Source: Flavobacterium profundi (lineage in GTDB: Bacteria > Bacteroidota > Bacteroidia > Flavobacteriales > Flavobacteriaceae). Taken from it: a DNA stretch of 64,000 nt. The first letter of the stretch is position 1. Each line of letters begins with the position of its first letter. A program made the position numbers and the translations under genes. Under the pieces are notes generated by a model. That model was not told where the DNA came from. It searched no databases and saw nothing but the letters and a program-made list of their open reading frames with translations. The stretch covers positions 185,178 to 249,177 of the forward strand of contig NZ_VDCZ01000005.1 in assembly GCF_006491645.1 (NCBI RefSeq), given 5' to 3'. This document shows, one piece after another, positions 1 through 64,000 of this stretch.

Positions 1-1190
1 GGCGCTATATAGATTCCTTTAGCCAATAAGTCATGGAAAAACTTTTTAAAATGATCATTATCGCCATTTTTAGCTGTTTCAAAATCATATACAGGATTCG
101 CATCGAAATGAACTGAAATCATCGAGCCCACTCTATTAATTGTAAAAACAACTTGATTATCTTGTAAAACCTTACGAATTCCTTTTTCTAAATAAGCAGT
201 CTTATCTTCTAATCTTTTGAAAATTTCTTGATCCTCCTGGAGTGCTTTCAACATTTCATAACCTGCAGCCATAGCTAATGGATTTCCAGATAAAGTTCCT
301 GCTTGATATACTGGTCCTAAAGGTGAAAGATAATTCATAATTTCGTTTCTAGCAGCAAAAGCTCCTACCGGTAAACCTCCTCCAATCACTTTACCAAAAC
401 AAACAATGTCTGCCTTTACTTGATACAATTCCTGAGCACCACCTCTTGCTAATCGAAACCCTGTCATTACTTCATCAAAAACAAGCAGTGCACCATTTTC
501 AGAACAAACTTCTCTTAGCTGTTTTAAAAAGTCTTTTTTGGGTGGAATGCAACCCATATTTCCAGCTACAGGTTCTATAATTAATGCAGCAATTTCACCT
601 TTATTCGCTTCAAACAACTGTTTTACATTATCAATATCATTATATTTAGCCAATAAAGTATCTTTAGCAGTTCCTGCTGTTACTCCAGGACTATTAGGTA
701 CTCCAAAAGTACTTGCTCCACTACCTGCAGCAATTAGAAAAGAATCAGAATGCCCATGGTAACAGCCAGAAAATTTAATTATTTTTTCTCTTTTAGTAAA
801 CCCTCTTGCTAAACGAATGGCACTCATACAAGCTTCTGTTCCTGAACTCACGAAACGAATTTTGTCGATATTTGGAACCATCGATACCGCTAAAGCTGCA
901 ATTTTAGTTTCTAATTCAGTAGGAGTACCAAAAGAAGTTCCTTTTTTAGCTTTTTCAATAACTGCACTAACAACAGGTTCATAGGCATGACCTAGAATCA
1001 TTGGTCCCCATGAGTTAATGTAATCTATATACTTATTTCCATCCTCATCATATAAATAAGCTCCTTTAGCTTCTTTAACAAAAATAGGAGTACCTCCTAC
1101 CGCTTTAAATGCTCTAACTGGTGAGTTAACTCCGCCTGGAATAACTTCATTAGCTTCAACAAACAGTTGATTACTTCTTTTGTATAACAT
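1..1190 (-). CDS. hemL: Glutamate-1-semialdehyde 2,1-aminomutase, 3' end outside the window
   Basis: This PLP enzyme converts glutamate-1-semialdehyde to 5-aminolevulinate in the C5 route to haem. Translating the minus strand from the ATG at 1190 gives an open frame of about 396 codons that runs off the left edge, so roughly the last 30 residues of a usual ~428-residue HemL are missing. Family motifs are visible: [11 protein letters not shown] near the N-terminus, SSGTEA and GCYHGHSD in the middle, DEVMTGFR, and [14 protein letters not shown], whose lysine should hold PLP. The start codon overlaps the stop of the upstream glucosaminidase gene by one base (TAATG), which suggests cotranscription. 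Confidence 0.96.
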
Positions 1191-2056
1191 TATTTTATTT
1201 TTATTTTTTGACCAATTGCTAATGTATTATCTTTTAATCCATTAATTTTTTTAAGTTCTTCTACAGATAAATTAAACTTTTTAGACAGCGAATACAATGT
1301 ATCACCTTGTTGTATGATATAAAGTACTATTGGCTCATATTCAGATTTATCCTCTTGAGCTATAAAATCTTTTTTTGATTTATCTCTTTGTAAAACTTCA
1401 TTATCGTATTGATCTAATTCATACCTTTCAATGATACCAATTAGTTTTGCAGGATATTTTGGATCTGTAGCATAACCCGCTGCCTTAAGTCCTCTAGCCC
1501 AACCTTTGAAATCACCTTTATCCAATTCAAATAATTTATTATACCTGCTTCTTGAAGTTAAAAACAAAGAATGATCTCTGTAGGAATCTGCAGGATCTTG
1601 ATACTTTCTAAAACATTCCTGAGCAGCGTCATCATCATGTGTAATAGAGGGTCCATTCCATTCTTTATGACATTTTATTCCAAAATGATTGTTTGCTTCT
1701 TTACACAATCTTCCATTCCCTGCACCAGATTCTAAAATACCTTGTGCCAAAATTATACTTGCAGGAATTCCATACTGTTGCATATTTTGTTTGGCAACTT
1801 CTTTAAACGAATCGATGTAAGCATTCACATTACTATAAGTAACAGAAACTTTTGAAGTTGCTTCCAACTCTTCTTTTTCTTCTGTTTTTTCTTGTATAAT
1901 AGGTTTCGTACTAATAATAGGGCTCGTATTTCTTGTAGTGTTGCCATTTCTAGTTGTAACTGTTCTATTTTTAGCAGTTGTACTTCTTTTATTTTTTGAA
2001 GAACCACAGCTAAAAACAAGAAAGGCTACAGCTAAATAAATTATTTTCTTCATCAT
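1190..2056 (-). CDS. Lipoprotein peptidoglycan hydrolase: glucosaminidase (GH73) plus LysM
   Basis: Probable cell-wall hydrolase of 288 aa. A lipoprotein signal ends in VFSC with the lipid-carrying cysteine at residue 17, followed by a Thr/Asn/Lys-rich linker to about residue 75. Residues ~75-220 resemble the FlgJ-type glucosaminidase domain ([48 protein letters not shown]). The last ~45 residues are a LysM peptidoglycan-binding module ([26 protein letters not shown]). The ATG overlaps the stop of the PLP-enzyme gene (ATGA), and hemL follows with another overlap. A second in-frame ATG three bases later is an equally possible start. Confidence 0.92.
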
Positions 2057-2946
2057 GCGTATTGTAATAGCTCTTTATTTTTCTTTTCTCTAATTTGATT
2101 TATTCCTTTAATACCTTGAAGTCCTCCCGTATGAATCAATAAAATTTTGCTGTTATCAAGAAATTCTCTCTTTTGAATCATATCTAAAACTCCAAACATC
2201 ATTTTCCCTGTATAAATTGGATCTAATGGAATTGAGGTTGATTTGTAAAAATCATTTAAAAAAGCAATCAGTCCATCCGTTACCTTTCCGTAACCGCCAA
2301 AATGATACTCTGAATTCATGGTCCAATTCTTTTTGGTCACAAAATTACAAATTACATCAGACAAAAAATTACCTTTTAATGCTGAAAAACCTACTATTTT
2401 TTGATTTTCTTTGGACGAATTAATAATTCCAGATATTGTTCCTCCTGTACCAACCGCACAACAAACATAATCGAAATCGCTATCCATAGGCTCTAAAATT
2501 TCTTCACAACCTTTAATTGCTAATGAATTAGTACCTCCTTCAGGCAAAATATAACATCCTACATAACGTTGCTTTATATCATTTAAATAGCCTACTTCTT
2601 CTTTTTGGGCATACATAGATCTTGAAACAAATTCGAATTCCATACCAAACTCTTTTGCTAGAGATAACGTTGGATTTTCAAATAACTTATCTTTCCATTC
2701 TTCTCCTCTTATGATACCTACAGTTGCAATACCATATTCTTTCCCAGCTGCAGCAGTAGCAAGAATGTGATTGGAAAAAGCTCCCCCAAAAGTAATGAGC
2801 ATTTTTGACTCTATTTTAAGCGCCTCCTCCACATTATATTTCAATTTTCTAAATTTATTACCCGAAATATGAGGGTGTAATAAATCTTCTCTCTTGATAT
2901 ATAATTCTATAGAATAAGGCAAATCTATATCTATTCTTTGATTCAC
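2053..2946 (-). CDS. PLP-dependent D-cysteine desulfhydrase / ACC deaminase family protein
   Basis: Fold-type II PLP enzyme of about 297 aa. Visible signatures are LYIKREDLLHP, SGNKFRKLKYN (the lysine expected to bind PLP), FGGAFSNHILATAAA, LPEGGTNSLAIKG and CAVGTGGTISGI. Substrate cannot be fixed from sequence; D-cysteine desulfhydrase is the usual call and ACC deaminase the alternative. There is no in-frame ATG near the expected N-terminus. I chose GTG at 2946 because it gives the family-like beginning MNQ-; TTG at 2961 would lie at the very edge of a terminator. The gene overlaps the next gene by four bases. Confidence 0.85.
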   Translation of the reverse strand: MNQRIDIDLPYSIELYIKREDLLHPHISGNKFRKLKYNVEEALKIESKMLITFGGAFSNHILATAAAGKEYGIATVGIIRGEEWKDKLFENPTLSLAKEFGMEFEFVSRSMYAQKEEVGYLNDIKQRYVGCYILPEGGTNSLAIKGCEEILEPMDSDFDYVCCAVGTGGTISGIINSSKENQKIVGFSALKGNFLSDVICNFVTKKNWTMNSEYHFGGYGKVTDGLIAFLNDFYKSTSIPLDPIYTGKMMFGVLDMIQKREFLDNSKILLIHTGGLQGIKGINQIREKKNKELLQYA

Positions 2947-2960
2947 AGCACAAAATAACA

Positions 2961-2989
2961 AAAAAACCTCGATAAAATCGAGGTTTTTT
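2961..2989 (-). terminator. Terminator of the T9SS protein gene
   Basis: Perfect 13-bp inverted repeat (2961-2973 and 2977-2989) around a 3-nt AAA loop, core ACCTCGAT/ATCGAGGT with A- and T-tracts on both sides. It sits between the stop of the T9SS gene (3007) and the start of the PLP-enzyme gene. Confidence 0.85.
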
Positions 2990-3006
2990 CTTTATTATAA
3001 AAAAAA

Positions 3007-4917
3007 CTATTGTCTTGAGACAACTATTTTCTTATCTATATTTTTATTTTCTAAAGTAGATAACTTAACAAAGTATACACCATCAGTTAAGCCTGAAGTT
3101 GAAACTTGAATTTCAGACGCATTCCCTAAATTATTTTTATTGACTACCATTTTTCCAGTAGCATCATATAAACTCAAAAGTTTTACTTCTTGCTGCATTG
3201 GATTAAAGATAGTCAAGAATTGACTGTCATTATTTTGGTAAACCTCAAAAGATTTCACAATTTCATCTTCTAAACCTAAAGTGTTTTCTTGATTTTTGAA
3301 AGTAATTTCAAATCTATTTTTATAAACCCCTGGAGGAAGTGTTATACTAAAAAAACTATTTTTAATATCGTAATAAATGTTTGTTTCTTTGTCATGTAAA
3401 AAGATATCTTGAGCAAGATTAAAATTAATCAATTCATTCACACTCACTTTAAAAGTAGTTTGAATATCAGCTTTAAAAGCTATTGGCATTTTTTTATCGA
3501 TATCAAAATTTAAAGTAGAAATTACAAATTGTTTATCCCCTTGTAATGGAAAATAAACATCTCTTGGCAGACTAGATTCTGGAGTAATGGCATCAAAAGC
3601 TGGATCATAACTATCTGTAGCCATATCATTAAAAGCTAAAGCTGTTTCTCTGGTATATTCATCATTCATAATCGTATGAATTTTAAATTGAGGAACTTGT
3701 TGCTTTGAAAACTGAGTATAATCAACATTAGCAATGTTTGGTATAGCACTCCAATTACTATTTGAAGCTTCATCATTTGAAGAACGCTCAAATTGAGAAT
3801 TATTTTCAGGTGCTTCTTTTACAAAAGCGCGGTATAAATTTTTCATCTGAGCATTTCCAGAACTAACAACACCTTGTATCATAAAACCTTGTCCAACTGG
3901 GGCAAACATTCTTAAATAAGCATTAGCAGTCGAAGATCCGTTAGAATTAGGAGTACCATCAGAATTATAAGTGTTCCAAGTAGCTGGAGTGTATGTACCA
4001 GGAGAAAAAGCTGTTGCTCCATTAGCTACATATACACCATACCCTCCCACATATTCAGATACATAATGAGACGTCGCTGGTTTTTGATGTTCCCAAAAAT
4101 AGGCGTTACCATTAATTATAGGTGAACCTGTCAAGGTATAAGCACCCGTACTATAATTTACTGTATATCCACTATTTTCTAATAAAAATAAATTTAAATT
4201 GATTGCTGAAGGATATGGATTCCCAGTTAAAGTCCTATTTGGGTAATCTGGACCTGCTGCATTACCAACAGGTATAGAAATCAAACCTTCATTTGGCTTT
4301 CCTCTAAAATCATATCGTTGATTATTTCCAGGGTTATTTGCAACACCTTCATTAGTATCTGCAATTACAGTATCTGTACCCGAAACCCCTTTCATCGTAA
4401 ACCCTTCACCAGGATTAATTGTGGAAGCATTACCCACATATGCCCATTGCCCATATTGATTGGATTGAACAAATTTATAAATCCATCTTGAAGCAATTGA
4501 TAAAGAGGAATTAGTAGCAACTCCATCTAATGTGGCACTAGGAAGAATTGTAGCGGACGAACTGGTAATTAGTGCTGTAGGTCTATTCAATCTCGTAATT
4601 CCAAAAGCGGCATTCCCAACAGAAGCTGATGGTACTCCTACTGGTGAACACCAATAATTATAACCATATTGATTTGAAGTACCTTCTTGAAAAACAGACA
4701 AATTCCCCAATCCACGATTACTACTTGTTGCTGTATTTCCTTGAAGTAATTGGGAACTATTTCTCAAATACATATTGGCATTATTATCAAGATTAACATC
4801 CTGACCCACATACACATACGCATTATTAACAAAAACATAACTGTTTGGACTCACATACATTTGCGCATTCATATCCAAAACAAATAAAACTAAAAAATAA
4901 AATAATGTTTTTCTCAT
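3007..4917 (-). CDS. T9SS type A sorting-domain surface protein
   Basis: Exported protein of 636 aa with no recognised enzymatic domain. An N-terminal signal peptide (MRKTLFYFLVLFVLDMNAQ) precedes a long low-complexity beta-rich region. Residues near 230 contain TGNPYPSAI, a module also seen as GNPYPSAI in the two giant proteins encoded at 5250 and 12043. The last ~75 residues form a T9SS type A C-terminal domain (LSLYDATGKMV, GLTDGVYFVKLST, KKIVVSRQ). The true start is the ATG at 4917; a longer frame would need TTG. It is transcribed away from the giant gene at 5250 and ends at the strong terminator at 2961-2989. Confidence 0.88.
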   Translation of the reverse strand: MRKTLFYFLVLFVLDMNAQMYVSPNSYVFVNNAYVYVGQDVNLDNNANMYLRNSSQLLQGNTATSSNRGLGNLSVFQEGTSNQYGYNYWCSPVGVPSASVGNAAFGITRLNRPTALITSSSATILPSATLDGVATNSSLSIASRWIYKFVQSNQYGQWAYVGNASTINPGEGFTMKGVSGTDTVIADTNEGVANNPGNNQRYDFRGKPNEGLISIPVGNAAGPDYPNRTLTGNPYPSAINLNLFLLENSGYTVNYSTGAYTLTGSPIINGNAYFWEHQKPATSHYVSEYVGGYGVYVANGATAFSPGTYTPATWNTYNSDGTPNSNGSSTANAYLRMFAPVGQGFMIQGVVSSGNAQMKNLYRAFVKEAPENNSQFERSSNDEASNSNWSAIPNIANVDYTQFSKQQVPQFKIHTIMNDEYTRETALAFNDMATDSYDPAFDAITPESSLPRDVYFPLQGDKQFVISTLNFDIDKKMPIAFKADIQTTFKVSVNELINFNLAQDIFLHDKETNIYYDIKNSFFSITLPPGVYKNRFEITFKNQENTLGLEDEIVKSFEVYQNNDSQFLTIFNPMQQEVKLLSLYDATGKMVVNKNNLGNASEIQVSTSGLTDGVYFVKLSTLENKNIDKKIVVSRQ

Positions 4918-5122
4918 AATCAAGAAATTTTATTAGTACACTTTGCAAAAATAATTAAAAATTTATAGCCACTGATACTTAACAGATTAAATACCAATAA
5001 AATCTTTAAAATACATGTTAAAGATACAAAATTATATCTTATGATTTTATAAAACCACTTATAAAAACATGTTTAATAATCAAAAAAAACCGACGAAAAG
5101 CACTAAAAACAGCTGAAACATA

Positions 5123-5171
5123 CTTTTTTTAACATAAAATACAGATTATCTATTGGTTATGTTAAAAAAAG
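5123..5171. promoter_or_regulatory. 14-bp perfect inverted repeat overlapping a promoter
   Basis: The left arm CTTTTTTTAACATA (5123-5136) and the right arm TATGTTAAAAAAAG (5158-5171) are exact reverse complements with a 21-bp spacer. The repeat brackets the candidate -33 element and ends four bases before the -7 box, so it could be an operator for the giant surface-protein gene. No U-tract gene end is nearby, so it is unlikely to be a terminator. Confidence 0.5.
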
Positions 5172-5182
5172 AATTATTTTTG
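5153..5182 (+). promoter_or_regulatory. Bacteroidota-type promoter for the 2207-aa protein gene
   Basis: TATTTTTG at 5175-5182 matches the Bacteroidota -7 consensus TAnnTTTG fully. TTGG at 5153-5156 lies 18 bp upstream as a -33-like element. The implied 5' leader before the ATG at 5250 is about 60 nt. Confidence 0.55.
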
Positions 5183-5249
5183 TACTAGCTTATGGTTAAA
5201 AATATGCTAATAACCAGTAGAAAAAATTACTAATTTAACCAAATCGTCT

Positions 5250-8200
5250 ATGAAGTTACTTTACTCATTTGATGGGTTGTGCTCTTTTTTTGCCCAAAAA
5301 TACCACAATCTAATGATAAACAATTTTTTAATTGTTTTATATGTTCTTTTATTTTCATTATTTTTTAATAACGAAACATATTCTCAAACATATACCGACA
5401 ACACACCTGGAACGAACTCTTTTGTGGTTCCTTGCGATGTAACATCTATCACAGTTAGCGCTTGGGGTGCTGGTGGTGCTGGAGGCGCTGCTGATAACAA
5501 TTCAAATGGTGGTTCTGGTGGCGGTGGCGGTGGCTACAGTAGCAGAACATTCACTGTAACTCCTGGTCAAACTATTACTTATACAGTTGGAGCTGGAGGA
5601 AATGGAGGAAATGGGAACGGACAAAATGGAGGAAACACCACAATTTTAACCTTAACAGCGAATGGAGGTACTGGTGGAGGACAAAATGAAGGCGCAGTAG
5701 GAACTGGAGGCTCAGCAAGTGGAGGAACTACTAACCTAACTGGAGGAATTGGTTCAATTGGAATAGACATTGGCATAATAACTGTTGGCGGTGCTGGTGG
5801 TACGGGAGCAAATGGAGGTGCTGGTGGTGCTGCGCTAACTGGAGGAGGATCAAATAACGGAAATAATGGAACCGGCCCTGGTGGTGGTGGTGGTGGTGCT
5901 AGAAGAGTTACCAATAGTGGAGGAAGAAGACAAGGAGGAGATGGAGCAAACGGACAAATTCAGATTACCTATACTTCTACATTACAAAACTATTGTACAC
6001 CCTCTTTCACTACATTTGTTTTACCTATTACAAATGTAACTTTTGCTGGTATTAACAATACAACTTCAAATACAACTGGTGGTTCATCATTAGAAAGATT
6101 TTGTAGCACAGGTAATGTCATACGTACAAACTCTTACACTATCTCTGTATCAGGAAACACTGATGGTAATTATACAGACTATGTTAGAGTATATATTGAC
6201 TGGAACCAAAATGGAAACTTTGGAGACAATACTAATGAAATTTACGATATAGGAACAATTACAAATTCAAATGGAGTTGATGGAATATTAACTTCTAACA
6301 CGATATTAGTTCCAAATACTGCTTCTATAGGTAATACTACTATGAGAGTTATGAAAAGATGGAACGGTTACTCGACTGATGCCTGTCAAACAGGCGGTGG
6401 ATATGGCCAGGCAGAAGACTACATAATAAACGTGTCAGCTATTGCTCCACCAACAGTAACTAGTTTCACTCCTACAAGTGGATGTGTGGGTTCTACTTTT
6501 GACATTACAGGTACAAATTTTATTGGTGCAACTGCAGTAACAATAGGAGGAACAAATGTTACTTCATTCGTAGTAAATTCATCAACTTCAATAACCGCAA
6601 CTGTTGGTACTGGGACAACGGGTCAAGTAAGAGTAACAAACTCTGCTGGAACGGGTACTTCATTAGGTATTTTTACAGTAGTTGCCACACCAACCATTAC
6701 TTCCCAACCCGTTTCAACTTTAATTTGTAAACCCGGTAACGGATCATTTAGTGTTACCGCTACAGGCGCTACTTCTTATCAATGGAGAAGAAATGGGGTT
6801 AATTTAACCAATACAGCTCCATATAGTGGAGTTAACACAGCTACTTTAACACTTACAGATCCTGCTTTGGCTATAGCTGGAACATTTGATGTAGTAGTTA
6901 GTAACGGACTTTGTTCTACAACTTCTAATACTGCTTCTTTAACTATAGATACAACTCCTGTCATAAGTTCTCAACCAACTGCGACATCAATTTGTGAATC
7001 TGGAAGCGGTTCTTTTAGCGTGACAGCTACAGGTGGAACTACATACCAATGGAGAAGAAATGGAGTAAATTTAACAAACACTGCTCCTTACAGTAATACT
7101 ACAACAGCAACATTAACAATAACCAATCCTACAGTTGCAATTGCAGGTAATTTTGATGTGGTTATTACTTCAACATCTGGATGTACTGTAACTTCATCAA
7201 CTGCAGCTTTAACAGTAATTGCTACTCCAGCTAACCCTGGAAACCCAACGAGTGATTCTCCTCAGTGTAATCCAACTGGCGTTACCTTAACAAGAACAGG
7301 AACTCCTCCAGCAGGAGAAACTTGGTATTGGCAAACTGCTCCAGGAGGCACAAATACAACTAATAGTGCTAACACATTTGTAGTTAATACCTCAGGCACT
7401 TACCATATAAGATCAAGAAATAACGTAACAGGATGTTGGAGTATTGGAGAAGGTAGCTTAGCAGTAGTTGTTAACAACGCTCCTACAGCTATTGCAACCA
7501 CACCTAGCCCAACAACTTCTACTTCTGGAATATGTTACATGGGATCTGGTGCCGTATCAAGTATTTCATGGGCAGCGGTTGCTGGAGCAACTTCATATGA
7601 CGTTTATTTTGGAGCTGGGAGCTTACCTGCTGTAGTAACTACAAACACAGTATCAACATCCTATAACACTGGAGCTCTTGCTGCATCAACAACCTATTAC
7701 TGGAAAATTGTACCAAGAAACGCTTGTGGTATTACTACTGGTACACCAGTGGTTTGGAATTTTACCACTACTGACAAACCTTGTTATTGTCCTTCAACAG
7801 GAAGCACAAGTTCTTATGGCGTTACTGGTGTACAATTCAACACCATTAACAACACTTCTACTGCTACCAATGTTGCTTATTCTAACTTCACAGCAATTTC
7901 AACAACCGTTTTAAAAACAGTTTCTTATAACATCAATGTATATGTAAACACAAACGGCAATAACACTAATTACCAAACTGTTTGGATTGACTGGAATGGT
8001 AATGGCTTATTTACCGATGCAGGAGAAACATATAACTTAGGTACCGCTACTAATACAGCAAATGGTCTAAGTTCTGCATGTCCTTTATCAATAACGGTTC
8101 CAGCAGGTGCTATCACAGGACAAACAAGAATGAGAGTACAATCTAAACTTGGTTCAGCAACTGGTAGTTCATGTGCAACTGGTTTTAGTGGAGAAGTGGA

Positions 8201-11200
8201 AGATTATACACTGGATATTATTCCAGCATCGCCATGTAGTACTCCTACAGCACAACCTACAGCCTTATTGTTAAGTCCTACAGGAACTTTTATATCAGGT
8301 TCATTTACACCTGCATCGCCAGCGCCAAATAATTATTTAGTAGTTTATAATACTACAGGTACGGTACCAACTCCTACAAATGGTTCAACATATTCAGTTG
8401 GTGGTACCATTGGAGCTGGAAATATAGTAGTTTCTACAGATAACAGCACTAGCTTCACAATTTCTGGGTTAACCAATACAACGACCTATTATGTTTTTGT
8501 ATTCTCTTACAATTCATTTTGTACAGGTGGACCAAGATACAATACAACTAGTCCGTTAACAGGCTTCACTACTACTAATACACAAAATTATTGTACTCCT
8601 TCAGTAACTTTAGGATTACAATCTTCTAATTATATTACTCAAGTAAACTTTGTTGGAAACTTAACTAACTCAAGCAACACCTCTACTTTCTCTACCAATC
8701 CTGCTGGATTTCAAGATTTTTCTTCTTTAACTCCAAAAGCAAGTCAAGCTCAAGGAGAAGGAGTTAATATATTTGTAGATACAAATAGAAATACCGCAGT
8801 TTATATGAAAGCTTGGGTAGACTGGAACAAAGACAATGCTTTTGATGATACTACTGAAATTGTTTATCAATCAACTAGTGCCTTTTTAAATACTACTTTT
8901 GGTTTTATTGTACCAACTGGAACAACACCCGGTGACTACAGGATACGTATTAGAATTAACGTAGGTAGCAATAGTTTTACTTCTTGTGGCAACTTAAATA
9001 GTGGTGGTGAAACTGAAGATTATACCTTCACCGTTATTGCAAATTGTGCAGCAAAAATACAAACGATTGCTTCTGCAACGAGATGCGGAACTGGCACTGT
9101 TACTTTAGGAGCAACAGGAACTGCTGGAACAACCCAATACAGATGGTATTCTGCAAAAACGGGAGGTGTATTAGTAGGCACATCAAATACTACTACTTGG
9201 ACTACTCCTTCTATTTCAACAGATACTCCTTATTATGTAACAGCTTTTAATGGTACTTGTGAGTCATTATTCAGAACACAGGTTATTGCATATGTAAAAC
9301 CCGTTTCAAATATTACTTTTACAACTTCCAATCCAGAAGTGTGTGGTGAAGACAGTATTATAGCACTTACTGCAAGCACAACGACTGAAAGAATCTCATT
9401 AATTAATGAAAATTTTGAAAGTGGTTTAGGTGTTTTTGCTAACAACAGTATCGCTAGTCCAAATACAGCTATTACAAATTGGCAAATTAGAAGTAGTACT
9501 TACGTACCTCCATACCCAACGTATCCAGTTTGGTACCCTGCTATTTCATCAGGATTTAGTCCGAATCAATTTGCCATGACCACTTCTGACTTGTCAACTG
9601 GTGGAAGTTCATTTGGAAAAGTAGAAACAGCTTTAGAATCATCAGCAGTTAACACCACTGGTTTCTTAAACCTTACGTTATCTTTCAGAATGTATTTTTC
9701 AAGCTACTATGATGCAAATAGTGCAACTGTTGAATATGTAATTGTAGAATACAAAAATGGAAGTGGTGCATGGACCGCAATTCCATCTGCGATATTTGTA
9801 TCTGATGTAGGAATCGGAAATCAATTTGCAACACAAACATACGACTTAAGTTCGTATACTAATATTGCATCTTTACAACTTAGATTCAGATATAAAGCAG
9901 GTTGGTGTGACGGAGTAGCCATCGATGATGTACATTTATATGGCGACAAGCCTTTAACTCCTGCCTTTACATGGACAAGTGCTTTACCAGTAGATGCTTA
10001 CATTGATGCTGCTTGTACTATTCCTTATACTTCTGGTACACCAATTTCAACTGTATACATCAAACCAACTGTAACACAATTAGAAACGCCTAGTTATTCC
10101 TTTACAGCTAATGCTAATTTAACAAACGGTTGTTCTACTAGTTCAACAATTAATGTTACCAATAAAACTAAAATTTGGAAAGGTGGTTCTTCAACCGACT
10201 GGAATGATGCTAATAACTGGTCACCTGTAGGCGTACCTGATATTAATACATGTGTAATTATTTCTAACACAGGAGTGAATTCAGTATTGAACACAGGTGC
10301 TAATGGAATTGGGAAGAATTTAACCATAAAATCAGGTTCAACTTTAAATGTTCAAAATAGTAAAGCTTTAACAATAAAAGAATTCATTGTAAATAATGGT
10401 ACATTTAATTTAGACAATAATACAAGTGTTATTCAAATTGACAACACTCTTAACTCTGGATCAGGAACAACTACAATGACTAGACAAGGAGTTACTACTA
10501 ACACTTATGATTACATCTATTATTCATCACCTGTTACTAGTTTTCCTGTAGCTAGTTTATCTGGAAGTCCTAGATATGTTTGGCAACCAACAGTAAACAG
10601 AGCTCCTACATATCCAAGTAATTTTGGTACATGGGTAAGTGCAAGTGGCAATATGACTGTTGGTAAAGGATATATATCTAGACAAGGTGTAGCTGGAACA
10701 AAAACTGTAAATTTCACAGGTACTTTAAATAACGGAAATTTAAGCATTCCAGTATCTAGAGGTACATACAACGGTGCAAACTATACAGGACCAACACCTA
10801 CTCCAGTTACAAAAGATGATGACAATTTAAATCTTATTGGTAACCCATATCCATCAGCAATTAGTGCTATAGATTTCTTGAATACGAATACAAACCTAGA
10901 AGGTTTTGTAAAAATTTGGACACACGGAACTGCCGTAAGCACTTCTACAACAAGTCCTTTTTATGAAAACTATCAAAGTAATTATTCTATTAATGATTAT
11001 ATCACATACAATTCAACTGGTACCTCATCCGGTCCAGGTGTATTTGGAGGACTTATTGCTTCAGGTCAAGGATTCTTTGTTCAAATGAAACACACTTCTG
11101 CTTCAACCACAGAAAATGTAAATTTCACAAATAGCATGAGAAACGCAGCATATAGCAATAGTCAGTTCTATAGAGATGTTACCAATGAAGTAGAAGCCAA

Positions 11201-11873
11201 CAGAATTTGGTTAGACCTAACTAAAGAAAATGGTCCTTCGGTAAGAACTTTAGTAGGTTATATTACAAATGCAACTGATGATCTTGATCGTCTTTATGAT
11301 GCACCAGCAGTAGATAAAAATTATTTCGATATCTATTCTATTCTAAATTCAAGTGAAAAACTAAACATCCAAGGTAGAGCGCTCCCATTCAATGAAAACG
11401 ATCAAGTAGCTATCGGAATGTACATTGCACAAGATGGTAATTACACTATTGGAATAGGAGCTGTTGATGGTCTTTTCGGAGATACCAATCAAAATATCTA
11501 TTTAGAAGATCTAACAACTGGAATTATTCACGATTTAAAACTTACACCATATAGCTTTAATTCAAATTCTGGAAATATAGACAATAGATTTATTTTAAGA
11601 TATAATAACTCTAATAACTTAGGAAATCAAGATTTTGAAACGAATGAAAATGACATTCTAATCCTTACAAATGATTATCTAACCATTAAATCATTAGTTA
11701 AAAATATTGAATCAATAACAATTCATGATATTTTAGGCAGAAATATTACAACTATTAACCAAATTAATTCTCTTGAAAAAGAAATTAAAAATATTCAAAA
11801 GAATAATGCTCCTTTAATTATAGAAGTAAAATTAGATAATGGTTTTACCGTAAAGAAAAAGATTATCTTTTAA
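5250..11873 (+). CDS. Giant multidomain T9SS surface protein with GEVED repeats
   Basis: A 2207-aa exported protein, probably an adhesin-like surface protein. The hydrophobic signal segment lies at residues 22-46, and the ATG at 5313 (residue 22) would give a more usual signal peptide. In order: Gly-rich region (~72-235), GEVED domain (~305-397, VYIDWNQNGNF..AEDY), IPT/TIG-like (~398-478), two Ig-like repeats (~480-658, each with YQWRRNGVNLTNTAPYS), an Fn3-like part, GEVED 2 (~890-990), an Fn3-like part, GEVED 3 (~1164-1265), an Ig-like part, a jelly-roll-like part (~1381-1567), a region with WNDANNWSPVGVP and NLIGNPYPSAIS, and a T9SS sorting domain (last ~75). The C-terminal third is paralogous to that of the next gene. 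Confidence 0.9.
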   Translation: MKLLYSFDGLCSFFAQKYHNLMINNFLIVLYVLLFSLFFNNETYSQTYTDNTPGTNSFVVPCDVTSITVSAWGAGGAGGAADNNSNGGSGGGGGGYSSRTFTVTPGQTITYTVGAGGNGGNGNGQNGGNTTILTLTANGGTGGGQNEGAVGTGGSASGGTTNLTGGIGSIGIDIGIITVGGAGGTGANGGAGGAALTGGGSNNGNNGTGPGGGGGGARRVTNSGGRRQGGDGANGQIQITYTSTLQNYCTPSFTTFVLPITNVTFAGINNTTSNTTGGSSLERFCSTGNVIRTNSYTISVSGNTDGNYTDYVRVYIDWNQNGNFGDNTNEIYDIGTITNSNGVDGILTSNTILVPNTASIGNTTMRVMKRWNGYSTDACQTGGGYGQAEDYIINVSAIAPPTVTSFTPTSGCVGSTFDITGTNFIGATAVTIGGTNVTSFVVNSSTSITATVGTGTTGQVRVTNSAGTGTSLGIFTVVATPTITSQPVSTLICKPGNGSFSVTATGATSYQWRRNGVNLTNTAPYSGVNTATLTLTDPALAIAGTFDVVVSNGLCSTTSNTASLTIDTTPVISSQPTATSICESGSGSFSVTATGGTTYQWRRNGVNLTNTAPYSNTTTATLTITNPTVAIAGNFDVVITSTSGCTVTSSTAALTVIATPANPGNPTSDSPQCNPTGVTLTRTGTPPAGETWYWQTAPGGTNTTNSANTFVVNTSGTYHIRSRNNVTGCWSIGEGSLAVVVNNAPTAIATTPSPTTSTSGICYMGSGAVSSISWAAVAGATSYDVYFGAGSLPAVVTTNTVSTSYNTGALAASTTYYWKIVPRNACGITTGTPVVWNFTTTDKPCYCPSTGSTSSYGVTGVQFNTINNTSTATNVAYSNFTAISTTVLKTVSYNINVYVNTNGNNTNYQTVWIDWNGNGLFTDAGETYNLGTATNTANGLSSACPLSITVPAGAITGQTRMRVQSKLGSATGSSCATGFSGEVEDYTLDIIPASPCSTPTAQPTALLLSPTGTFISGSFTPASPAPNNYLVVYNTTGTVPTPTNGSTYSVGGTIGAGNIVVSTDNSTSFTISGLTNTTTYYVFVFSYNSFCTGGPRYNTTSPLTGFTTTNTQNYCTPSVTLGLQSSNYITQVNFVGNLTNSSNTSTFSTNPAGFQDFSSLTPKASQAQGEGVNIFVDTNRNTAVYMKAWVDWNKDNAFDDTTEIVYQSTSAFLNTTFGFIVPTGTTPGDYRIRIRINVGSNSFTSCGNLNSGGETEDYTFTVIANCAAKIQTIASATRCGTGTVTLGATGTAGTTQYRWYSAKTGGVLVGTSNTTTWTTPSISTDTPYYVTAFNGTCESLFRTQVIAYVKPVSNITFTTSNPEVCGEDSIIALTASTTTERISLINENFESGLGVFANNSIASPNTAITNWQIRSSTYVPPYPTYPVWYPAISSGFSPNQFAMTTSDLSTGGSSFGKVETALESSAVNTTGFLNLTLSFRMYFSSYYDANSATVEYVIVEYKNGSGAWTAIPSAIFVSDVGIGNQFATQTYDLSSYTNIASLQLRFRYKAGWCDGVAIDDVHLYGDKPLTPAFTWTSALPVDAYIDAACTIPYTSGTPISTVYIKPTVTQLETPSYSFTANANLTNGCSTSSTINVTNKTKIWKGGSSTDWNDANNWSPVGVPDINTCVIISNTGVNSVLNTGANGIGKNLTIKSGSTLNVQNSKALTIKEFIVNNGTFNLDNNTSVIQIDNTLNSGSGTTTMTRQGVTTNTYDYIYYSSPVTSFPVASLSGSPRYVWQPTVNRAPTYPSNFGTWVSASGNMTVGKGYISRQGVAGTKTVNFTGTLNNGNLSIPVSRGTYNGANYTGPTPTPVTKDDDNLNLIGNPYPSAISAIDFLNTNTNLEGFVKIWTHGTAVSTSTTSPFYENYQSNYSINDYITYNSTGTSSGPGVFGGLIASGQGFFVQMKHTSASTTENVNFTNSMRNAAYSNSQFYRDVTNEVEANRIWLDLTKENGPSVRTLVGYITNATDDLDRLYDAPAVDKNYFDIYSILNSSEKLNIQGRALPFNENDQVAIGMYIAQDGNYTIGIGAVDGLFGDTNQNIYLEDLTTGIIHDLKLTPYSFNSNSGNIDNRFILRYNNSNNLGNQDFETNENDILILTNDYLTIKSLVKNIESITIHDILGRNITTINQINSLEKEIKNIQKNNAPLIIEVKLDNGFTVKKKIIF

Positions 11874-11902
11874 TATCAGTTGAAAATAATGTCTTAAAAA
11901 TG

Positions 11903-11929
11903 AAAAGCCAGTCTATGACTGGCTTTTTT
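11903..11929 (+). terminator. Rho-independent terminator after the giant gene
   Basis: An 11-bp stem (AAAAGCCAGTC / GACTGGCTTTT) with a TAT loop and a T-tract lies 30 bp after the stop codon. Confidence 0.88.
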
Positions 11930-11980
11930 ATTAAATCACAATGAAACAAACTTTAAAAAAATAAAAATAATTCATAATTT

Positions 11981-12011
11981 TTTGGTTTTTTTTAACATTA
12001 TGTTTATTTTG
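11981..12011 (+). promoter_or_regulatory. Probable promoter of the 1655-aa protein gene
   Basis: A TTTGG element at 11981 and TATTTTG at 12005-12011 (one T short of TAnnTTTG) are about 20 bp apart. The spacer contains TTTTTTTAACA followed by the palindrome AACATTATGTT, similar to the inverted-repeat arm upstream of the 5250 gene. Confidence 0.4.
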
Positions 12012-12042
12012 GTCTAAATTATTTGCTTTTAATAGATATAAT

Positions 12043-15000
12043 ATGAAAAAAAATTACATTTTTCTAGCCCCACTAGTTTTTGTAACAATCTTCTTTTTTA
12101 ACCTATCTTTTTCTCAAGGCTCTAACTGTTCAACAGCAACAAGCTTAACAATTAATGGTCCTTGTAGCAGCGGAACAATTACTGACGCTACTGAAAACAC
12201 CCCAATTGCTTCTGGCTGTGCATTTAATGTATTTAGAAGAGAAGGTTGGTATACCTTCACAGTAACCAGCGGACCTCAAAACATCACCATTACTGCTGAA
12301 GGAAATAATCGAGATTTATTTCTTCAATTAATCTCATCAACTTCATCATGTACTGGATTAACCCAAATTGCATGTGCAAATGACACACAAGCAAATGGGA
12401 CTCAAACAGAAACCATTAGTACTGTTTTACCAAACGGTATTTATTACATCAAAGTTATTAACAACCGAAATAACAATGATATGGTTCTTAATAGTATCTG
12501 CGTTACAGCTCCTGCAAGTGCACCCACTAATGATGATTGTACTGGAGCAACACCTTTAACTATTAACTCAACATGTACTTATTCTAACTATTCTACTGTT
12601 GGAGCTACAGCTTCAACCACACCCTCTACTCCACCAACACCTGATTGTGCAAACTATTCTGGAGGAGATGTGTGGTTTTCCTTTACAGTTCCTGCTAACG
12701 GTACCGTCACAGTTGATTCACAAACTGGAACAATGACAGATTCTGGAATGGCATGGTATACAGGAACATGCGGAAGCCTAACTTTGTTAGAATGCGACGA
12801 TGATGACAGTAGCAATGGATACATGTCATCCATTACAAGAACTGGATTAACACCTGGAACAACCATTTATGTGCGCTTTTGGGAATATGGAAATGACAAC
12901 CAAGGAACATTTGGCATTTGTGCTTCTTCGCCTTTACCCTGTTCTGCTCCCTCATCACAAGCCAATAACTTTACTTCAGGAACAATAACTTCTACTGCTT
13001 TTCCCGCAACTTTTAACGGAACGGCTGATGGGTATCTCGTAATTCGATCTTTATCTGCAACACCACCAACACAACCTTCAAACGGAACACTATACAATTC
13101 AGGAAACATAAGTAGTTTAGGAACAGGATTAACATTTGTACAAAGCAATACCTCTACTTCAATATCAGGCACAGGCCTAAGTGGTAACACACATTACTAT
13201 TATTATATTTATGCTTACAATAACAATAGTTGCTCTGGAGGACCAATTTATAACACATCTGGACCGTTAACAGGAAATGGAACCACTTGTTCTTCGACAC
13301 CCACCCCAATTGCAACGAATTCAACTTTAACGAGTATTGATTTTTCGTGGCCATCTTGTGCTGGTGGAGGTGCCAATTCAGTTACCTATCAATTGCAAGT
13401 AACAATGGATGCGGGTTATACAATTAATGTACCAGGATCTCCCTTTACAATTAATGACCCTACTACTAATAGAAATGTAACAGGACTTAGCGCTAATACT
13501 AACTATTATTACAGAATTAGATCTTCAAATGGATGTAACAGTCCATACACATCTGGTGTAGCTAAAACAGGGTATTGTACTGCAAACAATACCACAAGTA
13601 CAAGTTACTATATAAGTGGTATAACAACTTCTGGAGCTTCAACCAATTTTACTAATTCTCCAACTGGATTTACAAGTGGAGGCTACGCAGATTATACTTC
13701 TTCTTTCACAGTTTCTCAATATGCCGGACTTGGATTCAATATTACTACAACTCACCCATCGAGTACATATGGATATTCAGTTTGGGTAGATTGGAATAAT
13801 GATTTAGATTTTGATGATACTGGTGAAAACATAATAAATACAGGATACTTATCTAGTCCTGCCTCTATAGGAACTATTACAATTCCTAATGGAACTCCCG
13901 CAGGGAATTATAGAATGAGAATTCGAAATGCTTATCTCAGTAATCCAGCCCCTTCTTGTGGCGACTTCCAATATGGAGAAACCGAAGATTACACTTTAAA
14001 TTGTTTAGGTTCATTACCTTGTGCTGGAGGACCAACAAACATTATTGCCAATGTAACTTCTCAAACAGATGTGGCTATTTCTTGGATAGCCGGATCTCCA
14101 GTACCTGCAAATGGATATCAATATTATTTAGCTTCATCAGCTACACCAGTTCCAAGCACTGGAACCACTCCAACTGGTTCTATAGGTAGTGGTACAACAT
14201 CAACAACATTAACTGGATTAACTCCTGGAAATACTTATTATATTTGGATACGATCTAATTGCGGTGGAGGATTAGGTCAAGGAGCATGGGGTAACTATGT
14301 TCAATTTACCATGCCTACTTGTAATGTAGGTGATAGCCAAGGAACCACCACTCTAGGTTGTCCGTCAGTGACATCAGGAGGTTTAAGTTTAAACGGATCT
14401 GACCCATCTCCAATTAATTGTTCTGCTGCTTCTACTTGTGTAGATTTAGAAGCTACCTATTTAAATTTAGGAGACACTTCTACTTATAGTGTAGAATCTA
14501 TACCATACAATCCACCTTATCAATTTAGTTGTTTAAAAAACCCTGTTAGTGTTAATGTGGATGATATTTGGTCTCCAATTATTAATCTCCCTTTTGATTT
14601 TTGTTTTTACGGAAATACATACAATCAATGTTTAATAGGATCAAATGGTGTAATTACATTTGATACAACAAATAACATACCCGGCGACTATTGTGATTGG
14701 AGTTTTTCAGCAAATTTACCTGTAAGTGGAGATGGTGCTTTGGTTGAAAATTCTATTTTTGGTGTTTTCCATGATATTGACCCTTCAGTTGGAGGTGAAG
14801 TTGGGTGGGAATTAATCACACTAAATACGGGATGTAGAGCTCTTGTTGCTTCATGGAACGATGTACCAATGTATGACGAAAATTCAATTCTATACACTGG
14901 CATGATGGTTCTTTATGAAAATACAAATGTGATTGAAGTGTACATTAAAGAAAAAAATGTTGATAATTTTGGTGCTGGAAGTTGGAATGACGGTAATGCA

Positions 15001-17010
15001 GTAGTAGGTGTTCAAAATGCAGATGGCACATTAGCAACAGTTGCACCAAATAGAAATGGATTAGATGCGAATTGGTCCGTTACTAATGAAGCATGGCGTT
15101 TTGTACCAGACGGAACTTCAATTACCTCTATAAAATGGTATGAAGGTTCAGGAACATCTGGTCTAGTTGTAGGAACAACAGATCAAATAAATGTGTGCCC
15201 AACTGCTACTACAGTATATACTGCTGAAGTTACCTATACTTTATGCGGAGGAGCTACTTTAACAGAAATTGATGAAACAACAGTCACTGTTAATGGAGGC
15301 AAAACATGGACAGGTTCAGTAAGTACTAATTGGAACGATAATAACAACTGGTCTCCTACCGGAATACCTACTTCTTCTGACTGTGTAATTATTCCTGTTA
15401 CTGCAAATGATCCAATTATTTCTGGTACAAATTATGATGCTAATGGTTTAAATCTTACCATTCAAAATGGAGCTAATTTAACTGTGAATCCAACAAACAA
15501 CATCACAATTACTAACTGGATTAACAACAATAGCTCAGGTATTTTAACTTTAGAAAACAGTTCTAGTTTAATTCAAATTAACAATGCTACCAATACCGGC
15601 GCAATGCATATGACTAGAGATGTTCAAGCAAAATTATACGATTATATTTATTGGTCATCTCCAGTATCAAATTTTGCCGTAAGTGATATAACTGGCAGTT
15701 ACCACTATAAATGGGAACCTACCTTACCTAGTGCTTACACAAGTGATTATGGAAACTGGTCAAGTACTTCCGAAGATATGGTCATTGGTAAAGGTTATAT
15801 TGTTAGAACACCAAATAATTTTACAAGTACTTTACAAACATTAACCACTACGTTTGTTGGAACACCAAATAATGGAACCATAACAACACCTATCAAAAGA
15901 AGCACCTACAATGGAGCTAATTATACAGGTCCAACAGCAACACCCATTACAAAAGATGATGACAATTGGAATTTGATTGGTAACCCGTATCCATCTGCTA
16001 TTGATGCTATTGACTTTTTAACTTTAAACACCAATATTGATGGATTTATAAAAATATGGACACATGGAAATCTTCCAAGTTCTGCTGTAGCGAATCCATT
16101 TTATGAAAATTACCAATACAATTATTCTTTAAGTGATTATATTACCTATAATGCTTCAGGAAGTTCTTCAGGACCAGGTCTATTTGGTGGCTATATTGCT
16201 GCTGGCCAAGCTTTCTTTGTCCTAATGAACCATTCAAGTATTTTAACAAACGAAACCGTTACGTTTACCAATACTATGAGAAGTGCAAACTATGACAATA
16301 CTCAGTTCTTTAGAAATGGATCACATCAAGAAGTTGAAAAAAATAGAATATGGTTAGACTTAATTTCTGAAAACGGACAAAGTGTACGAACATTAGTTGG
16401 GTATATTGAAGACGCTACAAATGCTATTGATAGACTTTACGATGCTCCTGCACCGAATAAAAATAATTTTGACATTTATTCAATAAATGAAAACAACAAA
16501 TTAGCCATACAAGGTAGAGCTTTACCATTTTTAAATACCGAAGTTATTCCACTTGGAATGTATCTAACTCAAGATGGAAATCACACCATTGGCATTGGTG
16601 CCTTAGATGGTATTTTTGAAGACAACAACCAATCTATATTTCTAGAAGATCTTCAAAATAATTCCCTTCATGATTTACGAATAAGCCCTTACCGCTTTAC
16701 AAGTTCGATGGGTTCTATTGATAATCGTTTCCAATTAAGGTTTACCGAAAACACATTAAACAATACTGATTTTGAAAATGACGAATCTAACATCCTTATT
16801 ATCTCTGCTGATAATTTAGTTGTTAAATCTAAAAAAGACATTATTGAGAGTGTACAAATACATGACGTTTTAGGCAGAATCTTAGTAAATCTTAAAGCAG
16901 TAAACACTAGGGAAACAATCATCTCTAACCTACAACAAAACAAAGCCCCTTTGTTCATAGAGATAAAACTTAAAAATGGAAATTCAGTGACTAAAAAAAT
17001 AATTTTTTAA
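12043..17010 (+). CDS. Large multidomain T9SS surface protein
   Basis: A 1655-aa exported protein with a clear signal peptide (residues 1-25, ending FSFSQ). Residues ~26-155 and ~158-300 look like two pre-peptidase C-terminal-type beta domains (EGWYTFTV; DVWFSFTVPANG). Fn3-like segments follow, then a GEVED domain (~558-656, VWVDWNNDLDFDD..GETEDYTL) and a nidogen-like beta region (~824-1010, FCFYGNTYNQCLIGSNGVITF). From about 1087 the protein matches the end of the 2207-aa protein: WNDNNNWSPTGIP, YDYIYWSSPVSNF, NLIGNPYPSAIDAIDFL, and the T9SS end IHDVLGR..SVTKKIIF. Its own promoter and terminator suggest a single-gene transcript. Function beyond surface exposure is unknown. Confidence 0.9.
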   Translation: MKKNYIFLAPLVFVTIFFFNLSFSQGSNCSTATSLTINGPCSSGTITDATENTPIASGCAFNVFRREGWYTFTVTSGPQNITITAEGNNRDLFLQLISSTSSCTGLTQIACANDTQANGTQTETISTVLPNGIYYIKVINNRNNNDMVLNSICVTAPASAPTNDDCTGATPLTINSTCTYSNYSTVGATASTTPSTPPTPDCANYSGGDVWFSFTVPANGTVTVDSQTGTMTDSGMAWYTGTCGSLTLLECDDDDSSNGYMSSITRTGLTPGTTIYVRFWEYGNDNQGTFGICASSPLPCSAPSSQANNFTSGTITSTAFPATFNGTADGYLVIRSLSATPPTQPSNGTLYNSGNISSLGTGLTFVQSNTSTSISGTGLSGNTHYYYYIYAYNNNSCSGGPIYNTSGPLTGNGTTCSSTPTPIATNSTLTSIDFSWPSCAGGGANSVTYQLQVTMDAGYTINVPGSPFTINDPTTNRNVTGLSANTNYYYRIRSSNGCNSPYTSGVAKTGYCTANNTTSTSYYISGITTSGASTNFTNSPTGFTSGGYADYTSSFTVSQYAGLGFNITTTHPSSTYGYSVWVDWNNDLDFDDTGENIINTGYLSSPASIGTITIPNGTPAGNYRMRIRNAYLSNPAPSCGDFQYGETEDYTLNCLGSLPCAGGPTNIIANVTSQTDVAISWIAGSPVPANGYQYYLASSATPVPSTGTTPTGSIGSGTTSTTLTGLTPGNTYYIWIRSNCGGGLGQGAWGNYVQFTMPTCNVGDSQGTTTLGCPSVTSGGLSLNGSDPSPINCSAASTCVDLEATYLNLGDTSTYSVESIPYNPPYQFSCLKNPVSVNVDDIWSPIINLPFDFCFYGNTYNQCLIGSNGVITFDTTNNIPGDYCDWSFSANLPVSGDGALVENSIFGVFHDIDPSVGGEVGWELITLNTGCRALVASWNDVPMYDENSILYTGMMVLYENTNVIEVYIKEKNVDNFGAGSWNDGNAVVGVQNADGTLATVAPNRNGLDANWSVTNEAWRFVPDGTSITSIKWYEGSGTSGLVVGTTDQINVCPTATTVYTAEVTYTLCGGATLTEIDETTVTVNGGKTWTGSVSTNWNDNNNWSPTGIPTSSDCVIIPVTANDPIISGTNYDANGLNLTIQNGANLTVNPTNNITITNWINNNSSGILTLENSSSLIQINNATNTGAMHMTRDVQAKLYDYIYWSSPVSNFAVSDITGSYHYKWEPTLPSAYTSDYGNWSSTSEDMVIGKGYIVRTPNNFTSTLQTLTTTFVGTPNNGTITTPIKRSTYNGANYTGPTATPITKDDDNWNLIGNPYPSAIDAIDFLTLNTNIDGFIKIWTHGNLPSSAVANPFYENYQYNYSLSDYITYNASGSSSGPGLFGGYIAAGQAFFVLMNHSSILTNETVTFTNTMRSANYDNTQFFRNGSHQEVEKNRIWLDLISENGQSVRTLVGYIEDATNAIDRLYDAPAPNKNNFDIYSINENNKLAIQGRALPFLNTEVIPLGMYLTQDGNHTIGIGALDGIFEDNNQSIFLEDLQNNSLHDLRISPYRFTSSMGSIDNRFQLRFTENTLNNTDFENDESNILIISADNLVVKSKKDIIESVQIHDVLGRILVNLKAVNTRETIISNLQQNKAPLFIEIKLKNGNSVTKKIIF

Positions 17011-17033
17011 AAAATAATAATTCTAAAACTACT

Positions 17034-17065
17034 ATCCTCTTCTCAAAAAGAAGAGGATTTTTTTT
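17034..17065 (+). terminator. Rho-independent terminator
   Basis: A stem ATCCTCTTCT / AGAAGAGGAT with a CAAAA loop is followed by an eight-base T-tract, starting 23 bp after the stop of the 1655-aa gene. Confidence 0.9.
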
Positions 17066-17182
17066 ACAAAAAAATCTCTTAATCAATAAAAATAAGTGTT
17101 TTTTTAACAAAAAAGGCAATTTATTTGTAATCATTTAAGATTTACAAACAATATTTTTACAGATAACCCAAAATAAATTGTT

Positions 17183-18583
17183 ATGAAAAAACTTCTATTT
17201 CTCAGTTTTACTGTAATTAGCACCTTCACGTATTCACAAGTAGGAATCGGAACCACTACTCCAAATGGAGCTTTAGAAATAACATCAACCACGCAAGGAA
17301 TTGTCCCACCAAGAGTCGCATTAACGGCTACAAATGTGGCTGCTCCTGTAACAAACCCACAAGGAGGTGCCTTATTAGCTGGAACATTTGTATGGAATAC
17401 GGCAACTGCTGGAGCTTCACCTAATAATGTTTCTCCTGGACTTTATTATTGGGATGGTTCAAAATGGGTTGCTTTTGCTGGAGCTTCTGGTGGATTAGAT
17501 TGGTCACTACAAGGAAACAGTGGTACAACACCTGGTACCAACTTTTTAGGAACAACAGATACTCAAAACGTTCATTTTTACACTAACAATTTAGAAAGAA
17601 TGCGTATTTTAAGTGGTGGAACTATAGGAATCAACTCAGTTGGCTCAACTGCAAGTCAAGTAACTGTAGCTGGTGCTGGAACAAATGATGCCGTAGCAGG
17701 TACTGCAAATGATAACGTAGCGAATGCTTTTTGGGGTAGAAATGCCAATGCTACTGGAACAGCAATTATAGGAGCTACTAATGGCATTACAGGAGTTTTC
17801 CCTAGTAAAGGTGCTGGTGTTGCAGGTTCTGCGACAAATGGAGTTGGTGTTTATGGAAGTACAGGTAACGGGGCGCCAAATAATGCAGCACACAATGGGA
17901 ATTTTGCAGGTAGCTTTTCATTAGACACAGATAACAATGTATCCACAAACAACAGTAGTGCCTTTGCAAGTATTGCAGGAAAAAACGAACAAGCCATTGC
18001 AGCTATTAGTGGCACAACTGTACGATTTTTATATGGTGGTTATTTTATAGGAGGTACCGCATCTGGTGGTCAATCTTACAGCTATGTAGGTCTAAAATAC
18101 AATCATAACAATGACGCTACGGCTACAGGAGGAACCAATTATAAAATTGTAGGTAACGGTCTTGTTTCTACTTTAATACCAGACGAAAACAATCAACCTA
18201 GAATCATGTTTTGTCCAGAAGCTCCTGAAGTTTTGTTTGAAGACTATGGTGTTGGACAACTTACCAATGGAACCACCTATATTGAGTTAGACAAAATAGT
18301 AGCTAAATCTCTTAAAATAGACGATAAACATCCACTTAAAGTATTCATTCAATTAGAAGGAGAATGCAACGGTGTTTATGTTACTGAAAAATCAGATAAA
18401 GGATTCAAAGTAAAAGAATTGAATAATGGAACGAGCAATGTAAGTTTCTCATGGCATATTATTGGAAATCGTGCAGATGCTGTAGATGCTTCTGGAAGAG
18501 TTACTTCTTACCACCAAGACTTGCGATTACCCTATGGTCCAAAACCTTTAGAGGAAACTAAATTAACTTCTAAAAAAAAATAA
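17183..18583 (+). CDS. Exported repeat-rich protein of unknown function
   Basis: A 466-aa protein with a signal peptide (MKKLLFLSFTVISTFTYSQ) followed at once by VGIGTTTPNGALEI, a start common among Flavobacteriaceae surface proteins that resemble phage-tail or adhesin stalks. Residues ~20-110 end in GLYYWDGSKWVAF, and ~130-300 are Gly/Ala/Thr/Asn-rich repeats. A more compact C-terminal part begins near residue 330 (ILCPEAPEVLFEDYGVGQL-type sequence). It ends in a Lys-rich tail (TSKKK) without a recognisable T9SS sorting domain, unlike its neighbours. It lies convergent to the next gene with only four bases between them. Confidence 0.82.
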   Translation: MKKLLFLSFTVISTFTYSQVGIGTTTPNGALEITSTTQGIVPPRVALTATNVAAPVTNPQGGALLAGTFVWNTATAGASPNNVSPGLYYWDGSKWVAFAGASGGLDWSLQGNSGTTPGTNFLGTTDTQNVHFYTNNLERMRILSGGTIGINSVGSTASQVTVAGAGTNDAVAGTANDNVANAFWGRNANATGTAIIGATNGITGVFPSKGAGVAGSATNGVGVYGSTGNGAPNNAAHNGNFAGSFSLDTDNNVSTNNSSAFASIAGKNEQAIAAISGTTVRFLYGGYFIGGTASGGQSYSYVGLKYNHNNDATATGGTNYKIVGNGLVSTLIPDENNQPRIMFCPEAPEVLFEDYGVGQLTNGTTYIELDKIVAKSLKIDDKHPLKVFIQLEGECNGVYVTEKSDKGFKVKELNNGTSNVSFSWHIIGNRADAVDASGRVTSYHQDLRLPYGPKPLEETKLTSKKK

Positions 18584-18587
18584 AACA

Positions 18588-18914
18588 TTAAAGATATTTG
18601 ATCCAATTCCAAAAAGGCCTCTTCTTTAAATAGTCGAGGTCTTCTTCATTTGCATAAGACTCTTTTTCAAAAGAAATATTTCTATACGCTTTTTTCCAAC
18701 TTCTATACATAAAATAACGCACAAGAAATTCCAAACCATACCATACAAAAAAAGGAAGCACTAACATTTCCAATTGCTGTTTAATATGAATTCGCTCATG
18801 ATTAAGCAAAACAGCATTTTTACCGTCTTCCTCTTGAGTAACAATTACAAAAGGGTAAATTGTAATCCCTTTATAGCGCTTATTCGTAAAAAAACGTACG
18901 ACTAGAAGAATCAT
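18588..18914 (-). CDS. Small membrane protein with an HExxH motif
   Basis: A 108-aa protein. The centre carries HERIHIKQQLEML, an HExxH metallopeptidase-like motif, followed by a hydrophobic segment (VLPFFVWYGLEFLVRYF). This resembles the zinc-site part of M56/BlaR1-type membrane peptidases, but no full protease domain is present, so activity is uncertain. The C-terminus is charged. No partner gene is adjacent on this strand. Confidence 0.75.
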   Translation of the reverse strand: MILLVVRFFTNKRYKGITIYPFVIVTQEEDGKNAVLLNHERIHIKQQLEMLVLPFFVWYGLEFLVRYFMYRSWKKAYRNISFEKESYANEEDLDYLKKRPFWNWIKYL

Positions 18915-19030
18915 AGTATTGCATTTAATTCAAAAAACTACTCATATTTAAATAAGAACTATAAGTAATCTTGGATAAAAATATTTATTTTTGGGGAATC
19001 TAAAAAGTATTTTAGATAAAGATTGCAGTC

Positions 19031-19207
19031 ATGAACAATAAAATAGACCCAAATACCCTTATTGAAGGAGAAGATTTTTACTATACTCCAGAAGGTTATA
19101 AATGTTTTACTGAAAAATACCATCTTAAAAGAGGCTATTGTTGCAAAAGCGGTTGTAGACATTGCCCCTATGGTTTTGACAAAAAAACGGGCACTATAAA
19201 AAAATAA
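19031..19207 (+). CDS. DUF5522 small cysteine-rich protein
   Basis: A 58-codon gene starting ATG at 19031 and ending TAA at 19205-19207. The product contains DFYYTPEGYKCFTEKYHLKR followed by GYCCKSGCRHCPYGFDKKTG, the hallmark of the DUF5522 family, with five clustered cysteines that could bind metal (inference). A TATTTTTG box at 18986-18993 matches the -7 consensus. The function of the family is unknown. Codon pattern and family match make this a real gene despite its size. Confidence 0.88.
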   Translation: MNNKIDPNTLIEGEDFYYTPEGYKCFTEKYHLKRGYCCKSGCRHCPYGFDKKTGTIKK

Positions 19208-19290
19208 ACATGGACATTACATTCGTTCGATATAAAATCACCATTTATAAAACCTATCACAGGTCAGATATCCGTTACCCTTAGTTGTTA

Positions 19291-19369
19291 TTTTGGGCGT
19301 GCCCTCCATTCCATTACGGTCGGGCTATTCGCACTACAAGGTAGTTTGCTTCTATCCCTCACGCAAAAA
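19291..19369. repeat. Structured intergenic element upstream of hutU
   Basis: A GC-richer island in an AT-rich gap. The ends can pair (GCGTG near 19297 with CACGC at 19360-19364, flanked by T- and A-tracts). Inside are a GCCC...GGGC hairpin (19301-19324) and a CTAC...GTAG hairpin (19334-19344). I recall similar GGGCGTGCCC...GGTCGGGCTAT...ATCCCTCACGC sequences scattered between flavobacterial genes, so a dispersed REP-like element is the best guess. A cis-acting leader RNA of hutU (ATG 26 bp downstream) is the alternative. Confidence 0.55.
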
Positions 19370-19394
19370 CAAAAATCAACAAAAATAACTTACA

Positions 19395-21380
19395 ATGACT
19401 TTTAAAGAACAAATACTTCAGGGAATTCCAAATGAATTACCTCCAGTTAAAACATATGAAACGCAAATCAATCACGCTCCTAAAAGAAAAGAAATTCTTT
19501 CAGATGCTGAAAAAAAATTAGCTTTACAAAATGCACTTCGTTATTTCGAACCCAAACATCATGCTACCCTATTACCCGAGTTTAAAGCAGAATTAGACAA
19601 ATATGGTCGTATCTATATGTATCGCTTTCGTCCAGATTACGAAATGAAAGCACGTCCATTAGACGACTATCCAGGAAAAAGTAATCAGGCTAAAGCCATT
19701 ATGCTAATGATTCAAAATAATTTGGATTATGCAGTCGCACAACATCCTCACGAATTAATAACGTATGGTGGTAATGGAGCCGTTTTTCAAAATTGGGCAC
19801 AGTATTTATTAACGATGCAATATTTGGCAGAAATGACAGAAGAACAAACCTTAGTTATGTATTCAGGTCATCCTATGGGTTTATTTCCAAGTCATAAAGA
19901 AGCACCAAGAGTAGTGGTAACGAATGGAATGGTTATCCCTAATTACTCTAAACCCGATGATTGGGAAAAAATGAATGCTTTAGGGGTTTCTCAATACGGA
20001 CAAATGACAGCCGGAAGTTATATGTACATTGGCCCACAAGGTATCGTTCACGGTACGACAATTACCGTTTTAAACGGATTTAGAAAAATAAAAAAATCAC
20101 CCCAAGGAAGTCTTTTTGTTACTTCTGGTTTAGGCGGTATGAGTGGCGCGCAACCTAAAGCCGGTAATATTGCAGGTTGTGTTACGGTGTGTGCAGAAGT
20201 CAACCCAAAAATCACACACATTCGTCATTCTCAAGGTTGGATTAATGAAATTATTGAAAACATAGAGGATTTAGTCCCTAGAGTTAAAAAAGCTTTAGAA
20301 AATAAAGAAGTTATTTCAATTGCTTATTTAGGTAATGTTGTAGAAGTTTGGGAACGTTTCGATGCTGAAAATCTTACTATCGATTTAGGTTCTGATCAAA
20401 CTTCTTTACATAATCCTTGGGCAGGAGGCTACTACCCTATCGGATTTACTTTTGAAGAATCTAATGAAATGATGGCAAACAATCCGCAACAATTTAAAGA
20501 AGAAGTTCAAAAAACGTTACGTCGCCACGCTGATGCTATTAATAAACATACAGCTAAAGGAACCTATTTTTTTGATTATGGTAATGCTTTTTTATTAGAA
20601 GCTTCTCGAGCAGGTGCTGCAGTTATGAATGAAAATCCTACTTTAGGAAGAGAATTCAAATACCCAAGTTATGTGCAAGACATCATGGGACCCATGTGTT
20701 TCGATTATGGTTTTGGTCCTTTTAGATGGGTTTGTACTTCAGGAAAACCAGACGATTTAGCTAAAACAGATGCAATTGCTTGTGCTGTCTTAGAAGAAAT
20801 GATGCAATCTGCTCCAATAGAAATCCAACAACAAATGGCTGACAACATTCAATGGATCAAAGGCGCTCAAGAAAACAAATTAGTAGTGGGTTCTCAAGCT
20901 AGAATATTATACGCAGATGCAGAAGGAAGAATAAAAATTGCTGAAGCTTTCAATCAGGCAATTGCAAAGGGTGAGATTGGTCCTGTAGTTTTAGGAAGAG
21001 ACCATCATGATGTGTCAGGAACCGATTCTCCATACAGAGAAACCTCAAATATTTATGACGGCTCTCGTTTTACTGCTGACATGGCCATTCAAAATGTAAT
21101 TGGCGACAGCTTTAGAGGCGCTACTTGGGTATCTATTCACAACGGTGGTGGCGTTGGATGGGGAGAAGTAATTAATGGTGGTTTCGGCATGGTTCTTGAT
21201 GGTAGTAAAGAAGCATCTAGACGTTTAGAGTCGATGCTTTTTTGGGATGTGAACAATGGAATTTCAAGGAGAAGTTGGGCTAGAAATGAAGGAGCTATTT
21301 TTGCAATAAAAAGAGCTATGGAAACGCAACCTTTATTGAAAGTTACCATCCCTAATATAGTTGATGAACATTTGTTATAA
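19395..21380 (+). CDS. hutU: Urocanate hydratase
   Basis: Second step of histidine degradation: urocanate plus water to imidazolonepropionate, NAD+-dependent. The 661-aa protein carries family features throughout: YGGNGAVFQNWAQY, MYSGHPMGLFPSH, TAGSYMYIGPQGIVHGTT, GLGGMSGAQPKAGNIAGC, DQTSLHNPWAGGYYPIGFT, DYGFGPFRWVCTSGKPDDL and IHNGGGVGWGEVINGGFGMV. It is longer than the ~555-residue proteobacterial enzyme, as is common for Bacteroidota. No other hut gene is in the window, so it stands apart from the rest of the pathway. Confidence 0.97.
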   Translation: MTFKEQILQGIPNELPPVKTYETQINHAPKRKEILSDAEKKLALQNALRYFEPKHHATLLPEFKAELDKYGRIYMYRFRPDYEMKARPLDDYPGKSNQAKAIMLMIQNNLDYAVAQHPHELITYGGNGAVFQNWAQYLLTMQYLAEMTEEQTLVMYSGHPMGLFPSHKEAPRVVVTNGMVIPNYSKPDDWEKMNALGVSQYGQMTAGSYMYIGPQGIVHGTTITVLNGFRKIKKSPQGSLFVTSGLGGMSGAQPKAGNIAGCVTVCAEVNPKITHIRHSQGWINEIIENIEDLVPRVKKALENKEVISIAYLGNVVEVWERFDAENLTIDLGSDQTSLHNPWAGGYYPIGFTFEESNEMMANNPQQFKEEVQKTLRRHADAINKHTAKGTYFFDYGNAFLLEASRAGAAVMNENPTLGREFKYPSYVQDIMGPMCFDYGFGPFRWVCTSGKPDDLAKTDAIACAVLEEMMQSAPIEIQQQMADNIQWIKGAQENKLVVGSQARILYADAEGRIKIAEAFNQAIAKGEIGPVVLGRDHHDVSGTDSPYRETSNIYDGSRFTADMAIQNVIGDSFRGATWVSIHNGGGVGWGEVINGGFGMVLDGSKEASRRLESMLFWDVNNGISRRSWARNEGAIFAIKRAMETQPLLKVTIPNIVDEHLL

Positions 21381-21471
21381 GTTTAAAATGGCTTATTAGT
21401 TAAATTATTTAACCTAAACATTTTAAACAACTGTAGAATAAGGTTAAATCATTTGCTAAAACATTACAATT

Positions 21472-21996
21472 ATGAAAACATTACAATTTATTTCATTAGG
21501 TTTACTATTTATCTTTGCTTCTTGTAGCTCAGTAAGAGTTAATGCAGATTATGATAAGAATGTAGATTTTGCTAACTATAACACTTATGCTTACTTAAAA
21601 AGTAGCATTGACAAAGCTGAAATATCTGATTTAGACAAGAAAAGAATTTTACGCTCGATTGATGAAGTGATGTCAAGCAAGGGATTTTCAAAAAGCGAAA
21701 ATCCAAGTATGTTAATAAGTATCTTTACCAAAGAAAGAGAACGTGTTGATGTATATAATAATGCCGGCTTTGGTTGGGGATGGGGATGGAATCCATATTG
21801 GGGAATGAATTATAACCGTGTTTATACAACTCCAGAAGGAACTCTATTTATTGATATTATTGATGCTAAGTCAAAAGAATTGGTTTGGCAAGGAGAAGGC
21901 AGTGGTTATTTAACAAAAGATACCAATAAGAAAGACGAACGTGTCAAAGAGTTCGTTTCTAAAATCTTAGCACAGTATCCACCAATTAAAAAATAA
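21472..21996 (+). CDS. DUF4136 lipoprotein
   Basis: A 174-aa protein with a lipoprotein signal (FIFASC, Cys18). The body matches DUF4136: YDKNVDFANYNTYAYL early, a Gly/Trp-rich loop (GFGWGWGWNPYWG) in the middle, and GTLFIDIIDAKSKELVWQGEGSGYL near the end. The molecular role of this family is unknown. It lies downstream of hutU with no terminator seen between them but with a 91-bp gap, so it may have its own promoter. Confidence 0.88.
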   Translation: MKTLQFISLGLLFIFASCSSVRVNADYDKNVDFANYNTYAYLKSSIDKAEISDLDKKRILRSIDEVMSSKGFSKSENPSMLISIFTKERERVDVYNNAGFGWGWGWNPYWGMNYNRVYTTPEGTLFIDIIDAKSKELVWQGEGSGYLTKDTNKKDERVKEFVSKILAQYPPIKK

Positions 21997-22117
21997 TATT
22001 TCAATTATCATATTTTACAAAAAGAAGTCGAAAAACGAAATTTATTTTAAAAAAAGAGTTTTTTCCATATTAAAATCCATTATTTTAATAAAAATAATAT
22101 CAAATTAAAAAAAAGAA

Positions 22118-22147
22118 ATGGAACAATCGTTTTTTTGCTTACTTTTG
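22118..22147 (+). promoter_or_regulatory. Probable ilv operon promoter
   Basis: TACTTTTG at 22140-22147 fits TAnnTTTG exactly. The upstream -33 element (ATGG near 22118) is weak. The inferred transcript would start about 10-15 nt before leader peptide 1. Confidence 0.55.
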
Positions 22148-22165
22148 TAAAAGTTAATAAAACAC

Positions 22166-22219
22166 ATGTATAAAAAAGTTATCATTATTGTCTCTATTAT
22201 TATTCCTCAAAAAGGATAG
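22166..22219 (+). CDS. ilv leader peptide 1 (attenuation)
   Basis: A 17-codon ORF starting ATG at 22166 and ending TAG at 22217. The core is KKVIIIVSIIIPQKG, with six Ile and two Val codons and no Leu. Its stop codon lies inside a segment (TAGGAG, 22217-22222) that can pair with CTCCTA (22249-22254) in the terminator stem that follows. This is the arrangement of a ribosome-mediated attenuator sensing charged tRNA-Ile and tRNA-Val. Confidence 0.85.
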   Translation: MYKKVIIIVSIIIPQKG

Positions 22220-22242
22220 GAGACTTTATGCATAAACATATC

Positions 22243-22271
22243 AAAAGCCTCCTACTCAGGAGGCTTTTTTT
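22243..22271 (+). terminator. Attenuator terminator 1 of the ilv operon
   Basis: A perfect 11-bp stem (22243-22253 with 22258-22268, core GCCTCCT/AGGAGGC), ACTC loop and T-tract. The competing antiterminator TAGGAG:CTCCTA uses the left arm of this stem, so ribosome stalling in leader 1 should let transcription continue. Confidence 0.88.
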
Positions 22272-22285
22272 ATTTTAAAATTATT

Positions 22286-22348
22286 ATGATTCAAAACAAC
22301 GTAATTATTGTCATTATTATCATTCGTCCAAAAAAACGAGTCAGGTAA
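22286..22348 (+). CDS. ilv leader peptide 2 (attenuation)
   Basis: A 20-codon ORF starting ATG at 22286 and ending TAA at 22346. The core VIIVIIII is followed by a basic tail (RPKKRVR), giving seven Ile and three Val codons and no Leu. The segment CGAGTCAGG just before the stop (22337-22345) can pair, with a 2-nt internal mismatch, with CCTTTCTCG (22370-22378) in the second terminator. It is a second, independent attenuator in series with the first. Confidence 0.85.
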   Translation: MIQNNVIIVIIIIRPKKRVR

Positions 22349-22365
22349 CTATGCAATTAAATTAC

Positions 22366-22400
22366 AAAGCCTTTCTCGTAAAAACAGAAAGGCTTTTTTT
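22366..22400 (+). terminator. Attenuator terminator 2 of the ilv operon
   Basis: A perfect 11-bp stem AAAGCCTTTCT / AGAAAGGCTTT (22366-22376 with 22386-22396), a 9-nt loop and a T-tract. The left arm also pairs with the end of leader 2, so termination and antitermination are mutually exclusive. Confidence 0.88.
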
Positions 22401-22583
22401 ATATCCATCACAAAATCAATTTAGCAATTATACAAACTCATTTAACATCATAAAAAACAAAAACGAAAACAATTGAAAAACAGATACTTATAAAAAAAAT
22501 GCAACTTTTAAATATTGTATAAGATTAAAATTCTAAAAATAATAAAAAACACATCCTAGTACATTTACATTAACAACAATAAA

Positions 22584-23486
22584 ATGAATACAAAAAACAA
22601 TCCATATTATTCTTCAGAAACATTTCTTTTCTATAATGGCGAATTTAAAAAAGCTTCTGAAACAACAACTGATCTTTTTGGGCAAACCTTGCATTATGGC
22701 TATGGTGCATTCGAAGGAATCAGATCTTATAAAACAGATGAAGGAACAAAAATTTTCAAAGCTGTTGCACATTATGAAAGATTGAAAAAATCATGCGAAT
22801 TAATTAACATCCCTTTTGAATATTCTCTTGAAGATTTAATTGAAAAATCGTATCAATTACTAGAAAAGAATAATCTCGATGATGCTTATCTTAGACCTAT
22901 CGTTTTTTGCGATCCAAATATGAGCCTTACCAAACCCACAGGTGTAAATCTTATGATTTGTGCTTGGAAATGGGGAACCTATCTAGGTGATAACTTATTG
23001 CATCTTTCCGTTTCTTCTTATTGTAGACCGCATCCAAAATCAATTAAAATTGAAGCTAAAGTTTGCGGGCACTACATCAATTCTATTTTAGCAACTAATG
23101 AAGCTAAAAATAATGGTTTTGATGAAGCATTACTCCTCGATTGTGAAGGATATGTGGCAGAAGGTCCAGGAGCAAATCTTTTCTTCGAAAAAAATGGAAC
23201 TCTTTTCACACCTCAATTAGGGAATATCTTACCTGGAATTACTCGTGCTACGATAATTGAACTTTGTAACAATCTCGGAATCAAAATTCAAGAAGGCCAA
23301 TTTACACTAGACCAATTACTACAAGCTGACGCTGCTTTTTATTGCGGAACGGCAGCAGAAGTGATTGGCATTACATCTATTGATAAAAAGGAGTTCCCAC
23401 TAGACTGGGAAGAAAGTCTTGGCAAAAAATTGCAAATCGCTTATAAAAACATAGTAACAGCAAACCAATTTTCATTACAAAATTAA
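22584..23486 (+). CDS. ilvE: Branched-chain amino acid aminotransferase
   Basis: Last step of Ile, Val and Leu synthesis: transamination of the branched 2-oxo acids with glutamate. The 300-aa protein is a fold-type IV PLP enzyme. Motifs are [14 protein letters not shown], the PLP lysine at residue 159 in [12 protein letters not shown], and [14 protein letters not shown] followed by [12 protein letters not shown]. It is the first structural gene after the tandem attenuators, and ilvD follows after four bases, so the operon is tightly packed. Confidence 0.96.
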
Positions 23487-23490
23487 AATC

Positions 23491-25170
23491 ATGTCTTTAA
23501 ACAAACATAGTCGCACCGTTACACAAGATCCTACACAACCAGCTGCTCAAGCCATGTTATATGGTATTGGCCTAACCGATACACAATTAGCACAACCTTT
23601 TATCGGAATTGCTTCCATGGGATACGATGGCAATACCTGTAACATGCATCTCAATCATTTGGCTACTTTAATTAAAAAAGAAATAAACGATACCGAAATG
23701 GTAGGTTTAATTTTTAATACTATTGGTATTAGTGATGGTATTACAAATGGAACCGATGGTATGCGTTATTCTTTAGTAAGTAGAGAAGTTATTGCAGACA
23801 GTATTGAAAGTGTAGTAGATGGCCATTATTATGATGCCGTAGTGGCTATACCTGGTTGTGATAAAAATATGCCAGGTTCCATTATAGCCATGGGAAGATT
23901 AAACAGACCTTCCATCATGGTGTATGGAGGCACTATTGCTCCAGGAAAATATCAGGGAAAAGACTTAAATATTGTTTCGGCTTTTGAAGCTTTAGGTGAA
24001 AAAATTGCTGGAAAAATATCAGAAGAAGAGTTTAAAGGTATTATCAAAAATTCATGTCCGGGCGCGGGTGCTTGTGGTGGGATGTATACGGCAAACACCA
24101 TGGCAATTGCAATAGAAGCTTTAGGCATGAGCTTACCCTACTCGAGTTCCAATCCTGCGGTATCTCATGAAAAAATAGAAGAATGTGAAAAAGTGGCGCA
24201 TTATATCAAATTACTTTTGGAGAAAAACATTTGTCCGAAAGACATCATGACCTTCAAGGCTTTTGAAAATGCTATCACCACTTTAATTGCATTGGGCGGA
24301 AGCACAAATGCGGTCCTGCATATTATTGCTATGGCAAAAAGTGTGGGCGTAAAAATCACCCAAGATGATTTTCAAAGAATAAGCAATACAACACCACTTA
24401 TCGCAGATTTCAAACCAGGAGGTAATTACTTAATGCAAAATCTTCATGAAAAAGGAGGTGTCCCTATGGTATTAAAATACTTACTATCAAAAGGAATGCT
24501 GCATGGTGATTGCTTAACTGTTACTGGACAAACTCTTGCTGAGAACTTAAAAGATATACTAGATATTGATTTTGAAAATCAAAACATTATCAAACCTATA
24601 GAAAATCCTATTAAAACTACAGGCCATTTACAAATTCTGTATGGCAATTTAGCAGAAAAAGGGTCTGTAGCTAAAATTACAGGTAAAGAAGGTGAAAAAT
24701 TCTCTGGTCCTGCTAAAGTTTTTGATGGTGAGAAAGAACTGATAAAAGGGATTGAAGATAAAAAAATACAACCTGGTGATGTGGTCGTTATTCGATATGT
24801 GGGTCCAAAAGGAGGCCCAGGAATGCCTGAAATGTTGAAACCCACTTCTGCCATAATTGGTGCGGGTTTAGGCAAGAGTGTTGCTTTAATTACTGATGGA
24901 AGGTTTAGTGGTGGAACACATGGGTTTGTCGTAGGCCATATTGCTCCAGAAGCGTATGATGGTGGCACCATTGCATTGGTAAAAGATGGCGATCGCATTG
25001 AATTAGATGCTGCAAACAATTCTATTCATTTAGCTATTTCAGAAACAGAGTTGGAAAATAGAAGAAAAACTTTTGTCAAACCGCAACCTAAAGTTAAAAA
25101 AGGAGTTTTATACAAATATTTACAATTAGTAACAGATGCTTCGGAAGGCTGTGTTACAGACGAACTATAA
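23491..25170 (+). CDS. ilvD: Dihydroxy-acid dehydratase
   Basis: Dehydrates 2,3-dihydroxy acids to 2-oxo acids in Ile and Val synthesis using an iron-sulfur cluster. The 559-aa length is normal. The three expected cluster cysteines lie in [17 protein letters not shown] and [13 protein letters not shown]. Other family signatures are [21 protein letters not shown] and [17 protein letters not shown]. It is the second gene of the ilv operon, 11 bp before ilvB. Confidence 0.97.
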
Positions 25171-25181
25171 TTAAGAAAACT

Positions 25182-26930
25182 ATGGAAACAGTAGCGCAAT
25201 CAACATTGGAAAACAACATTGGAAAAACCCATAATGTATCGGGTAGCTTGGCCGTTATAGATGCTTTATTATCGGAAGAAGTCACCACTGTTTTTGGATA
25301 TCCCGGTGGAGCCATTATGCCTATTTATGATGCTTTATATGATTTTGGAGATAGTTTACAACATATTTTAGTTCGTCATGAACAAGGTGCTATTCATGCT
25401 GCTCAGGGATATGCTAGAGCCAGTGGTAAAACGGGTGTTGTTTTTGCTACTAGTGGTCCTGGGGCAACTAACTTAGTTACAGGATTAGCTGACGCACAAA
25501 TCGACTCAACTCCTATTGTTTGTATAACAGGTCAGGTTTTTGCCCATTTATTAGGTACGGATGCCTTTCAAGAAACGGATGTAATCAATATTACCACACC
25601 TATTACCAAATGGAACTATCAAGTAACAGATGCGAATGAAATTCCTGAAGTTCTAGCAAAAGCTTTTTATATCGCAAGTTCAGGAAGACCAGGACCTGTT
25701 TTAATTGATATTACCAAAAATGCGCAATTGCAACTTTTTGAATACAAAGGGTATAGACAATGTGTTCATGTAAGAAGTTATCGTCCGGAACCTATTGTTC
25801 GTAAAGAATATATTGAACAAGCTGCCCAACTTATCAATCAAGCCAAAAAACCATTTGTAATTTTTGGTCAAGGCGTTATTTTAGGGAATGCAGAAAAAGA
25901 ATTTTTAAGTTTTATTGAAAAAGCAGGTATTCCAACCGCATGGACCATTATGGGAATGAGTGCTATTCCTACTGATCATCCTTTAGCTGTAGGTATGCTT
26001 GGCATGCATGGTAATTATGGTCCGAATTATCTTACGAATGAATGTGATGTTTTAATTGCCATCGGAATGCGTTTCGACGATCGCGTTACAGGTCGACTTG
26101 ATAAATATGCGAAACAAGCACAAGTAATCCACTTGGATATTGATCCTGCTGAAATTGATAAAAATGTACAAACTACGGTTCCTGTGTGGGGAAATTGTAA
26201 AGAAACCTTACCCCTTTTAACCGAATTAATTGATACAAAAAACTATCCGGAATGGTTTGCTGAATTTGAAGTAAAGAAAGAAAGGGAAACTACCCTATTA
26301 ATTGAAAAAGAATTGAATCCTACTTCTGACCAATTAACCATGGGTGAAGTTATGAAAGTACTGAACGAATTAACGAATGGAGATGCTGTTATTGTTACGG
26401 ATGTTGGACAACATCAAATGGTGGCGTGTAGATATACCAAACAAAATCAATCAAGAAGTAATATTACTAGTGGTGGCTTAGGTACTATGGGATTTGCTAT
26501 TCCTGCTGCCATCGGTGCCAAATTTGGTGCTCCAGAAAGACAAATTGTAGCCATTATGGGTGATGGTGGTGCCCAAATGAATATACAAGAACTGGGAACC
26601 ATCATGCAATACCAACCTAATGTAAAAATACTCATCTTAAACAACAGCTTTTTAGGAATGGTAAGACAGTGGCAAGAGTTATTTCATGAAAAAAGATACT
26701 CGTTTACCGATATCCAAAGTCCGAATTTTGTGACGCTTGCAAGCGCTTACAATATTGCTGGAAAACAAATTTCTAAAAGAGACGAACTAAAAAGTAGCCT
26801 AAAAGAAATGTTAGACCATCCTGCATCGTATTTATTAGAAGTAGCTGTTTTACATGAAGACAATGTATTCCCAATGGTACCACAAGGAAAAGGTGTAGCT
26901 GAAATTGTTTTAAGTAAAGAAGAAATTTAA
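25182..26930 (+). CDS. ilvB: Acetolactate synthase, large (catalytic) subunit
   Basis: Thiamine-diphosphate enzyme condensing pyruvate with pyruvate or 2-oxobutyrate, the first common step to Val/Leu and Ile. The 582-aa protein shows FGYPGGAIMPIYDAL, the catalytic glutamate region VRHEQGAIHAAQGYARASG, TSGPGATNLVTG, RFDDRVTG, and the ThDP/metal motif GDGGAQMNIQEL ending LILNN. The regulatory subunit gene follows after two bases. Confidence 0.97.
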   Translation: METVAQSTLENNIGKTHNVSGSLAVIDALLSEEVTTVFGYPGGAIMPIYDALYDFGDSLQHILVRHEQGAIHAAQGYARASGKTGVVFATSGPGATNLVTGLADAQIDSTPIVCITGQVFAHLLGTDAFQETDVINITTPITKWNYQVTDANEIPEVLAKAFYIASSGRPGPVLIDITKNAQLQLFEYKGYRQCVHVRSYRPEPIVRKEYIEQAAQLINQAKKPFVIFGQGVILGNAEKEFLSFIEKAGIPTAWTIMGMSAIPTDHPLAVGMLGMHGNYGPNYLTNECDVLIAIGMRFDDRVTGRLDKYAKQAQVIHLDIDPAEIDKNVQTTVPVWGNCKETLPLLTELIDTKNYPEWFAEFEVKKERETTLLIEKELNPTSDQLTMGEVMKVLNELTNGDAVIVTDVGQHQMVACRYTKQNQSRSNITSGGLGTMGFAIPAAIGAKFGAPERQIVAIMGDGGAQMNIQELGTIMQYQPNVKILILNNSFLGMVRQWQELFHEKRYSFTDIQSPNFVTLASAYNIAGKQISKRDELKSSLKEMLDHPASYLLEVAVLHEDNVFPMVPQGKGVAEIVLSKEEI

Positions 26931-26932
26931 TT

Positions 26933-27520
26933 ATGAAGAAAGAGCATACATTAACCGTTTATACCGAAAATCAGGTAGGCCTTCTGAATAAAATAGCAAT
27001 TATTTTTTCGAGAAGAAAAATCAATTTGGAAAGTTTTAATTCTTCTCCAAGTGAGATTGAAAAAATTTATCGTTTTACTATTGTGGTTATCGAAACCGAA
27101 GAAGTAGTTCGCAATCTGGTGAGACAAATTGAAAAAATCGTAGATGTTTTTAAGGTGTTTAACAATACAAATGATGAAATCATTTGGCAACAAATTGCCT
27201 TGTATAAAGTACCCACTAGTGTGATTATGAAAGATGTAAAAGTAGAACGTTTGCTAAGAGAATTTGGTGCAAATGCAGTGGTTATTCGAAGTGATTATAC
27301 GGTTTTTGAAGCCACTGGACAAGATGATGAGATTAATAATTTATTAAAAGAATTGGATAAATATGGTCTTATCGAATTTGTCAGAAGTTCTCGTATAGCA
27401 ATCATTAAATCGAGTGAAGGGGTACATAAAAAAGTGCTGGATATGCAAAAAAATGATCCTCGAAAATCACCTATTAACAATGAATACTTAAATCATAAAA
27501 GTAAGATTTTTCAAATGTAG
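26933..27520 (+). CDS. ilvN: Acetolactate synthase, small (regulatory) subunit
   Basis: Activates the large subunit and gives valine feedback inhibition (family knowledge). The 195-aa protein begins with an ACT domain (TLTVYTENQVGLLNKIAIIFSRRKINLESF) and has a second ACT-like part after residue ~85 (VIMKDVKVERLLREFGANAVVI). It belongs to the longer type of small subunit, so ilvH is an alternative symbol. A ~180-bp gap with a palindromic repeat separates it from ilvC. Confidence 0.93.
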   Translation: MKKEHTLTVYTENQVGLLNKIAIIFSRRKINLESFNSSPSEIEKIYRFTIVVIETEEVVRNLVRQIEKIVDVFKVFNNTNDEIIWQQIALYKVPTSVIMKDVKVERLLREFGANAVVIRSDYTVFEATGQDDEINNLLKELDKYGLIEFVRSSRIAIIKSSEGVHKKVLDMQKNDPRKSPINNEYLNHKSKIFQM

Positions 27521-27571
27521 TAGATAGAAGAAAATCTAACTATAATCAATAATCTTTTTAAAAATAAAGTC

Positions 27572-27663
27572 GTCAGTTCGAGTGTTTTTGTGAAGAGAAA
27601 CGCAACAAAAATGTATCGAGAACAAATAGAAAACTTCTCGATATGCTTCGAACTCGAAGTGAC
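27572..27663. repeat. Palindromic intergenic repeat inside the ilv operon
   Basis: The outer arms GTCAGTTCGAGT (27572-27583) and ACTCGAAGTGAC (27652-27663) pair with one mismatch, and the inner arms TATCGAGAA (27614-27622) and TTCTCGATA (27635-27643) pair perfectly, giving a two-tier cruciform or hairpin. The style is that of dispersed palindromic repeats found between flavobacterial genes. The short frame through it, upstream of ilvC, is not thought to be translated. Confidence 0.6.
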
Positions 27664-27700
27664 ATATAAAAAAATACAAACTAAATTAAAAGAAAGAATC

Positions 27701-29179
27701 ATGTCAAATTATTTCAATGCCTTACCTCATCGTTTAAAAGTTCAAGAATTAGGAAAGTGCGATTTCATGAATAACACCGAATTTTCAGAAGGTGTAACCC
27801 AATTAAAAGGTAAAAAAATTGTCATTATTGGTTGTGGTGCCCAAGGTTTGGCTCAAGGCCAAAATATGAGAGATAGTGGCTTAGAGGTAGCGTATGCACT
27901 ACGTAAAGAAGCTATTGAAGGGAAAAGAGCCTCATTTGTAAACGCTACCGAAAATGGCTTTGAAGTGGGAACATTTGAAGAAATGATTCCAAAAGCCGAT
28001 TTAGTTTCGAACTTAGCACCAGACAAACAACATACAGATGTGGTAAACAAAGTTGTGCCTTTGATGAAAAAAGGAGCTTGCTTATCTTACTCTCATGGAT
28101 TCAATATAGTAGAAGAAGGCACAAAAATAAGAGAAGATATCACCGTAATAATGGTTGCTCCAAAATCACCAGCATCTGAAGTAAGAGCTGAATATTTAAG
28201 AGGTTTTGGTGTTCCAACATTAATTGCGGTTCACACCGATAATGACCCAAATGGCGAAGGCTTAGAAATTGCCAAAGCCTATTGTGTAGGAACAGGTGGA
28301 CATAAAGCGGGTGTACTACTTTCTTCTTTTGTGGCGGAAGTAAAATCGGATTTAATGGGAGAACAAACGATACTTTGTGGTTTATTACAAACGGGTTCGA
28401 TTCTATCGTTCAATAAAATGGTGGAAAAAGGAATTGATGCAGGTTATGCTTCTAAATTAGTGCAATATGGTTGGGAAGTGATTACCGAAGCTTTAAAAAT
28501 TGGTGGTATCACTAATATGATGGATCGTTTGTCTAATCCTGCAAAAATTGAAGCTTTTAAACTGGCTGAAGAATTAAAAACCATTATGACGCCTTTGTTT
28601 GAAAAACATATGGATGATATTTTATCCGGACATTTTTCCAAAACCATGATGGAAGATTGGGCAAATGGGGATAAAAATTTATTGCAATGGAGAGCGGAAA
28701 CTGGGGAAACTGATTTTGAAAAAACTCCAGCTTCTGAGGTAAAAATTAGCGAACAAGAATATTTTGATAACGCCCTTTTAATGGTGGCTTTTGTAAAAGC
28801 AGGTGTCGAATTGGCTTATGAAACCATGACGCTTTCTGGAATTAAAGAAGAATCCGCGTATTATGAATCGCTACACGAAGCGCCTTTAATTGCGAATACT
28901 ATTGCGCGTAAAAAATTATTTGAAATGAACCGTGTTATTTCGGATACTGCAGAATACGGTTGTTATTTGTTTGATCATGCGTGCCAACCTTTGTTAGCTG
29001 ATTTTATGCAAAAAGTAGATACGAATCTTATTGGTAAAAACTATAATGATACCGCTTCGAATCAGGTGGATAATTTCGAATTGGTAAAAGTCAATGCTAG
29101 TATTCGAAATCATTCTATTGAAATTTGTGGGGCGCAATTAAGAGCGGCTATGACTGCCATGAAAAAAATTGTAGCGTAA
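27701..29179 (+). CDS. ilvC: Ketol-acid reductoisomerase (class II)
   Basis: NADPH- and Mg-dependent isomerisation and reduction of acetohydroxy acids in Ile/Val synthesis. I place the start at the ATG at 27701 ([17 protein letters not shown]), which gives 492 aa, the length of the long class II form as in Escherichia coli. An upstream extension of the frame runs through a palindromic repeat and is rejected. The nucleotide-binding motif is [38 protein letters not shown] and two acidic metal-site helices follow ([27 protein letters not shown]). Confidence 0.96.
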
Positions 29180-29185
29180 AAGAGC

Positions 29186-29206
29186 AAAGAAGAAAGAAGA
29201 AAGAAG
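29186..29206. repeat. Heptanucleotide tandem repeat (AAAGAAG x3)
   Basis: Three exact copies of AAAGAAG plus a partial copy lie in the ilvC-ilvA gap. It is a purine-rich strand repeat with the same period as the one upstream of the aromatic hydroxylase gene. Confidence 0.6.
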
Positions 29207-29243
29207 AAAAGAATAGCTAAATAAAAAGTGGATTAAAAAAATC

Positions 29244-30503
29244 ATGCTTACAACAACAATGACATTATTTGAAGAAGTATTGGAAGCTAAAAAGCAATTT
29301 GAAGAGGTGGTCTTCCCTACTCCTTTGTTACCCAATCGAAATTTATCTCATACCTTTCAAGCCAATGTGCTTCTCAAAAGGGAAGACTTACAAGTGGTGC
29401 GTTCCTACAAAATACGTGGCGCTTATAATAAAATGAGTGCTTTAACGGAAACGGAAAAAAAACAAGGAATTGTTTGTGCTAGTGCTGGCAATCATGCACA
29501 AGGTGTGGCATATTCTTGTCATTTATTACAAATTCATGGCAAAATTTTCATGCCTAAAACCACACCGAAACAAAAAATCAAACAGGTGCAACTTTTTGGT
29601 CAGGATTTCATTGAAATTATTTTAACAGGAGATACTTTTGACGATGCTTATGCTTCCGCGAATGCTACTTGTCTCGCTGAAAATAAAATTTTTATTCATC
29701 CTTTCGATGATGTAAAAGTCATTGCGGGTCAAGGTACTGTGGGTCTAGAAATTTTAGAAGATTCGAAAACCAAAATTGATTATGTCTTTGTGCCTATTGG
29801 TGGTGGTGGTTTGGCTTCCGGACTTTCGACGGTTTTTAAAGAATTGAGTCCGAATACTAAAATCATTGGTGTAGAACCTGCTGGCGCCCCTTCTATGAAA
29901 GTATCCATTGAAAAAGGAGAAAATACCCGTTTAGATGACATCGACAAATTTGTAGATGGTGCAGCTGTGAAACAGGTAGGACACCACAATTATACCATTT
30001 GTAAAGAAAATTTAGACGATATTATTCTCGTTCCTGAAGGAAAAGTATGTTCTACTATTTTACAATTATACAATGAAGAAGCCATGGTGGTGGAACCTGC
30101 AGGTGCTTTAACAATTGCCGCTTTGGACTTTTACAAAGACAAAATTAAAGGCAAAAATGTGGTTTGCATCGTAAGTGGTAGTAATAATGATATCGAACGA
30201 ACTGCAGAAATTAAAGAGCGTTCCTTATTATACGAAGGTTTGAAGCATTATTTTATGATTCAATTTCCGCAAAGACCTGGTGCTTTAAAGGAATTTGTAA
30301 ATGAGATTCTAGGCGAAGATGATGACATCACCTATTTTCAATTCAAACAAAAAAACAATAGAGAATCAGGACCAGTGATTGTTGGACTAGAATTAAAAAA
30401 CAAAGCAGACATTGCACCTATTTTAGAAAAAATGAAACTTAAAGGTTTTGAATTTCATTACCTCAACGAAAAGGAGGATTTATTTGCACAGCTGATAGGC
30501 TAA
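29244..30503 (+). CDS. ilvA: Threonine dehydratase (deaminase), biosynthetic
   Basis: Converts threonine to 2-oxobutyrate, the committed step to isoleucine. The 419-aa fold-type II PLP protein has its lysine in VVRSYKIRGAYNKM; SAGNHAQGVAY and VPIGGGGLASGL are the phosphate- and substrate-binding loops. The C-terminal ~85 residues form one ACT-like regulatory domain (MIQFPQRPGALKEFVNEIL), shorter than the double domain of the E. coli enzyme. An ATG 15 bases downstream is an alternative start. It is the last gene of the operon, with a terminator right after. Confidence 0.95.
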   Translation: MLTTTMTLFEEVLEAKKQFEEVVFPTPLLPNRNLSHTFQANVLLKREDLQVVRSYKIRGAYNKMSALTETEKKQGIVCASAGNHAQGVAYSCHLLQIHGKIFMPKTTPKQKIKQVQLFGQDFIEIILTGDTFDDAYASANATCLAENKIFIHPFDDVKVIAGQGTVGLEILEDSKTKIDYVFVPIGGGGLASGLSTVFKELSPNTKIIGVEPAGAPSMKVSIEKGENTRLDDIDKFVDGAAVKQVGHHNYTICKENLDDIILVPEGKVCSTILQLYNEEAMVVEPAGALTIAALDFYKDKIKGKNVVCIVSGSNNDIERTAEIKERSLLYEGLKHYFMIQFPQRPGALKEFVNEILGEDDDITYFQFKQKNNRESGPVIVGLELKNKADIAPILEKMKLKGFEFHYLNEKEDLFAQLIG

Positions 30504-30530
30504 TAATTCTCTGGGTTTGGTTTAGTCAAT

Positions 30531-30560
30531 AAGCTTCACAGGAAACTGTGAGGCTTTTTT
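30531..30560 (+). terminator. Terminator of the ilv operon
   Basis: The stem AGCTTCACAG / CTGTGAGGCT around a GAAA loop with one G-T pair is followed by a six-base T-tract, 28 bp after the ilvA stop. Confidence 0.88.
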
Positions 30561-30568
30561 AATTAAAA

Positions 30569-30600
30569 AGTGTGCTATTAATTTTCAAAAATAGCACACT
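30569..30600. repeat. Perfect 10-bp inverted repeat
   Basis: AGTGTGCTAT (30569-30578) and ATAGCACACT (30591-30600) pair perfectly across a 12-nt loop. No T-tract follows on the plus strand. It is either a back-up hairpin after the ilv terminator or a protein-binding site. Confidence 0.45.
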
Positions 30601-30954
30601 CTGGTCTTAAAACTAAACTACTATGGCAATCTATACTAGTTAATACAAAAAGCAGGCCAGTTTTTTTATTTTAGAAATAATTCGTAAAAAATTATATTGA
30701 ATAATTGTGTCAATTTATTTTCAAAAAATATTTTGCAACACTTGTTGTGGCAATCTTTTTTGTGGCATTTTTATTGCTCCAATGTTTTTGCCACAGTTTG
30801 TGTGGCAATTTTAAATTTTTAAATGATTTGAAACAGGTTTTCAAAACGCTACTATTTTATAAACAGCTTTTACTCCAATTATTCACATTAGTCAATTCTT
30901 GGTTGTTGGTTAGCAGTTATGAATTTCAAATATTGGTTCTTTAGTATTAAGTAT

Positions 30955-30996
30955 CTTTCCTCTTTCCTCTTTCCTCTTTCCTCTTTCCTCTTTCCT
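30955..30996. repeat. Heptanucleotide tandem repeat (CTTTCCT x6)
   Basis: Six exact, uninterrupted copies of CTTTCCT, about 105 bp upstream of the aromatic hydroxylase start. Such simple repeats can change copy number by slippage and alter promoter spacing; whether that happens here is unknown. Confidence 0.85.
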
Positions 30997-31101
30997 AACT
31001 ACTAATCACTAATTCCTCTTTTTACACATTCCTCAAAAAATCTCCTTTTTTACATCCCAAAATCCGCTAAAAAATTCGTATTTTTACGGATATATTAATT
31101 T

Positions 31102-32868
31102 ATGTGCATTATGGAAGCATCTTTTGAAAGCAATCCTTTGATAGACAGGTTACCGAAACATTTAAAACAGTTTATAAAACCGCAAGATTATGAAGATTAC
31201 ACGCCTATTAACCAAGCGGTTTGGCGTTATGTAATGCGTAAAAACGTGGATTATTTGTCTAAAGTTGCACATGAATCGTATTTAGAAGGTCTAGAAAAAA
31301 CAGGTTTGGAAATTGAAAACATTCCAAATATGTATGGCATGAACCGTATTCTAAAAGAAATTGGTTGGGCAGCTGTTGCTGTAGATGGTTTTATTCCACC
31401 CAATGCTTTTATGGAATTTCAAGCCTACAATGTTTTGGTTATTGCTTCCGACATTCGTCAATTAGAACACATCGAATACACACCCGCTCCCGATATTATT
31501 CATGAAGGTGCTGGTCATGCTCCTATTATTGCCAATCCAGAATATGCAGAATACTTGCGTCGTTTTGGTGAAATTGGTTGTAAAGCCATTTCTTCTGCTC
31601 ACGATCACGAAATGTATGAAGCCGTGCGTTTGCTTTCTATCTTAAAAGAAGCAGAAGATACTCCGGAAGCTGAAATAAAAGCAGCAGAAGATCGTGTAGA
31701 ATACCTACAAAATAACATGGGTGAATTGTCTGAAATGGCGCGCATCCGAAACTTACACTGGTGGACGGTTGAATACGGTTTAATTGGTACCGTTGAAAAT
31801 CCTAAAATTTATGGCGCTGGATTGTTATCTTCTATAGGAGAAAGTGCTTGGTGCATGACCGATAATGTAAAGAAAATACCTTATTCAATTGTGGCAGCCG
31901 ATCAAAGTTTTGACATTACAAAGCCACAACCCCAACTTTTTGTAACTCCTGATTTTGCACATTTGAGTTTGGTTTTAGAAGAGTTTGCTAATACCATGGC
32001 CTTACGAAAAGGAGGTCCGAAAGGTGTTCAAAAACTAATTGATTCCAAAGCATTAGGAACTATTGAATTAAGTACGGGTTTACAAATTTCAGGGGTGTTT
32101 ACCAACGTTATTGAAGACGAAGGAAAATCGGTTTATGTACAAACTACTGGGCCCACTGCTCTATCCTACCGAGAAAAAGAACTCGTGGGTCATGGTACAG
32201 AATATCATGCAGAAGGTTTTGGTAGCCCAATTGGTATGCTAAAAGGAATTAACTTGGCTATTGAAGATATGGGACCAAGAGATCTACGTGCCTATGATAT
32301 TTATGAAGGCGAACAAGTAACCTTAGAATTTGAAGGTAATATTGTGGTTTCTGGAGAAATTGTTACGGGAACTCGAAATTTACAAGGAGAAATTGTCATT
32401 ATCAAATTCAAAAACTGTACGGTTACCCATAATGACACGGTTTTATTCCAACCAGAATGGGGAGTTTATGATATGGCTGTAGGTAAAAAAATCACTTCAG
32501 CATTTAGTGGTCCTGCTGATGTGAACAGTTTTGATATGATTACACATGTTCCTTCTTCCACCACCATTAAAGCAAAAATATCGGAAGAAAGAAAAGAATT
32601 AGAAATTTTATACCAAAGTGTGCGTGACATTCGTGAAGGAAAAACAGCTACTACTACTTTAAAAGAAGCTTTTGGTGCCGTAAGTGCCAACCATCCTAAC
32701 GATTGGTTACTGAGTGTAGAAATTGCGGAATTAGTTTACCAAGCGAATGATAATGCGTTTTTAGATAAAATTGTCAATCATTTAGAATTCGTAAAAAACA
32801 AACGCCCAGAAGTAGCGCATTTAATACAGAACGGATTAGACTTGATCTTTGAAAAAGATTTGGTTTAA
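31102..32868 (+). CDS. Aromatic amino acid hydroxylase (phenylalanine 4-monooxygenase family) with C-terminal extension
   Basis: Pterin- and iron-dependent hydroxylation of phenylalanine to tyrosine is the expected reaction. The 588-aa protein has the catalytic core in residues ~20-310. The iron ligands are His134 and His139 in IIHEGAGHAP and Glu224 in TVEYGLIG, and SIGESAWCM and PDFAHLSLVLEEFANTMALRKGG are also recognisable. About 270 further residues follow that are absent from the ~260-300-residue proteobacterial enzymes; I do not recognise a domain there. ATG at 31111 is an alternative start. A near-consensus TATTTTTA box lies just upstream. Confidence 0.92.
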   Translation: MCIMEASFESNPLIDRLPKHLKQFIKPQDYEDYTPINQAVWRYVMRKNVDYLSKVAHESYLEGLEKTGLEIENIPNMYGMNRILKEIGWAAVAVDGFIPPNAFMEFQAYNVLVIASDIRQLEHIEYTPAPDIIHEGAGHAPIIANPEYAEYLRRFGEIGCKAISSAHDHEMYEAVRLLSILKEAEDTPEAEIKAAEDRVEYLQNNMGELSEMARIRNLHWWTVEYGLIGTVENPKIYGAGLLSSIGESAWCMTDNVKKIPYSIVAADQSFDITKPQPQLFVTPDFAHLSLVLEEFANTMALRKGGPKGVQKLIDSKALGTIELSTGLQISGVFTNVIEDEGKSVYVQTTGPTALSYREKELVGHGTEYHAEGFGSPIGMLKGINLAIEDMGPRDLRAYDIYEGEQVTLEFEGNIVVSGEIVTGTRNLQGEIVIIKFKNCTVTHNDTVLFQPEWGVYDMAVGKKITSAFSGPADVNSFDMITHVPSSTTIKAKISEERKELEILYQSVRDIREGKTATTTLKEAFGAVSANHPNDWLLSVEIAELVYQANDNAFLDKIVNHLEFVKNKRPEVAHLIQNGLDLIFEKDLV

Positions 32869-32916
32869 TTGTAAAATTAGACTATTTGAATTTTACTAAA
32901 TAAAGATTCTTGCATA

Positions 32917-32972
32917 GTCACATCGAGCGCAGTCGAGATGCGTTTTAACCTCTCGACTGGGCTCGATGTAAC
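32917..32972. repeat. Long hairpin intergenic repeat
   Basis: The left arm GTCACATCGAGCGCAGTCGAGA and the right arm TCTCGACTGGGCTCGATGTAAC are complementary at 20 of 22 positions with a ~12-nt loop. It lies between two convergent genes. The sequence TCGAGCGCAGTCGAGA is typical of dispersed flavobacterial palindromes (recalled, not searched). Confidence 0.65.
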
Positions 32973-32995
32973 AAAATAACTATAAATACTGCGTC

Positions 32996-34618
32996 TTACT
33001 GCTTATTAATTTTCTTAACAATTTTACCGTTTTGCGTTTCAAGATGTAAAAAATAAGTTCCTGTTGGTAAAAATGAAACATCAATTACATTTCCATTTGC
33101 TTTCACAAAAACGCGTTGGCCTACCGTATTAAAAAGTTGCATTCTCATAATTCTTTCACTAGTACTAACGGTAATTGTAGCAGACGCTGGATTAGGATAA
33201 ACTTTTACCGCATCATTATGGAATGAAGTGGTTTGTAAACTTCCTACAGTAACGGTTTGTGCTAAATTATTCATGCCGCTACTCGCTTCCCAAACGGCAT
33301 CATTAGCCAAACGAATGGAATATTTTGGAATAGTATGCAAAGAGGGCTCATCATCAGGAATAAAAAGATAACTGGAGTAATCTCCTGAAGGTAATGTTCC
33401 TAAATCGAACGTTTCATTAAGTGCTATTGAATTTTCCCATTGTCTAATATCAGCATTCATTACATATAAATTATTTTGTAGAGTGGCCGTATTTCGAAGT
33501 ACTAAATAAACAGCTCTCGCTTTAAAAACACGAGCATAACCTTCATTAGTCAAATTAATTTGTACATTCAAATTAGTTCCTTGCACCTCAAAAGTAGAAT
33601 TCGTCAAAACAAAACGATAGCCTAATTTCCTCTTTATTTCATCAATATGATTGGAATTTGTCCAATTCGTTATGTTTTGTTCAAAATAATCCCGGTTCAA
33701 CAAAGACCAGTTGGTATAATCTAATTCTAAAACAGCATTGGCTCCATCGGTTCTCGGTGCGTTTAATCCATTGGTTTCTCCAGACATGGGCACATATTGG
33801 GTTTCATTACTTAAATACACATAATCAGCGGTACCCACAGGGTTTTCATATTGACTATTCACATCATAAGTCCCTTGATCTCCATAATCATTTAAAAAGG
33901 CATCATTAAAAAAACCAATTCGTGCCAAAGCTGTATTTTGATAAGCCGTAGCTGGAGTAAGTGGTGTGTTGCCATACATTGTTTTTTTCAATAAAGGATA
34001 ACGCAACTGTATTGATATTTCAACTGGAGTAGCATTTAACATGGCGTCTACTACTTCTTTTCGATTGAGCCATTGCGTAGGAGTGATACTATCTTCAGTA
34101 CCAAATTCACTCGAATTTGTATAATACCATTCGCCCCAAGTGCCTATAAAACCCGCTTGATGTGAAACAATAATATCTTTATTTTGATATAAAAGCGGTT
34201 GCAACTGACTAATATGCGATAGAATTTGTGCTTTTGAAGCCTGTTGTGGCGCACTTCCTTCTGCATTGGAATACGAAAAACGAACGATACATTTAAAACC
34301 AGCTGCTTTGATTCTATCAAAATCCAATTGCATGTTACTTAAGTAAGTAGCATTAATATTGGTTGTCAAAAAATCTTCCAAAAGAAAATACCGAAAGATT
34401 ACGCTCACTTTATCCGTTCCATTGTACCAATTATTCAATTCGGAAACATTAATATTACTATAATTGGGTGTGGTTGCATAATTAGCATTGGTAATCGAAT
34501 ATTTTTGAAATCCTCGCTCTGGATTCGCAAAAATGGCATTAGAGGCGGTGTAATTCACCGTGTTTTGTGACCATAGGGAGTGACACAAAACAACTAAGAG
34601 TAGTTGTATTTTTTTCAT
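32996..34618 (-). CDS. DUF4874/DUF4832 T9SS type A protein
   Basis: A 540-aa exported protein. A signal peptide (ending CHSLWSQ) is followed by a DUF4874-like barrel region: NPERGFQKYS, VIFRYFLLEDF, GFKCIVRFSYSN, and HQAGFIGTWGEWYYTNSSEFG. Residues ~230-440 match DUF4832 (IGFFNDAFLNDYGDQGTY, ELDYTNWSLLNRDYF, VNLTNEGYARVFKAR-like). The final ~75 residues are a T9SS sorting domain (KVYPNPASATITVS, GTYFLHLETQNGKIVKKINKQ). The fold resembles glycoside-hydrolase barrels, but activity is not established. It is convergent to the hydroxylase gene. Confidence 0.88.
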   Translation of the reverse strand: MKKIQLLLVVLCHSLWSQNTVNYTASNAIFANPERGFQKYSITNANYATTPNYSNINVSELNNWYNGTDKVSVIFRYFLLEDFLTTNINATYLSNMQLDFDRIKAAGFKCIVRFSYSNAEGSAPQQASKAQILSHISQLQPLLYQNKDIIVSHQAGFIGTWGEWYYTNSSEFGTEDSITPTQWLNRKEVVDAMLNATPVEISIQLRYPLLKKTMYGNTPLTPATAYQNTALARIGFFNDAFLNDYGDQGTYDVNSQYENPVGTADYVYLSNETQYVPMSGETNGLNAPRTDGANAVLELDYTNWSLLNRDYFEQNITNWTNSNHIDEIKRKLGYRFVLTNSTFEVQGTNLNVQINLTNEGYARVFKARAVYLVLRNTATLQNNLYVMNADIRQWENSIALNETFDLGTLPSGDYSSYLFIPDDEPSLHTIPKYSIRLANDAVWEASSGMNNLAQTVTVGSLQTTSFHNDAVKVYPNPASATITVSTSERIMRMQLFNTVGQRVFVKANGNVIDVSFLPTGTYFLHLETQNGKIVKKINKQ

Positions 34619-34656
34619 AATTTAGGATGTTGTTTGTTTCAGTATAACGCCAATTC

Positions 34657-34670
34657 GTAACAATTGTTAC
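34657..34670. promoter_or_regulatory. 14-bp perfect palindrome between divergent genes
   Basis: GTAACAATTGTTAC lies between the DUF4832 gene (minus, ATG at 34618) and the rhodanese gene (plus), 23 bp upstream of the rhodanese -7 box. It is a candidate operator for one or both genes. Confidence 0.45.
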
Positions 34671-34692
34671 AATTCGGTAAGAAATAGCGACT

Positions 34693-34700
34693 TACATTTG
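34693..34700 (+). promoter_or_regulatory. -7 box of the rhodanese gene
   Basis: TACATTTG matches TAnnTTTG fully and lies 15 bp upstream of the ATG at 34716, giving a very short leader. No clear -33 element was seen. Confidence 0.5.
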
Positions 34701-34715
34701 TATAAAAAAGAAAAT

Positions 34716-35024
34716 ATGGGATTATTAGACATATTAGGATTAGGCAATAAATCCAATGAAATTCAGGAATTTGTTCAAAAAGGTGCTGTTATTTTAGACG
34801 TAAGAACGAAAGAGGAATACAATGAAGGACACATTAAAGGTTCTAAAAATATTGCTTTACAAAGTTTAGATTCAAAAATAGGAGAAATAAAGAAGTGGAA
34901 CAAACCTGTTATTGCTTGTTGTCGTTCAGGAATGCGCAGTGCACAAGCCACTTCTATTTTAAAACAAAACGACATCGAATGCATAAACGGTGGTGGGTGG
35001 ACGAGCTTACAAGGTAAATTGTAA
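34716..35024 (+). CDS. Single-domain rhodanese-like protein
   Basis: A 102-aa cytoplasmic sulfurtransferase-type protein starting at the ATG at 34716 (MGLLDILGLG); a longer frame would require TTG inside the promoter box. The rhodanese fold is clear: AVILDVRTKEEYNEGHIKGSKNIAL and the active loop CCRSGMRSAQATSIL, with the second cysteine of ACC starting the CxxGxR loop. Its sulfur donor and acceptor are unknown. It stands alone between two minus-strand genes and has its own terminator. Confidence 0.92.
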   Translation: MGLLDILGLGNKSNEIQEFVQKGAVILDVRTKEEYNEGHIKGSKNIALQSLDSKIGEIKKWNKPVIACCRSGMRSAQATSILKQNDIECINGGGWTSLQGKL

Positions 35025-35044
35025 ATCAACTATTTTATAAAACC

Positions 35045-35082
35045 AAATGTACCTGGAAGTTATTTTTGGGTACATTTTTTTT
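35045..35082. terminator. Terminator between rhodanese and DUF4230 genes
   Basis: The 9-bp stem AAATGTACC / GGTACATTT (35045-35053 with 35069-35077) is followed by a T-tract. It lies between convergent genes and could act in both directions. Confidence 0.75.
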
Positions 35083-35120
35083 GTTTGAGAAAGAAACTAT
35101 CAACAGCTTTCTAAAATAAC

Positions 35121-35750
35121 TTATAACTTTAAATCGGTTTCTTTTTGAATCACATTTCCTTTGTATTGTAAGGTCCAACCCATAGAATTGGTTACCACTA
35201 ACATTTTAGTAAGTTCAGAAAGCAATCTGTTTTGAGCGTTGGTCTTTAATGTGGAATTTTCAATCTTTTTAGCCAAACTTTCTTTGGCACTTTTCGCAAT
35301 CTTATTGTAATCGTCTCCTGTAAAAGCATTAAAGGTAGAAGATTCTGTATTGTAGTATTTGATATCAGGGGAAATTTTGATTTCTTCTTTGGGAATATTA
35401 GTAATGGTTACAATCTTACGTTCAGCATCGATATCATAAGTCACTTTACTCAAATCGAAACCCACCGTTACATCTGCATTAATAACTACTAGGGCTTTTT
35501 TATCAAAAGTTACACCAGGAATATAGGTTTTTTTTCTGTCTTTATAGGTTAGTACTTCTGCAAAATGGCCTTCTGTAACTACTAACTTTCCAACATTCTT
35601 AATTTGTTGTTGAATGAGATTGGTATCATTTTCTAAAGTGGTTTCTCGCGAAGGCGTGGTAAAATATTTGTAACCAAAGAAAAGTACCAATCCTAATAAA
35701 ATAAGGACTAGCCATTTTCTTAACTCTGAAAGTGTTGTAAAAAATCCCAT
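35121..35750 (-). CDS. DUF4230 membrane-anchored protein
   Basis: A 209-aa protein with one N-terminal transmembrane segment (WLVLILLGLVLFFGYKYF), leaving the rest probably outside the cytoplasm. The body matches DUF4230: GKLVVTEGHFAEVLTY, VVINADVTVGFDLSKV and TITNIPKEEIKISPDIKYY. The function of the family is unknown. It is separated by 86 bp from the end of the OmpA-family gene and is probably transcribed independently. Confidence 0.88.
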   Translation of the reverse strand: MGFFTTLSELRKWLVLILLGLVLFFGYKYFTTPSRETTLENDTNLIQQQIKNVGKLVVTEGHFAEVLTYKDRKKTYIPGVTFDKKALVVINADVTVGFDLSKVTYDIDAERKIVTITNIPKEEIKISPDIKYYNTESSTFNAFTGDDYNKIAKSAKESLAKKIENSTLKTNAQNRLLSELTKMLVVTNSMGWTLQYKGNVIQKETDLKL

Positions 35751-35836
35751 AGTTAGTTAGTTAATTAGTTATTTTAATTACTAACGAAGATACTAAACAA
35801 ACGGATAAAAATGGAATGACTTCAAAAAAACTTATT

Positions 35837-37909
35837 TTACATGGCTACAATGGAAAACTCTACTCTTCTATTCAATCGTTTACCTTCTTCTGTTTCATTT
35901 GTAGCTATGAATTTTTTTTCTCCATACCCTTTTGCGGTTAGCCGTTCTTGTTTAATTCCTTTACTTAAAAGATAATTCATAACAGCGTTGGCTCTGTTGA
36001 ATGATAGTACTTGATTGTCATTATCTGAACCTACCGCATCAGTATGACCTGCAATTTCTATTTGCAAATGTTTGTTTTCCAATAAAACTTTATATAACTT
36101 GTCCAATTCTGCATTCGATTCGGGAAGCAAATCGTATTTCCCAGAATCGAAGAATATATTATTCAAACGAATCGTTTGTCCTTTTTGTATAGGGTTCAAA
36201 TACAAATCCACAGTAATTTCTTTATATTCTTTTAAATTGGATAAATCCACATTTTGGGTAACCGCATAATACCCTTCCTTTTCTGCCATGAAACTATATT
36301 TTTCACCAAAAGGTAAAACTATTGAATAATCTCCTGTCTTTGGATTGGAAAGAGCTGTCCCTAGTGGTTCATTAGTTTTCAAGCTGTTGTAAACTATAGG
36401 TGCACTTATAATTTGATTGGTTTTACTATCATATACTTTTCCTGAAACTAAAACTACAGGGTCTTGTTTTGCAGTATTTTTAATTTCGTATAAATCACTA
36501 CCTCTTCCTACAAATGCTTTATCCCCTTTTGCTGTTAAAAAAAGACTCAAGTCATCTAATGTAGAATTGATAACATTCCCTAAATTCTTTGGCTTAGACC
36601 AATTGGTCCAACTATCGTCTAATCTTTTAGTAACATACAAATCATAACCTCCATAACCTGGATGCCCTTTACTTGAAAAGTATAAAGTTTTACCATCAGA
36701 CGCTAAAAAAGGATTAGCTTCTTCACTATAAGTATTCACTATATTACCAAGATTAAGCGGTGTTGACCAAGAGCCTTCCTTTTCCAAAAAACTCACGTAA
36801 AGATCTTTTAATCCAAATCCTTCTTCTTTTTGGATTGCCATTAACAAATGCTTATTATCATTAGCAAGAAAATAGCCTACATACTTATTTTTATTAGAGA
36901 AATTTTTAATTTTTATTTCTTTAGGAATTCCCCAGCCCTCTTTATTTTTATAGGCGATTGAAAGTCCTGAACCTTTTATAGACATACCATCTTCACTATA
37001 AACATTAGCTAAGAGCAAACTATTATTGTCTGGAGAAACTGAGATTACAAAATTATTCCCCATATTGTTTATTGGTCTACCTATATTTTGAGTTTCAGAC
37101 CATGTCCCATTTTCAAAAGTTGAAAACCAAACATCTCCTTTTGAACTATCGTCAATGTTAAATTCACAATATTTTCTTTCAAAAAAAAGTGTTTTACCAT
37201 CAGGGGCAATTACAGGATTATTTTCAGAAAAATCTTTTGAGGAAATAGTTTCAGGTAATTTTTCGATTTTAAGATTAGCATCAAATGTTTCAATTACATC
37301 AATTGACAATGGGAATTCCGTTATTTTAAGATTAGAAACTTTAATGGTCATTTTGGGTGCTAGTATAAACCCAAATTTATCTCCATAATAAATTGTTTTA
37401 TTTGTTTTCAAAATGACTTCATCGTTTACATAAACAGTAACGATTTGAGCTCTTTTGCTTACTTTAATGGTGTTTTCTCTTTTGCTTTTTACATTTTTGT
37501 TCTCTGTCCAATTCAAATCGTAATAAGAATGTTTATTGTAATGCCAATAAGCTTGATGTTGTCCTTTTTCATTTAAACTAACCACATGGTAATTTGAATT
37601 GTCATTGTAACAAGCCCAAACCAATCCGTAGCCAGAAGTTTCAGAATTTGTTTTTTCCAGAGACATGGTAACTTCTACATCAAAATCATTTGCTTCTAAA
37701 TTGCGATTTACATCAATTAAACTCCATTTTGAATTTGTGTCGTGATTGTTTTCTAGAATTAAACCTCTTTTTTCAACGTAAACATTATAATTATCATTAT
37801 TTATGCTTAGATTATAATTGTCTTTTTCAAAAGTATCGTTTATGATACTGTTTTGGGAATAGATATTCGATATGAATAAAAACAGAAAAAATAAGTAGTT
37901 ATTTTGCAT
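35837..37909 (-). CDS. Outer-membrane PD40/OmpA-family protein with N-terminal jelly-roll-like region
   Basis: About 690 aa. A signal peptide ends SNIYSQ. Residues ~20-200 look like a concanavalin-type beta domain (YGLVWACYNDNSNYHVVSL). Residues ~230-490 hold PD40 WD-like repeats (NPVIAPDGKTLFF, NPFLASDGKTLYFSSKG). A carboxypeptidase-regulatory-like segment follows (~500-580), then an OmpA domain that would bind peptidoglycan (IFFDSGKYDLLPES, GHTDAVGSD, RANAVMNYLLSKGI, RLNRRVEFSI). ATG at 37918 is the alternative start; I prefer 37909 because the inferred promoter leaves almost no leader for 37918. It sits directly downstream of operator site A and of the response-regulator gene. Confidence 0.9.
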   Translation of the reverse strand: MQNNYLFFLFLFISNIYSQNSIINDTFEKDNYNLSINNDNYNVYVEKRGLILENNHDTNSKWSLIDVNRNLEANDFDVEVTMSLEKTNSETSGYGLVWACYNDNSNYHVVSLNEKGQHQAYWHYNKHSYYDLNWTENKNVKSKRENTIKVSKRAQIVTVYVNDEVILKTNKTIYYGDKFGFILAPKMTIKVSNLKITEFPLSIDVIETFDANLKIEKLPETISSKDFSENNPVIAPDGKTLFFERKYCEFNIDDSSKGDVWFSTFENGTWSETQNIGRPINNMGNNFVISVSPDNNSLLLANVYSEDGMSIKGSGLSIAYKNKEGWGIPKEIKIKNFSNKNKYVGYFLANDNKHLLMAIQKEEGFGLKDLYVSFLEKEGSWSTPLNLGNIVNTYSEEANPFLASDGKTLYFSSKGHPGYGGYDLYVTKRLDDSWTNWSKPKNLGNVINSTLDDLSLFLTAKGDKAFVGRGSDLYEIKNTAKQDPVVLVSGKVYDSKTNQIISAPIVYNSLKTNEPLGTALSNPKTGDYSIVLPFGEKYSFMAEKEGYYAVTQNVDLSNLKEYKEITVDLYLNPIQKGQTIRLNNIFFDSGKYDLLPESNAELDKLYKVLLENKHLQIEIAGHTDAVGSDNDNQVLSFNRANAVMNYLLSKGIKQERLTAKGYGEKKFIATNETEEGKRLNRRVEFSIVAM

Positions 37910-37926
37910 GGGATTCATTTTAAAAA

Positions 37927-37977
37927 CAAAATTGAAAAAAATCCTACCCAAAAAAAATAAGGCAATTGCCTTATTTT
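37927..37977 (-). promoter_or_regulatory. Regulon operator site A and promoter (OmpA-family gene)
   Basis: A perfect 24-bp palindrome at 37954-37977, with ATAAGGCAATTGCCTTAT as its inner 18 bp. Its centre (37965.5) is 31.5 bp upstream of the first base of a -7-like box CAATTTTG (minus strand, 37934 to 37927). The same geometry occurs at sites B, C and D. The -33 region is only a T-tract, as expected for an activator-dependent promoter. Confidence 0.8.
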
Positions 37978-37991
37978 ATATCATTCATTTA

Positions 37992-38633
37992 TTAAATCAG
38001 GTTGTTGCGCTTGGCTTTTTGAACAGCTTCTAATTTTGAGTGTACTTGTAATTTTGAATAGATATTCTCAATGTGTTTTCGCACAGTAGAAGGAGATAAA
38101 AATAAATTTTCAGCTATTACTGTATAACTTAAGCCTTGTGCTAACTGTTCTAAAACATCAATTTCTCTAACTGTTAGATTAATCTCTTCTTTAGTTGCAT
38201 CATCAAAACTAATAGGATTTCGCAGTAATTTTAAAGTCTTTAAAGCTATAGAAGGATTCATTGCTGCACCTCCATTTAAGGTTTCTACTATCCCATTAAA
38301 CAAAACATGTGGATTGACATCTTTCAACAAATAACCATCCGCTCCAGCTTTAATAGCATTAAAAATATTTTCATCATTATCAAAAACAGTAAGCATAATA
38401 ATTTTAATTTGAGGGTATTTTTGTTTGACCGCTAAAGTTGCTTCTATACCATTCATAATAGGCATTTCAATATCCATTAAAATAGCTTCTAAATGGTTGT
38501 TTTTTTCTAATTTTTCTAATAATTCGACACCGTTTAAGGCTGAAAACTTAATTTGAATTTCTTCAAAAAAAGATAATTTTTCCTTAATTGATGTAATTAG
38601 AAAACTATTATCATCTACAATGGCTATTCTCAT
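37992..38633 (-). CDS. NarL/LuxR-type response regulator
   Basis: A 213-aa two-component regulator. The receiver domain has Asp7/Asp8, the phospho-acceptor Asp54 (LMDIEMP), Thr82 and Lys104 (GYLLKDV). The C-terminal LuxR-type helix-turn-helix spans residues ~148-213 (LTVREIDVLEQLAQGLSYTVIAE, SPSTVRKHIENIYSKL). It is the last gene of the operon that starts at 43268, two bases after the small membrane protein gene. The two TPR histidine kinases nearby are the likely phospho-donors, and the palindromes in this island are likely binding sites; both are inferences from context. Confidence 0.95.
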   Translation of the reverse strand: MRIAIVDDNSFLITSIKEKLSFFEEIQIKFSALNGVELLEKLEKNNHLEAILMDIEMPIMNGIEATLAVKQKYPQIKIIMLTVFDNDENIFNAIKAGADGYLLKDVNPHVLFNGIVETLNGGAAMNPSIALKTLKLLRNPISFDDATKEEINLTVREIDVLEQLAQGLSYTVIAENLFLSPSTVRKHIENIYSKLQVHSKLEAVQKAKRNNLI

Positions 38634-38635
38634 GC

Positions 38636-38893
38636 TTATTCTTTTAATTTTGAAATTTCATTTAGTAGAGTGGCTTGTTGTTTAAGAATGTCTAATTTAA
38701 AATGAATACTTTCATAAACATTGTTATCAGATTTACTTTTAATTACTTTACTTTTATTTGTTTGAAAGGCAATGTCTTTTTCTAAATCAAACACTAAAAT
38801 GAGATGTGTTTGCTTTTCTTTTTTTATTGTATTTATATGCCAGACAATAATCGAAAGACTTATTAAAAGTAGAAAAATTAAAATACTATTCAT
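38636..38893 (-). CDS. Small single-pass membrane protein
   Basis: An 85-aa protein with an N-terminal transmembrane segment (ILIFLLLISLSIIVWHI) and a Lys/Glu-rich tail that may form a coiled coil (HFKLDILKQQATLLNEISKLKE). No family recognised. It lies between the DUF6498 and response-regulator genes with gaps of 20 and 2 bp, so it belongs to the same operon and may help signalling at the membrane (inference). Confidence 0.75.
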   Translation of the reverse strand: MNSILIFLLLISLSIIVWHINTIKKEKQTHLILVFDLEKDIAFQTNKSKVIKSKSDNNVYESIHFKLDILKQQATLLNEISKLKE

Positions 38894-38913
38894 AATCTTT
38901 TGATTTATTGTTC

Positions 38914-39651
38914 TTATTCTTCAAAAAAAACCTTTAAAGTGGCTTCAATCTTAGGCAATTCTTCTGGTTTCTTTTGATCCATTATTCGTATGGCTAATGC
39001 TTTGATTTTTTCTGCATCTTTAGCAATTAATGAAAAATAATAATCTAATAGTGTACGCATGAGTATTAATAAAATAGCGGCAACTATACCTACAGCGTTC
39101 ATAAAAAACAAAAAGAAGAAAGGAATTATAGCTAAAAATTGTTGCAAAAAAATACGCAAATAGGGTTTTACCATATAAGCTCCAAGATGCTGCTGGTTAT
39201 ACTTTTTAACTTTTAAAAATGAAAAGTAAAAGGAAGCTACATGAGTTGCTAGTATAGACAAAGTAACCAACTTAAAGCCTTCTAAGTGTAATATTTCAAC
39301 GAAATTAGAAAAACTTAATGAGGTGGAGAAACGTTCGTCATTAATAGCAAAAGCAGTGTATAAAAAAATACTTTGTATGGCTACAAAAATGCCATAATGA
39401 ATCATAAAAAAAGGAATCAAAAGAAAATTACCTACTTTGGATTCTCTTTTCATAGGTTTATTATTCTTGATAATGTAAAATAGTTTCACTACGTGAACTA
39501 ATCCAATTATAATAGTTTCAAAAACATAAGCAAAAACAATAGCCATTGGGTCTGCTTTTCCAACAAGTAGCAATGCGATTAAAAACAAAGCATTAGCTAC
39601 TATGGAAGGATTACTGTTATGTAACTTATTGTTTAAAAAAGAGTAGTTCAT
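38914..39651 (-). CDS. DUF6498-like polytopic membrane protein
   Basis: A 245-aa protein with about six hydrophobic segments, including IVANALFLIALLLVG, IVFAYVFETIIIGLVHVV, FLLIPFFMIHYGIFVAIQSIF and LAIIPFFFLFFMNAVGIVAAIL. The PFFMIHYGIFVAIQ block is typical of DUF6498. No catalytic motif seen; function unknown. It is third in the operon, eight bases after the CHAT-protein gene. Confidence 0.82.
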   Translation of the reverse strand: MNYSFLNNKLHNSNPSIVANALFLIALLLVGKADPMAIVFAYVFETIIIGLVHVVKLFYIIKNNKPMKRESKVGNFLLIPFFMIHYGIFVAIQSIFLYTAFAINDERFSTSLSFSNFVEILHLEGFKLVTLSILATHVASFYFSFLKVKKYNQQHLGAYMVKPYLRIFLQQFLAIIPFFFLFFMNAVGIVAAILLILMRTLLDYYFSLIAKDAEKIKALAIRIMDQKKPEELPKIEATLKVFFEE

Positions 39652-39659
39652 ATCGACTT

Positions 39660-42512
39660 TTATCTTCCGTTATATAAAAATGGTGCCCAAAATTTAGGCG
39701 CTTTTACCGAATCACCAAAATCTCCATTAATAAATGCTCGTTTAATATCGTTTAAAATCACATTGGCTTTTGCATTATTTTGAATCACATTTTTAAACAA
39801 TAATTGCATTGTTAAAGCTGTACTAGCATCATCTACTGACCAAAGCGACAACAAAGTACTATTGGATCCTGCCACTAAAAAAGAAGTATTTAATCCATTG
39901 ATACCTTCACCACCATATAATTTCCCTACACCTGTACTACAAGCACTTAAAATAGTTAAATCGGCATTAAGATTTAATTTTGCTATTTCTGGAGCTAATA
40001 AAAACGTATCCTCTTTACCGTCTCCTCCATTGGGTTGCGAAAACATTACACCACTAAATTCTGGAATTACATCTCCTGTAAAACCATGAGTGGATATAAT
40101 TAGATTTTTATATTGTTTTAATTCGCCTGAAAGATTGGCTTTTTTGAAATTACTCTCGGTCATATTTTGTCCTGTAATTACTTTAGCATCATTGGAAAGG
40201 GTTCCAATAAACTCCACTTCTTTTAAGGTTCCTTCTAAATAACCTGCTCCACCAAAACCAACGGCTTCTAATTCAGGCTTTAAGTTATAATTTCCTTGTT
40301 CGATTTTTTTAGAAACAGCATCAGAAATTTTATAGTAATCCTCAATAGTTCGAACCGTTGCTTTTACATTTCCTGAAGGTTGATATTGTGCCCCACCAAA
40401 AGCTATGACCGATTTTCTGTCACTACTATAATTCCTATTTGACACCATTTTCCAGACGCTTACATTTGGAATATATCGCACATTATTAGTACTAACAAAA
40501 TATTGATTTTTGGGATTTATAAAAGCTTCAAAAGGCAAATAATTCAATTCTGAAGCAGCACTGATGATTACGTTTTTATATTGACTTGTTAAATCTTGAA
40601 CGGGAAGCAATACTAAGTTGTACCAAAAATGAAGAAAATCAGCTTGTGGTTTTTGATATTCTGGTTTGTTTGAATTTTCCAAAATATCTCTTGTCCATTG
40701 TACTAAGGTGACTAAATCTTCTTTTTTAAAGTTGGATTCTTTATTAGCATATCGCACTAATTTCCCGTCTTCATAATCTACATTAAAATCTTGCATGTAA
40801 GGATTCAACGTAGAAGGTACTTTTTTAATTCTATCTGTATAGGCTTTTTTGATGGCAATCAAGTCGTCAATTGGGTAATTGTATCTGATTTCTGCTTTAT
40901 TTTTTGAAATAGCCGTAATGATAATTTCTCCTGGTTTCCCAATACTATACGTCAACAATAATTCATCGTTTTGTAGCATATTTTGCGCTTCTTTTACATT
41001 GGCAACAGCCGAATTATTTTGCAATAAATCTTTTAAATAACTACTCCGTGTTCGCTCTTGTAAATCAAACAACTTTTCGGTTTGATTAGTTTCTTTATAG
41101 CACATTATCAAACCTGTGTAAGCACCAGCAACCTCGTTCATATACTCTAATTTCTGTTTGGCATTTAATCCTTTTTTGATAGTTTCTGCTAATGCGATAC
41201 TTTTTTCGAATTCGATACTGGCATTTTTGTAGTCTTTTCGTAAGTATAATACAAAAGCCATATTGTTGTAGAGATTTTGAGCGTCAATATATTTTTTATC
41301 TTTCAAATAATCTTGTACTAATGCTTCATTAATTTTTGTGGCATCAGCATACAAACCTTGCTTTACTTTCACCATAGCATAATTGGCACTCACTTCATTT
41401 AGAAGATTTTTATCGTTAACCGTTTTTGCTAAAGTGTAGGCTTTGGTAATGTATTCAGTCCCTTTTGCCATTTCGGATTGTGCTCCATCCATAAAATAAT
41501 AGGAACCAATAGAATTATACGCTTTGGCTAAAAAATAGTGATTATCAATATTTTTAGCGGTTTGTTCTAATTGGAAAGCGGTTTGCAATTTCTCGTCATT
41601 TTTATCACCAAGCATTTTCAAAACATAAATTTTATGCAATTGCATGTCTGCCAATGCTAAAGAAGCAAATGGTAATTTTGCATATTCCGCTAAGCCTTCA
41701 TTTATAGTAACTAAAGCTCCTCTGCTATTGTAAGAATTGTTTTTTATAACCGACAAAAAGTATAAAGCATAACTTCTTTTCGCTAATAAAGAAGAATCAT
41801 TTTTACTAATCTCTAAAAAATACTCAAATTGTTTGATACTTTCGTTAGCATTCCCACCATAATAATACGTTACTGCTTTTAGCAAAGGCAACATTTTTTG
41901 AAACAAAGGATTTGCCTTTTTCATACTTGAAAACTGAGCAAACAGCATATCTAAATTGTTGCATTTTGTGCCTGATGTAAGAATACTATTTACACAAGTA
42001 TCGAGGTTTAAAGCCTTATTGGTATTAATTGTTTTCGTTTGATAATAAGTAAGCCACTGGTTTTTTAAAACGGATGCGTCTTTTTTAGTAAAAAATTCAA
42101 TCTTTTCAATATCTTCGAGAATATCTTTTGCTTCTTGAAAAGTGCTTAATTGCATGGCCCATTCTAAATTCTTCAAGGCATTTGGAGTATTTCCTTTAAG
42201 AAAATCAATATAAGCTTGTGTATAATAAGGATATTGAAGTAAAGGTTGAATATTCATGGCTTGTATAGTACTGGCTTGTGCTTGGTTTAAATCACCTTTG
42301 AGAATTTGGTAATACGAATTGAGATAAAAGCCAGCAAACTCATCTGAAAAATAGGTTATCAATCCTTCACTTCCGGTTTTCATTTTCAGTAAATCATTCG
42401 TTTTATAGCCTTCTAAATACTGATTATAATACTCATCAAAGGTTTTTTGAGACCAAACTTTTGGTATATTTAAAAAAAGTACAATCAAAACAATTTTAAT
42501 CCAACACTTCAT
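39660..42512 (-). CDS. Exported TPR-CHAT protein (caspase-like peptidase fold)
   Basis: A 950-aa protein. A signal peptide (residues 1-21, ending PKVWSQ) indicates export to the periplasm or surface. Residues ~25-500 are helical tetratricopeptide-like repeats. The C-terminal ~300 residues are a CHAT domain of the caspase clan, with catalytic His809 in IISTHGFTG and Cys858 in LSACSTGVGKLYGGEG; WSVDDASTALTM and a FWAPFLYNGR end are also typical. The substrate is unknown. It sits in the operon with the response regulator, which suggests a link between proteolysis and envelope signalling (inference). Confidence 0.93.
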   Translation of the reverse strand: MKCWIKIVLIVLFLNIPKVWSQKTFDEYYNQYLEGYKTNDLLKMKTGSEGLITYFSDEFAGFYLNSYYQILKGDLNQAQASTIQAMNIQPLLQYPYYTQAYIDFLKGNTPNALKNLEWAMQLSTFQEAKDILEDIEKIEFFTKKDASVLKNQWLTYYQTKTINTNKALNLDTCVNSILTSGTKCNNLDMLFAQFSSMKKANPLFQKMLPLLKAVTYYYGGNANESIKQFEYFLEISKNDSSLLAKRSYALYFLSVIKNNSYNSRGALVTINEGLAEYAKLPFASLALADMQLHKIYVLKMLGDKNDEKLQTAFQLEQTAKNIDNHYFLAKAYNSIGSYYFMDGAQSEMAKGTEYITKAYTLAKTVNDKNLLNEVSANYAMVKVKQGLYADATKINEALVQDYLKDKKYIDAQNLYNNMAFVLYLRKDYKNASIEFEKSIALAETIKKGLNAKQKLEYMNEVAGAYTGLIMCYKETNQTEKLFDLQERTRSSYLKDLLQNNSAVANVKEAQNMLQNDELLLTYSIGKPGEIIITAISKNKAEIRYNYPIDDLIAIKKAYTDRIKKVPSTLNPYMQDFNVDYEDGKLVRYANKESNFKKEDLVTLVQWTRDILENSNKPEYQKPQADFLHFWYNLVLLPVQDLTSQYKNVIISAASELNYLPFEAFINPKNQYFVSTNNVRYIPNVSVWKMVSNRNYSSDRKSVIAFGGAQYQPSGNVKATVRTIEDYYKISDAVSKKIEQGNYNLKPELEAVGFGGAGYLEGTLKEVEFIGTLSNDAKVITGQNMTESNFKKANLSGELKQYKNLIISTHGFTGDVIPEFSGVMFSQPNGGDGKEDTFLLAPEIAKLNLNADLTILSACSTGVGKLYGGEGINGLNTSFLVAGSNSTLLSLWSVDDASTALTMQLLFKNVIQNNAKANVILNDIKRAFINGDFGDSVKAPKFWAPFLYNGR

Positions 42513-42524
42513 AATAATATATTT

Positions 42525-43268
42525 TTAAAGACTAATTTTTAAAGTGCCGGCATCATAAAAACCTTTTTGTATAACTGTTAAGTTTTTATCAACAATGAAA
42601 CCTAAACCTTCTTGATTGTTTTTATGCCAAGCTCCTATGTAAATATTTTTGTTAGCAAAAAAGTAAACACCAAATTCTTTTCTTAAACCTTGAATACATT
42701 GTCCATAGAAAGAATCTCCTGCATCCCATATTTGAATAATAGGGAAAGCTTTACTACCATAAGCAAAATAACCTAGAGCATAAGAAGTTTTATACTTTTC
42801 AATTGTAAAACCTTCAAAATTAGGTTTGTTTTTATCTGTATAAAAATCGAAACTATGATTTACAGTATAACCATTTGGGTCTTCAAACCCTTTCTTGAAT
42901 TGTTTTGTCCAAGCAATTTTACCATTTGCGATTTGAAATGCAGGACCATCTAATAGATTATTTCTATATGTATATAATGTAACTTCTCCAGTGCTACTAT
43001 TCATAATAATAGTAGTTCCATCCATGACATGATCTTTATTGTAATTAGAATAAGTTTTTATCCCAGCTGCATCTATATTCAATTGTGGACCAACTGGCAA
43101 ATCATCCATTCTAAAACCTATGCTTACATTTCCTTTATCATCAGTAGTTTTCACAAAAGAAATTAATCCCTTGTCAACGTCTTTTTTCTTGACTTGTTTA
43201 CCGTAATCAATTTGTGAAAAACTTAAAGAAACTAGCAGTAAACTAATAAAAAGTAGGGCTTTTTTCAT
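42525..43268 (-). CDS. Exported MORN-like repeat protein, first gene of the regulator operon
   Basis: A 247-aa protein with a signal peptide (ending SLSFSQ). The sequence has loosely repeated beta-hairpin units such as LYTYRNNLLDGPAFQ and NIYIGAWHKNNQEGLGFIV, like MORN repeats. No enzymatic motif. Operator site B and a -7 box lie just upstream, and the four downstream genes follow with gaps of 12, 8, 20 and 2 bp, so it leads a five-gene operon ending with the response regulator. Confidence 0.82.
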   Translation of the reverse strand: MKKALLFISLLLVSLSFSQIDYGKQVKKKDVDKGLISFVKTTDDKGNVSIGFRMDDLPVGPQLNIDAAGIKTYSNYNKDHVMDGTTIIMNSSTGEVTLYTYRNNLLDGPAFQIANGKIAWTKQFKKGFEDPNGYTVNHSFDFYTDKNKPNFEGFTIEKYKTSYALGYFAYGSKAFPIIQIWDAGDSFYGQCIQGLRKEFGVYFFANKNIYIGAWHKNNQEGLGFIVDKNLTVIQKGFYDAGTLKISL

Positions 43269-43296
43269 GACTTATAATTTTAAAAATTTATACTCG

Positions 43297-43344
43297 TAAA
43301 ATTACTTTGAGTCCATCAATCTTGAAATAAGGCAATTGCCCTAT
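43297..43344 (-). promoter_or_regulatory. Regulon operator site B and promoter (regulator operon)
   Basis: An 18-bp palindrome with one mismatch (ATAAGGCAATTGCCCTAT, 43327-43344), centre 43335.5. The -7-like box TAATTTTA reads from 43304 to 43297 on the minus strand, 31.5 bp from the centre. It lies 28 bp upstream of the ATG of the operon that encodes the response regulator, which implies autoregulation. Confidence 0.78.
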
Positions 43345-43375
43345 ATTTCATTTTTCAAGAAAGTACATATTGCTT

Positions 43376-44170
43376 CTAATAATAATCAATAACCCTAGTG
43401 ATTTCTTGATTTTTAATCCAATTATTATGTGAATCTACTTTAAAATTATTCAGTACCTCTTTTATTTGACTATCTGTTACATTACCCTCTTCAAATGGAA
43501 AGCCAAATATGGGATTTCCAAAATAATCCGAATAAATATAACTTACTGATTCGGTATCTTCATATTTATAAGTCAATTTTATTTGAACAAAATCAGTAAA
43601 GAAGTTATAGTCAAAATGCGTTCTTTCTGAAATTATATTGTTATTAAACACAATGTTTTCAGTAAGTTTTAAATCATTACTATATTTATTTTCTTGAAGT
43701 GTACTTTTATCTTCCAAACGACTTTGTTTCGTCCAATATCCATTTTTATTATATTCATTTACAACAGTTACCATTCCATATTCTTTATTATTGGTAACTA
43801 ATTGAACAACGTTTTCGTCCTCATTTAGGGTCACTTGAAAGTCACGCATCTTTTTTGCGCTTGTTGTATAAGAAATTAATTTTCCCCTCTTGTCATAATT
43901 GAATTTTTGTGATACAAAACCAAATCCATTTTTTACTTGGATAAGATTTCCTTTATCATCAAATTCGTGAATGATTTTCTCATTGTCTTCATTTTCTGGA
44001 AGCGTCAATTCGTAAAACGATTTTACGTTTCCTTGTAATCCAAAATGTTCTAATTTGTATTTGACAGGTACATCATGGTACATTTTATAGAAATGAATAC
44101 TGTCTTTTGATTGAGCAGTTGCAAAGCAAAAAAACAAACTGGAAAACATTATAAATACTATTTTTTTCAT
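43376..44170 (-). CDS. Exported RHS/YD-like repeat protein
   Basis: A 264-aa protein starting at the ATG at 44170, which places the signal peptide (MKKIVFIMFSSLFFCFATAQ) at the N-terminus; ATG at 44191 would add seven residues. The body has short Tyr/Asp repeats of RHS character (HEFDDKGNLIQVKNGFG, FNYDKRGKLISY, NEYNKNGYWTKQS). No catalytic site. It follows the site C gene after a 77-bp gap with no clear terminator, so it may be cotranscribed. Confidence 0.8.
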   Translation of the reverse strand: MKKIVFIMFSSLFFCFATAQSKDSIHFYKMYHDVPVKYKLEHFGLQGNVKSFYELTLPENEDNEKIIHEFDDKGNLIQVKNGFGFVSQKFNYDKRGKLISYTTSAKKMRDFQVTLNEDENVVQLVTNNKEYGMVTVVNEYNKNGYWTKQSRLEDKSTLQENKYSNDLKLTENIVFNNNIISERTHFDYNFFTDFVQIKLTYKYEDTESVSYIYSDYFGNPIFGFPFEEGNVTDSQIKEVLNNFKVDSHNNWIKNQEITRVIDYY

Positions 44171-44247
44171 TTTTAAAGAGTTTAATTGCATTAAATAAAA
44201 AGTTGAATGTTTTGTTCTACATGTAGCATAAGAGAATTGCTGTATTT

Positions 44248-46212
44248 TTATTTACAATCGCTAGTTAATTGTATTTTAGTTTCTTTACCATCATTAACTA
44301 CTAATGAGTATTTTGTACCATCAGAACTAATTCTGTACACTTTTACTGTAGCAATTTGTGTGGTGTATCCATTAACGTTTTGAGTTATTCCCAATAGTTT
44401 TCTGCGTACAAAAACCCCATTAAAACCATATGAAACACTTATTAATTCTATTTGATATTGGTCTTTTGTTACTCCTATGGCTAGTAAATCTGCACCATTA
44501 TATGTGCAAAATTTACCAATAACATAAGTAGTGCCTCTAATTCCGTTTTTATTTAATAATTCACTGGAAGAAACATTTACATAATCGAAATTAGAATAAT
44601 TTAATTCGTAATAGCTTCCAAAAGTTTTAAATTGGCTTAAAAATGATTCCACTTCCAATTTTGCTTTTTGTTGAAGGGCTTGAGATTCTTGATTATTTTG
44701 TTCGCGTTCGGCAAATGTTTTCTCGGGTAACAAAGGAATAATTTCATTTGTTTTGATATTTACTATAAAAGAATTAACATCAATAACTTTATCGTTATGA
44801 GAAAAATAAAATGGCGCATCACTATTGTCTTTAGAGCTTACATAAACTTCATTACATTCTGGATAATATTGTAAATCGTAATATACAAAACCATCTTTTC
44901 GATCTTTTACCAATAGTTGTACTTTTTCTGCTATCGTTTTATCAGTAGTTTTATCTACTATTGTGAGTTCACGACCATTTATAATTAGGTGGTATTTACC
45001 TTGAAAAGTTCCCTTTTCTTTTACATCTTGAGTTTCGTTGGTTTTTAAATCAACAATTCGGGTATCAAACATATTCAATAGAACAATTTTATTACCATAA
45101 TGCGACAATCTTTGAGTTTGGCCATTCCCAAGAAAACCTGTATTTATACTAATTTCTTCACCTGTTTCAATAACATATGCGTGAATACCGACGAATAAGT
45201 ACTCTTTATTTTCTGAGATATCGATTTGATACCTTCCATATTTCGATTTAAATAGTTTTTCAAAACTATCTTTTTCGTAATCATACTTATATACTATATC
45301 TCTTTCATTTATTACTAAAATTGAATTTCCTTTATATTTTCCAATGTAAAAATAATCTTCAAGAATTTTTACAGGTTTATTTGGTATATTCAATTCTACA
45401 TTAGCTTCAACATTTTTTGCAAAGGAATTATCGTTCTCATTGTAAGAGTCCAATGTTAGGCTTTTAGTAGTATTGTTATAAGTAAAGCAATGTTTTTTTT
45501 TGCCTGAACTATCCTTTATTTCGGTATCAAGATTACGATAGAAGTCGTGTAATTTGTTACGATTTTGGAATTCCAAAACATTTTTATACGTTTTAGCAAG
45601 TTTATGGTGCAAACCGGTATTTTTAAAATCATTTAATTGTACTAATAGCCTTTCTTTTAAATTGTTTTTTTGTTCAGAGTCCAAATAATAAGCTATGACA
45701 TGATGGGCACCAATTCCTGTTTTGCCTGTTGTTAATCTGAGTTCATTTCCTTTTGATTCAATGTTGGAAATATGTTGAATAACCTGATCATTAATAGAAA
45801 AAAACAATTCATGATCAATTTTATAAAACTGTAATCTATTAAATCCATGAGAATTCACCAAAGAAGTGCTTTGCCAAACGTCATTATTTTCAAACGTGGT
45901 GACGTTATATCCTCTAATTTTAATAAAATCTTTGTATTGCTTTTGTTTTATAGATCCGTTTGAAATATACATTGCATAAAAACTTTTTGGATTTGCTTTA
46001 TAACCGAAAAGTAAGCCTGCGTTTTCGTTACTAGCATCATACGAAAAAGGGACACGCAATTCTGCTTCTACAAAAAAATCTTTACTCCAATCGGGTTCAA
46101 ATGGAATATTAAATTTTATTTTGTTGTTTACAATCTCTTCTTTAATAAAATAGTCCTGCGCAAGTATTTTATTTGAAATAATTAAGCTGCATAAAATTAA
46201 AAAAAGTCTCAT
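44248..46212 (-). CDS. Large exported protein of unknown function under operator site C
   Basis: A 654-aa protein with a signal peptide (ending NKILAQ). Residues ~20-190 look like a concanavalin-type jelly roll (ENAGLLFGYKANPKSFYAMYISNG, DVWQSTSLV), resembling the N-terminal region of the OmpA-family protein encoded at 35837. The middle (~240-480) is beta-rich and WD-like, with lines such as DSFEKLFKSKYGRYQIDISE. The last ~130 residues seem compact. No known enzyme motif. It is preceded by site C and a -7 box only 24 bp from the ATG. Confidence 0.82.
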   Translation of the reverse strand: MRLFLILCSLIISNKILAQDYFIKEEIVNNKIKFNIPFEPDWSKDFFVEAELRVPFSYDASNENAGLLFGYKANPKSFYAMYISNGSIKQKQYKDFIKIRGYNVTTFENNDVWQSTSLVNSHGFNRLQFYKIDHELFFSINDQVIQHISNIESKGNELRLTTGKTGIGAHHVIAYYLDSEQKNNLKERLLVQLNDFKNTGLHHKLAKTYKNVLEFQNRNKLHDFYRNLDTEIKDSSGKKKHCFTYNNTTKSLTLDSYNENDNSFAKNVEANVELNIPNKPVKILEDYFYIGKYKGNSILVINERDIVYKYDYEKDSFEKLFKSKYGRYQIDISENKEYLFVGIHAYVIETGEEISINTGFLGNGQTQRLSHYGNKIVLLNMFDTRIVDLKTNETQDVKEKGTFQGKYHLIINGRELTIVDKTTDKTIAEKVQLLVKDRKDGFVYYDLQYYPECNEVYVSSKDNSDAPFYFSHNDKVIDVNSFIVNIKTNEIIPLLPEKTFAEREQNNQESQALQQKAKLEVESFLSQFKTFGSYYELNYSNFDYVNVSSSELLNKNGIRGTTYVIGKFCTYNGADLLAIGVTKDQYQIELISVSYGFNGVFVRRKLLGITQNVNGYTTQIATVKVYRISSDGTKYSLVVNDGKETKIQLTSDCK

Positions 46213-46236
46213 TTGAAAAAATATTTAATTGAACAA

Positions 46237-46284
46237 CAAAGTTGATCAATTAAATAGTTTCTTTAAATAAGGCAATTGACGTAT
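46237..46284 (-). promoter_or_regulatory. Regulon operator site C and promoter
   Basis: ATAAGGCAATTGACGTAT (46267-46284) has one intact half and one partly degenerate half; centre 46275.5. CAACTTTG on the minus strand (46244 to 46237) is exactly 31.5 bp from the centre, as at the other sites. It lies between the stop of kinase 1 and the ATG at 46212. Confidence 0.75.
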
Positions 46285-46287
46285 TTT

Positions 46288-48177
46288 TTACAAATCAAAC
46301 TTTAAACTCACTTTTGTTCCTTTTTCTAATGGTTCAATTCCAAAAATAGCATCGATTTCAGCAGCTCTCTTTTGCATACTTGACAATCCATTTCCAGCTT
46401 CGGTAGTGGTTGCATCGAATCCAATTCCATTATCAATAATTGCAATCTCTATACCTTTTCCAATCACTTCAAAATGGACCGCAATTTTAGTGGCTTGAGC
46501 ATGTTTAATAGCATTATTAACGGCTTCTTGAATGATTCGATAAACATCAATTCCTTGTAAAGAATTTAGAGAACTATTTTCTGAATTTTCAGGATAATTG
46601 AATTCAAAATTTATTCCTAATAATGAGGTTTTTGCGGCTTCAATGAAGTTGGTAGTTCTAACTTTCAAATCTTCAAAGGAGATGGATTCTTTATTCATAG
46701 CCCAAATTGTATCTCTCAAATCGGTAATTGTAGAACGAGTAAAAGTACCAATAGCATCAAATTTTGAATATAATTTATCTTTGGTAAACTCAAAATATTT
46801 CAAATTATCTAAAGAAGAAATGATAAAAGTTAATTGGGAACCAATATTATCATGTAAATCTTTTGAAATAGCTAAGCGTTGCTCTTGCAAATTATTTTGA
46901 TTTTCTATACTAATTAAAGCTTGTTTGAGTTCATTTTCTTTAATAATTTGTTTGTTTTTCAAGAGTTGTTGCTTGTAGATTAAGTAAGTAAATAGTCCTA
47001 AAACAAGTATTCCCAATGACAACAATAAAATGGTTGTATTTCTTTTTTTCTCAATAATCTCCTTTTCTAGTAAGAGTCTTTCTTTTTTATCTGTTTCATA
47101 GATAATCTCATATTCAGCAGTGGCTTTTTCTTTTTTTTCACTAGTCATTTTTTTATAGTATTTTAATGACTCTTTCTTTGCTTCTAGTGCTTTTTGAGGT
47201 TGGTTACTTTTTTCATAAATATTAGACAATAAAGTATATGAAGTGTAAAGGTTCACAGCAAAATCTTTCTCTTCAAAAAGGGCTATCCCTTTTTTTGCAT
47301 AAGTTTCTGCTGTAGTGTAATCGTTTTTTAGCATTGCCCAATTACTTAAATTAGCATAAGAATCAGCAATATGCGTTTTATTACCTAATTTAATATCAAT
47401 GGCTAAACATTTTTCGAAGTAAAATTTAGCACTATCTAATTGGTTACTGTACAAATAACAATTGGCTTTATTACTCAAAAAAGTAACTTTATAAAATTCT
47501 GAATGGATAGAATCTGACAATTGTATTCCTTCTTTATCCAATGCCAAAGCACTTTCAAAATCATTACTCATCCCATAAAGATTAGCTAGAGTTTGAGATG
47601 CTTTTAAGTATACGTAATTGGTTTTTTTATTTTCTAACAATTTAGTGGCTTTTAACAAATTCTGTTTAGCCTTTTCTAAATCACCTTTATTCAAATAAAT
47701 TTCACCCATTTCAGCATAAGAATTGGCAATTTGCTCAATATCCTTTAGTTGTTCATATTGTTTGATTGCTTCTAAATGAGCTGCAATTGCTAAATCATAT
47801 TCATTGGCTCCTTTTAATAAAAACCCTTTTTGATATAAGGCATACGCTTGAATAGGATTGTTTTTTGGTACTAAGTTTATAGCTTCGTCAATTTCTTTTT
47901 TAGCTAATTCATTATAGGTTTTTCTTCTATAATGTATTGATTTAAAAATTTTAGCTATCGCCTTTACTTCTGGATTTTTACTGTTTTCATATTTTAATAA
48001 TTGTTCCGTAAAATAATCTAAAGAGTCTCTTCTAACTTTTAGATTTTCTTTCGTTTTTTCGTAAATGATATAAGCTGTAGCATCTATTCTTTTATCTATT
48101 TTATTTGCTGTAACATCATCCTTATGACAGGCTGATAAAATAAAAAAAGATAAAATATAACAAAAAATCCTAGACAT
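46288..48177 (-). CDS. TPR sensor histidine kinase 1 with lipoprotein signal
   Basis: A 629-aa kinase. The N-terminus (FFILSACHKDD) has a lipobox with Cys17. TPR repeats fill residues ~60-345 (AYALYQKGFLLKGANEYDLAI, IANSYAEMGEIYLNKGDLEKA). A transmembrane segment lies near 375-400. The HisKA_3-type phospho-acceptor is His442 in ISKDLHDNIGSQL, and the ATPase part has EAVNNAIKHAQA, DNGIGFD and GNGLSSMQKRA. The sensor would face the periplasm and the kinase the cytoplasm. It is nine bases from kinase 2 and shares DNA-identical blocks with it. The expected partner is the response regulator at 37992. Confidence 0.93.
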   Translation of the reverse strand: MSRIFCYILSFFILSACHKDDVTANKIDKRIDATAYIIYEKTKENLKVRRDSLDYFTEQLLKYENSKNPEVKAIAKIFKSIHYRRKTYNELAKKEIDEAINLVPKNNPIQAYALYQKGFLLKGANEYDLAIAAHLEAIKQYEQLKDIEQIANSYAEMGEIYLNKGDLEKAKQNLLKATKLLENKKTNYVYLKASQTLANLYGMSNDFESALALDKEGIQLSDSIHSEFYKVTFLSNKANCYLYSNQLDSAKFYFEKCLAIDIKLGNKTHIADSYANLSNWAMLKNDYTTAETYAKKGIALFEEKDFAVNLYTSYTLLSNIYEKSNQPQKALEAKKESLKYYKKMTSEKKEKATAEYEIIYETDKKERLLLEKEIIEKKRNTTILLLSLGILVLGLFTYLIYKQQLLKNKQIIKENELKQALISIENQNNLQEQRLAISKDLHDNIGSQLTFIISSLDNLKYFEFTKDKLYSKFDAIGTFTRSTITDLRDTIWAMNKESISFEDLKVRTTNFIEAAKTSLLGINFEFNYPENSENSSLNSLQGIDVYRIIQEAVNNAIKHAQATKIAVHFEVIGKGIEIAIIDNGIGFDATTTEAGNGLSSMQKRAAEIDAIFGIEPLEKGTKVSLKFDL

Positions 48178-48185
48178 ATAAAATA

Positions 48186-50288
48186 TTAATTTGCAGGATT
48201 AATAGCATTTATTTTTAAATCAAACCAAATTTTAGTTCCATGTTCCAAGGACTCAATAAACAATTCAGAATCAATTTCAATGGCTCTTTTTTTCATAGAG
48301 TTCAAGCCGTTTCCAGCTTCTGTAGTAGTTTTATCAAAACCAATTCCGTTGTCTACGATTGAGATTACTATACATTCTTTTATAACTTCAAAATTGACTA
48401 CAATTTTAGTAGCTTGAGCATGTTTAATAGCATTATTAACGGCTTCTTGAATGATTCGATAAACATCAATTCCTTGTAAAGAATTTAATAAAATAGTATC
48501 GTTTTTTTCTGGATAATTGAATTCAAAAGTAATGCCTAATAATGAAGTTTTTGCTGCTTCAATAAAATTAGTAGTTCTTATTTTCAAATCTTCAAAAGTA
48601 ATAGCTTCTTTATTCATTGCCCAAATTGTATCTCTCAAATCGGTAATTGTAGAACGAGTAAAAGTACCAATAGCATCAAATTTTGAATATAATTTATCTT
48701 TGGTAAACTCAAAATATTTCAAATTATCTAAAGAGGAAATAATAAAAGTCAATTTAGAACCAATATTATCATGCAAATCTTTTGAAATGGTTAAACGTTG
48801 CTCTTGTAAATTATTTTGATTTTCAATCTTTATTAAAGCTTGTTTTAATTCATTTTCTTTAATGATTTGTGTGTTTTTTAATCGTTGCTGTTTATAAACC
48901 AAAAAGCCTATTAAGCCTAGTAGAAAAGCTAATGCTAAAGCAGAATATAAAAAAGTTGTTCTTTTTTTAATTTTAGCTTCTTTGGCTAATAAATCTACTT
49001 TTGCTTCTGCTAATTGTTTTTCTTTTTTTTCTGTTTCATACTTAACTTCGAAATCTGAAATTTTTTCTTGGAGAGAATTCTTTTTTAACTCTTTTTCAAT
49101 ATTATAATATTGCTCTTTATATTCATAAGCTTTTTTAAATTCTTTTTTCTCAAAATATAACGTTGCTAAATTTTTATATAAAGATGCTATATCTGATGGA
49201 TTACTTGCTTCTACAATTAAAGGCAACGCTTTATTAAAATAATATTCTGACTCTTTTAAATCTTTAATTGTTAAATAATTAGTTCCTAAATTCAAATATG
49301 TAATTCTAAGTGTTTGAATATCATTCGTTGCAATTGCTTCTTCAATAACCGATTTATAAATTGTAATAGCTTGTAATGGCTTATTTCTTACTGTTGCTAA
49401 TTGAGCCATACCCGTTTTTGAAAACAATATTACCTTTCCATAGTTTACTTCTTTTGCCTTTGCTATTGCTAGTTCAAAATATTTTTCAGACTTTGAAAAG
49501 TATGATGAATCTTTCTCTTTTTCACCAATTTCTTTATACATTCCAGCTACATTATACAAGCTATTAGCAATATCAGTTTCACTATTCCCATTCTCTTTAA
49601 TTTTCAATGACTTTAAATAATACTGAAGCGCTTTTTTATATTCTTTCATGTCTTCATAAATTAGTCCAATATTATTAAACGATCTCCCTAAAGCTGTAGA
49701 ATCATTGAGCGATTCGGCAATAATTATTCCTTTTTTATGTTCATCTATAGCTTTTTCTGCATCTCCTAAATAAGACATTGCTAAAGCTTTATTATTTAAA
49801 AAACGGAGTTCATCTACTTTATTTTTTTCTTTTACTGCTAATGAATATGCTTTATCAAAATTTAACAAAGCATTCTTAAAGTCTCCTTTTTGAAAATTCA
49901 ACACTCCGAAATCTCCATAATATTTGTTATAGAGAAAATAATCATACTTTGGTTCAATTTCTTTCCAAATCTCATTATATAATGATTCTGATTTAACATA
50001 ATCTCCTTTGACTAAAAAAAACTGGGCATATTTTAATTTAGTATGAATATAGGATACAAATAAGTTTTTACTATTTTGCGTTAATTTCAAATTCTTTTTA
50101 ATGTAGAACTCAGCCGAATCTTTATTTTTTTCAAAATACCCATCAATTAACTGCATTAAAAATTTTGATTTTTCTTCGTCATTTTTTGCACTTGAGTAGG
50201 CTTTTTTTAAATCTTCAATTTCATACTTTTCTTTTTGAGAGAAAGAGTAAATACTAAAAAAAATCAATAAAGAGTATAATAATTTCAT
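48186..50288 (-). CDS. TPR sensor histidine kinase 2
   Basis: A 700-aa kinase with an ordinary signal peptide (MKLLYSLLIFFSIYSFSQ). TPR repeats occupy ~50-400 (NNIGLIYEDMKEYKKALQYYLKSL, YLNLGTNYLTIKDLKESEYYF). A coiled coil leads to a transmembrane segment near 445-468. The phospho-acceptor is His506 in ISKDLHDNIGSKL; the ATPase motifs EAVNNAIKHAQA, DNGIGFD and GNGLNSMKKRA follow. The sensor half diverges from kinase 1 while the kinase half is near-identical. It is the first gene of a probable two-kinase operon with no operator palindrome upstream. Confidence 0.93.
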   Translation of the reverse strand: MKLLYSLLIFFSIYSFSQKEKYEIEDLKKAYSSAKNDEEKSKFLMQLIDGYFEKNKDSAEFYIKKNLKLTQNSKNLFVSYIHTKLKYAQFFLVKGDYVKSESLYNEIWKEIEPKYDYFLYNKYYGDFGVLNFQKGDFKNALLNFDKAYSLAVKEKNKVDELRFLNNKALAMSYLGDAEKAIDEHKKGIIIAESLNDSTALGRSFNNIGLIYEDMKEYKKALQYYLKSLKIKENGNSETDIANSLYNVAGMYKEIGEKEKDSSYFSKSEKYFELAIAKAKEVNYGKVILFSKTGMAQLATVRNKPLQAITIYKSVIEEAIATNDIQTLRITYLNLGTNYLTIKDLKESEYYFNKALPLIVEASNPSDIASLYKNLATLYFEKKEFKKAYEYKEQYYNIEKELKKNSLQEKISDFEVKYETEKKEKQLAEAKVDLLAKEAKIKKRTTFLYSALALAFLLGLIGFLVYKQQRLKNTQIIKENELKQALIKIENQNNLQEQRLTISKDLHDNIGSKLTFIISSLDNLKYFEFTKDKLYSKFDAIGTFTRSTITDLRDTIWAMNKEAITFEDLKIRTTNFIEAAKTSLLGITFEFNYPEKNDTILLNSLQGIDVYRIIQEAVNNAIKHAQATKIVVNFEVIKECIVISIVDNGIGFDKTTTEAGNGLNSMKKRAIEIDSELFIESLEHGTKIWFDLKINAINPAN

Positions 50289-50421
50289 AACCTTTTTTTA
50301 AATCTATTTCTTACTTTTTAAAAAAACGAACTTAAAAATAGTAAAAACTTTATTATCAACTACATATAAAGTAAATAAATTAGTACAAAAGCGTATTTTC
50401 AAGATGATTCTTTTTTACAAA

Positions 50422-50447
50422 AAAATAGGGAGTTGACTCCCTATTTT
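50422..50447 (-). terminator. Terminator after the site D gene
   Basis: The 11-bp stem AAAATAGGGAG / CTCCCTATTTT with a TTGA loop lies 18 bp beyond the stop at 50466 and separates this gene from the kinase operon. The T-tract is present on the minus strand. Confidence 0.82.
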
Positions 50448-50465
50448 AATAACAAACAAAACAAA

Positions 50466-51536
50466 TTATTTAAACTCACTCGAAAAGGCATCTAAATGGT
50501 ATTTCAAAAATTCTTTTCCAGCTTTAATTACACCTTCATTATACTTTTTTGTATCTACAGGGATAATTGTGGTCTTAGCTGATGATTTATTTTCAGCTTC
50601 ATAATATTTTCCAAAATAAGTATCCGTTCCAACAAAATCTACTGCACCTTTTGCATAACTTTGGATTACTTTTTCATCAATTACATTTTCAATGGTAAAA
50701 TCTTTCTTTAATAATCCGGTATAAACGGATTCTGCACTTCCTCCTATGGGATACTTTCCACAAGTAAAATTTATAGTATTGGCACCTGTAATGTATTCTA
50801 CTTGTTTTTTAAATATGCCTTTATCGTCACTTTTTGCTGCTATTGTTTCATTAGCCACTAAACTCAATTGTGTTTTAATCTTAATATTTGCTGCATTTCC
50901 TTGAAAAGCATATACATCTTTCATAAAAAAAACATATAAATCTACTGCTACAACAACAACATCATCTAAGTCTTTAGACAAACTTTGTTGCGTTGTATTC
51001 ATGGCTCCAAACTTGGCAGCTAAAGCTTTTCCTACTTTAGACCTATCCATGTAATAAAATTCAAAACCTTCAGGTACAGCTGTAATGATTCCTGGTTTAT
51101 CGGATGCTATTACAAAAGGACCTTTTGCTTTTGTAAATCCCTCATAAGTATTCGTTTTTCCTGCTACATCAGCACTTATTATTTCAAATCCTTTACTTTT
51201 TATTTGGCTCACAAAATCCTGATACAAATTATTTGCTATTAGCTGAAAATCGCTTTCACTCAAGCTTCCTAAACCTACCATTAATTCGGCAGTAGCATCT
51301 CCCTGAACGCCTTTGTCGCGAAATAATGAACCCCCTTTGTTCGTTTTTTGTTTTACGTTAAACAATTGATAGTTAATCGAAAAATTAGAAATATAAATTT
51401 TCTTTGGTTTGGACTTTAGTTTTCCAAGTCCGAAAGTGTCTTCTTTTGGTTTAAATTCTCCCAATTCTTGAGCAAATACGTTTTGGATAAATAAGAGAAC
51501 TACAAAAAGTAATAATGAGGTCAATTTTGTTTTCAT
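50466..51536 (-). CDS. Exported protein of unknown function under operator site D
   Basis: A 356-aa protein with a signal peptide (ending QNVFAQ). I do not recognise the family. The mature part has alternating strands and helices (KKIYISNFSINYQLFNVKQ, DFQLIANNLYQDFVSQIKSKGFEI, DVVVVAVDLYVFFMKD), suggesting a compact alpha/beta domain, and no Cys-His catalytic set is evident. Operator site D and a -7 box lie just upstream and a terminator just downstream, so it is a one-gene member of the proposed regulon. Confidence 0.78.
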   Translation of the reverse strand: MKTKLTSLLLFVVLLFIQNVFAQELGEFKPKEDTFGLGKLKSKPKKIYISNFSINYQLFNVKQKTNKGGSLFRDKGVQGDATAELMVGLGSLSESDFQLIANNLYQDFVSQIKSKGFEIISADVAGKTNTYEGFTKAKGPFVIASDKPGIITAVPEGFEFYYMDRSKVGKALAAKFGAMNTTQQSLSKDLDDVVVVAVDLYVFFMKDVYAFQGNAANIKIKTQLSLVANETIAAKSDDKGIFKKQVEYITGANTINFTCGKYPIGGSAESVYTGLLKKDFTIENVIDEKVIQSYAKGAVDFVGTDTYFGKYYEAENKSSAKTTIIPVDTKKYNEGVIKAGKEFLKYHLDAFSSEFK

Positions 51537-51564
51537 AAGGTATCTTTTAAGATTAGTAACGATA

Positions 51565-51612
51565 CAAAATTGTTAAAAACAAAAGTGGTAATCAATACGA
51601 CAATTGCCTTAT
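51565..51612 (-). promoter_or_regulatory. Regulon operator site D and promoter
   Basis: ATACGACAATTGCCTTAT on the plus strand (51595-51612), centre 51603.5; on the minus strand it reads ATAAGGCAATTGTCGTAT, close to site C. CAATTTTG on the minus strand (51572 to 51565) is 31.5 bp from the centre and identical to the box at site A. Confidence 0.75.
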
Positions 51613-51613
51613 A

Positions 51614-52561
51614 TTATTTAAATTGGATATGTGGAATTTGATTTTGAAGCAATTGTATTTTATGTTTAAGATTTGCAAGAAACTTTAAATGACTTTCACT
51701 TTCAGGATTAAAAGGTTTGTGTGCAAGCGCTTTTTGGATAGTTGCTACCTCATCCATAATTTCATAAACAGTTGCATCAATTACGGTTTCTTTAAATCGT
51801 TGCCAAATATATTGAATGGCAATGGCATTAGGATGCAACATATCTTCCGCATAAAAACGATAATCTCTTAGTTCATCTAATACAATTTCGTAAGAAGGAA
51901 AATAAGCTATATTTAGAGAAGCTTTACAAGTATATACTGCACTAAGCAAATGGGCTTTACTCACGTTGTTTTCTACAAAACCATCTTTGCTATGTCTCAC
52001 AGGGGAAACAGTACATATAAATTGGACCTCTTTATTAATTTGTTGTACCAAAGTGACTATATTCTCTATACTCTTTTGAATGGCTGCTACCGACAATAAT
52101 TCTTTGGTAAATTGATTTTGCGGTACTTTATGACAATTGGCAACTATTTTATCTAATGCGTTATTTCGATACACCCAAGCCGTTCCTAAAGTAATGATAC
52201 AATGTGTTAACGAACGTATCTGCGAATGAACATCATTAAGAATCGAATTCAATTGCTTTAAAAATTCGTCTTTATTAGGATGCGAAAGTTCCGAATGCAC
52301 TTCAAAACAATGCCACGCTTCGTTGTGAAAAAAGATAGCGTTTTCTGTAAAAGCAACTTGATTCACAATCCGATGAACAATTCGTTCAAGAGAAATAGGG
52401 TTAAAAATAATACCAAAAGGATTGGTTACCGTTGAAAATTTATAATAATCAAATTTTTCATCCATATTGTCTGCAAAACAAGAACCTAAAGACAATATGT
52501 TACTGTCATAAGTTATGGGTTTACTAAATTTTTCAATGGGTATTTTTGTAGTGAATTGCAT
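51614..52561 (-). CDS. GSCFA family protein
   Basis: A 315-aa protein carrying the family name motif at residues 26-30 in LSLGSCFADNM, followed by NPFGIIFNPISL, LGTAWVYRN, CTVSPVRHSKDGFVENN and DMLHPNAIAIQYIW. The GSCFA family is related to SGNH/GDSL-type hydrolases, with the early serine and the late DxxH (DMLH) as likely catalytic residues (family knowledge plus inference). No signal peptide seen. Its stop lies two bases from operator site D. Confidence 0.92.
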   Translation of the reverse strand: MQFTTKIPIEKFSKPITYDSNILSLGSCFADNMDEKFDYYKFSTVTNPFGIIFNPISLERIVHRIVNQVAFTENAIFFHNEAWHCFEVHSELSHPNKDEFLKQLNSILNDVHSQIRSLTHCIITLGTAWVYRNNALDKIVANCHKVPQNQFTKELLSVAAIQKSIENIVTLVQQINKEVQFICTVSPVRHSKDGFVENNVSKAHLLSAVYTCKASLNIAYFPSYEIVLDELRDYRFYAEDMLHPNAIAIQYIWQRFKETVIDATVYEIMDEVATIQKALAHKPFNPESESHLKFLANLKHKIQLLQNQIPHIQFK

Positions 52562-52605
52562 ACTGCTAATTTAACCATTAGTTGTCAAAAGTAGTCATAA
52601 AAAAG

Positions 52606-52636
52606 AAAACCCGATAAAATACATTATCGGGTTTTT
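52606..52636 (-). terminator. Terminator of the RHS-like lipoprotein genes
   Basis: The 12-bp stem AAAACCCGATAA / TTATCGGGTTTT is followed on the minus strand by a T-rich run, 18 bp beyond the stop at 52654. Confidence 0.82.
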
Positions 52637-52653
52637 AAATATAGTATAAAATA

Positions 52654-53388
52654 TTATCGATTATAATAAAATTGTTCCGTAATTACCTCACTATCATAGG
52701 TTACAGTTGAAGATACTGGAAAATTATTGTTATTATAAACAAAAACTACCGACATATCATTAATATCTTCCGAATCATCTTCTTCAATTATATTATGCAT
52801 AATTCCTTCTCCTTCAAATCCACAAAAAGTAATTTTATTAACTCCAGTAACATTCAATAACGGAGTATTTTTAGCATCATAACTGTACGTAGTAGTTTTT
52901 CCAGAAGTTAGTTCAATTTGGCTAATTTCCCCATTTAAAAAACTAATCGTACCTGTATCATTCAAAGTGGTTTGAGAAACAGAAGTACCTATGTAATAGT
53001 TAACTGAAATGGATCCGTTTGCATTGTAGCTATACGTTTCTTTGGTTCCCCAATCAGGATTCACATTATCAACATCAATATAAGTTATAACCCTCCCATT
53101 TGAATCGTATGTATATGTTTCAGTTGAAATTAATTCAGAAGCTTCATAATGCTTTATTTCTGTTATTAAATCATTTTGATACGTAAATAAAGAATACCCA
53201 TCATCATCCGTTACTTTTACCAGTTTTGTACCTGAATACTCATATTGTACTGTCCAAGTACTATTATCGTCATATGTTTCAACAATCTTAGTAACTAAAA
53301 TTGGTGTAGAATCATTTGAAGAATCATCACTAGAGCAAGAAATAAGTACTAGTGTAAAAGCACTTAATAGGGCAAAAAATTTTTTCAT
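52654..53388 (-). CDS. RHS/YD-repeat-like lipoprotein A
   Basis: A 244-aa lipoprotein (VLISC, Cys18) followed by an Asp/Ser-rich linker. The body has short beta-hairpin repeats with the pattern Tyr-Asp-x-Asn-Gly (YTYDSNGRVITYID, YSYNANGSISVNYY), as in RHS/YD proteins but without a toxin end. It is paralogous to the genes at 53409 and 56070. The signal-peptide DNA is nearly identical to that of its upstream neighbour, which indicates a recent tandem duplication. Function unknown. Confidence 0.82.
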   Translation of the reverse strand: MKKFFALLSAFTLVLISCSSDDSSNDSTPILVTKIVETYDDNSTWTVQYEYSGTKLVKVTDDDGYSLFTYQNDLITEIKHYEASELISTETYTYDSNGRVITYIDVDNVNPDWGTKETYSYNANGSISVNYYIGTSVSQTTLNDTGTISFLNGEISQIELTSGKTTTYSYDAKNTPLLNVTGVNKITFCGFEGEGIMHNIIEEDDSEDINDMSVVFVYNNNNFPVSSTVTYDSEVITEQFYYNR

Positions 53389-53408
53389 TTTTTTAAAATT
53401 TAATTTTA

Positions 53409-54128
53409 TTAATTGTTATAGAAATATTCTGTTATAATTATTTCTCCATCACCTGTAGTTTCAGTTCTTTTTATTGGGAAATTATCTGAATTATAAATAT
53501 ATGTATAAGTTGAACTTCTAGAATCTGCTGTTGAATTATTATATAACTTGTTAGTTGCATTATTATAATCATAATCAAAATAACTTCTAAATAATTCATA
53601 AGGAGAATATACATTCATAAACGGACTGTTTTTAGTATCAAATTGATAAGTAGTAATAATAGATGATTCTTCTATAGCTACAACATTATTATTTAAAAAA
53701 GTATAAATAAATGTATCAGCAAATCCATTACTATCATAATTATCTTCAGTTATAGTACCATTCGAGTTGTATGTATAATCAAAATGTAAATTATCATGGT
53801 ATTCAATAGAGCTTAATTTATTTTGTGCATTATAAACGTAATTCACATTTCCTGTTATTAAATTTGATCCATCATAATATTTTTCAATTCCAGAAATTAA
53901 TTTACCATTCGAATCATATACAAAAGTTTCACTTTCTCCATCTGAATCCTCCACTTTTATCAATTTATTTCCATTGTAATAGAAGTTTTCTGTATAAGTT
54001 GATCCATCTTCATATGTCTCAATAATCTTAGTTACTAAAATAGTTGAAGATTCATTTGAAGAATCATCACTTGAGCAAGAAGTAAGTACTACTGTAAAAG
54101 CACTTAGTAGGGCAAAAAGTTTTTTCAT
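53409..54128 (-). CDS. RHS/YD-repeat-like lipoprotein B
   Basis: A 239-aa lipoprotein. I place the start at the ATG at 54128 (MKKLFALLSAFTVVLTSC, Cys18); the upstream ATG at 54179 would add 17 residues before the signal. The mature part starts SSDDSSNESS and carries YD-type repeats (FVYDSNGKLISGIEKYYDGSN, YTYNSNGTITEDNY). It is 20 bp upstream of paralogue A and probably cotranscribed with it. Confidence 0.82.
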   Translation of the reverse strand: MKKLFALLSAFTVVLTSCSSDDSSNESSTILVTKIIETYEDGSTYTENFYYNGNKLIKVEDSDGESETFVYDSNGKLISGIEKYYDGSNLITGNVNYVYNAQNKLSSIEYHDNLHFDYTYNSNGTITEDNYDSNGFADTFIYTFLNNNVVAIEESSIITTYQFDTKNSPFMNVYSPYELFRSYFDYDYNNATNKLYNNSTADSRSSTYTYIYNSDNFPIKRTETTGDGEIIITEYFYNN

Positions 54129-54335
54129 TTTTATGATTTTTGGGTTAAAAAGCAAATAACGTAAAACATTTTTATTCATATGAAATTAATCAAAGAGCAA
54201 TATTGTTTTTTAACGAATTTTTAACAAAAATATTCTCATACCATTTTAAATTTCAAAACTTGAAACACTTTTAATACCTTTGAAAAAAATGAAAGGAGTA
54301 AAATATTTTAATCAAAAAAATGTAGAAAGAGAATC

Positions 54336-54944
54336 ATGAAAGAAATAATAACAACTTTACTATTTCTAATTGCGGTAATAGATCCTTTAGGCTCCATTCC
54401 TGTTTATTTAGAAGCGACCAAAAACTTTAATAAAAAAGAAAAACAAAAAGTAGCCAAAAGAGCTTCACTTATTGCATTTTGTATTCTACTCTTTTTTATA
54501 GTGATTGGACAAATCATACTAGAAGTCATGGAAATTACATTAGATGCTTTTCAAATTTCTGGTGGTGTTATTCTTTTCCTTTTTGCATTAACCATGATTT
54601 TTGGAGGTGGCAAACCCGAATCCGAAAAACATTTGATTAAAGATTTCAAACACGTTACAATTTTTCCAGTTGCCATTCCTTCTATTGCTTCACCTGGTGC
54701 GATTATGGCGGTGGTTTTAATGACCGACAATCATATGTATAGCATACAACAACAAGCCATTACTACTTTTCTAGTTCTCGTTGTCATACTTCTTACGATG
54801 TTTCTATTACTAACAGCAAATGTGGTTCAAAAAAAGATAGGCGAATATGGAATTACAGTCATTAGTAAAATTATGGGGTTAATCCTAGCTTCTTATGCGG
54901 TACAAAATATATTAAGTGGTTTAAAAGCCTTTTTTAATTTGTAA
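54336..54944 (+). CDS. MarC family inner-membrane protein
   Basis: A 202-aa polytopic membrane protein of the UPF0056/MarC family. Typical parts are the opening LLFLIAVIDPLGSIPVYLEAT, FQISGGVILFLFALTMIFGG, PVAIPSIASPGAIMAVVLM, and a last transmembrane block ending SYAVQNILSGLKAFF. About six transmembrane segments are expected. The function is unclear; the older link to antibiotic resistance was not upheld for MarC (family knowledge). Confidence 0.93.
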   Translation: MKEIITTLLFLIAVIDPLGSIPVYLEATKNFNKKEKQKVAKRASLIAFCILLFFIVIGQIILEVMEITLDAFQISGGVILFLFALTMIFGGGKPESEKHLIKDFKHVTIFPVAIPSIASPGAIMAVVLMTDNHMYSIQQQAITTFLVLVVILLTMFLLLTANVVQKKIGEYGITVISKIMGLILASYAVQNILSGLKAFFNL

Positions 54945-54964
54945 TTAAATCTTATAAAAACAAA

Positions 54965-54994
54965 AAAACTCTTAGAAAACTAAGAGTTTTTTTT
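54965..54994 (+). terminator. Terminator after the MarC gene
   Basis: The stem AAAACTCTTAG / CTAAGAGTTTT with an AAAA loop and a T-tract lies 20 bp past the stop. It is nearly identical in sequence to the hairpin at 56023. Confidence 0.9.
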
Positions 54995-55052
54995 GTGCAA
55001 GAATATATTTTTGAATCAAATAATTATTGTAATAGTGAATACTTAATTTTGA

Positions 55053-55060
55053 TATATTTG
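55053..55060 (+). promoter_or_regulatory. -7 box of the PCMD-like gene
   Basis: TATATTTG matches TAnnTTTG fully and lies 21 bp upstream of the ATG at 55082. A TTGT element 22 bp further upstream may serve as -33. Confidence 0.5.
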
Positions 55061-55081
55061 TCCTAAATAAACTATTAATTT

Positions 55082-56014
55082 ATGAGAAAAAAATTACTCC
55101 AATCGCTATTACCATGTTTTTTATTATCTGTTTGCTATTCACAAACAACTTTACCTAATCCTGATTTTGAAAATTGGCAAAATGTAGGATCCTCTACTGA
55201 AGAACCTACAAATTGGAATTCTAACAAAACTGGTGGAGGTTTTGCTAGTATAGGTCCACAAACTTGTTTTAGGGAAAGTACAAACCCGCAAAATGGAACC
55301 TATTGTTTGAAATTAGAAACTAAAAGCTATTTTGGTAGCGCAAATGTTGGATATGGAACTACTGGAAAAATTAATGCTCCTACATCAAATCCGAATGATA
55401 CCTATGCTGAAACTGTAAGAAGTGATTCAAATTTCAATTCTCCTTTCACAGGTAGACCAGATGCTTTTCTAGGTTTTTTTAGAAACACATATGTGGGAGG
55501 AAATAGTGGAAAAATACAAATTATTTTACATGGTGATTACGATGTAAGAAATCCTATAGACGCTAATTCAACACCATACATAATAGGCACAGCAGAATTT
55601 ACAATTCCCTCTAGTTCAACTGCTGCATGGACTTCTTTTAATGTTCCAATTACCTATCTCTCAACTGATACTCCTAGTTATGTATTAATCATTGCCGATT
55701 CTGGAAATCAAGTTGGAAATATATTATGGGTTGATAATTTAAGTCTCGATTATTCTTTGAATGCAATAGATTTTGAAAATTCAAATACTTCAGTAATTTA
55801 TCCAAATCCTACTTCAGGTAACTTCACTCTAGATTTAAAAGAGAAAAACGATATAACTATTAGTATTTATGATATTCTTGGTAAATTAATTTATACTAAA
55901 ACCGATATTAATGATACCACCTTTACTTCAAATATAGATTTAGAAACTGGCACCTATATGGTACAAATTATTTCTAAAGATAAAACTGAAAATATAAAAT
56001 TAATTGTAAAATAA
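55082..56014 (+). CDS. PCMD-like T9SS type A protein
   Basis: A 310-aa exported protein. The signal peptide ends VCYSQ. Residues ~22-230 resemble the putative carbohydrate metabolism domain (PCMD): LPNPDFENWQNVG, TYCLKLETKSYFG, and the late GNQVGNILWVDNLSLDYS. A T9SS sorting domain fills the last ~75 residues (VIYPNPTSGNFTLDL, IYDILGKLIYT, GTYMVQIISKD). It probably binds sugar at the cell surface (inference). It is bounded by two near-identical terminators. Confidence 0.85.
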   Translation: MRKKLLQSLLPCFLLSVCYSQTTLPNPDFENWQNVGSSTEEPTNWNSNKTGGGFASIGPQTCFRESTNPQNGTYCLKLETKSYFGSANVGYGTTGKINAPTSNPNDTYAETVRSDSNFNSPFTGRPDAFLGFFRNTYVGGNSGKIQIILHGDYDVRNPIDANSTPYIIGTAEFTIPSSSTAAWTSFNVPITYLSTDTPSYVLIIADSGNQVGNILWVDNLSLDYSLNAIDFENSNTSVIYPNPTSGNFTLDLKEKNDITISIYDILGKLIYTKTDINDTTFTSNIDLETGTYMVQIISKDKTENIKLIVK

Positions 56015-56022
56015 TTATAAAC

Positions 56023-56054
56023 AAAAAACCTCTTAGAGAACTAAGAGGTTTTTT
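56023..56054. terminator. Bidirectional terminator between convergent genes
   Basis: The stem AAAAAACCTCTTAG / CTAAGAGGTTTTTT with an AGAA loop (56023-56036 and 56041-56054) has A- and T-tracts on both sides, and lies between the T9SS gene and the convergent lipoprotein gene ending at 56070. Confidence 0.9.
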
Positions 56055-56069
56055 TATTTGAATATGTTT

Positions 56070-56807
56070 TTAATAAAAATAGTTAACTATTGTAGGAGAA
56101 GTGCTTCCAGTTGTAGTTGTAATTACTGATGAAGGAAAATCATTTGAATTATAGGTAAACACATTATCAAACCCATTTACTAAAGTATTATTTCCATCAT
56201 AGACACGTCTAGAAATTACATTATTTTTATTCCCATGAAAATTAGAAAGGAGCTTATCATACCCTGTAACATTTTTAAGAATACCATTTTTATCATCATA
56301 CACATATTCTGTTGTTGAGTATAAATTGGCACCATTAAAAATTTCAACTTTAGAAACATTTCCCTCATTGTTCAAATAGGTAAAACCACTTTGAGTTAAA
56401 TTAGTTTGACTTGTGAGTGACCCATCATAGGTTTGAAAAGAAACAGAACCATTTACATTATGTGTATAAACCATTTTAGACCCTAGATTATCTTGATAAT
56501 ACAATAAAATCTCCTGAATCATTTTATGATTTGAATCATATGTATATTGACTTTCAGAAATTACTAAATTAGTCCCAGTATAGTATTTTTTTATATTTAC
56601 AATTAAATCTCCTGAATATGTAAAAACTTCTTCAACGTCATCTACTATAATTTTTGAAAGTTTATTACCATTATATTTATATTGAAAAGTGATGCCATTT
56701 GCTTCTGTTCTTTTTACCAATACAGCATTAGAATTTGTTCCATCATCTGAATTACAACTTAATAGAAAAAGGCTAGACAATAGTAGTAATAAAAACTTTC
56801 TTTTCAT
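56070..56807 (-). CDS. RHS/YD-repeat-like lipoprotein C
   Basis: A 245-aa lipoprotein (LFLLSC, Cys18). The mature part begins NSDDGTNSN and contains YD-type repeats (FQYKYNGNKLSKIIVDD, YTYDSNHKMIQEILLYY, YTHNVNGSVSFQTYDGS). It is paralogous to lipoproteins A and B but more divergent in DNA, so it is an older copy. It lies 19 bp downstream of alaS on the same strand and could be expressed with it by read-through. Function unknown. Confidence 0.82.
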   Translation of the reverse strand: MKRKFLLLLLSSLFLLSCNSDDGTNSNAVLVKRTEANGITFQYKYNGNKLSKIIVDDVEEVFTYSGDLIVNIKKYYTGTNLVISESQYTYDSNHKMIQEILLYYQDNLGSKMVYTHNVNGSVSFQTYDGSLTSQTNLTQSGFTYLNNEGNVSKVEIFNGANLYSTTEYVYDDKNGILKNVTGYDKLLSNFHGNKNNVISRRVYDGNNTLVNGFDNVFTYNSNDFPSSVITTTTGSTSPTIVNYFY

Positions 56808-56826
56808 GGTGTTTTAATTTAATAAA

Positions 56827-59463
56827 TTATTTAATAAAATCGACTGCTTTATCTAAAGCTTCTGCAATTCCATTCACATTTTTTCCACCAGCAGTTGCGA
56901 AAAATGGTTGTCCACCACCACCACCTTGGATGTATTTTCCTAATTCATGAACTACTTGACCTGCATTTAAACCTTTATCAGCTACTAATTCTTTAGAAAT
57001 ATAACAGGTTAACATCGGTTTGTCTTCTGAAGCGGTTGCTACAACTAAAAATAAGTTGGTTCTGTTATTTCCTAGTTCATATGCTAAATCTTTTGCTCCA
57101 TTAGCATCTAAATCTACTTGAGTAGCTAAAAATTGAACGCCATTTACTTCTTTTATTTGAGCTTCTAATTCGCCTTTTAATCCTTTCGCTTTATCTTTTA
57201 ATAATTGCTCTACTTGCTTTTTCAATTTAGCATTATCTTCTTGTAAAGAACTTACTGCTTTTAAAACGTCTTGTGGATTTTTCAAGCTTTCTTTAATTTC
57301 GGCTAATGTATTTTCCTGAGAAGCAAAGAAATCTTTTACTGCATCACCCGTAATCGCTTCAATTCTACGAATTCCAGCTGCAACTGCTCCTTCTGATATA
57401 ATTTTAAAATACCAAATATCTGCTGTATTCGAAACATGAATTCCTCCACATAACTCCATCGAATCTCCAAATTTAATCGCACGAACATTGTCTCCATATT
57501 TCTCTCCAAACAAAGCCATCGCTCCTTCGTCTAAGGCTTGTTGGATTGGAATACTTCTTCTTTCTATTAAAGGAATATGCTCCTGAATTCTTTGGTTCAC
57601 AAAAGCCTCCACTTGTCTTAATTCTTCATCTGTTACTTTTGAAAAATGAGAAAAATCGAAGCGTAAATAATTAGGTGTAACCAATGACCCTTTTTGTTCC
57701 ACATGTGTTCCTAAAATGGTACGCAAAGCCAAATGCATCAAATGTGTAGCCGAGTGATTTTTTGAAGAAGCCGTTCTTAAATCGGTATTTACTTGAGCGG
57801 CAAAAGCACCATTTACATTTTCTGGTAACTTTTTCGCAATATGTAGAATTAAGTTATTTTCTTTTTTGGTATCGATAATTTCAATTGTCTCATTTGCAGA
57901 AACTAAAACACCTCTATCTCCTACTTGTCCTCCTCCTTCTGGGTAAAATGGGGTTGCATCTAAAACAATTTGGTACAAAACACCATCTTTTTTAGAATCT
58001 ACTTTTCGAATGCGCGTTATTTTTACATCATTTTCTGTTTGATCATAGCCAACAAAAGATTCCGTATTTCCTGCTACCAAAATTTTCCAATCATCGGTAG
58101 ATACTTCAGAAGCCGCACGAGAACGGTCTTTTTGTTTTTTCAATTCTACTTCAAATTCCGCTTCATTATAGGTCATCCCCTTTTCTTTCAAAATAAGAGC
58201 TGTTAAATCTTTAGGAAATCCAAAAGTATCATATAACTCAAAAGCTTTTGCACCTGAAACTTCATTTCCTTTTGTCTCAGCAACAACCACTTCTAACAAT
58301 TGTAATCCTTGCTCTAAAGTTCTTAAGAAAGAAGCTTCTTCTTCACGAATGACATTGGTAACTAAAACTTGTTGTTTTTTTATTTCTGGGAAAAATTCAC
58401 CCATTTGGTTCGCCAAAACTTCCACCAATTGATAAATGAACGGTTCTTTGGTATCTAAAAAAGTAAAACCATAACGAATCGCACGACGCAAAATTCTACG
58501 AATCACATAACCTGCACCATTATTAGAAGGCAATTGCCCGTCTGCAATTGCAAAGGCAACCGCTCTTACATGGTCAACAATAACACGAATCGCAATATTG
58601 ATTTTATTTTGTTCCTCAGTTCTATTTTTAACTTCATTAGAAGTATATTTTAACCCTGTAATGGCTTCCACTTTATGAATAAGTGGTGTAAATACATCGG
58701 TATCATAATTGGAAGTTACGCCTTGCATCGCCATACACAAACGTTCAAAGCCCATTCCTGTATCCACATGTTGTGCAGGTAATTTTTCCAATGAACCATC
58801 TGCTTTACGATTGAATTCCATAAAGACATTGTTCCAAATCTCCACCACTTGAGGATGATCTGCATTTACTAAATCACGACCTGCTACTTTTGCTCTTTCT
58901 TCATCCGAACGCAAATCGATATGTATCTCAGAACAAGGACCGCACGGACCTTGGTCACCCATTTCCCAAAAATTATCTTTTTTATTTCCTAAAATAATTC
59001 GGTCTTCTGAAACAAATTGTTTCCAAATATCGAATGCTTCTTGATCGAAAGGTACATTTTCAGCTTCGTTTCCTTCAAAAACAGATACATACAAACGGTC
59101 TTTGTCTAATTTTAATACTTCTGTTAAAAATTCCCAAGCCCATGGCAACGCTTCCTTTTTAAAATAATCTCCAAAAGACCAGTTCCCTAGCATTTCAAAC
59201 ATGGTATGATGATAGGTGTCAAACCCAACATCTTCTAAATCGTTATGTTTACCTGAAACACGTAGACATTTTTGTGTATCGGCTATACGCTTACTTTTAG
59301 GAGTTCCGTTCCCTAAAAAATATTCTTTGAATTGGGCCATACCAGAATTATTAAACATTAAGGTAGGATCATCTTTTAGCACAATAGGTGCAGAAGGCAC
59401 AATTAAGTGATCTTTACTTTCAAAGAATTGTAAATACGCTTTGCGAATGTCTTGTGATTTCAT
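56827..59463 (-). CDS. alaS: Alanyl-tRNA synthetase
   Basis: Charges tRNA-Ala. The 878-aa protein has a class II catalytic core at the N-terminus ([38 protein letters not shown]) and [14 protein letters not shown]. The tRNA-recognition part holds [21 protein letters not shown]. The editing domain has [12 protein letters not shown] and the metal-site cysteine in [20 protein letters not shown]1-type end contains [15 protein letters not shown]. It is divergent from the M23 peptidase gene across a 198-bp gap. Confidence 0.97.
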
Positions 59464-59661
59464 TTAAATTATTTTAAATATTTTTGAATCTTGTATGATT
59501 CTGCTTTTATCATTAAAAATCAAATAGATGCATTTTTGTTATACAAAAAATTCACAAAGTTTCGTTATAAAAAAACAATTAGAATGAAACATTTTTTAAT
59601 TTTGTTCGTATAACTAACGTAAACACCTATTAATTTGGTGCAAAAATAGTAATTTTAAAAC

Positions 59662-60639
59662 ATGTCTAAAGTAAAATATTATTACGATTCTGAAAATTTA
59701 GCATATAAAAGAATAAAACCGCAACGTCGTAAAAAATTTGCTTATGCCTTTCTGTTTTTATTAGCTGCTGCTCTATTTGGTTTTTTGTGTTTAATTTTAC
59801 TGATTAACACGCCTTATTTCGAGACTCCTAAAGACAAATTATTAACAAGTGAGCTTGAGACCATGAAGTTAAACTACAAACTTCTGAATAAAAAAATGGA
59901 CTTAATGGACGAAGTTTTAAATGCTATTGAAGACCGTGACAATAATATTTATCGCATTTATTTCAATACTTCTCCTATTAAAGAGGAAGAAAGAAAAGCA
60001 GGTTTTGGTGGTGTGAATCGCTATAAAGATTTAAAAGGGTATGACAATTCGGAATTGGTAGTAAACACCACTAAAAGAGTGGATCAATTAACCAAAGAAT
60101 TAGTCATTCAATCCAAATCATTGGATGAAATTATTGTTTTAGCCAAACAAAAAGAAAAGTTATTAGCTGCAATTCCTGCAATACAGCCAGTAAAAAATGA
60201 AGATTTAAAACGAATGGCTTCTGGTTTTGGATATCGAAGTGATCCTTTTACAAAAGTAAGAAAGTTTCATTATGGAATGGACTTTACCTCTCCAACGGGT
60301 ACCGCAATCTATGCTACTGGTGATGGTGTGGTGTTAAAAGCAGACAATTCGCTTTCTGGTTATGGAAATCATATTGAAATTAATCATGGGTATGGGTATG
60401 TTACTTTATATGCTCACTTGAGTAAATATAATTGTAAACCTGGTCAAAAAGTAAAACGAGGAGATGTCATTGGTTATGTAGGAAGTACAGGACGAAGTGA
60501 AGCACCCCATTTGCATTATGAAGTTATCAAAAATGGAGAAAAAGTGAATCCTATTAATTTTTATTACGGAAGTATTTCCGCAGAAGAATATATTGCGATT
60601 TCCAATTTAGCAACCCAAGAAAATCAATCTTTAGACTAA
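59662..60639 (+). CDS. M23 family metallopeptidase (membrane-anchored)
   Basis: A 325-aa LytM-type peptidase. A short basic cytoplasmic part is followed by one transmembrane segment (FAYAFLFLLAAALFGFLCLILLI) and a helical, probably coiled-coil stretch (~70-175). The M23 domain covers ~185-300 with the zinc set His203 and Asp207 (HYGMDF) and His285 (HLHYEV). It probably trims peptidoglycan cross-links. The MerR gene follows after five bases, so the genes form one operon. Confidence 0.94.
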   Translation: MSKVKYYYDSENLAYKRIKPQRRKKFAYAFLFLLAAALFGFLCLILLINTPYFETPKDKLLTSELETMKLNYKLLNKKMDLMDEVLNAIEDRDNNIYRIYFNTSPIKEEERKAGFGGVNRYKDLKGYDNSELVVNTTKRVDQLTKELVIQSKSLDEIIVLAKQKEKLLAAIPAIQPVKNEDLKRMASGFGYRSDPFTKVRKFHYGMDFTSPTGTAIYATGDGVVLKADNSLSGYGNHIEINHGYGYVTLYAHLSKYNCKPGQKVKRGDVIGYVGSTGRSEAPHLHYEVIKNGEKVNPINFYYGSISAEEYIAISNLATQENQSLD

Positions 60640-60644
60640 TATAC

Positions 60645-60977
60645 ATGCACATTGATTTACCTGAAAATAAATTGTATTACAGTATTGGAGAAATTGCCAA
60701 AGCTTTTGATGTAAACACCTCATTAATTCGCTTTTGGGAAAAAGAATTTGACATTTTAAAACCTAAGAAAAACGCAAAAGGCAATCGAAAATTTACACCC
60801 GAAGATGTTAAAAACTTACAATTAATTTTTCATCTGGTAAAAGAACGCGGCTTTACATTAGAAGGTGCCAAAATTCATTTGAAAGAAAATCAAAAGAAAA
60901 CCTTAGACACTTTTGAAATTATTAGAAAATTAGAACACGTAAAAACACAATTATTACAAATTAAAAATCAACTTTAA
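60645..60977 (+). CDS. MerR family transcriptional regulator
   Basis: A 110-aa regulator. The N-terminal winged helix is clear: YYSIGEIAKAFDVNTSLIRFWEKEFDILKPKKNAKGNRKFTPEDV contains the MerR recognition helix and wing. A short C-terminal helix follows (RKLEHVKTQLLQIKNQL) without a metal- or ligand-binding domain, so the effector is unknown. It lies between the M23 peptidase and LemA genes, an order often seen in Flavobacteriaceae. Confidence 0.93.
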   Translation: MHIDLPENKLYYSIGEIAKAFDVNTSLIRFWEKEFDILKPKKNAKGNRKFTPEDVKNLQLIFHLVKERGFTLEGAKIHLKENQKKTLDTFEIIRKLEHVKTQLLQIKNQL

Positions 60978-60988
60978 AACAGAAAATT

Positions 60989-61582
60989 ATGAAAAAATTC
61001 TTACCGTGGTTACTTATTGGAGGTTTACTTATAATTGGAATATTTTGGTATATTGGCGTTAGAAATGGAGCTGTAACCGTAAACGAACAAGTAAAAAAAT
61101 CTTGGGGAAATGTAGAAACTTCTTACCAAAGAAGAAATGATTTAATTGGAAACTTAGTAAAAACTGTAAAAGGTGCAGCTGATTTTGAAAAATCAACTTT
61201 AGAAGCTGTTGTAAATGCGAGAGCTAAAGCTACTGCTACAACTATTGATCCATCAAACATTACTCCTGAACAATTAAAAGCTTTTAATGAAGCTCAAAGC
61301 GGAGTGAGTTCAGCATTATCTCGTTTATTAGTAACTGTAGAAAGTTATCCTGATTTAAAAGCCAATCAAAATTTCTTAAAATTACAAGACGAATTAGCAA
61401 GTACTGAAAATCAAATATTAACAGCTCGTACTCGTTTTAATGAAGCGGTTGAAGAATACAACAACTATGTATTAAAGATGCCAAGAAGTATCGCTTTGTC
61501 TGATTATAAAGAAAAAGCGTATTTCGATGCTGTTGCAGGTGCTGAAAAGCCAGTTGATGTAGAATTTGATTTTAGTAAATAA
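60989..61582 (+). CDS. LemA family protein
   Basis: A 197-aa protein. One N-terminal transmembrane segment (WLLIGGLLIIGIFWYIGV) is followed by the LemA helical bundle: NEQVKKSWGNVETSYQRRNDLIGNLVKTVKGAA, EAVVNARAKAT, LLVTVESYPDLKANQNFLKLQDELASTENQI, YNNYVLKMP. It usually occurs with TPM-domain proteins, as here, where two follow. The exact function is not known. Confidence 0.95.
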   Translation: MKKFLPWLLIGGLLIIGIFWYIGVRNGAVTVNEQVKKSWGNVETSYQRRNDLIGNLVKTVKGAADFEKSTLEAVVNARAKATATTIDPSNITPEQLKAFNEAQSGVSSALSRLLVTVESYPDLKANQNFLKLQDELASTENQILTARTRFNEAVEEYNNYVLKMPRSIALSDYKEKAYFDAVAGAEKPVDVEFDFSK

Positions 61583-61589
61583 AAATAAG

Positions 61590-62027
61590 ATGTCAAAAAC
61601 AGAAGATTTTTTAACAGCTCAAGAAGAACAAGAAATTGTTCAAGCCATAGTTGCTGCTGAAAAAGACACATCTGGTGAAATCCGAGTACATATTGAAGAA
61701 CATACTGAAAAACCTCCGCTCGAAAGAGCTCAGGAGGTTTTTTTAGCTCTTAATATGCAAAACACTAAAGATCGTAATGGTGTTTTATTTTATGTAGGTG
61801 TAGCCAATAAACATTTTGCCATCTTAGGTGATCAAGGCATTAATAATGTTGTAGGAGCAGATTTTTGGAATTCTACCAAAGATATTGTTATTGAACATTT
61901 CAAAAACAATCAAAACAAAGACGGTTTAGTAAAAGGGATTATCGAAGCAGGTAAGCGTTTGAAAGACTATTTTCCTTATCAATCAGACGATATTAACGAA
62001 TTACCTAATGAAATTTCAAAAGGATAA
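61590..62027 (+). CDS. TPM-domain protein (cytoplasmic, no signal)
   Basis: A 145-aa protein starting at the ATG at 61590 (MSKTEDFLTAQ); a longer frame would need TTG inside lemA. It is a TPM_phosphatase domain: EIVQAIVAAEKDTSGEIRVHIEEH, RNGVLFYVGVANKHFAILGDQGIN, EHFKNNQNKDGLVKGIIEAGKRLKDYFPY. The lack of a signal peptide contrasts with the next gene. Its stop codon overlaps the next ATG by one base, so translation is probably coupled. Confidence 0.92.
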   Translation: MSKTEDFLTAQEEQEIVQAIVAAEKDTSGEIRVHIEEHTEKPPLERAQEVFLALNMQNTKDRNGVLFYVGVANKHFAILGDQGINNVVGADFWNSTKDIVIEHFKNNQNKDGLVKGIIEAGKRLKDYFPYQSDDINELPNEISKG

Positions 62028-62830
62028 TGATACAATTTATATTTAAATCAATCCAATACCTCTTAGCAATCGCTTTGTTTCTAATTCATGCTTTGGGTTT
62101 TGCACAGTTTGATATTCCCAAAAAACCTTCCTTTCAAACGTCTGTTTATGATTATGCGGACGTACTAAACGAGCAGGAAGAAAAACAATTAGAAAATAAA
62201 TTAGTCTATTTTTCAGATTCTACTTCTACTCAAATTGTTATTGTTACCATTGCTGATTTAAAAGGGGAAAGTATTGGTATTTTAGCTCCAAAATGGGCTC
62301 AAGAATGGGGAATTGGTCAAGCCAAAGAAGACAATGGAGTCATTATTTTATTATCTAAAAATGATCGAGAAATATGGATTTCTCCGGGTTATGGTTTAGA
62401 AGACAAACTAACGGCTGGAATCACTGGTGAACTAGTTCGTAATGTTATCATTCCTGAATTTAAAGCAGGTAGTTACTATCGAGGTTTAGATAAAGGTACA
62501 ACTGCAATCTTTGAAATTATAAAAGGAACGTATAAAGGGACTCGAAAAGGCAAAAGTGGCAGTGGTTTTCCAATAGCTTTTTTTATCATTTTCTTTATCA
62601 TACTCATGATTATTATTTCCAGAGGTAGAAACAACAATGGTAGAAACGGAGGTTCAGGAAGATCTTCAGGTTCCGATTTAATGGATATGATTATATTAAG
62701 CAGTCTTGGTCGTGGAAGTGGCGGTGGCAGTTTTGGAGGCGGATCTTCAGGCGGTTTTGGAGGCGGAGGCTTTGGTGGAGGCTTTGGCGGTGGAGGTTTC
62801 TCCGGTGGTGGAGCAGGCGGAAGTTGGTAA
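62027..62830 (+). CDS. TPM-domain membrane protein with Gly-rich tail (YgcG-like)
   Basis: A 267-aa protein. A signal peptide or anchor (ending GFAQ) precedes a TPM domain (~35-175): VYDYADVLNEQEEKQLENKL, TQIVIVTIADLKGESI, EDNGVIILLSKNDREIWISPGYGLE. A transmembrane segment follows near 185-205 (IAFFIIFFIILMIIISRG), then an extreme Gly/Ser tail ending GGAGGSW. It completes the LemA-TPM-TPM module, probably an envelope-associated complex (inference). Confidence 0.93.
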   Translation: MIQFIFKSIQYLLAIALFLIHALGFAQFDIPKKPSFQTSVYDYADVLNEQEEKQLENKLVYFSDSTSTQIVIVTIADLKGESIGILAPKWAQEWGIGQAKEDNGVIILLSKNDREIWISPGYGLEDKLTAGITGELVRNVIIPEFKAGSYYRGLDKGTTAIFEIIKGTYKGTRKGKSGSGFPIAFFIIFFIILMIIISRGRNNNGRNGGSGRSSGSDLMDMIILSSLGRGSGGGSFGGGSSGGFGGGGFGGGFGGGGFSGGGAGGSW

Positions 62831-62854
62831 CCTACCTTAACATATAAAAAATAG

Positions 62855-62883
62855 AAAACACCTTTTTTCAAGGTGTTTTTTAT
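62855..62883 (+). terminator. Terminator of the M23-MerR-LemA-TPM operon
   Basis: The stem AAAACACCTT / AAGGTGTTTT (62855-62864 with 62870-62879), with a 5-nt loop and a T-tract, lies 24 bp after the last stop codon. Confidence 0.88.
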
Positions 62884-62978
62884 GCAATCAAAATATAAAT
62901 TAACTTTTTGTAATAAATGTTTTATAAATAACGATATTTGTAAGATTTATTAAAAAGTATGTTCTCAAATTTCGATAA

Positions 62979-63875
62979 ATGAAAAAAACGTTATTAACCT
63001 ATAGTTTGTTTCTATTCACGTGTGGTTCTTTTTCTCAAGAACTATCCAATGGCCAATTAAACAGCAATTGTGTTGGCAATGGCTTTACGGCTCCTTCCTG
63101 TGTTTCTAGCTGGTTTGCCAGTCATGGAAATCCTTTTGTACAAGGTACTATTCCTAAAAACACTTGGGCAAAACTAACTACTAATGAAGAAGGTTTAGAA
63201 GGTATTTTTACTCATTATGAATTCATTCCTGGTAAAAAGTACCAAATCTCTTTTAAAGTAAAAATCACAACCACTATTGGTGCAGTTGATAAAATAATTA
63301 CAAGTGCCAATGTAAAAGCCGTTACGGATTTAACATCCAATTTCAATACCAAAAATTCAATTCCACCAAATGATAGTGAAATTATTTGGACTAAAAACAT
63401 TACTCAAAATAGTACCGATTGGGAAACTGTATCCATTACATTTACACCACAAAAAAGCAATTCCCAATTATGGTTTTACACCTCTATCACTACAGGAAAA
63501 AGCATACCGACCAATAAGTATTCTCAATTCGAAATTGATGATATTAGTATTACAACTTCAGGGCAAAAAAACACAACCGTTGCTGAGAAAAAAGAGAATA
63601 CCGTAGCTACTACCAATTCGTACAGAGCTTTAGAATATATTTTTCCTGAGAACGTTTCAAAAAATGATTTTTTAAATATTCGAATTAATTCGGGGGAAAT
63701 AAGTGACATACAAATTACAGATTTAGCAGGTAATTCCTTTTCGTCCGAATTTAAAGTTCTAAGTAAAAACTACGTTACTTTTCAACTTAGAAAAGAACTT
63801 TATGAAGGCACCTATGTGGTTAAGGCTACCAAAAAAGACGGAACAACTATCACAAAAAACATAACTATTAAATAA
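62979..63875 (+). CDS. Exported beta-sandwich protein with T9SS-like C-terminus
   Basis: A 298-aa protein. The signal peptide ends CGSFSQ. Residues ~20-195 look like a carbohydrate-binding or DUF-type jelly roll (ELSNGQLNSNCVGNGFTAPSCVSSWFASHGNP, GKKYQISFKVKI, NSTDWETVSITFTP, QFEIDDISI). The C-terminal ~75 residues resemble a T9SS type A domain (ISDIQITDLAGNSF, LYEGTYVVKATKKDGTTITKNITIK). No enzymatic motif is recognised; a surface role is inferred. Confidence 0.82.
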   Translation: MKKTLLTYSLFLFTCGSFSQELSNGQLNSNCVGNGFTAPSCVSSWFASHGNPFVQGTIPKNTWAKLTTNEEGLEGIFTHYEFIPGKKYQISFKVKITTTIGAVDKIITSANVKAVTDLTSNFNTKNSIPPNDSEIIWTKNITQNSTDWETVSITFTPQKSNSQLWFYTSITTGKSIPTNKYSQFEIDDISITTSGQKNTTVAEKKENTVATTNSYRALEYIFPENVSKNDFLNIRINSGEISDIQITDLAGNSFSSEFKVLSKNYVTFQLRKELYEGTYVVKATKKDGTTITKNITIK

Positions 63876-63888
63876 AAAAGGTGCTCCA

Positions 63889-64000
63889 TTAGACTGCACC
63901 CAAAAAGTTAGACAAATTTAAACTTAATTTTGATAATAATGAGCTCGATATTTTATCGGGCTCATTTTGTTTAGATTTGATTTAATTCTTTCGTTGTTAT
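63889..64000. mobile_element. Probable insertion-sequence end (IS3-like), cut by the window edge
   Basis: The stretch around 63893-63913 contains ACTGCACCCAAAAAGTTAGAC, which closely resembles IS3-family terminal inverted repeats ending in AACTTTTTGGG or its complement. A 13-bp hairpin with one mismatch follows (AATGAGCTCGATA at 63938-63950 with TATCGGGCTCATT at 63954-63966); such hairpins often sit inside IS ends, but it could also end the transcript of the upstream gene. No transposase lies in the window, so orientation is unknown. Confidence 0.5.

What the first reader, a model, noticed from the sequence alone, without database searches (positions are those of the whole stretch)
37927..51612. 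Four-site regulon: palindrome ATAAGGCAATTGCCTTAT at a fixed distance from a -7 box
Sites at 37957-37974, 43327-43344, 46267-46284 and 51595-51612 share the core CAATTG with GGCAATTGCC intact or partly degenerate. All four lie in gaps upstream of minus-strand genes. In each case the centre is exactly 31.5 bp from the first base of a -7-like box on the gene strand (CAATTTTG, TAATTTTA, CAACTTTG, CAATTTTG). If the box is centred at -7, the operator centre is at about -41.5, the class II activator position, and the -33 sequences are poor (TTTT, TTTC, TTTA, TTGA). The island encodes one LuxR-type response regulator and two TPR kinases. I infer a self-contained envelope-signalling regulon. I know of no description of it.
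Basis: partly seen in the sequence, partly recalled or inferred. Interest (0 to 1): 0.93.

Follow-up and report, generated by a model that had tools for sequence, protein, structure and literature searches.

The report
Self-wired envelope-signalling regulon in flavobacteria
In flavobacteria, a sensor-regulator gene cluster carries the same 18-letter DNA palindrome at a fixed distance before its gene groups, and the cluster's own regulator likely binds it to switch on itself, its sensors and a set of predicted cell-surface proteins, which gives a simple place to test how such regulators choose their DNA targets.

Summary
The four palindromes, their gaps and the exact 22-nt spacer to a -7 box are there, and in the 4.0-Mb genome the promoter pattern fits exactly at these four places only. 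Loci encoding relatives of the island's LuxR-type response regulator (RR) carry the same operator: 210 sites in 66 of 80 loci (permuted-matrix controls 2, 0, 1), 182 with an NANNTTT box exactly 22 nt downstream. In a family draw of 299 genomes 43 have the promoter; 40 of these encode the RR, and 99 of 119 sites lie within 15 kb of an RR. RRs whose recognition helix reads xG instead of PS mostly sit beside a second dialect, ATACG-N8-CGTAT, at the same spacing. First genes after the operators, RR excluded, start with a hydrophobic segment in 166 of 169 cases. I read it as an autoregulated two-component regulon activated from about -43.5, not -41.5. RR binding and activation are inferred, the signal is unknown, and my searches found no description in print.

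The parts
37957..37974 (-). Operator 1, ATAAGGCAATTGCCTTAT, before the OmpA/PD40 gene; it is also the core of a terminator-like hairpin behind the RR gene
37927..37934 (-). -7 box CAATTTTG, 22 nt after operator 1
43327..43344 (-). Operator 2, ATAGGGCAATTGCCTTAT on the gene strand, before the 247-aa/CHAT/DUF6498/85-aa/RR genes
43297..43304 (-). -7 box TAATTTTA, 22 nt after operator 2
46267..46284 (-). Operator 3, ATACGTCAATTGCCTTAT, before the 654-aa secreted protein gene
46237..46244 (-). -7 box CAACTTTG, 22 nt after operator 3
51595..51612 (-). Operator 4, ATAAGGCAATTGTCGTAT, before the 356-aa protein and the two kinase genes
51565..51572 (-). -7 box CAATTTTG, 22 nt after operator 4
37992..38633 (-). 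NarL/FixJ-type response regulator (receiver domain, Asp54, GerE/LuxR HTH with LSPSTVRKH helix); proposed reader of the operators
38636..38893 (-). 85-aa protein with one predicted membrane helix, directly before the RR; candidate third component
38914..39651 (-). DUF6498 membrane protein
39660..42512 (-). Predicted secreted TPR-CHAT protein, candidate His809/Cys858 pair (catalytic role recalled, not tested)
42525..43268 (-). 247-aa predicted secreted protein, first gene after operator 2; no Pfam or NCBIfam hit
43376..44191 (-). 271-aa ORF, predicted secreted, second gene after operator 3; no Pfam or NCBIfam hit
44248..46212 (-). 654-aa predicted secreted protein, first gene after operator 3; no Pfam or NCBIfam hit
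46288..48177 (-). Sensor kinase 1: N-terminal hydrophobic segment, TPRs, one later TM helix, HisKA_3, HATPase_c
48186..50288 (-). Sensor kinase 2, same layout
50466..51536 (-). 356-aa predicted exported protein, first gene after operator 4; no Pfam hit
35837..37918 (-). PD40/OmpA outer-membrane-type protein, first gene after operator 1 (ATG at 37918 or 37909; the TTG at 37951 lies upstream of the -7 box)

Best explanation
The four palindromes are likely operators of the island's own LuxR-type response regulator, which is predicted to activate transcription from about -43.5, just upstream of a weak -7 box, and so to switch on itself, its two sensor kinases and a set of predicted envelope proteins. 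Proposed course: a signal in the periplasm is sensed by the TPR domains of the kinases (inferred from domain order), the RR is phosphorylated at Asp54 (inferred), dimers bind ATAnGgCA-N2-TGcCnTAT (inferred from conservation and covariation), and contact RNA polymerase at the fused TTG/-7 promoter in the class II manner (inferred from the invariant 22-nt spacer). Shown: the sites, the spacing, the linkage to the RR, and the association of operator type with the recognition helix. Because kinases and RR lie in gene groups headed by operators, the loop would be positive feedback.
For: Sites and spacing in the window and their genome-wide uniqueness. 210 sites in 66 of 80 RR-homolog loci, controls 2, 0, 1; of these 162 have a strict and 20 a relaxed box at exactly 22 nt, 9 at 21 or 23, 19 none. 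44 of 50 genomes with such an RR (50 of the 80 loci given) carry the promoter pattern, no control hit in any; the six without it all have xGTI-type RRs. Family draw: promoter in 43 of 299 genomes, control hits in 2; RR at E<=1e-80 in 73; 40 genomes have both. 99 of 119 sites within 15 kb of the RR, 39 of 41 genomes with at least one (the 41st genome, G318, has an RR at 63% identity). Helix PSTV: 57 loci, 166 canonical and 12 other sites; xGTI: 13 loci, 0 canonical, 22 other. Kinase relative in 55 of 57 full-length loci. The RR itself is the script-assigned first gene after an operator in 42 loci.
Against: No binding, transcript or mutant data exist here. The helix/operator association is not shown to be independent of descent: on a receiver-domain tree only 2 pairs on supported branches could be compared, too few for a test. 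13 of 57 distinct RRs with G in the helix still sit with canonical operators. 20 of 119 sites are far from the RR, and 33 of 73 family genomes with the RR lack the canonical promoter. The paralogous RR of this genome begins its helix with the same PSTV, yet its 16-kb neighbourhood holds no canonical operator; it holds one ATACG-N8-CGTAT palindrome with TAATTTTG at 23 nt, which would go against a simple helix code if that RR reads it. 19 of 210 sites lack the box at 21-23 nt. An operator over the -33 position could also repress.
Confidence: 0.85

Rival explanations
1. The RR binds the palindromes but represses: bound at the -33 position it would block RNA polymerase until a signal releases it.
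For: The operator overlaps the -33 position and a TTG is fused to its 3' half.
Against: A repressor needs no exact distance, yet 182 of 210 sites have the box at exactly 22 nt. The -7 box departs from TAnnTTTG: first base C in 45%, T in 37%, as expected of an activator-dependent promoter.
Confidence: 0.08
2. Another DNA-binding protein encoded elsewhere reads the palindromes, and the RR is only a passenger or a target.
For: 20 of 119 sites in the family draw are more than 15 kb from the RR, and 2 of 43 operator-bearing genomes show no RR on the fetched stretch (G312, G451).
Against: The operator goes with the RR across the family and its type goes with the RR's recognition helix.
Confidence: 0.05
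3. The palindromes are transcription terminators or RNA hairpins, not operators.
For: Site 1 is listed as terminator-like: 10-pair stem, AATT loop, T tail (6 such sites in 17.6 kb against 5.4 in shuffles, so no excess).
Against: The other three sites are not listed as terminator-like, have no T run, and the fixed distance to a downstream -7 box is not a terminator property. Site 1 may do both.
Confidence: 0.01

Closest known systems
FimS/FimR of Porphyromonas gingivalis
   Same: Bacteroidota two-component system: TPR-rich periplasmic sensor domain between two TM helices (PMC11053733, passages read) and an activator RR that binds a target promoter directly (PMC1974823, passages read). Among NCBIfam models, FimS is the best match covering the TPR part of kinase 2.
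   Different: FimS model score 39.8 and 76.9 bits against a cut-off of 600. PMC1974823 uses the words 'palindrom' and 'consensus' 0 times in its main text. FimR controls fimbriae; here the targets are mostly in the RR's own cluster.
LiaFSR / VraSR of Firmicutes (recalled)
   Same: NarL-type RR, HisKA_3 kinase, membrane partner and a narrow, self-inclusive envelope-stress regulon (recalled). VraR is the closest solved structure to the RR (5hev, E 9e-30); the LiaS model matches kinase 1 at 47.5 bits.
   Different: LiaS score far below its cut-off of 450. TPR sensors, Bacteroidota -7 promoters, other operator and other targets. The 85-aa protein is not shown to relate to LiaF.
NarL/FixJ family response regulators (NarL)
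   Same: Receiver plus GerE/LuxR HTH; near full-length NarL match, 1a04, E 1.7e-28.
   Different: NCBIfam NarL score 127 bits against cut-off 250; operator unlike NarL heptamers (recalled).
PorX/PorY-type regulation in Bacteroidota
   Same: Two-component control of envelope functions; the OmpA/PD40 gene resembles PorE (203 bits).
   Different: PorX is not a LuxR-type RR (recalled; only the receiver part matches, 44 bits); the PorE score is below its cut-off of 600.

Membership tests
NarL/FixJ response regulators | Receiver domain followed by GerE/LuxR HTH | tested here: met
   Pfam Response_reg 77.5 and GerE 64.3 bits, both above cut-off
NarL/FixJ response regulators | Conserved phospho-acceptor Asp | tested here: met
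   Asp54 in MDIEMP
FimS/FimR | Kinase passes the curated FimS model | tested here: not met
   39.8 and 76.9 bits against cut-off 600
FimS/FimR | TPR sensor between two membrane segments, histidine kinase at the C-terminus | tested here: met
   Pfam TPR_12, HisKA_3, HATPase_c; N-terminal hydrophobic segment and a TM at 381 / 444
LiaFSR | Kinase passes the curated LiaS model | tested here: not met
   47.5 and 40.2 bits against cut-off 450
LiaFSR | Membrane inhibitor LiaF | tested here: inconclusive
   The 85-aa membrane protein has no Pfam or NCBIfam match; its role is unknown, and no separate search for LiaF was made
Class II activator promoter | Operator centred near -40, overlapping -35/-33, at fixed distance from the core promoter | tested here: met
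   182 of 210 sites with the box at exactly 22 nt; about -43.5 if the box is at -12 to -5 (PMC9723704); start sites not mapped
Class II activator promoter | Transcription depends on the activator | not testable with these tools
   needs RR deletion and transcript measurement
Flavobacterial sigma-A promoter | TAnnTTTG -7 box | tested here: inconclusive
   AnnTTT is kept, but the first base is C in 45% and T in 37%
Anti-phage defence system | Proteins match defence models | tested here: not met
   Of 8 proteins scanned, 2 matched (OmpA/MotB-like; HTH/receiver-like), none of the other 6, the CHAT protein included

The most novel reading that the evidence does not exclude
A natural specificity code for LuxR-type response regulators: one regulator lineage spread over the Flavobacteriaceae reads two operator dialects, ATAnGGCA-N2-TGCCnTAT and ATACG-N8-CGTAT, chosen by a few residues at the start of the recognition helix (PS versus xG), while the outer arms and the 22-nt distance to the -7 box stay fixed and the envelope genes behind the operators are exchanged from species to species.
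Probability: 0.42. Interest if true: 0.75.

Novelty: new variant of a known kind. Interest (0 to 1): 0.64.

Why it matters
My searches turned up no described operator for a LuxR-type response regulator of flavobacteria (open-licence papers only). This one comes with 210 aligned sites, a fixed promoter geometry, a second dialect that goes with the recognition helix, and a defined set of target genes. That makes three open questions directly testable: how Bacteroidota activators contact RNA polymerase at TAnnTTTG-type promoters, which residues set the DNA target in this regulator family, and what TPR-type kinases sense. It also names a regulon for predicted envelope proteins that have no family or only a DUF.

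Tried and rejected
Chance: rejected by the window, genome and family controls. Terminator reading: fits site 1 only. Defence island: PADLOC gives only generic matches. Alternative operator in site-less loci as a near-perfect 18-mer palindrome 22 nt before a box: one match in 14 loci; the gapped-dyad scan then showed AATACG-N8-CGTATT, and the pattern was followed. The positive control of that dyad scan did not recover the canonical operator among its top six, so its ranking is weak; the second dialect rests. A tree-based test of helix against operator was inconclusive. A regular expression for kinases missed many (found in 37 of 81 loci) and was replaced by tblastn. A small membrane protein stood within 450 bp before the RR in only 17 of 81 loci, window included; in others small genes have their own operator. 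Literature: PMC9723704 predicts sigma-factor motifs, and 'luxr' and 'palindrom' occur 0 times in its main text (passages only, supplements not read); motif strings gave unrelated papers among the 20 of 470 listed (titles and abstract starts only). No structure prediction was run.
Full report
What was checked. The four palindromes are at 37957-37974, 43327-43344, 46267-46284 and 51595-51612 with 0, 1, 2 and 2 mismatches to ATAAGGCAATTGCCTTAT; 0.06 matches at up to 3 mismatches are expected in the window. Each lies in a gap before minus-strand genes and is followed on that strand by exactly 22 nt and an 8-base -7-like box. The box motif has a density of 0.0034 per position per strand. In the whole genome (4,013,996 bases, 44 contigs) the four are the only places at up to 2 mismatches; at up to 3 there are 12 places against 7 for the reversed pattern. 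A promoter pattern with relaxed operator, 22-nt spacer and box, searched at up to 2 mismatches, gave 16 matches (reversed control 6): four exact, all in the island, one with 1 mismatch (C11:12478), eleven with 2.

The island. Minus-strand order: operator 4, 356-aa exported protein, kinase 2, kinase 1; operator 3, 654-aa and 271-aa secreted proteins; operator 2, 247-aa secreted protein, TPR-CHAT protein, DUF6498 membrane protein, 85-aa single-helix protein, RR; operator 1, PD40/OmpA protein. That the kinases share operator 4's transcript across a 177-bp gap, and that the RR shares operator 2's, are inferences from gene order. If so, both sensors and the RR are under their own operator. Kinases: N-terminal hydrophobic segment, TPRs, one later TM, HisKA_3, HATPase_c. 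RR: receiver with Asp54 and a GerE HTH.

Conservation. With the window's 18-mer at up to 3 mismatches, 132 matches fell in 1.47 Mb of loci L030-L113, against 0 for the reversed pattern (this set includes the four loci, one of them from the own genome). A symmetric matrix gave 210 sites scoring at least 14 in L034-L113, against 2, 0 and 1 for column-permuted matrices; 66 of 80 loci have at least one. Of the 210, 162 have a strict yAnnTTTr box and 20 a relaxed NANNTTT box exactly 22 nt downstream, 9 have a relaxed box at 21 or 23, and 19 have none of these. On the other side of the palindrome no offset holds more than 4 strict boxes. The profile of 208 of these sites (two lack flanks) reads ATAcGgCAwwTGcCgTAT followed by T (77%) and G (56%), then the box with C 45% or T 37% at its first base; the script-assigned ATG lies at a median 34 nt from the box's first base (window sites included). 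A Flavobacterium psychrophilum TSS study puts the sigma-A box at -12 to -5 (PMC9723704, passages read), so the operator centre is near -43.5.

Genome-level test. The promoter pattern (no mismatch) was present in 44 of 50 genomes holding such an RR, with no control hit in any; the six without it are those of L049, L058, L060, L069, L083 and L089, all of which have xGTI helices. These 50 of the 80 were picked by me, mostly those with long loci. In an even draw of 299 genomes of the family, 43 have the promoter and 2 have a control hit; 73 have an RR at E<=1e-80, and 40 have both. Of the three exceptions, G318 has a PSTV-type RR at 63% identity near its operators (no closer to the window's RR than this genome's own paralog is), G312's contig is only 6.9 kb, and G451's site has no RR on the stretch fetched. 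Of 119 sites in 41 genomes with a located RR (G318 included), 99 lie within 15 kb of it; 39 of 41 genomes have at least one near site and 27 have only near sites. In the phylum draw the pattern is in 13 of 395 genomes, no control hits, ten of them outside the family, so related wiring may exist more widely. Against these, the bare 18-mer at up to 2 mismatches is not specific: 26 matches against 13 control matches in 60 relatives, own genome included, with clusters only in G000 and G025. In the window's own genus the CHAT protein is in 4 of 199 genomes, so the payload is patchy.

Two dialects. Where the helix reads LSPSTVRKH, 57 loci hold 166 canonical sites (box not required) and 12 others of the form ATA-N-G-N8-C-N-TAT with the box at 22 nt; where it reads LSxGTIRKH, 13 loci hold 0 canonical sites and 22 others; the remaining 10 loci (PATV, PGTV, SGTV, TGTV, PSTI) hold 10 canonical and 5 others; 159 of all 176 canonical sites have the box. 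In the family draw, 39 RRs were read from operator-bearing genomes: PSTV 30, xGTV 7, SGTI 1, not parsed 1. From the 33 genomes with RR but without the canonical promoter, 35 RRs: xGT[VI] 33, PSTI 2, PSTV 0; 31 of these 35 loci carry a general-form site with a relaxed box at 22 nt, the four without being two xG and both PSTI loci. Exact ATACG-N8-CGTAT occurs 46 times in these loci (620 kb), 36 times with a strict box at 22 nt; re-lettered and re-spaced controls occur 1, 0, 0, 0 and 5 times (the last control has fewer fixed bases). In the 13 xGTI loci it occurs 24 times, 14 with the box at 22 nt, controls 0, 0, 0, 0, 2. Some family-draw genomes are the same species as, so the second set is only partly independent. 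Over 142 distinct RRs (of 155; identical rows, unparsed helices and site-less loci under 6 kb dropped): S or A in the helix with the canonical operator 84, without 1; G with 13, without 44. On a tree of the receiver domains only 2 independent pairs could be compared on supported branches, so descent is not excluded as the cause. In the own genome a paralogous RR (66% identity, helix VSPSTVRRH) has no canonical site in 16 kb but one ATACG-N8-CGTAT palindrome with TAATTTTG at 23 nt; whether it reads that site is unknown.

Output of the regulon. Of 169 first genes after operators (211 assigned by script, 42 RRs excluded; 3 of 214 sites had none), 166 have an N-terminal hydrophobic segment, against 312 of 673 plus-strand ORFs of at least 200 aa in the same loci, a rough background. 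Recurrent first genes by BLAST cluster: a DUF6252-like lipoprotein (45 loci; representative just below the Pfam cut-off), the RR itself (42), small proteins of about 80-96 aa (three clusters, 25, 7 and 5 loci, not shown to be homologous with each other), a PQQ propeller protein (21), the TPR kinase (17), MORN proteins (7 loci), OmpA/PD40 proteins (5 including the window). A relative of the window's kinases is within 55 of 57 full-length loci. So sensor and RR recur while the payload changes.

Comparison. FimS/FimR is the nearest described Bacteroidota system by layout, LiaFSR/VraSR the nearest by logic (recalled; VraR is the best solved structure). Curated models of FimS, LiaS, NarL and UhpB (the best-scoring model for both kinases) are matched only below their cut-offs, so I file it as none of them; it works like an autoregulated NarL-type two-component system. 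Searches for a description (listings only, except the passages named above) gave none; the library holds open-licence papers only.

Noticed in passing
Own genome outside the window: L171-L176 (C1:76864, C1:243149, C3:48599, C3:51831, C5:57537, C12:127778): A palindrome ATACGT[A/G]TAAATACGTAT (one variant ATACGTATTTATACGTAT), which fits the outer arms of the second dialect, at six dispersed places with TAnnTTTG exactly 22 nt downstream (control 3 at up to 1 mismatch). In L255 and L256 a further copy stands about 33 bp upstream. The pattern is in 2 of 60 relatives searched, four times in G016, no control hits. Behind the site at C3:48599 no ORF of 100 aa or more is read on its strand in the 4.6 kb fetched downstream, so a small RNA or peptide is possible.
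   Followed up: partly
window 37954-37977: Operator 1 is also the core of a terminator-like hairpin behind the RR gene; one sequence may serve as terminator and operator.
   Followed up: no
L255: 11458-14402 (own genome C5, about 145 kb from the island): A paralogous set of RR (66% identity), TPR histidine kinase (602 aa) and a 117-aa protein with a hydrophobic N-terminus and no Pfam match, the same kinds of part as in the island; no canonical operator in 16 kb.
   Followed up: partly
window 46288-50288: The two kinases are nearly identical from about residue 398 of kinase 1 on but diverged in the TPR part (50% identity over 527 aligned columns in all), as after a duplication or gene conversion.
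   Followed up: partly
G313, G325, G524, G533, G544: Single palindromes with -7 boxes at the set distance on both strands, as if one operator served divergent promoters; five cases in 121 listed matches, about 1.4 expected from a rough base-frequency estimate made by hand.
   Followed up: no
window 58529-58538: GGCAATTGCC also occurs inside the 878-aa ORF at 56827-59463 without the flanking operator bases.
   Followed up: no
window 52654-54179 and 56070-56807: Three similar-looking predicted lipoproteins beside the island; the first two match the Pfam RHS_repeat model above its cut-off, the third has no Pfam match.
   Followed up: no
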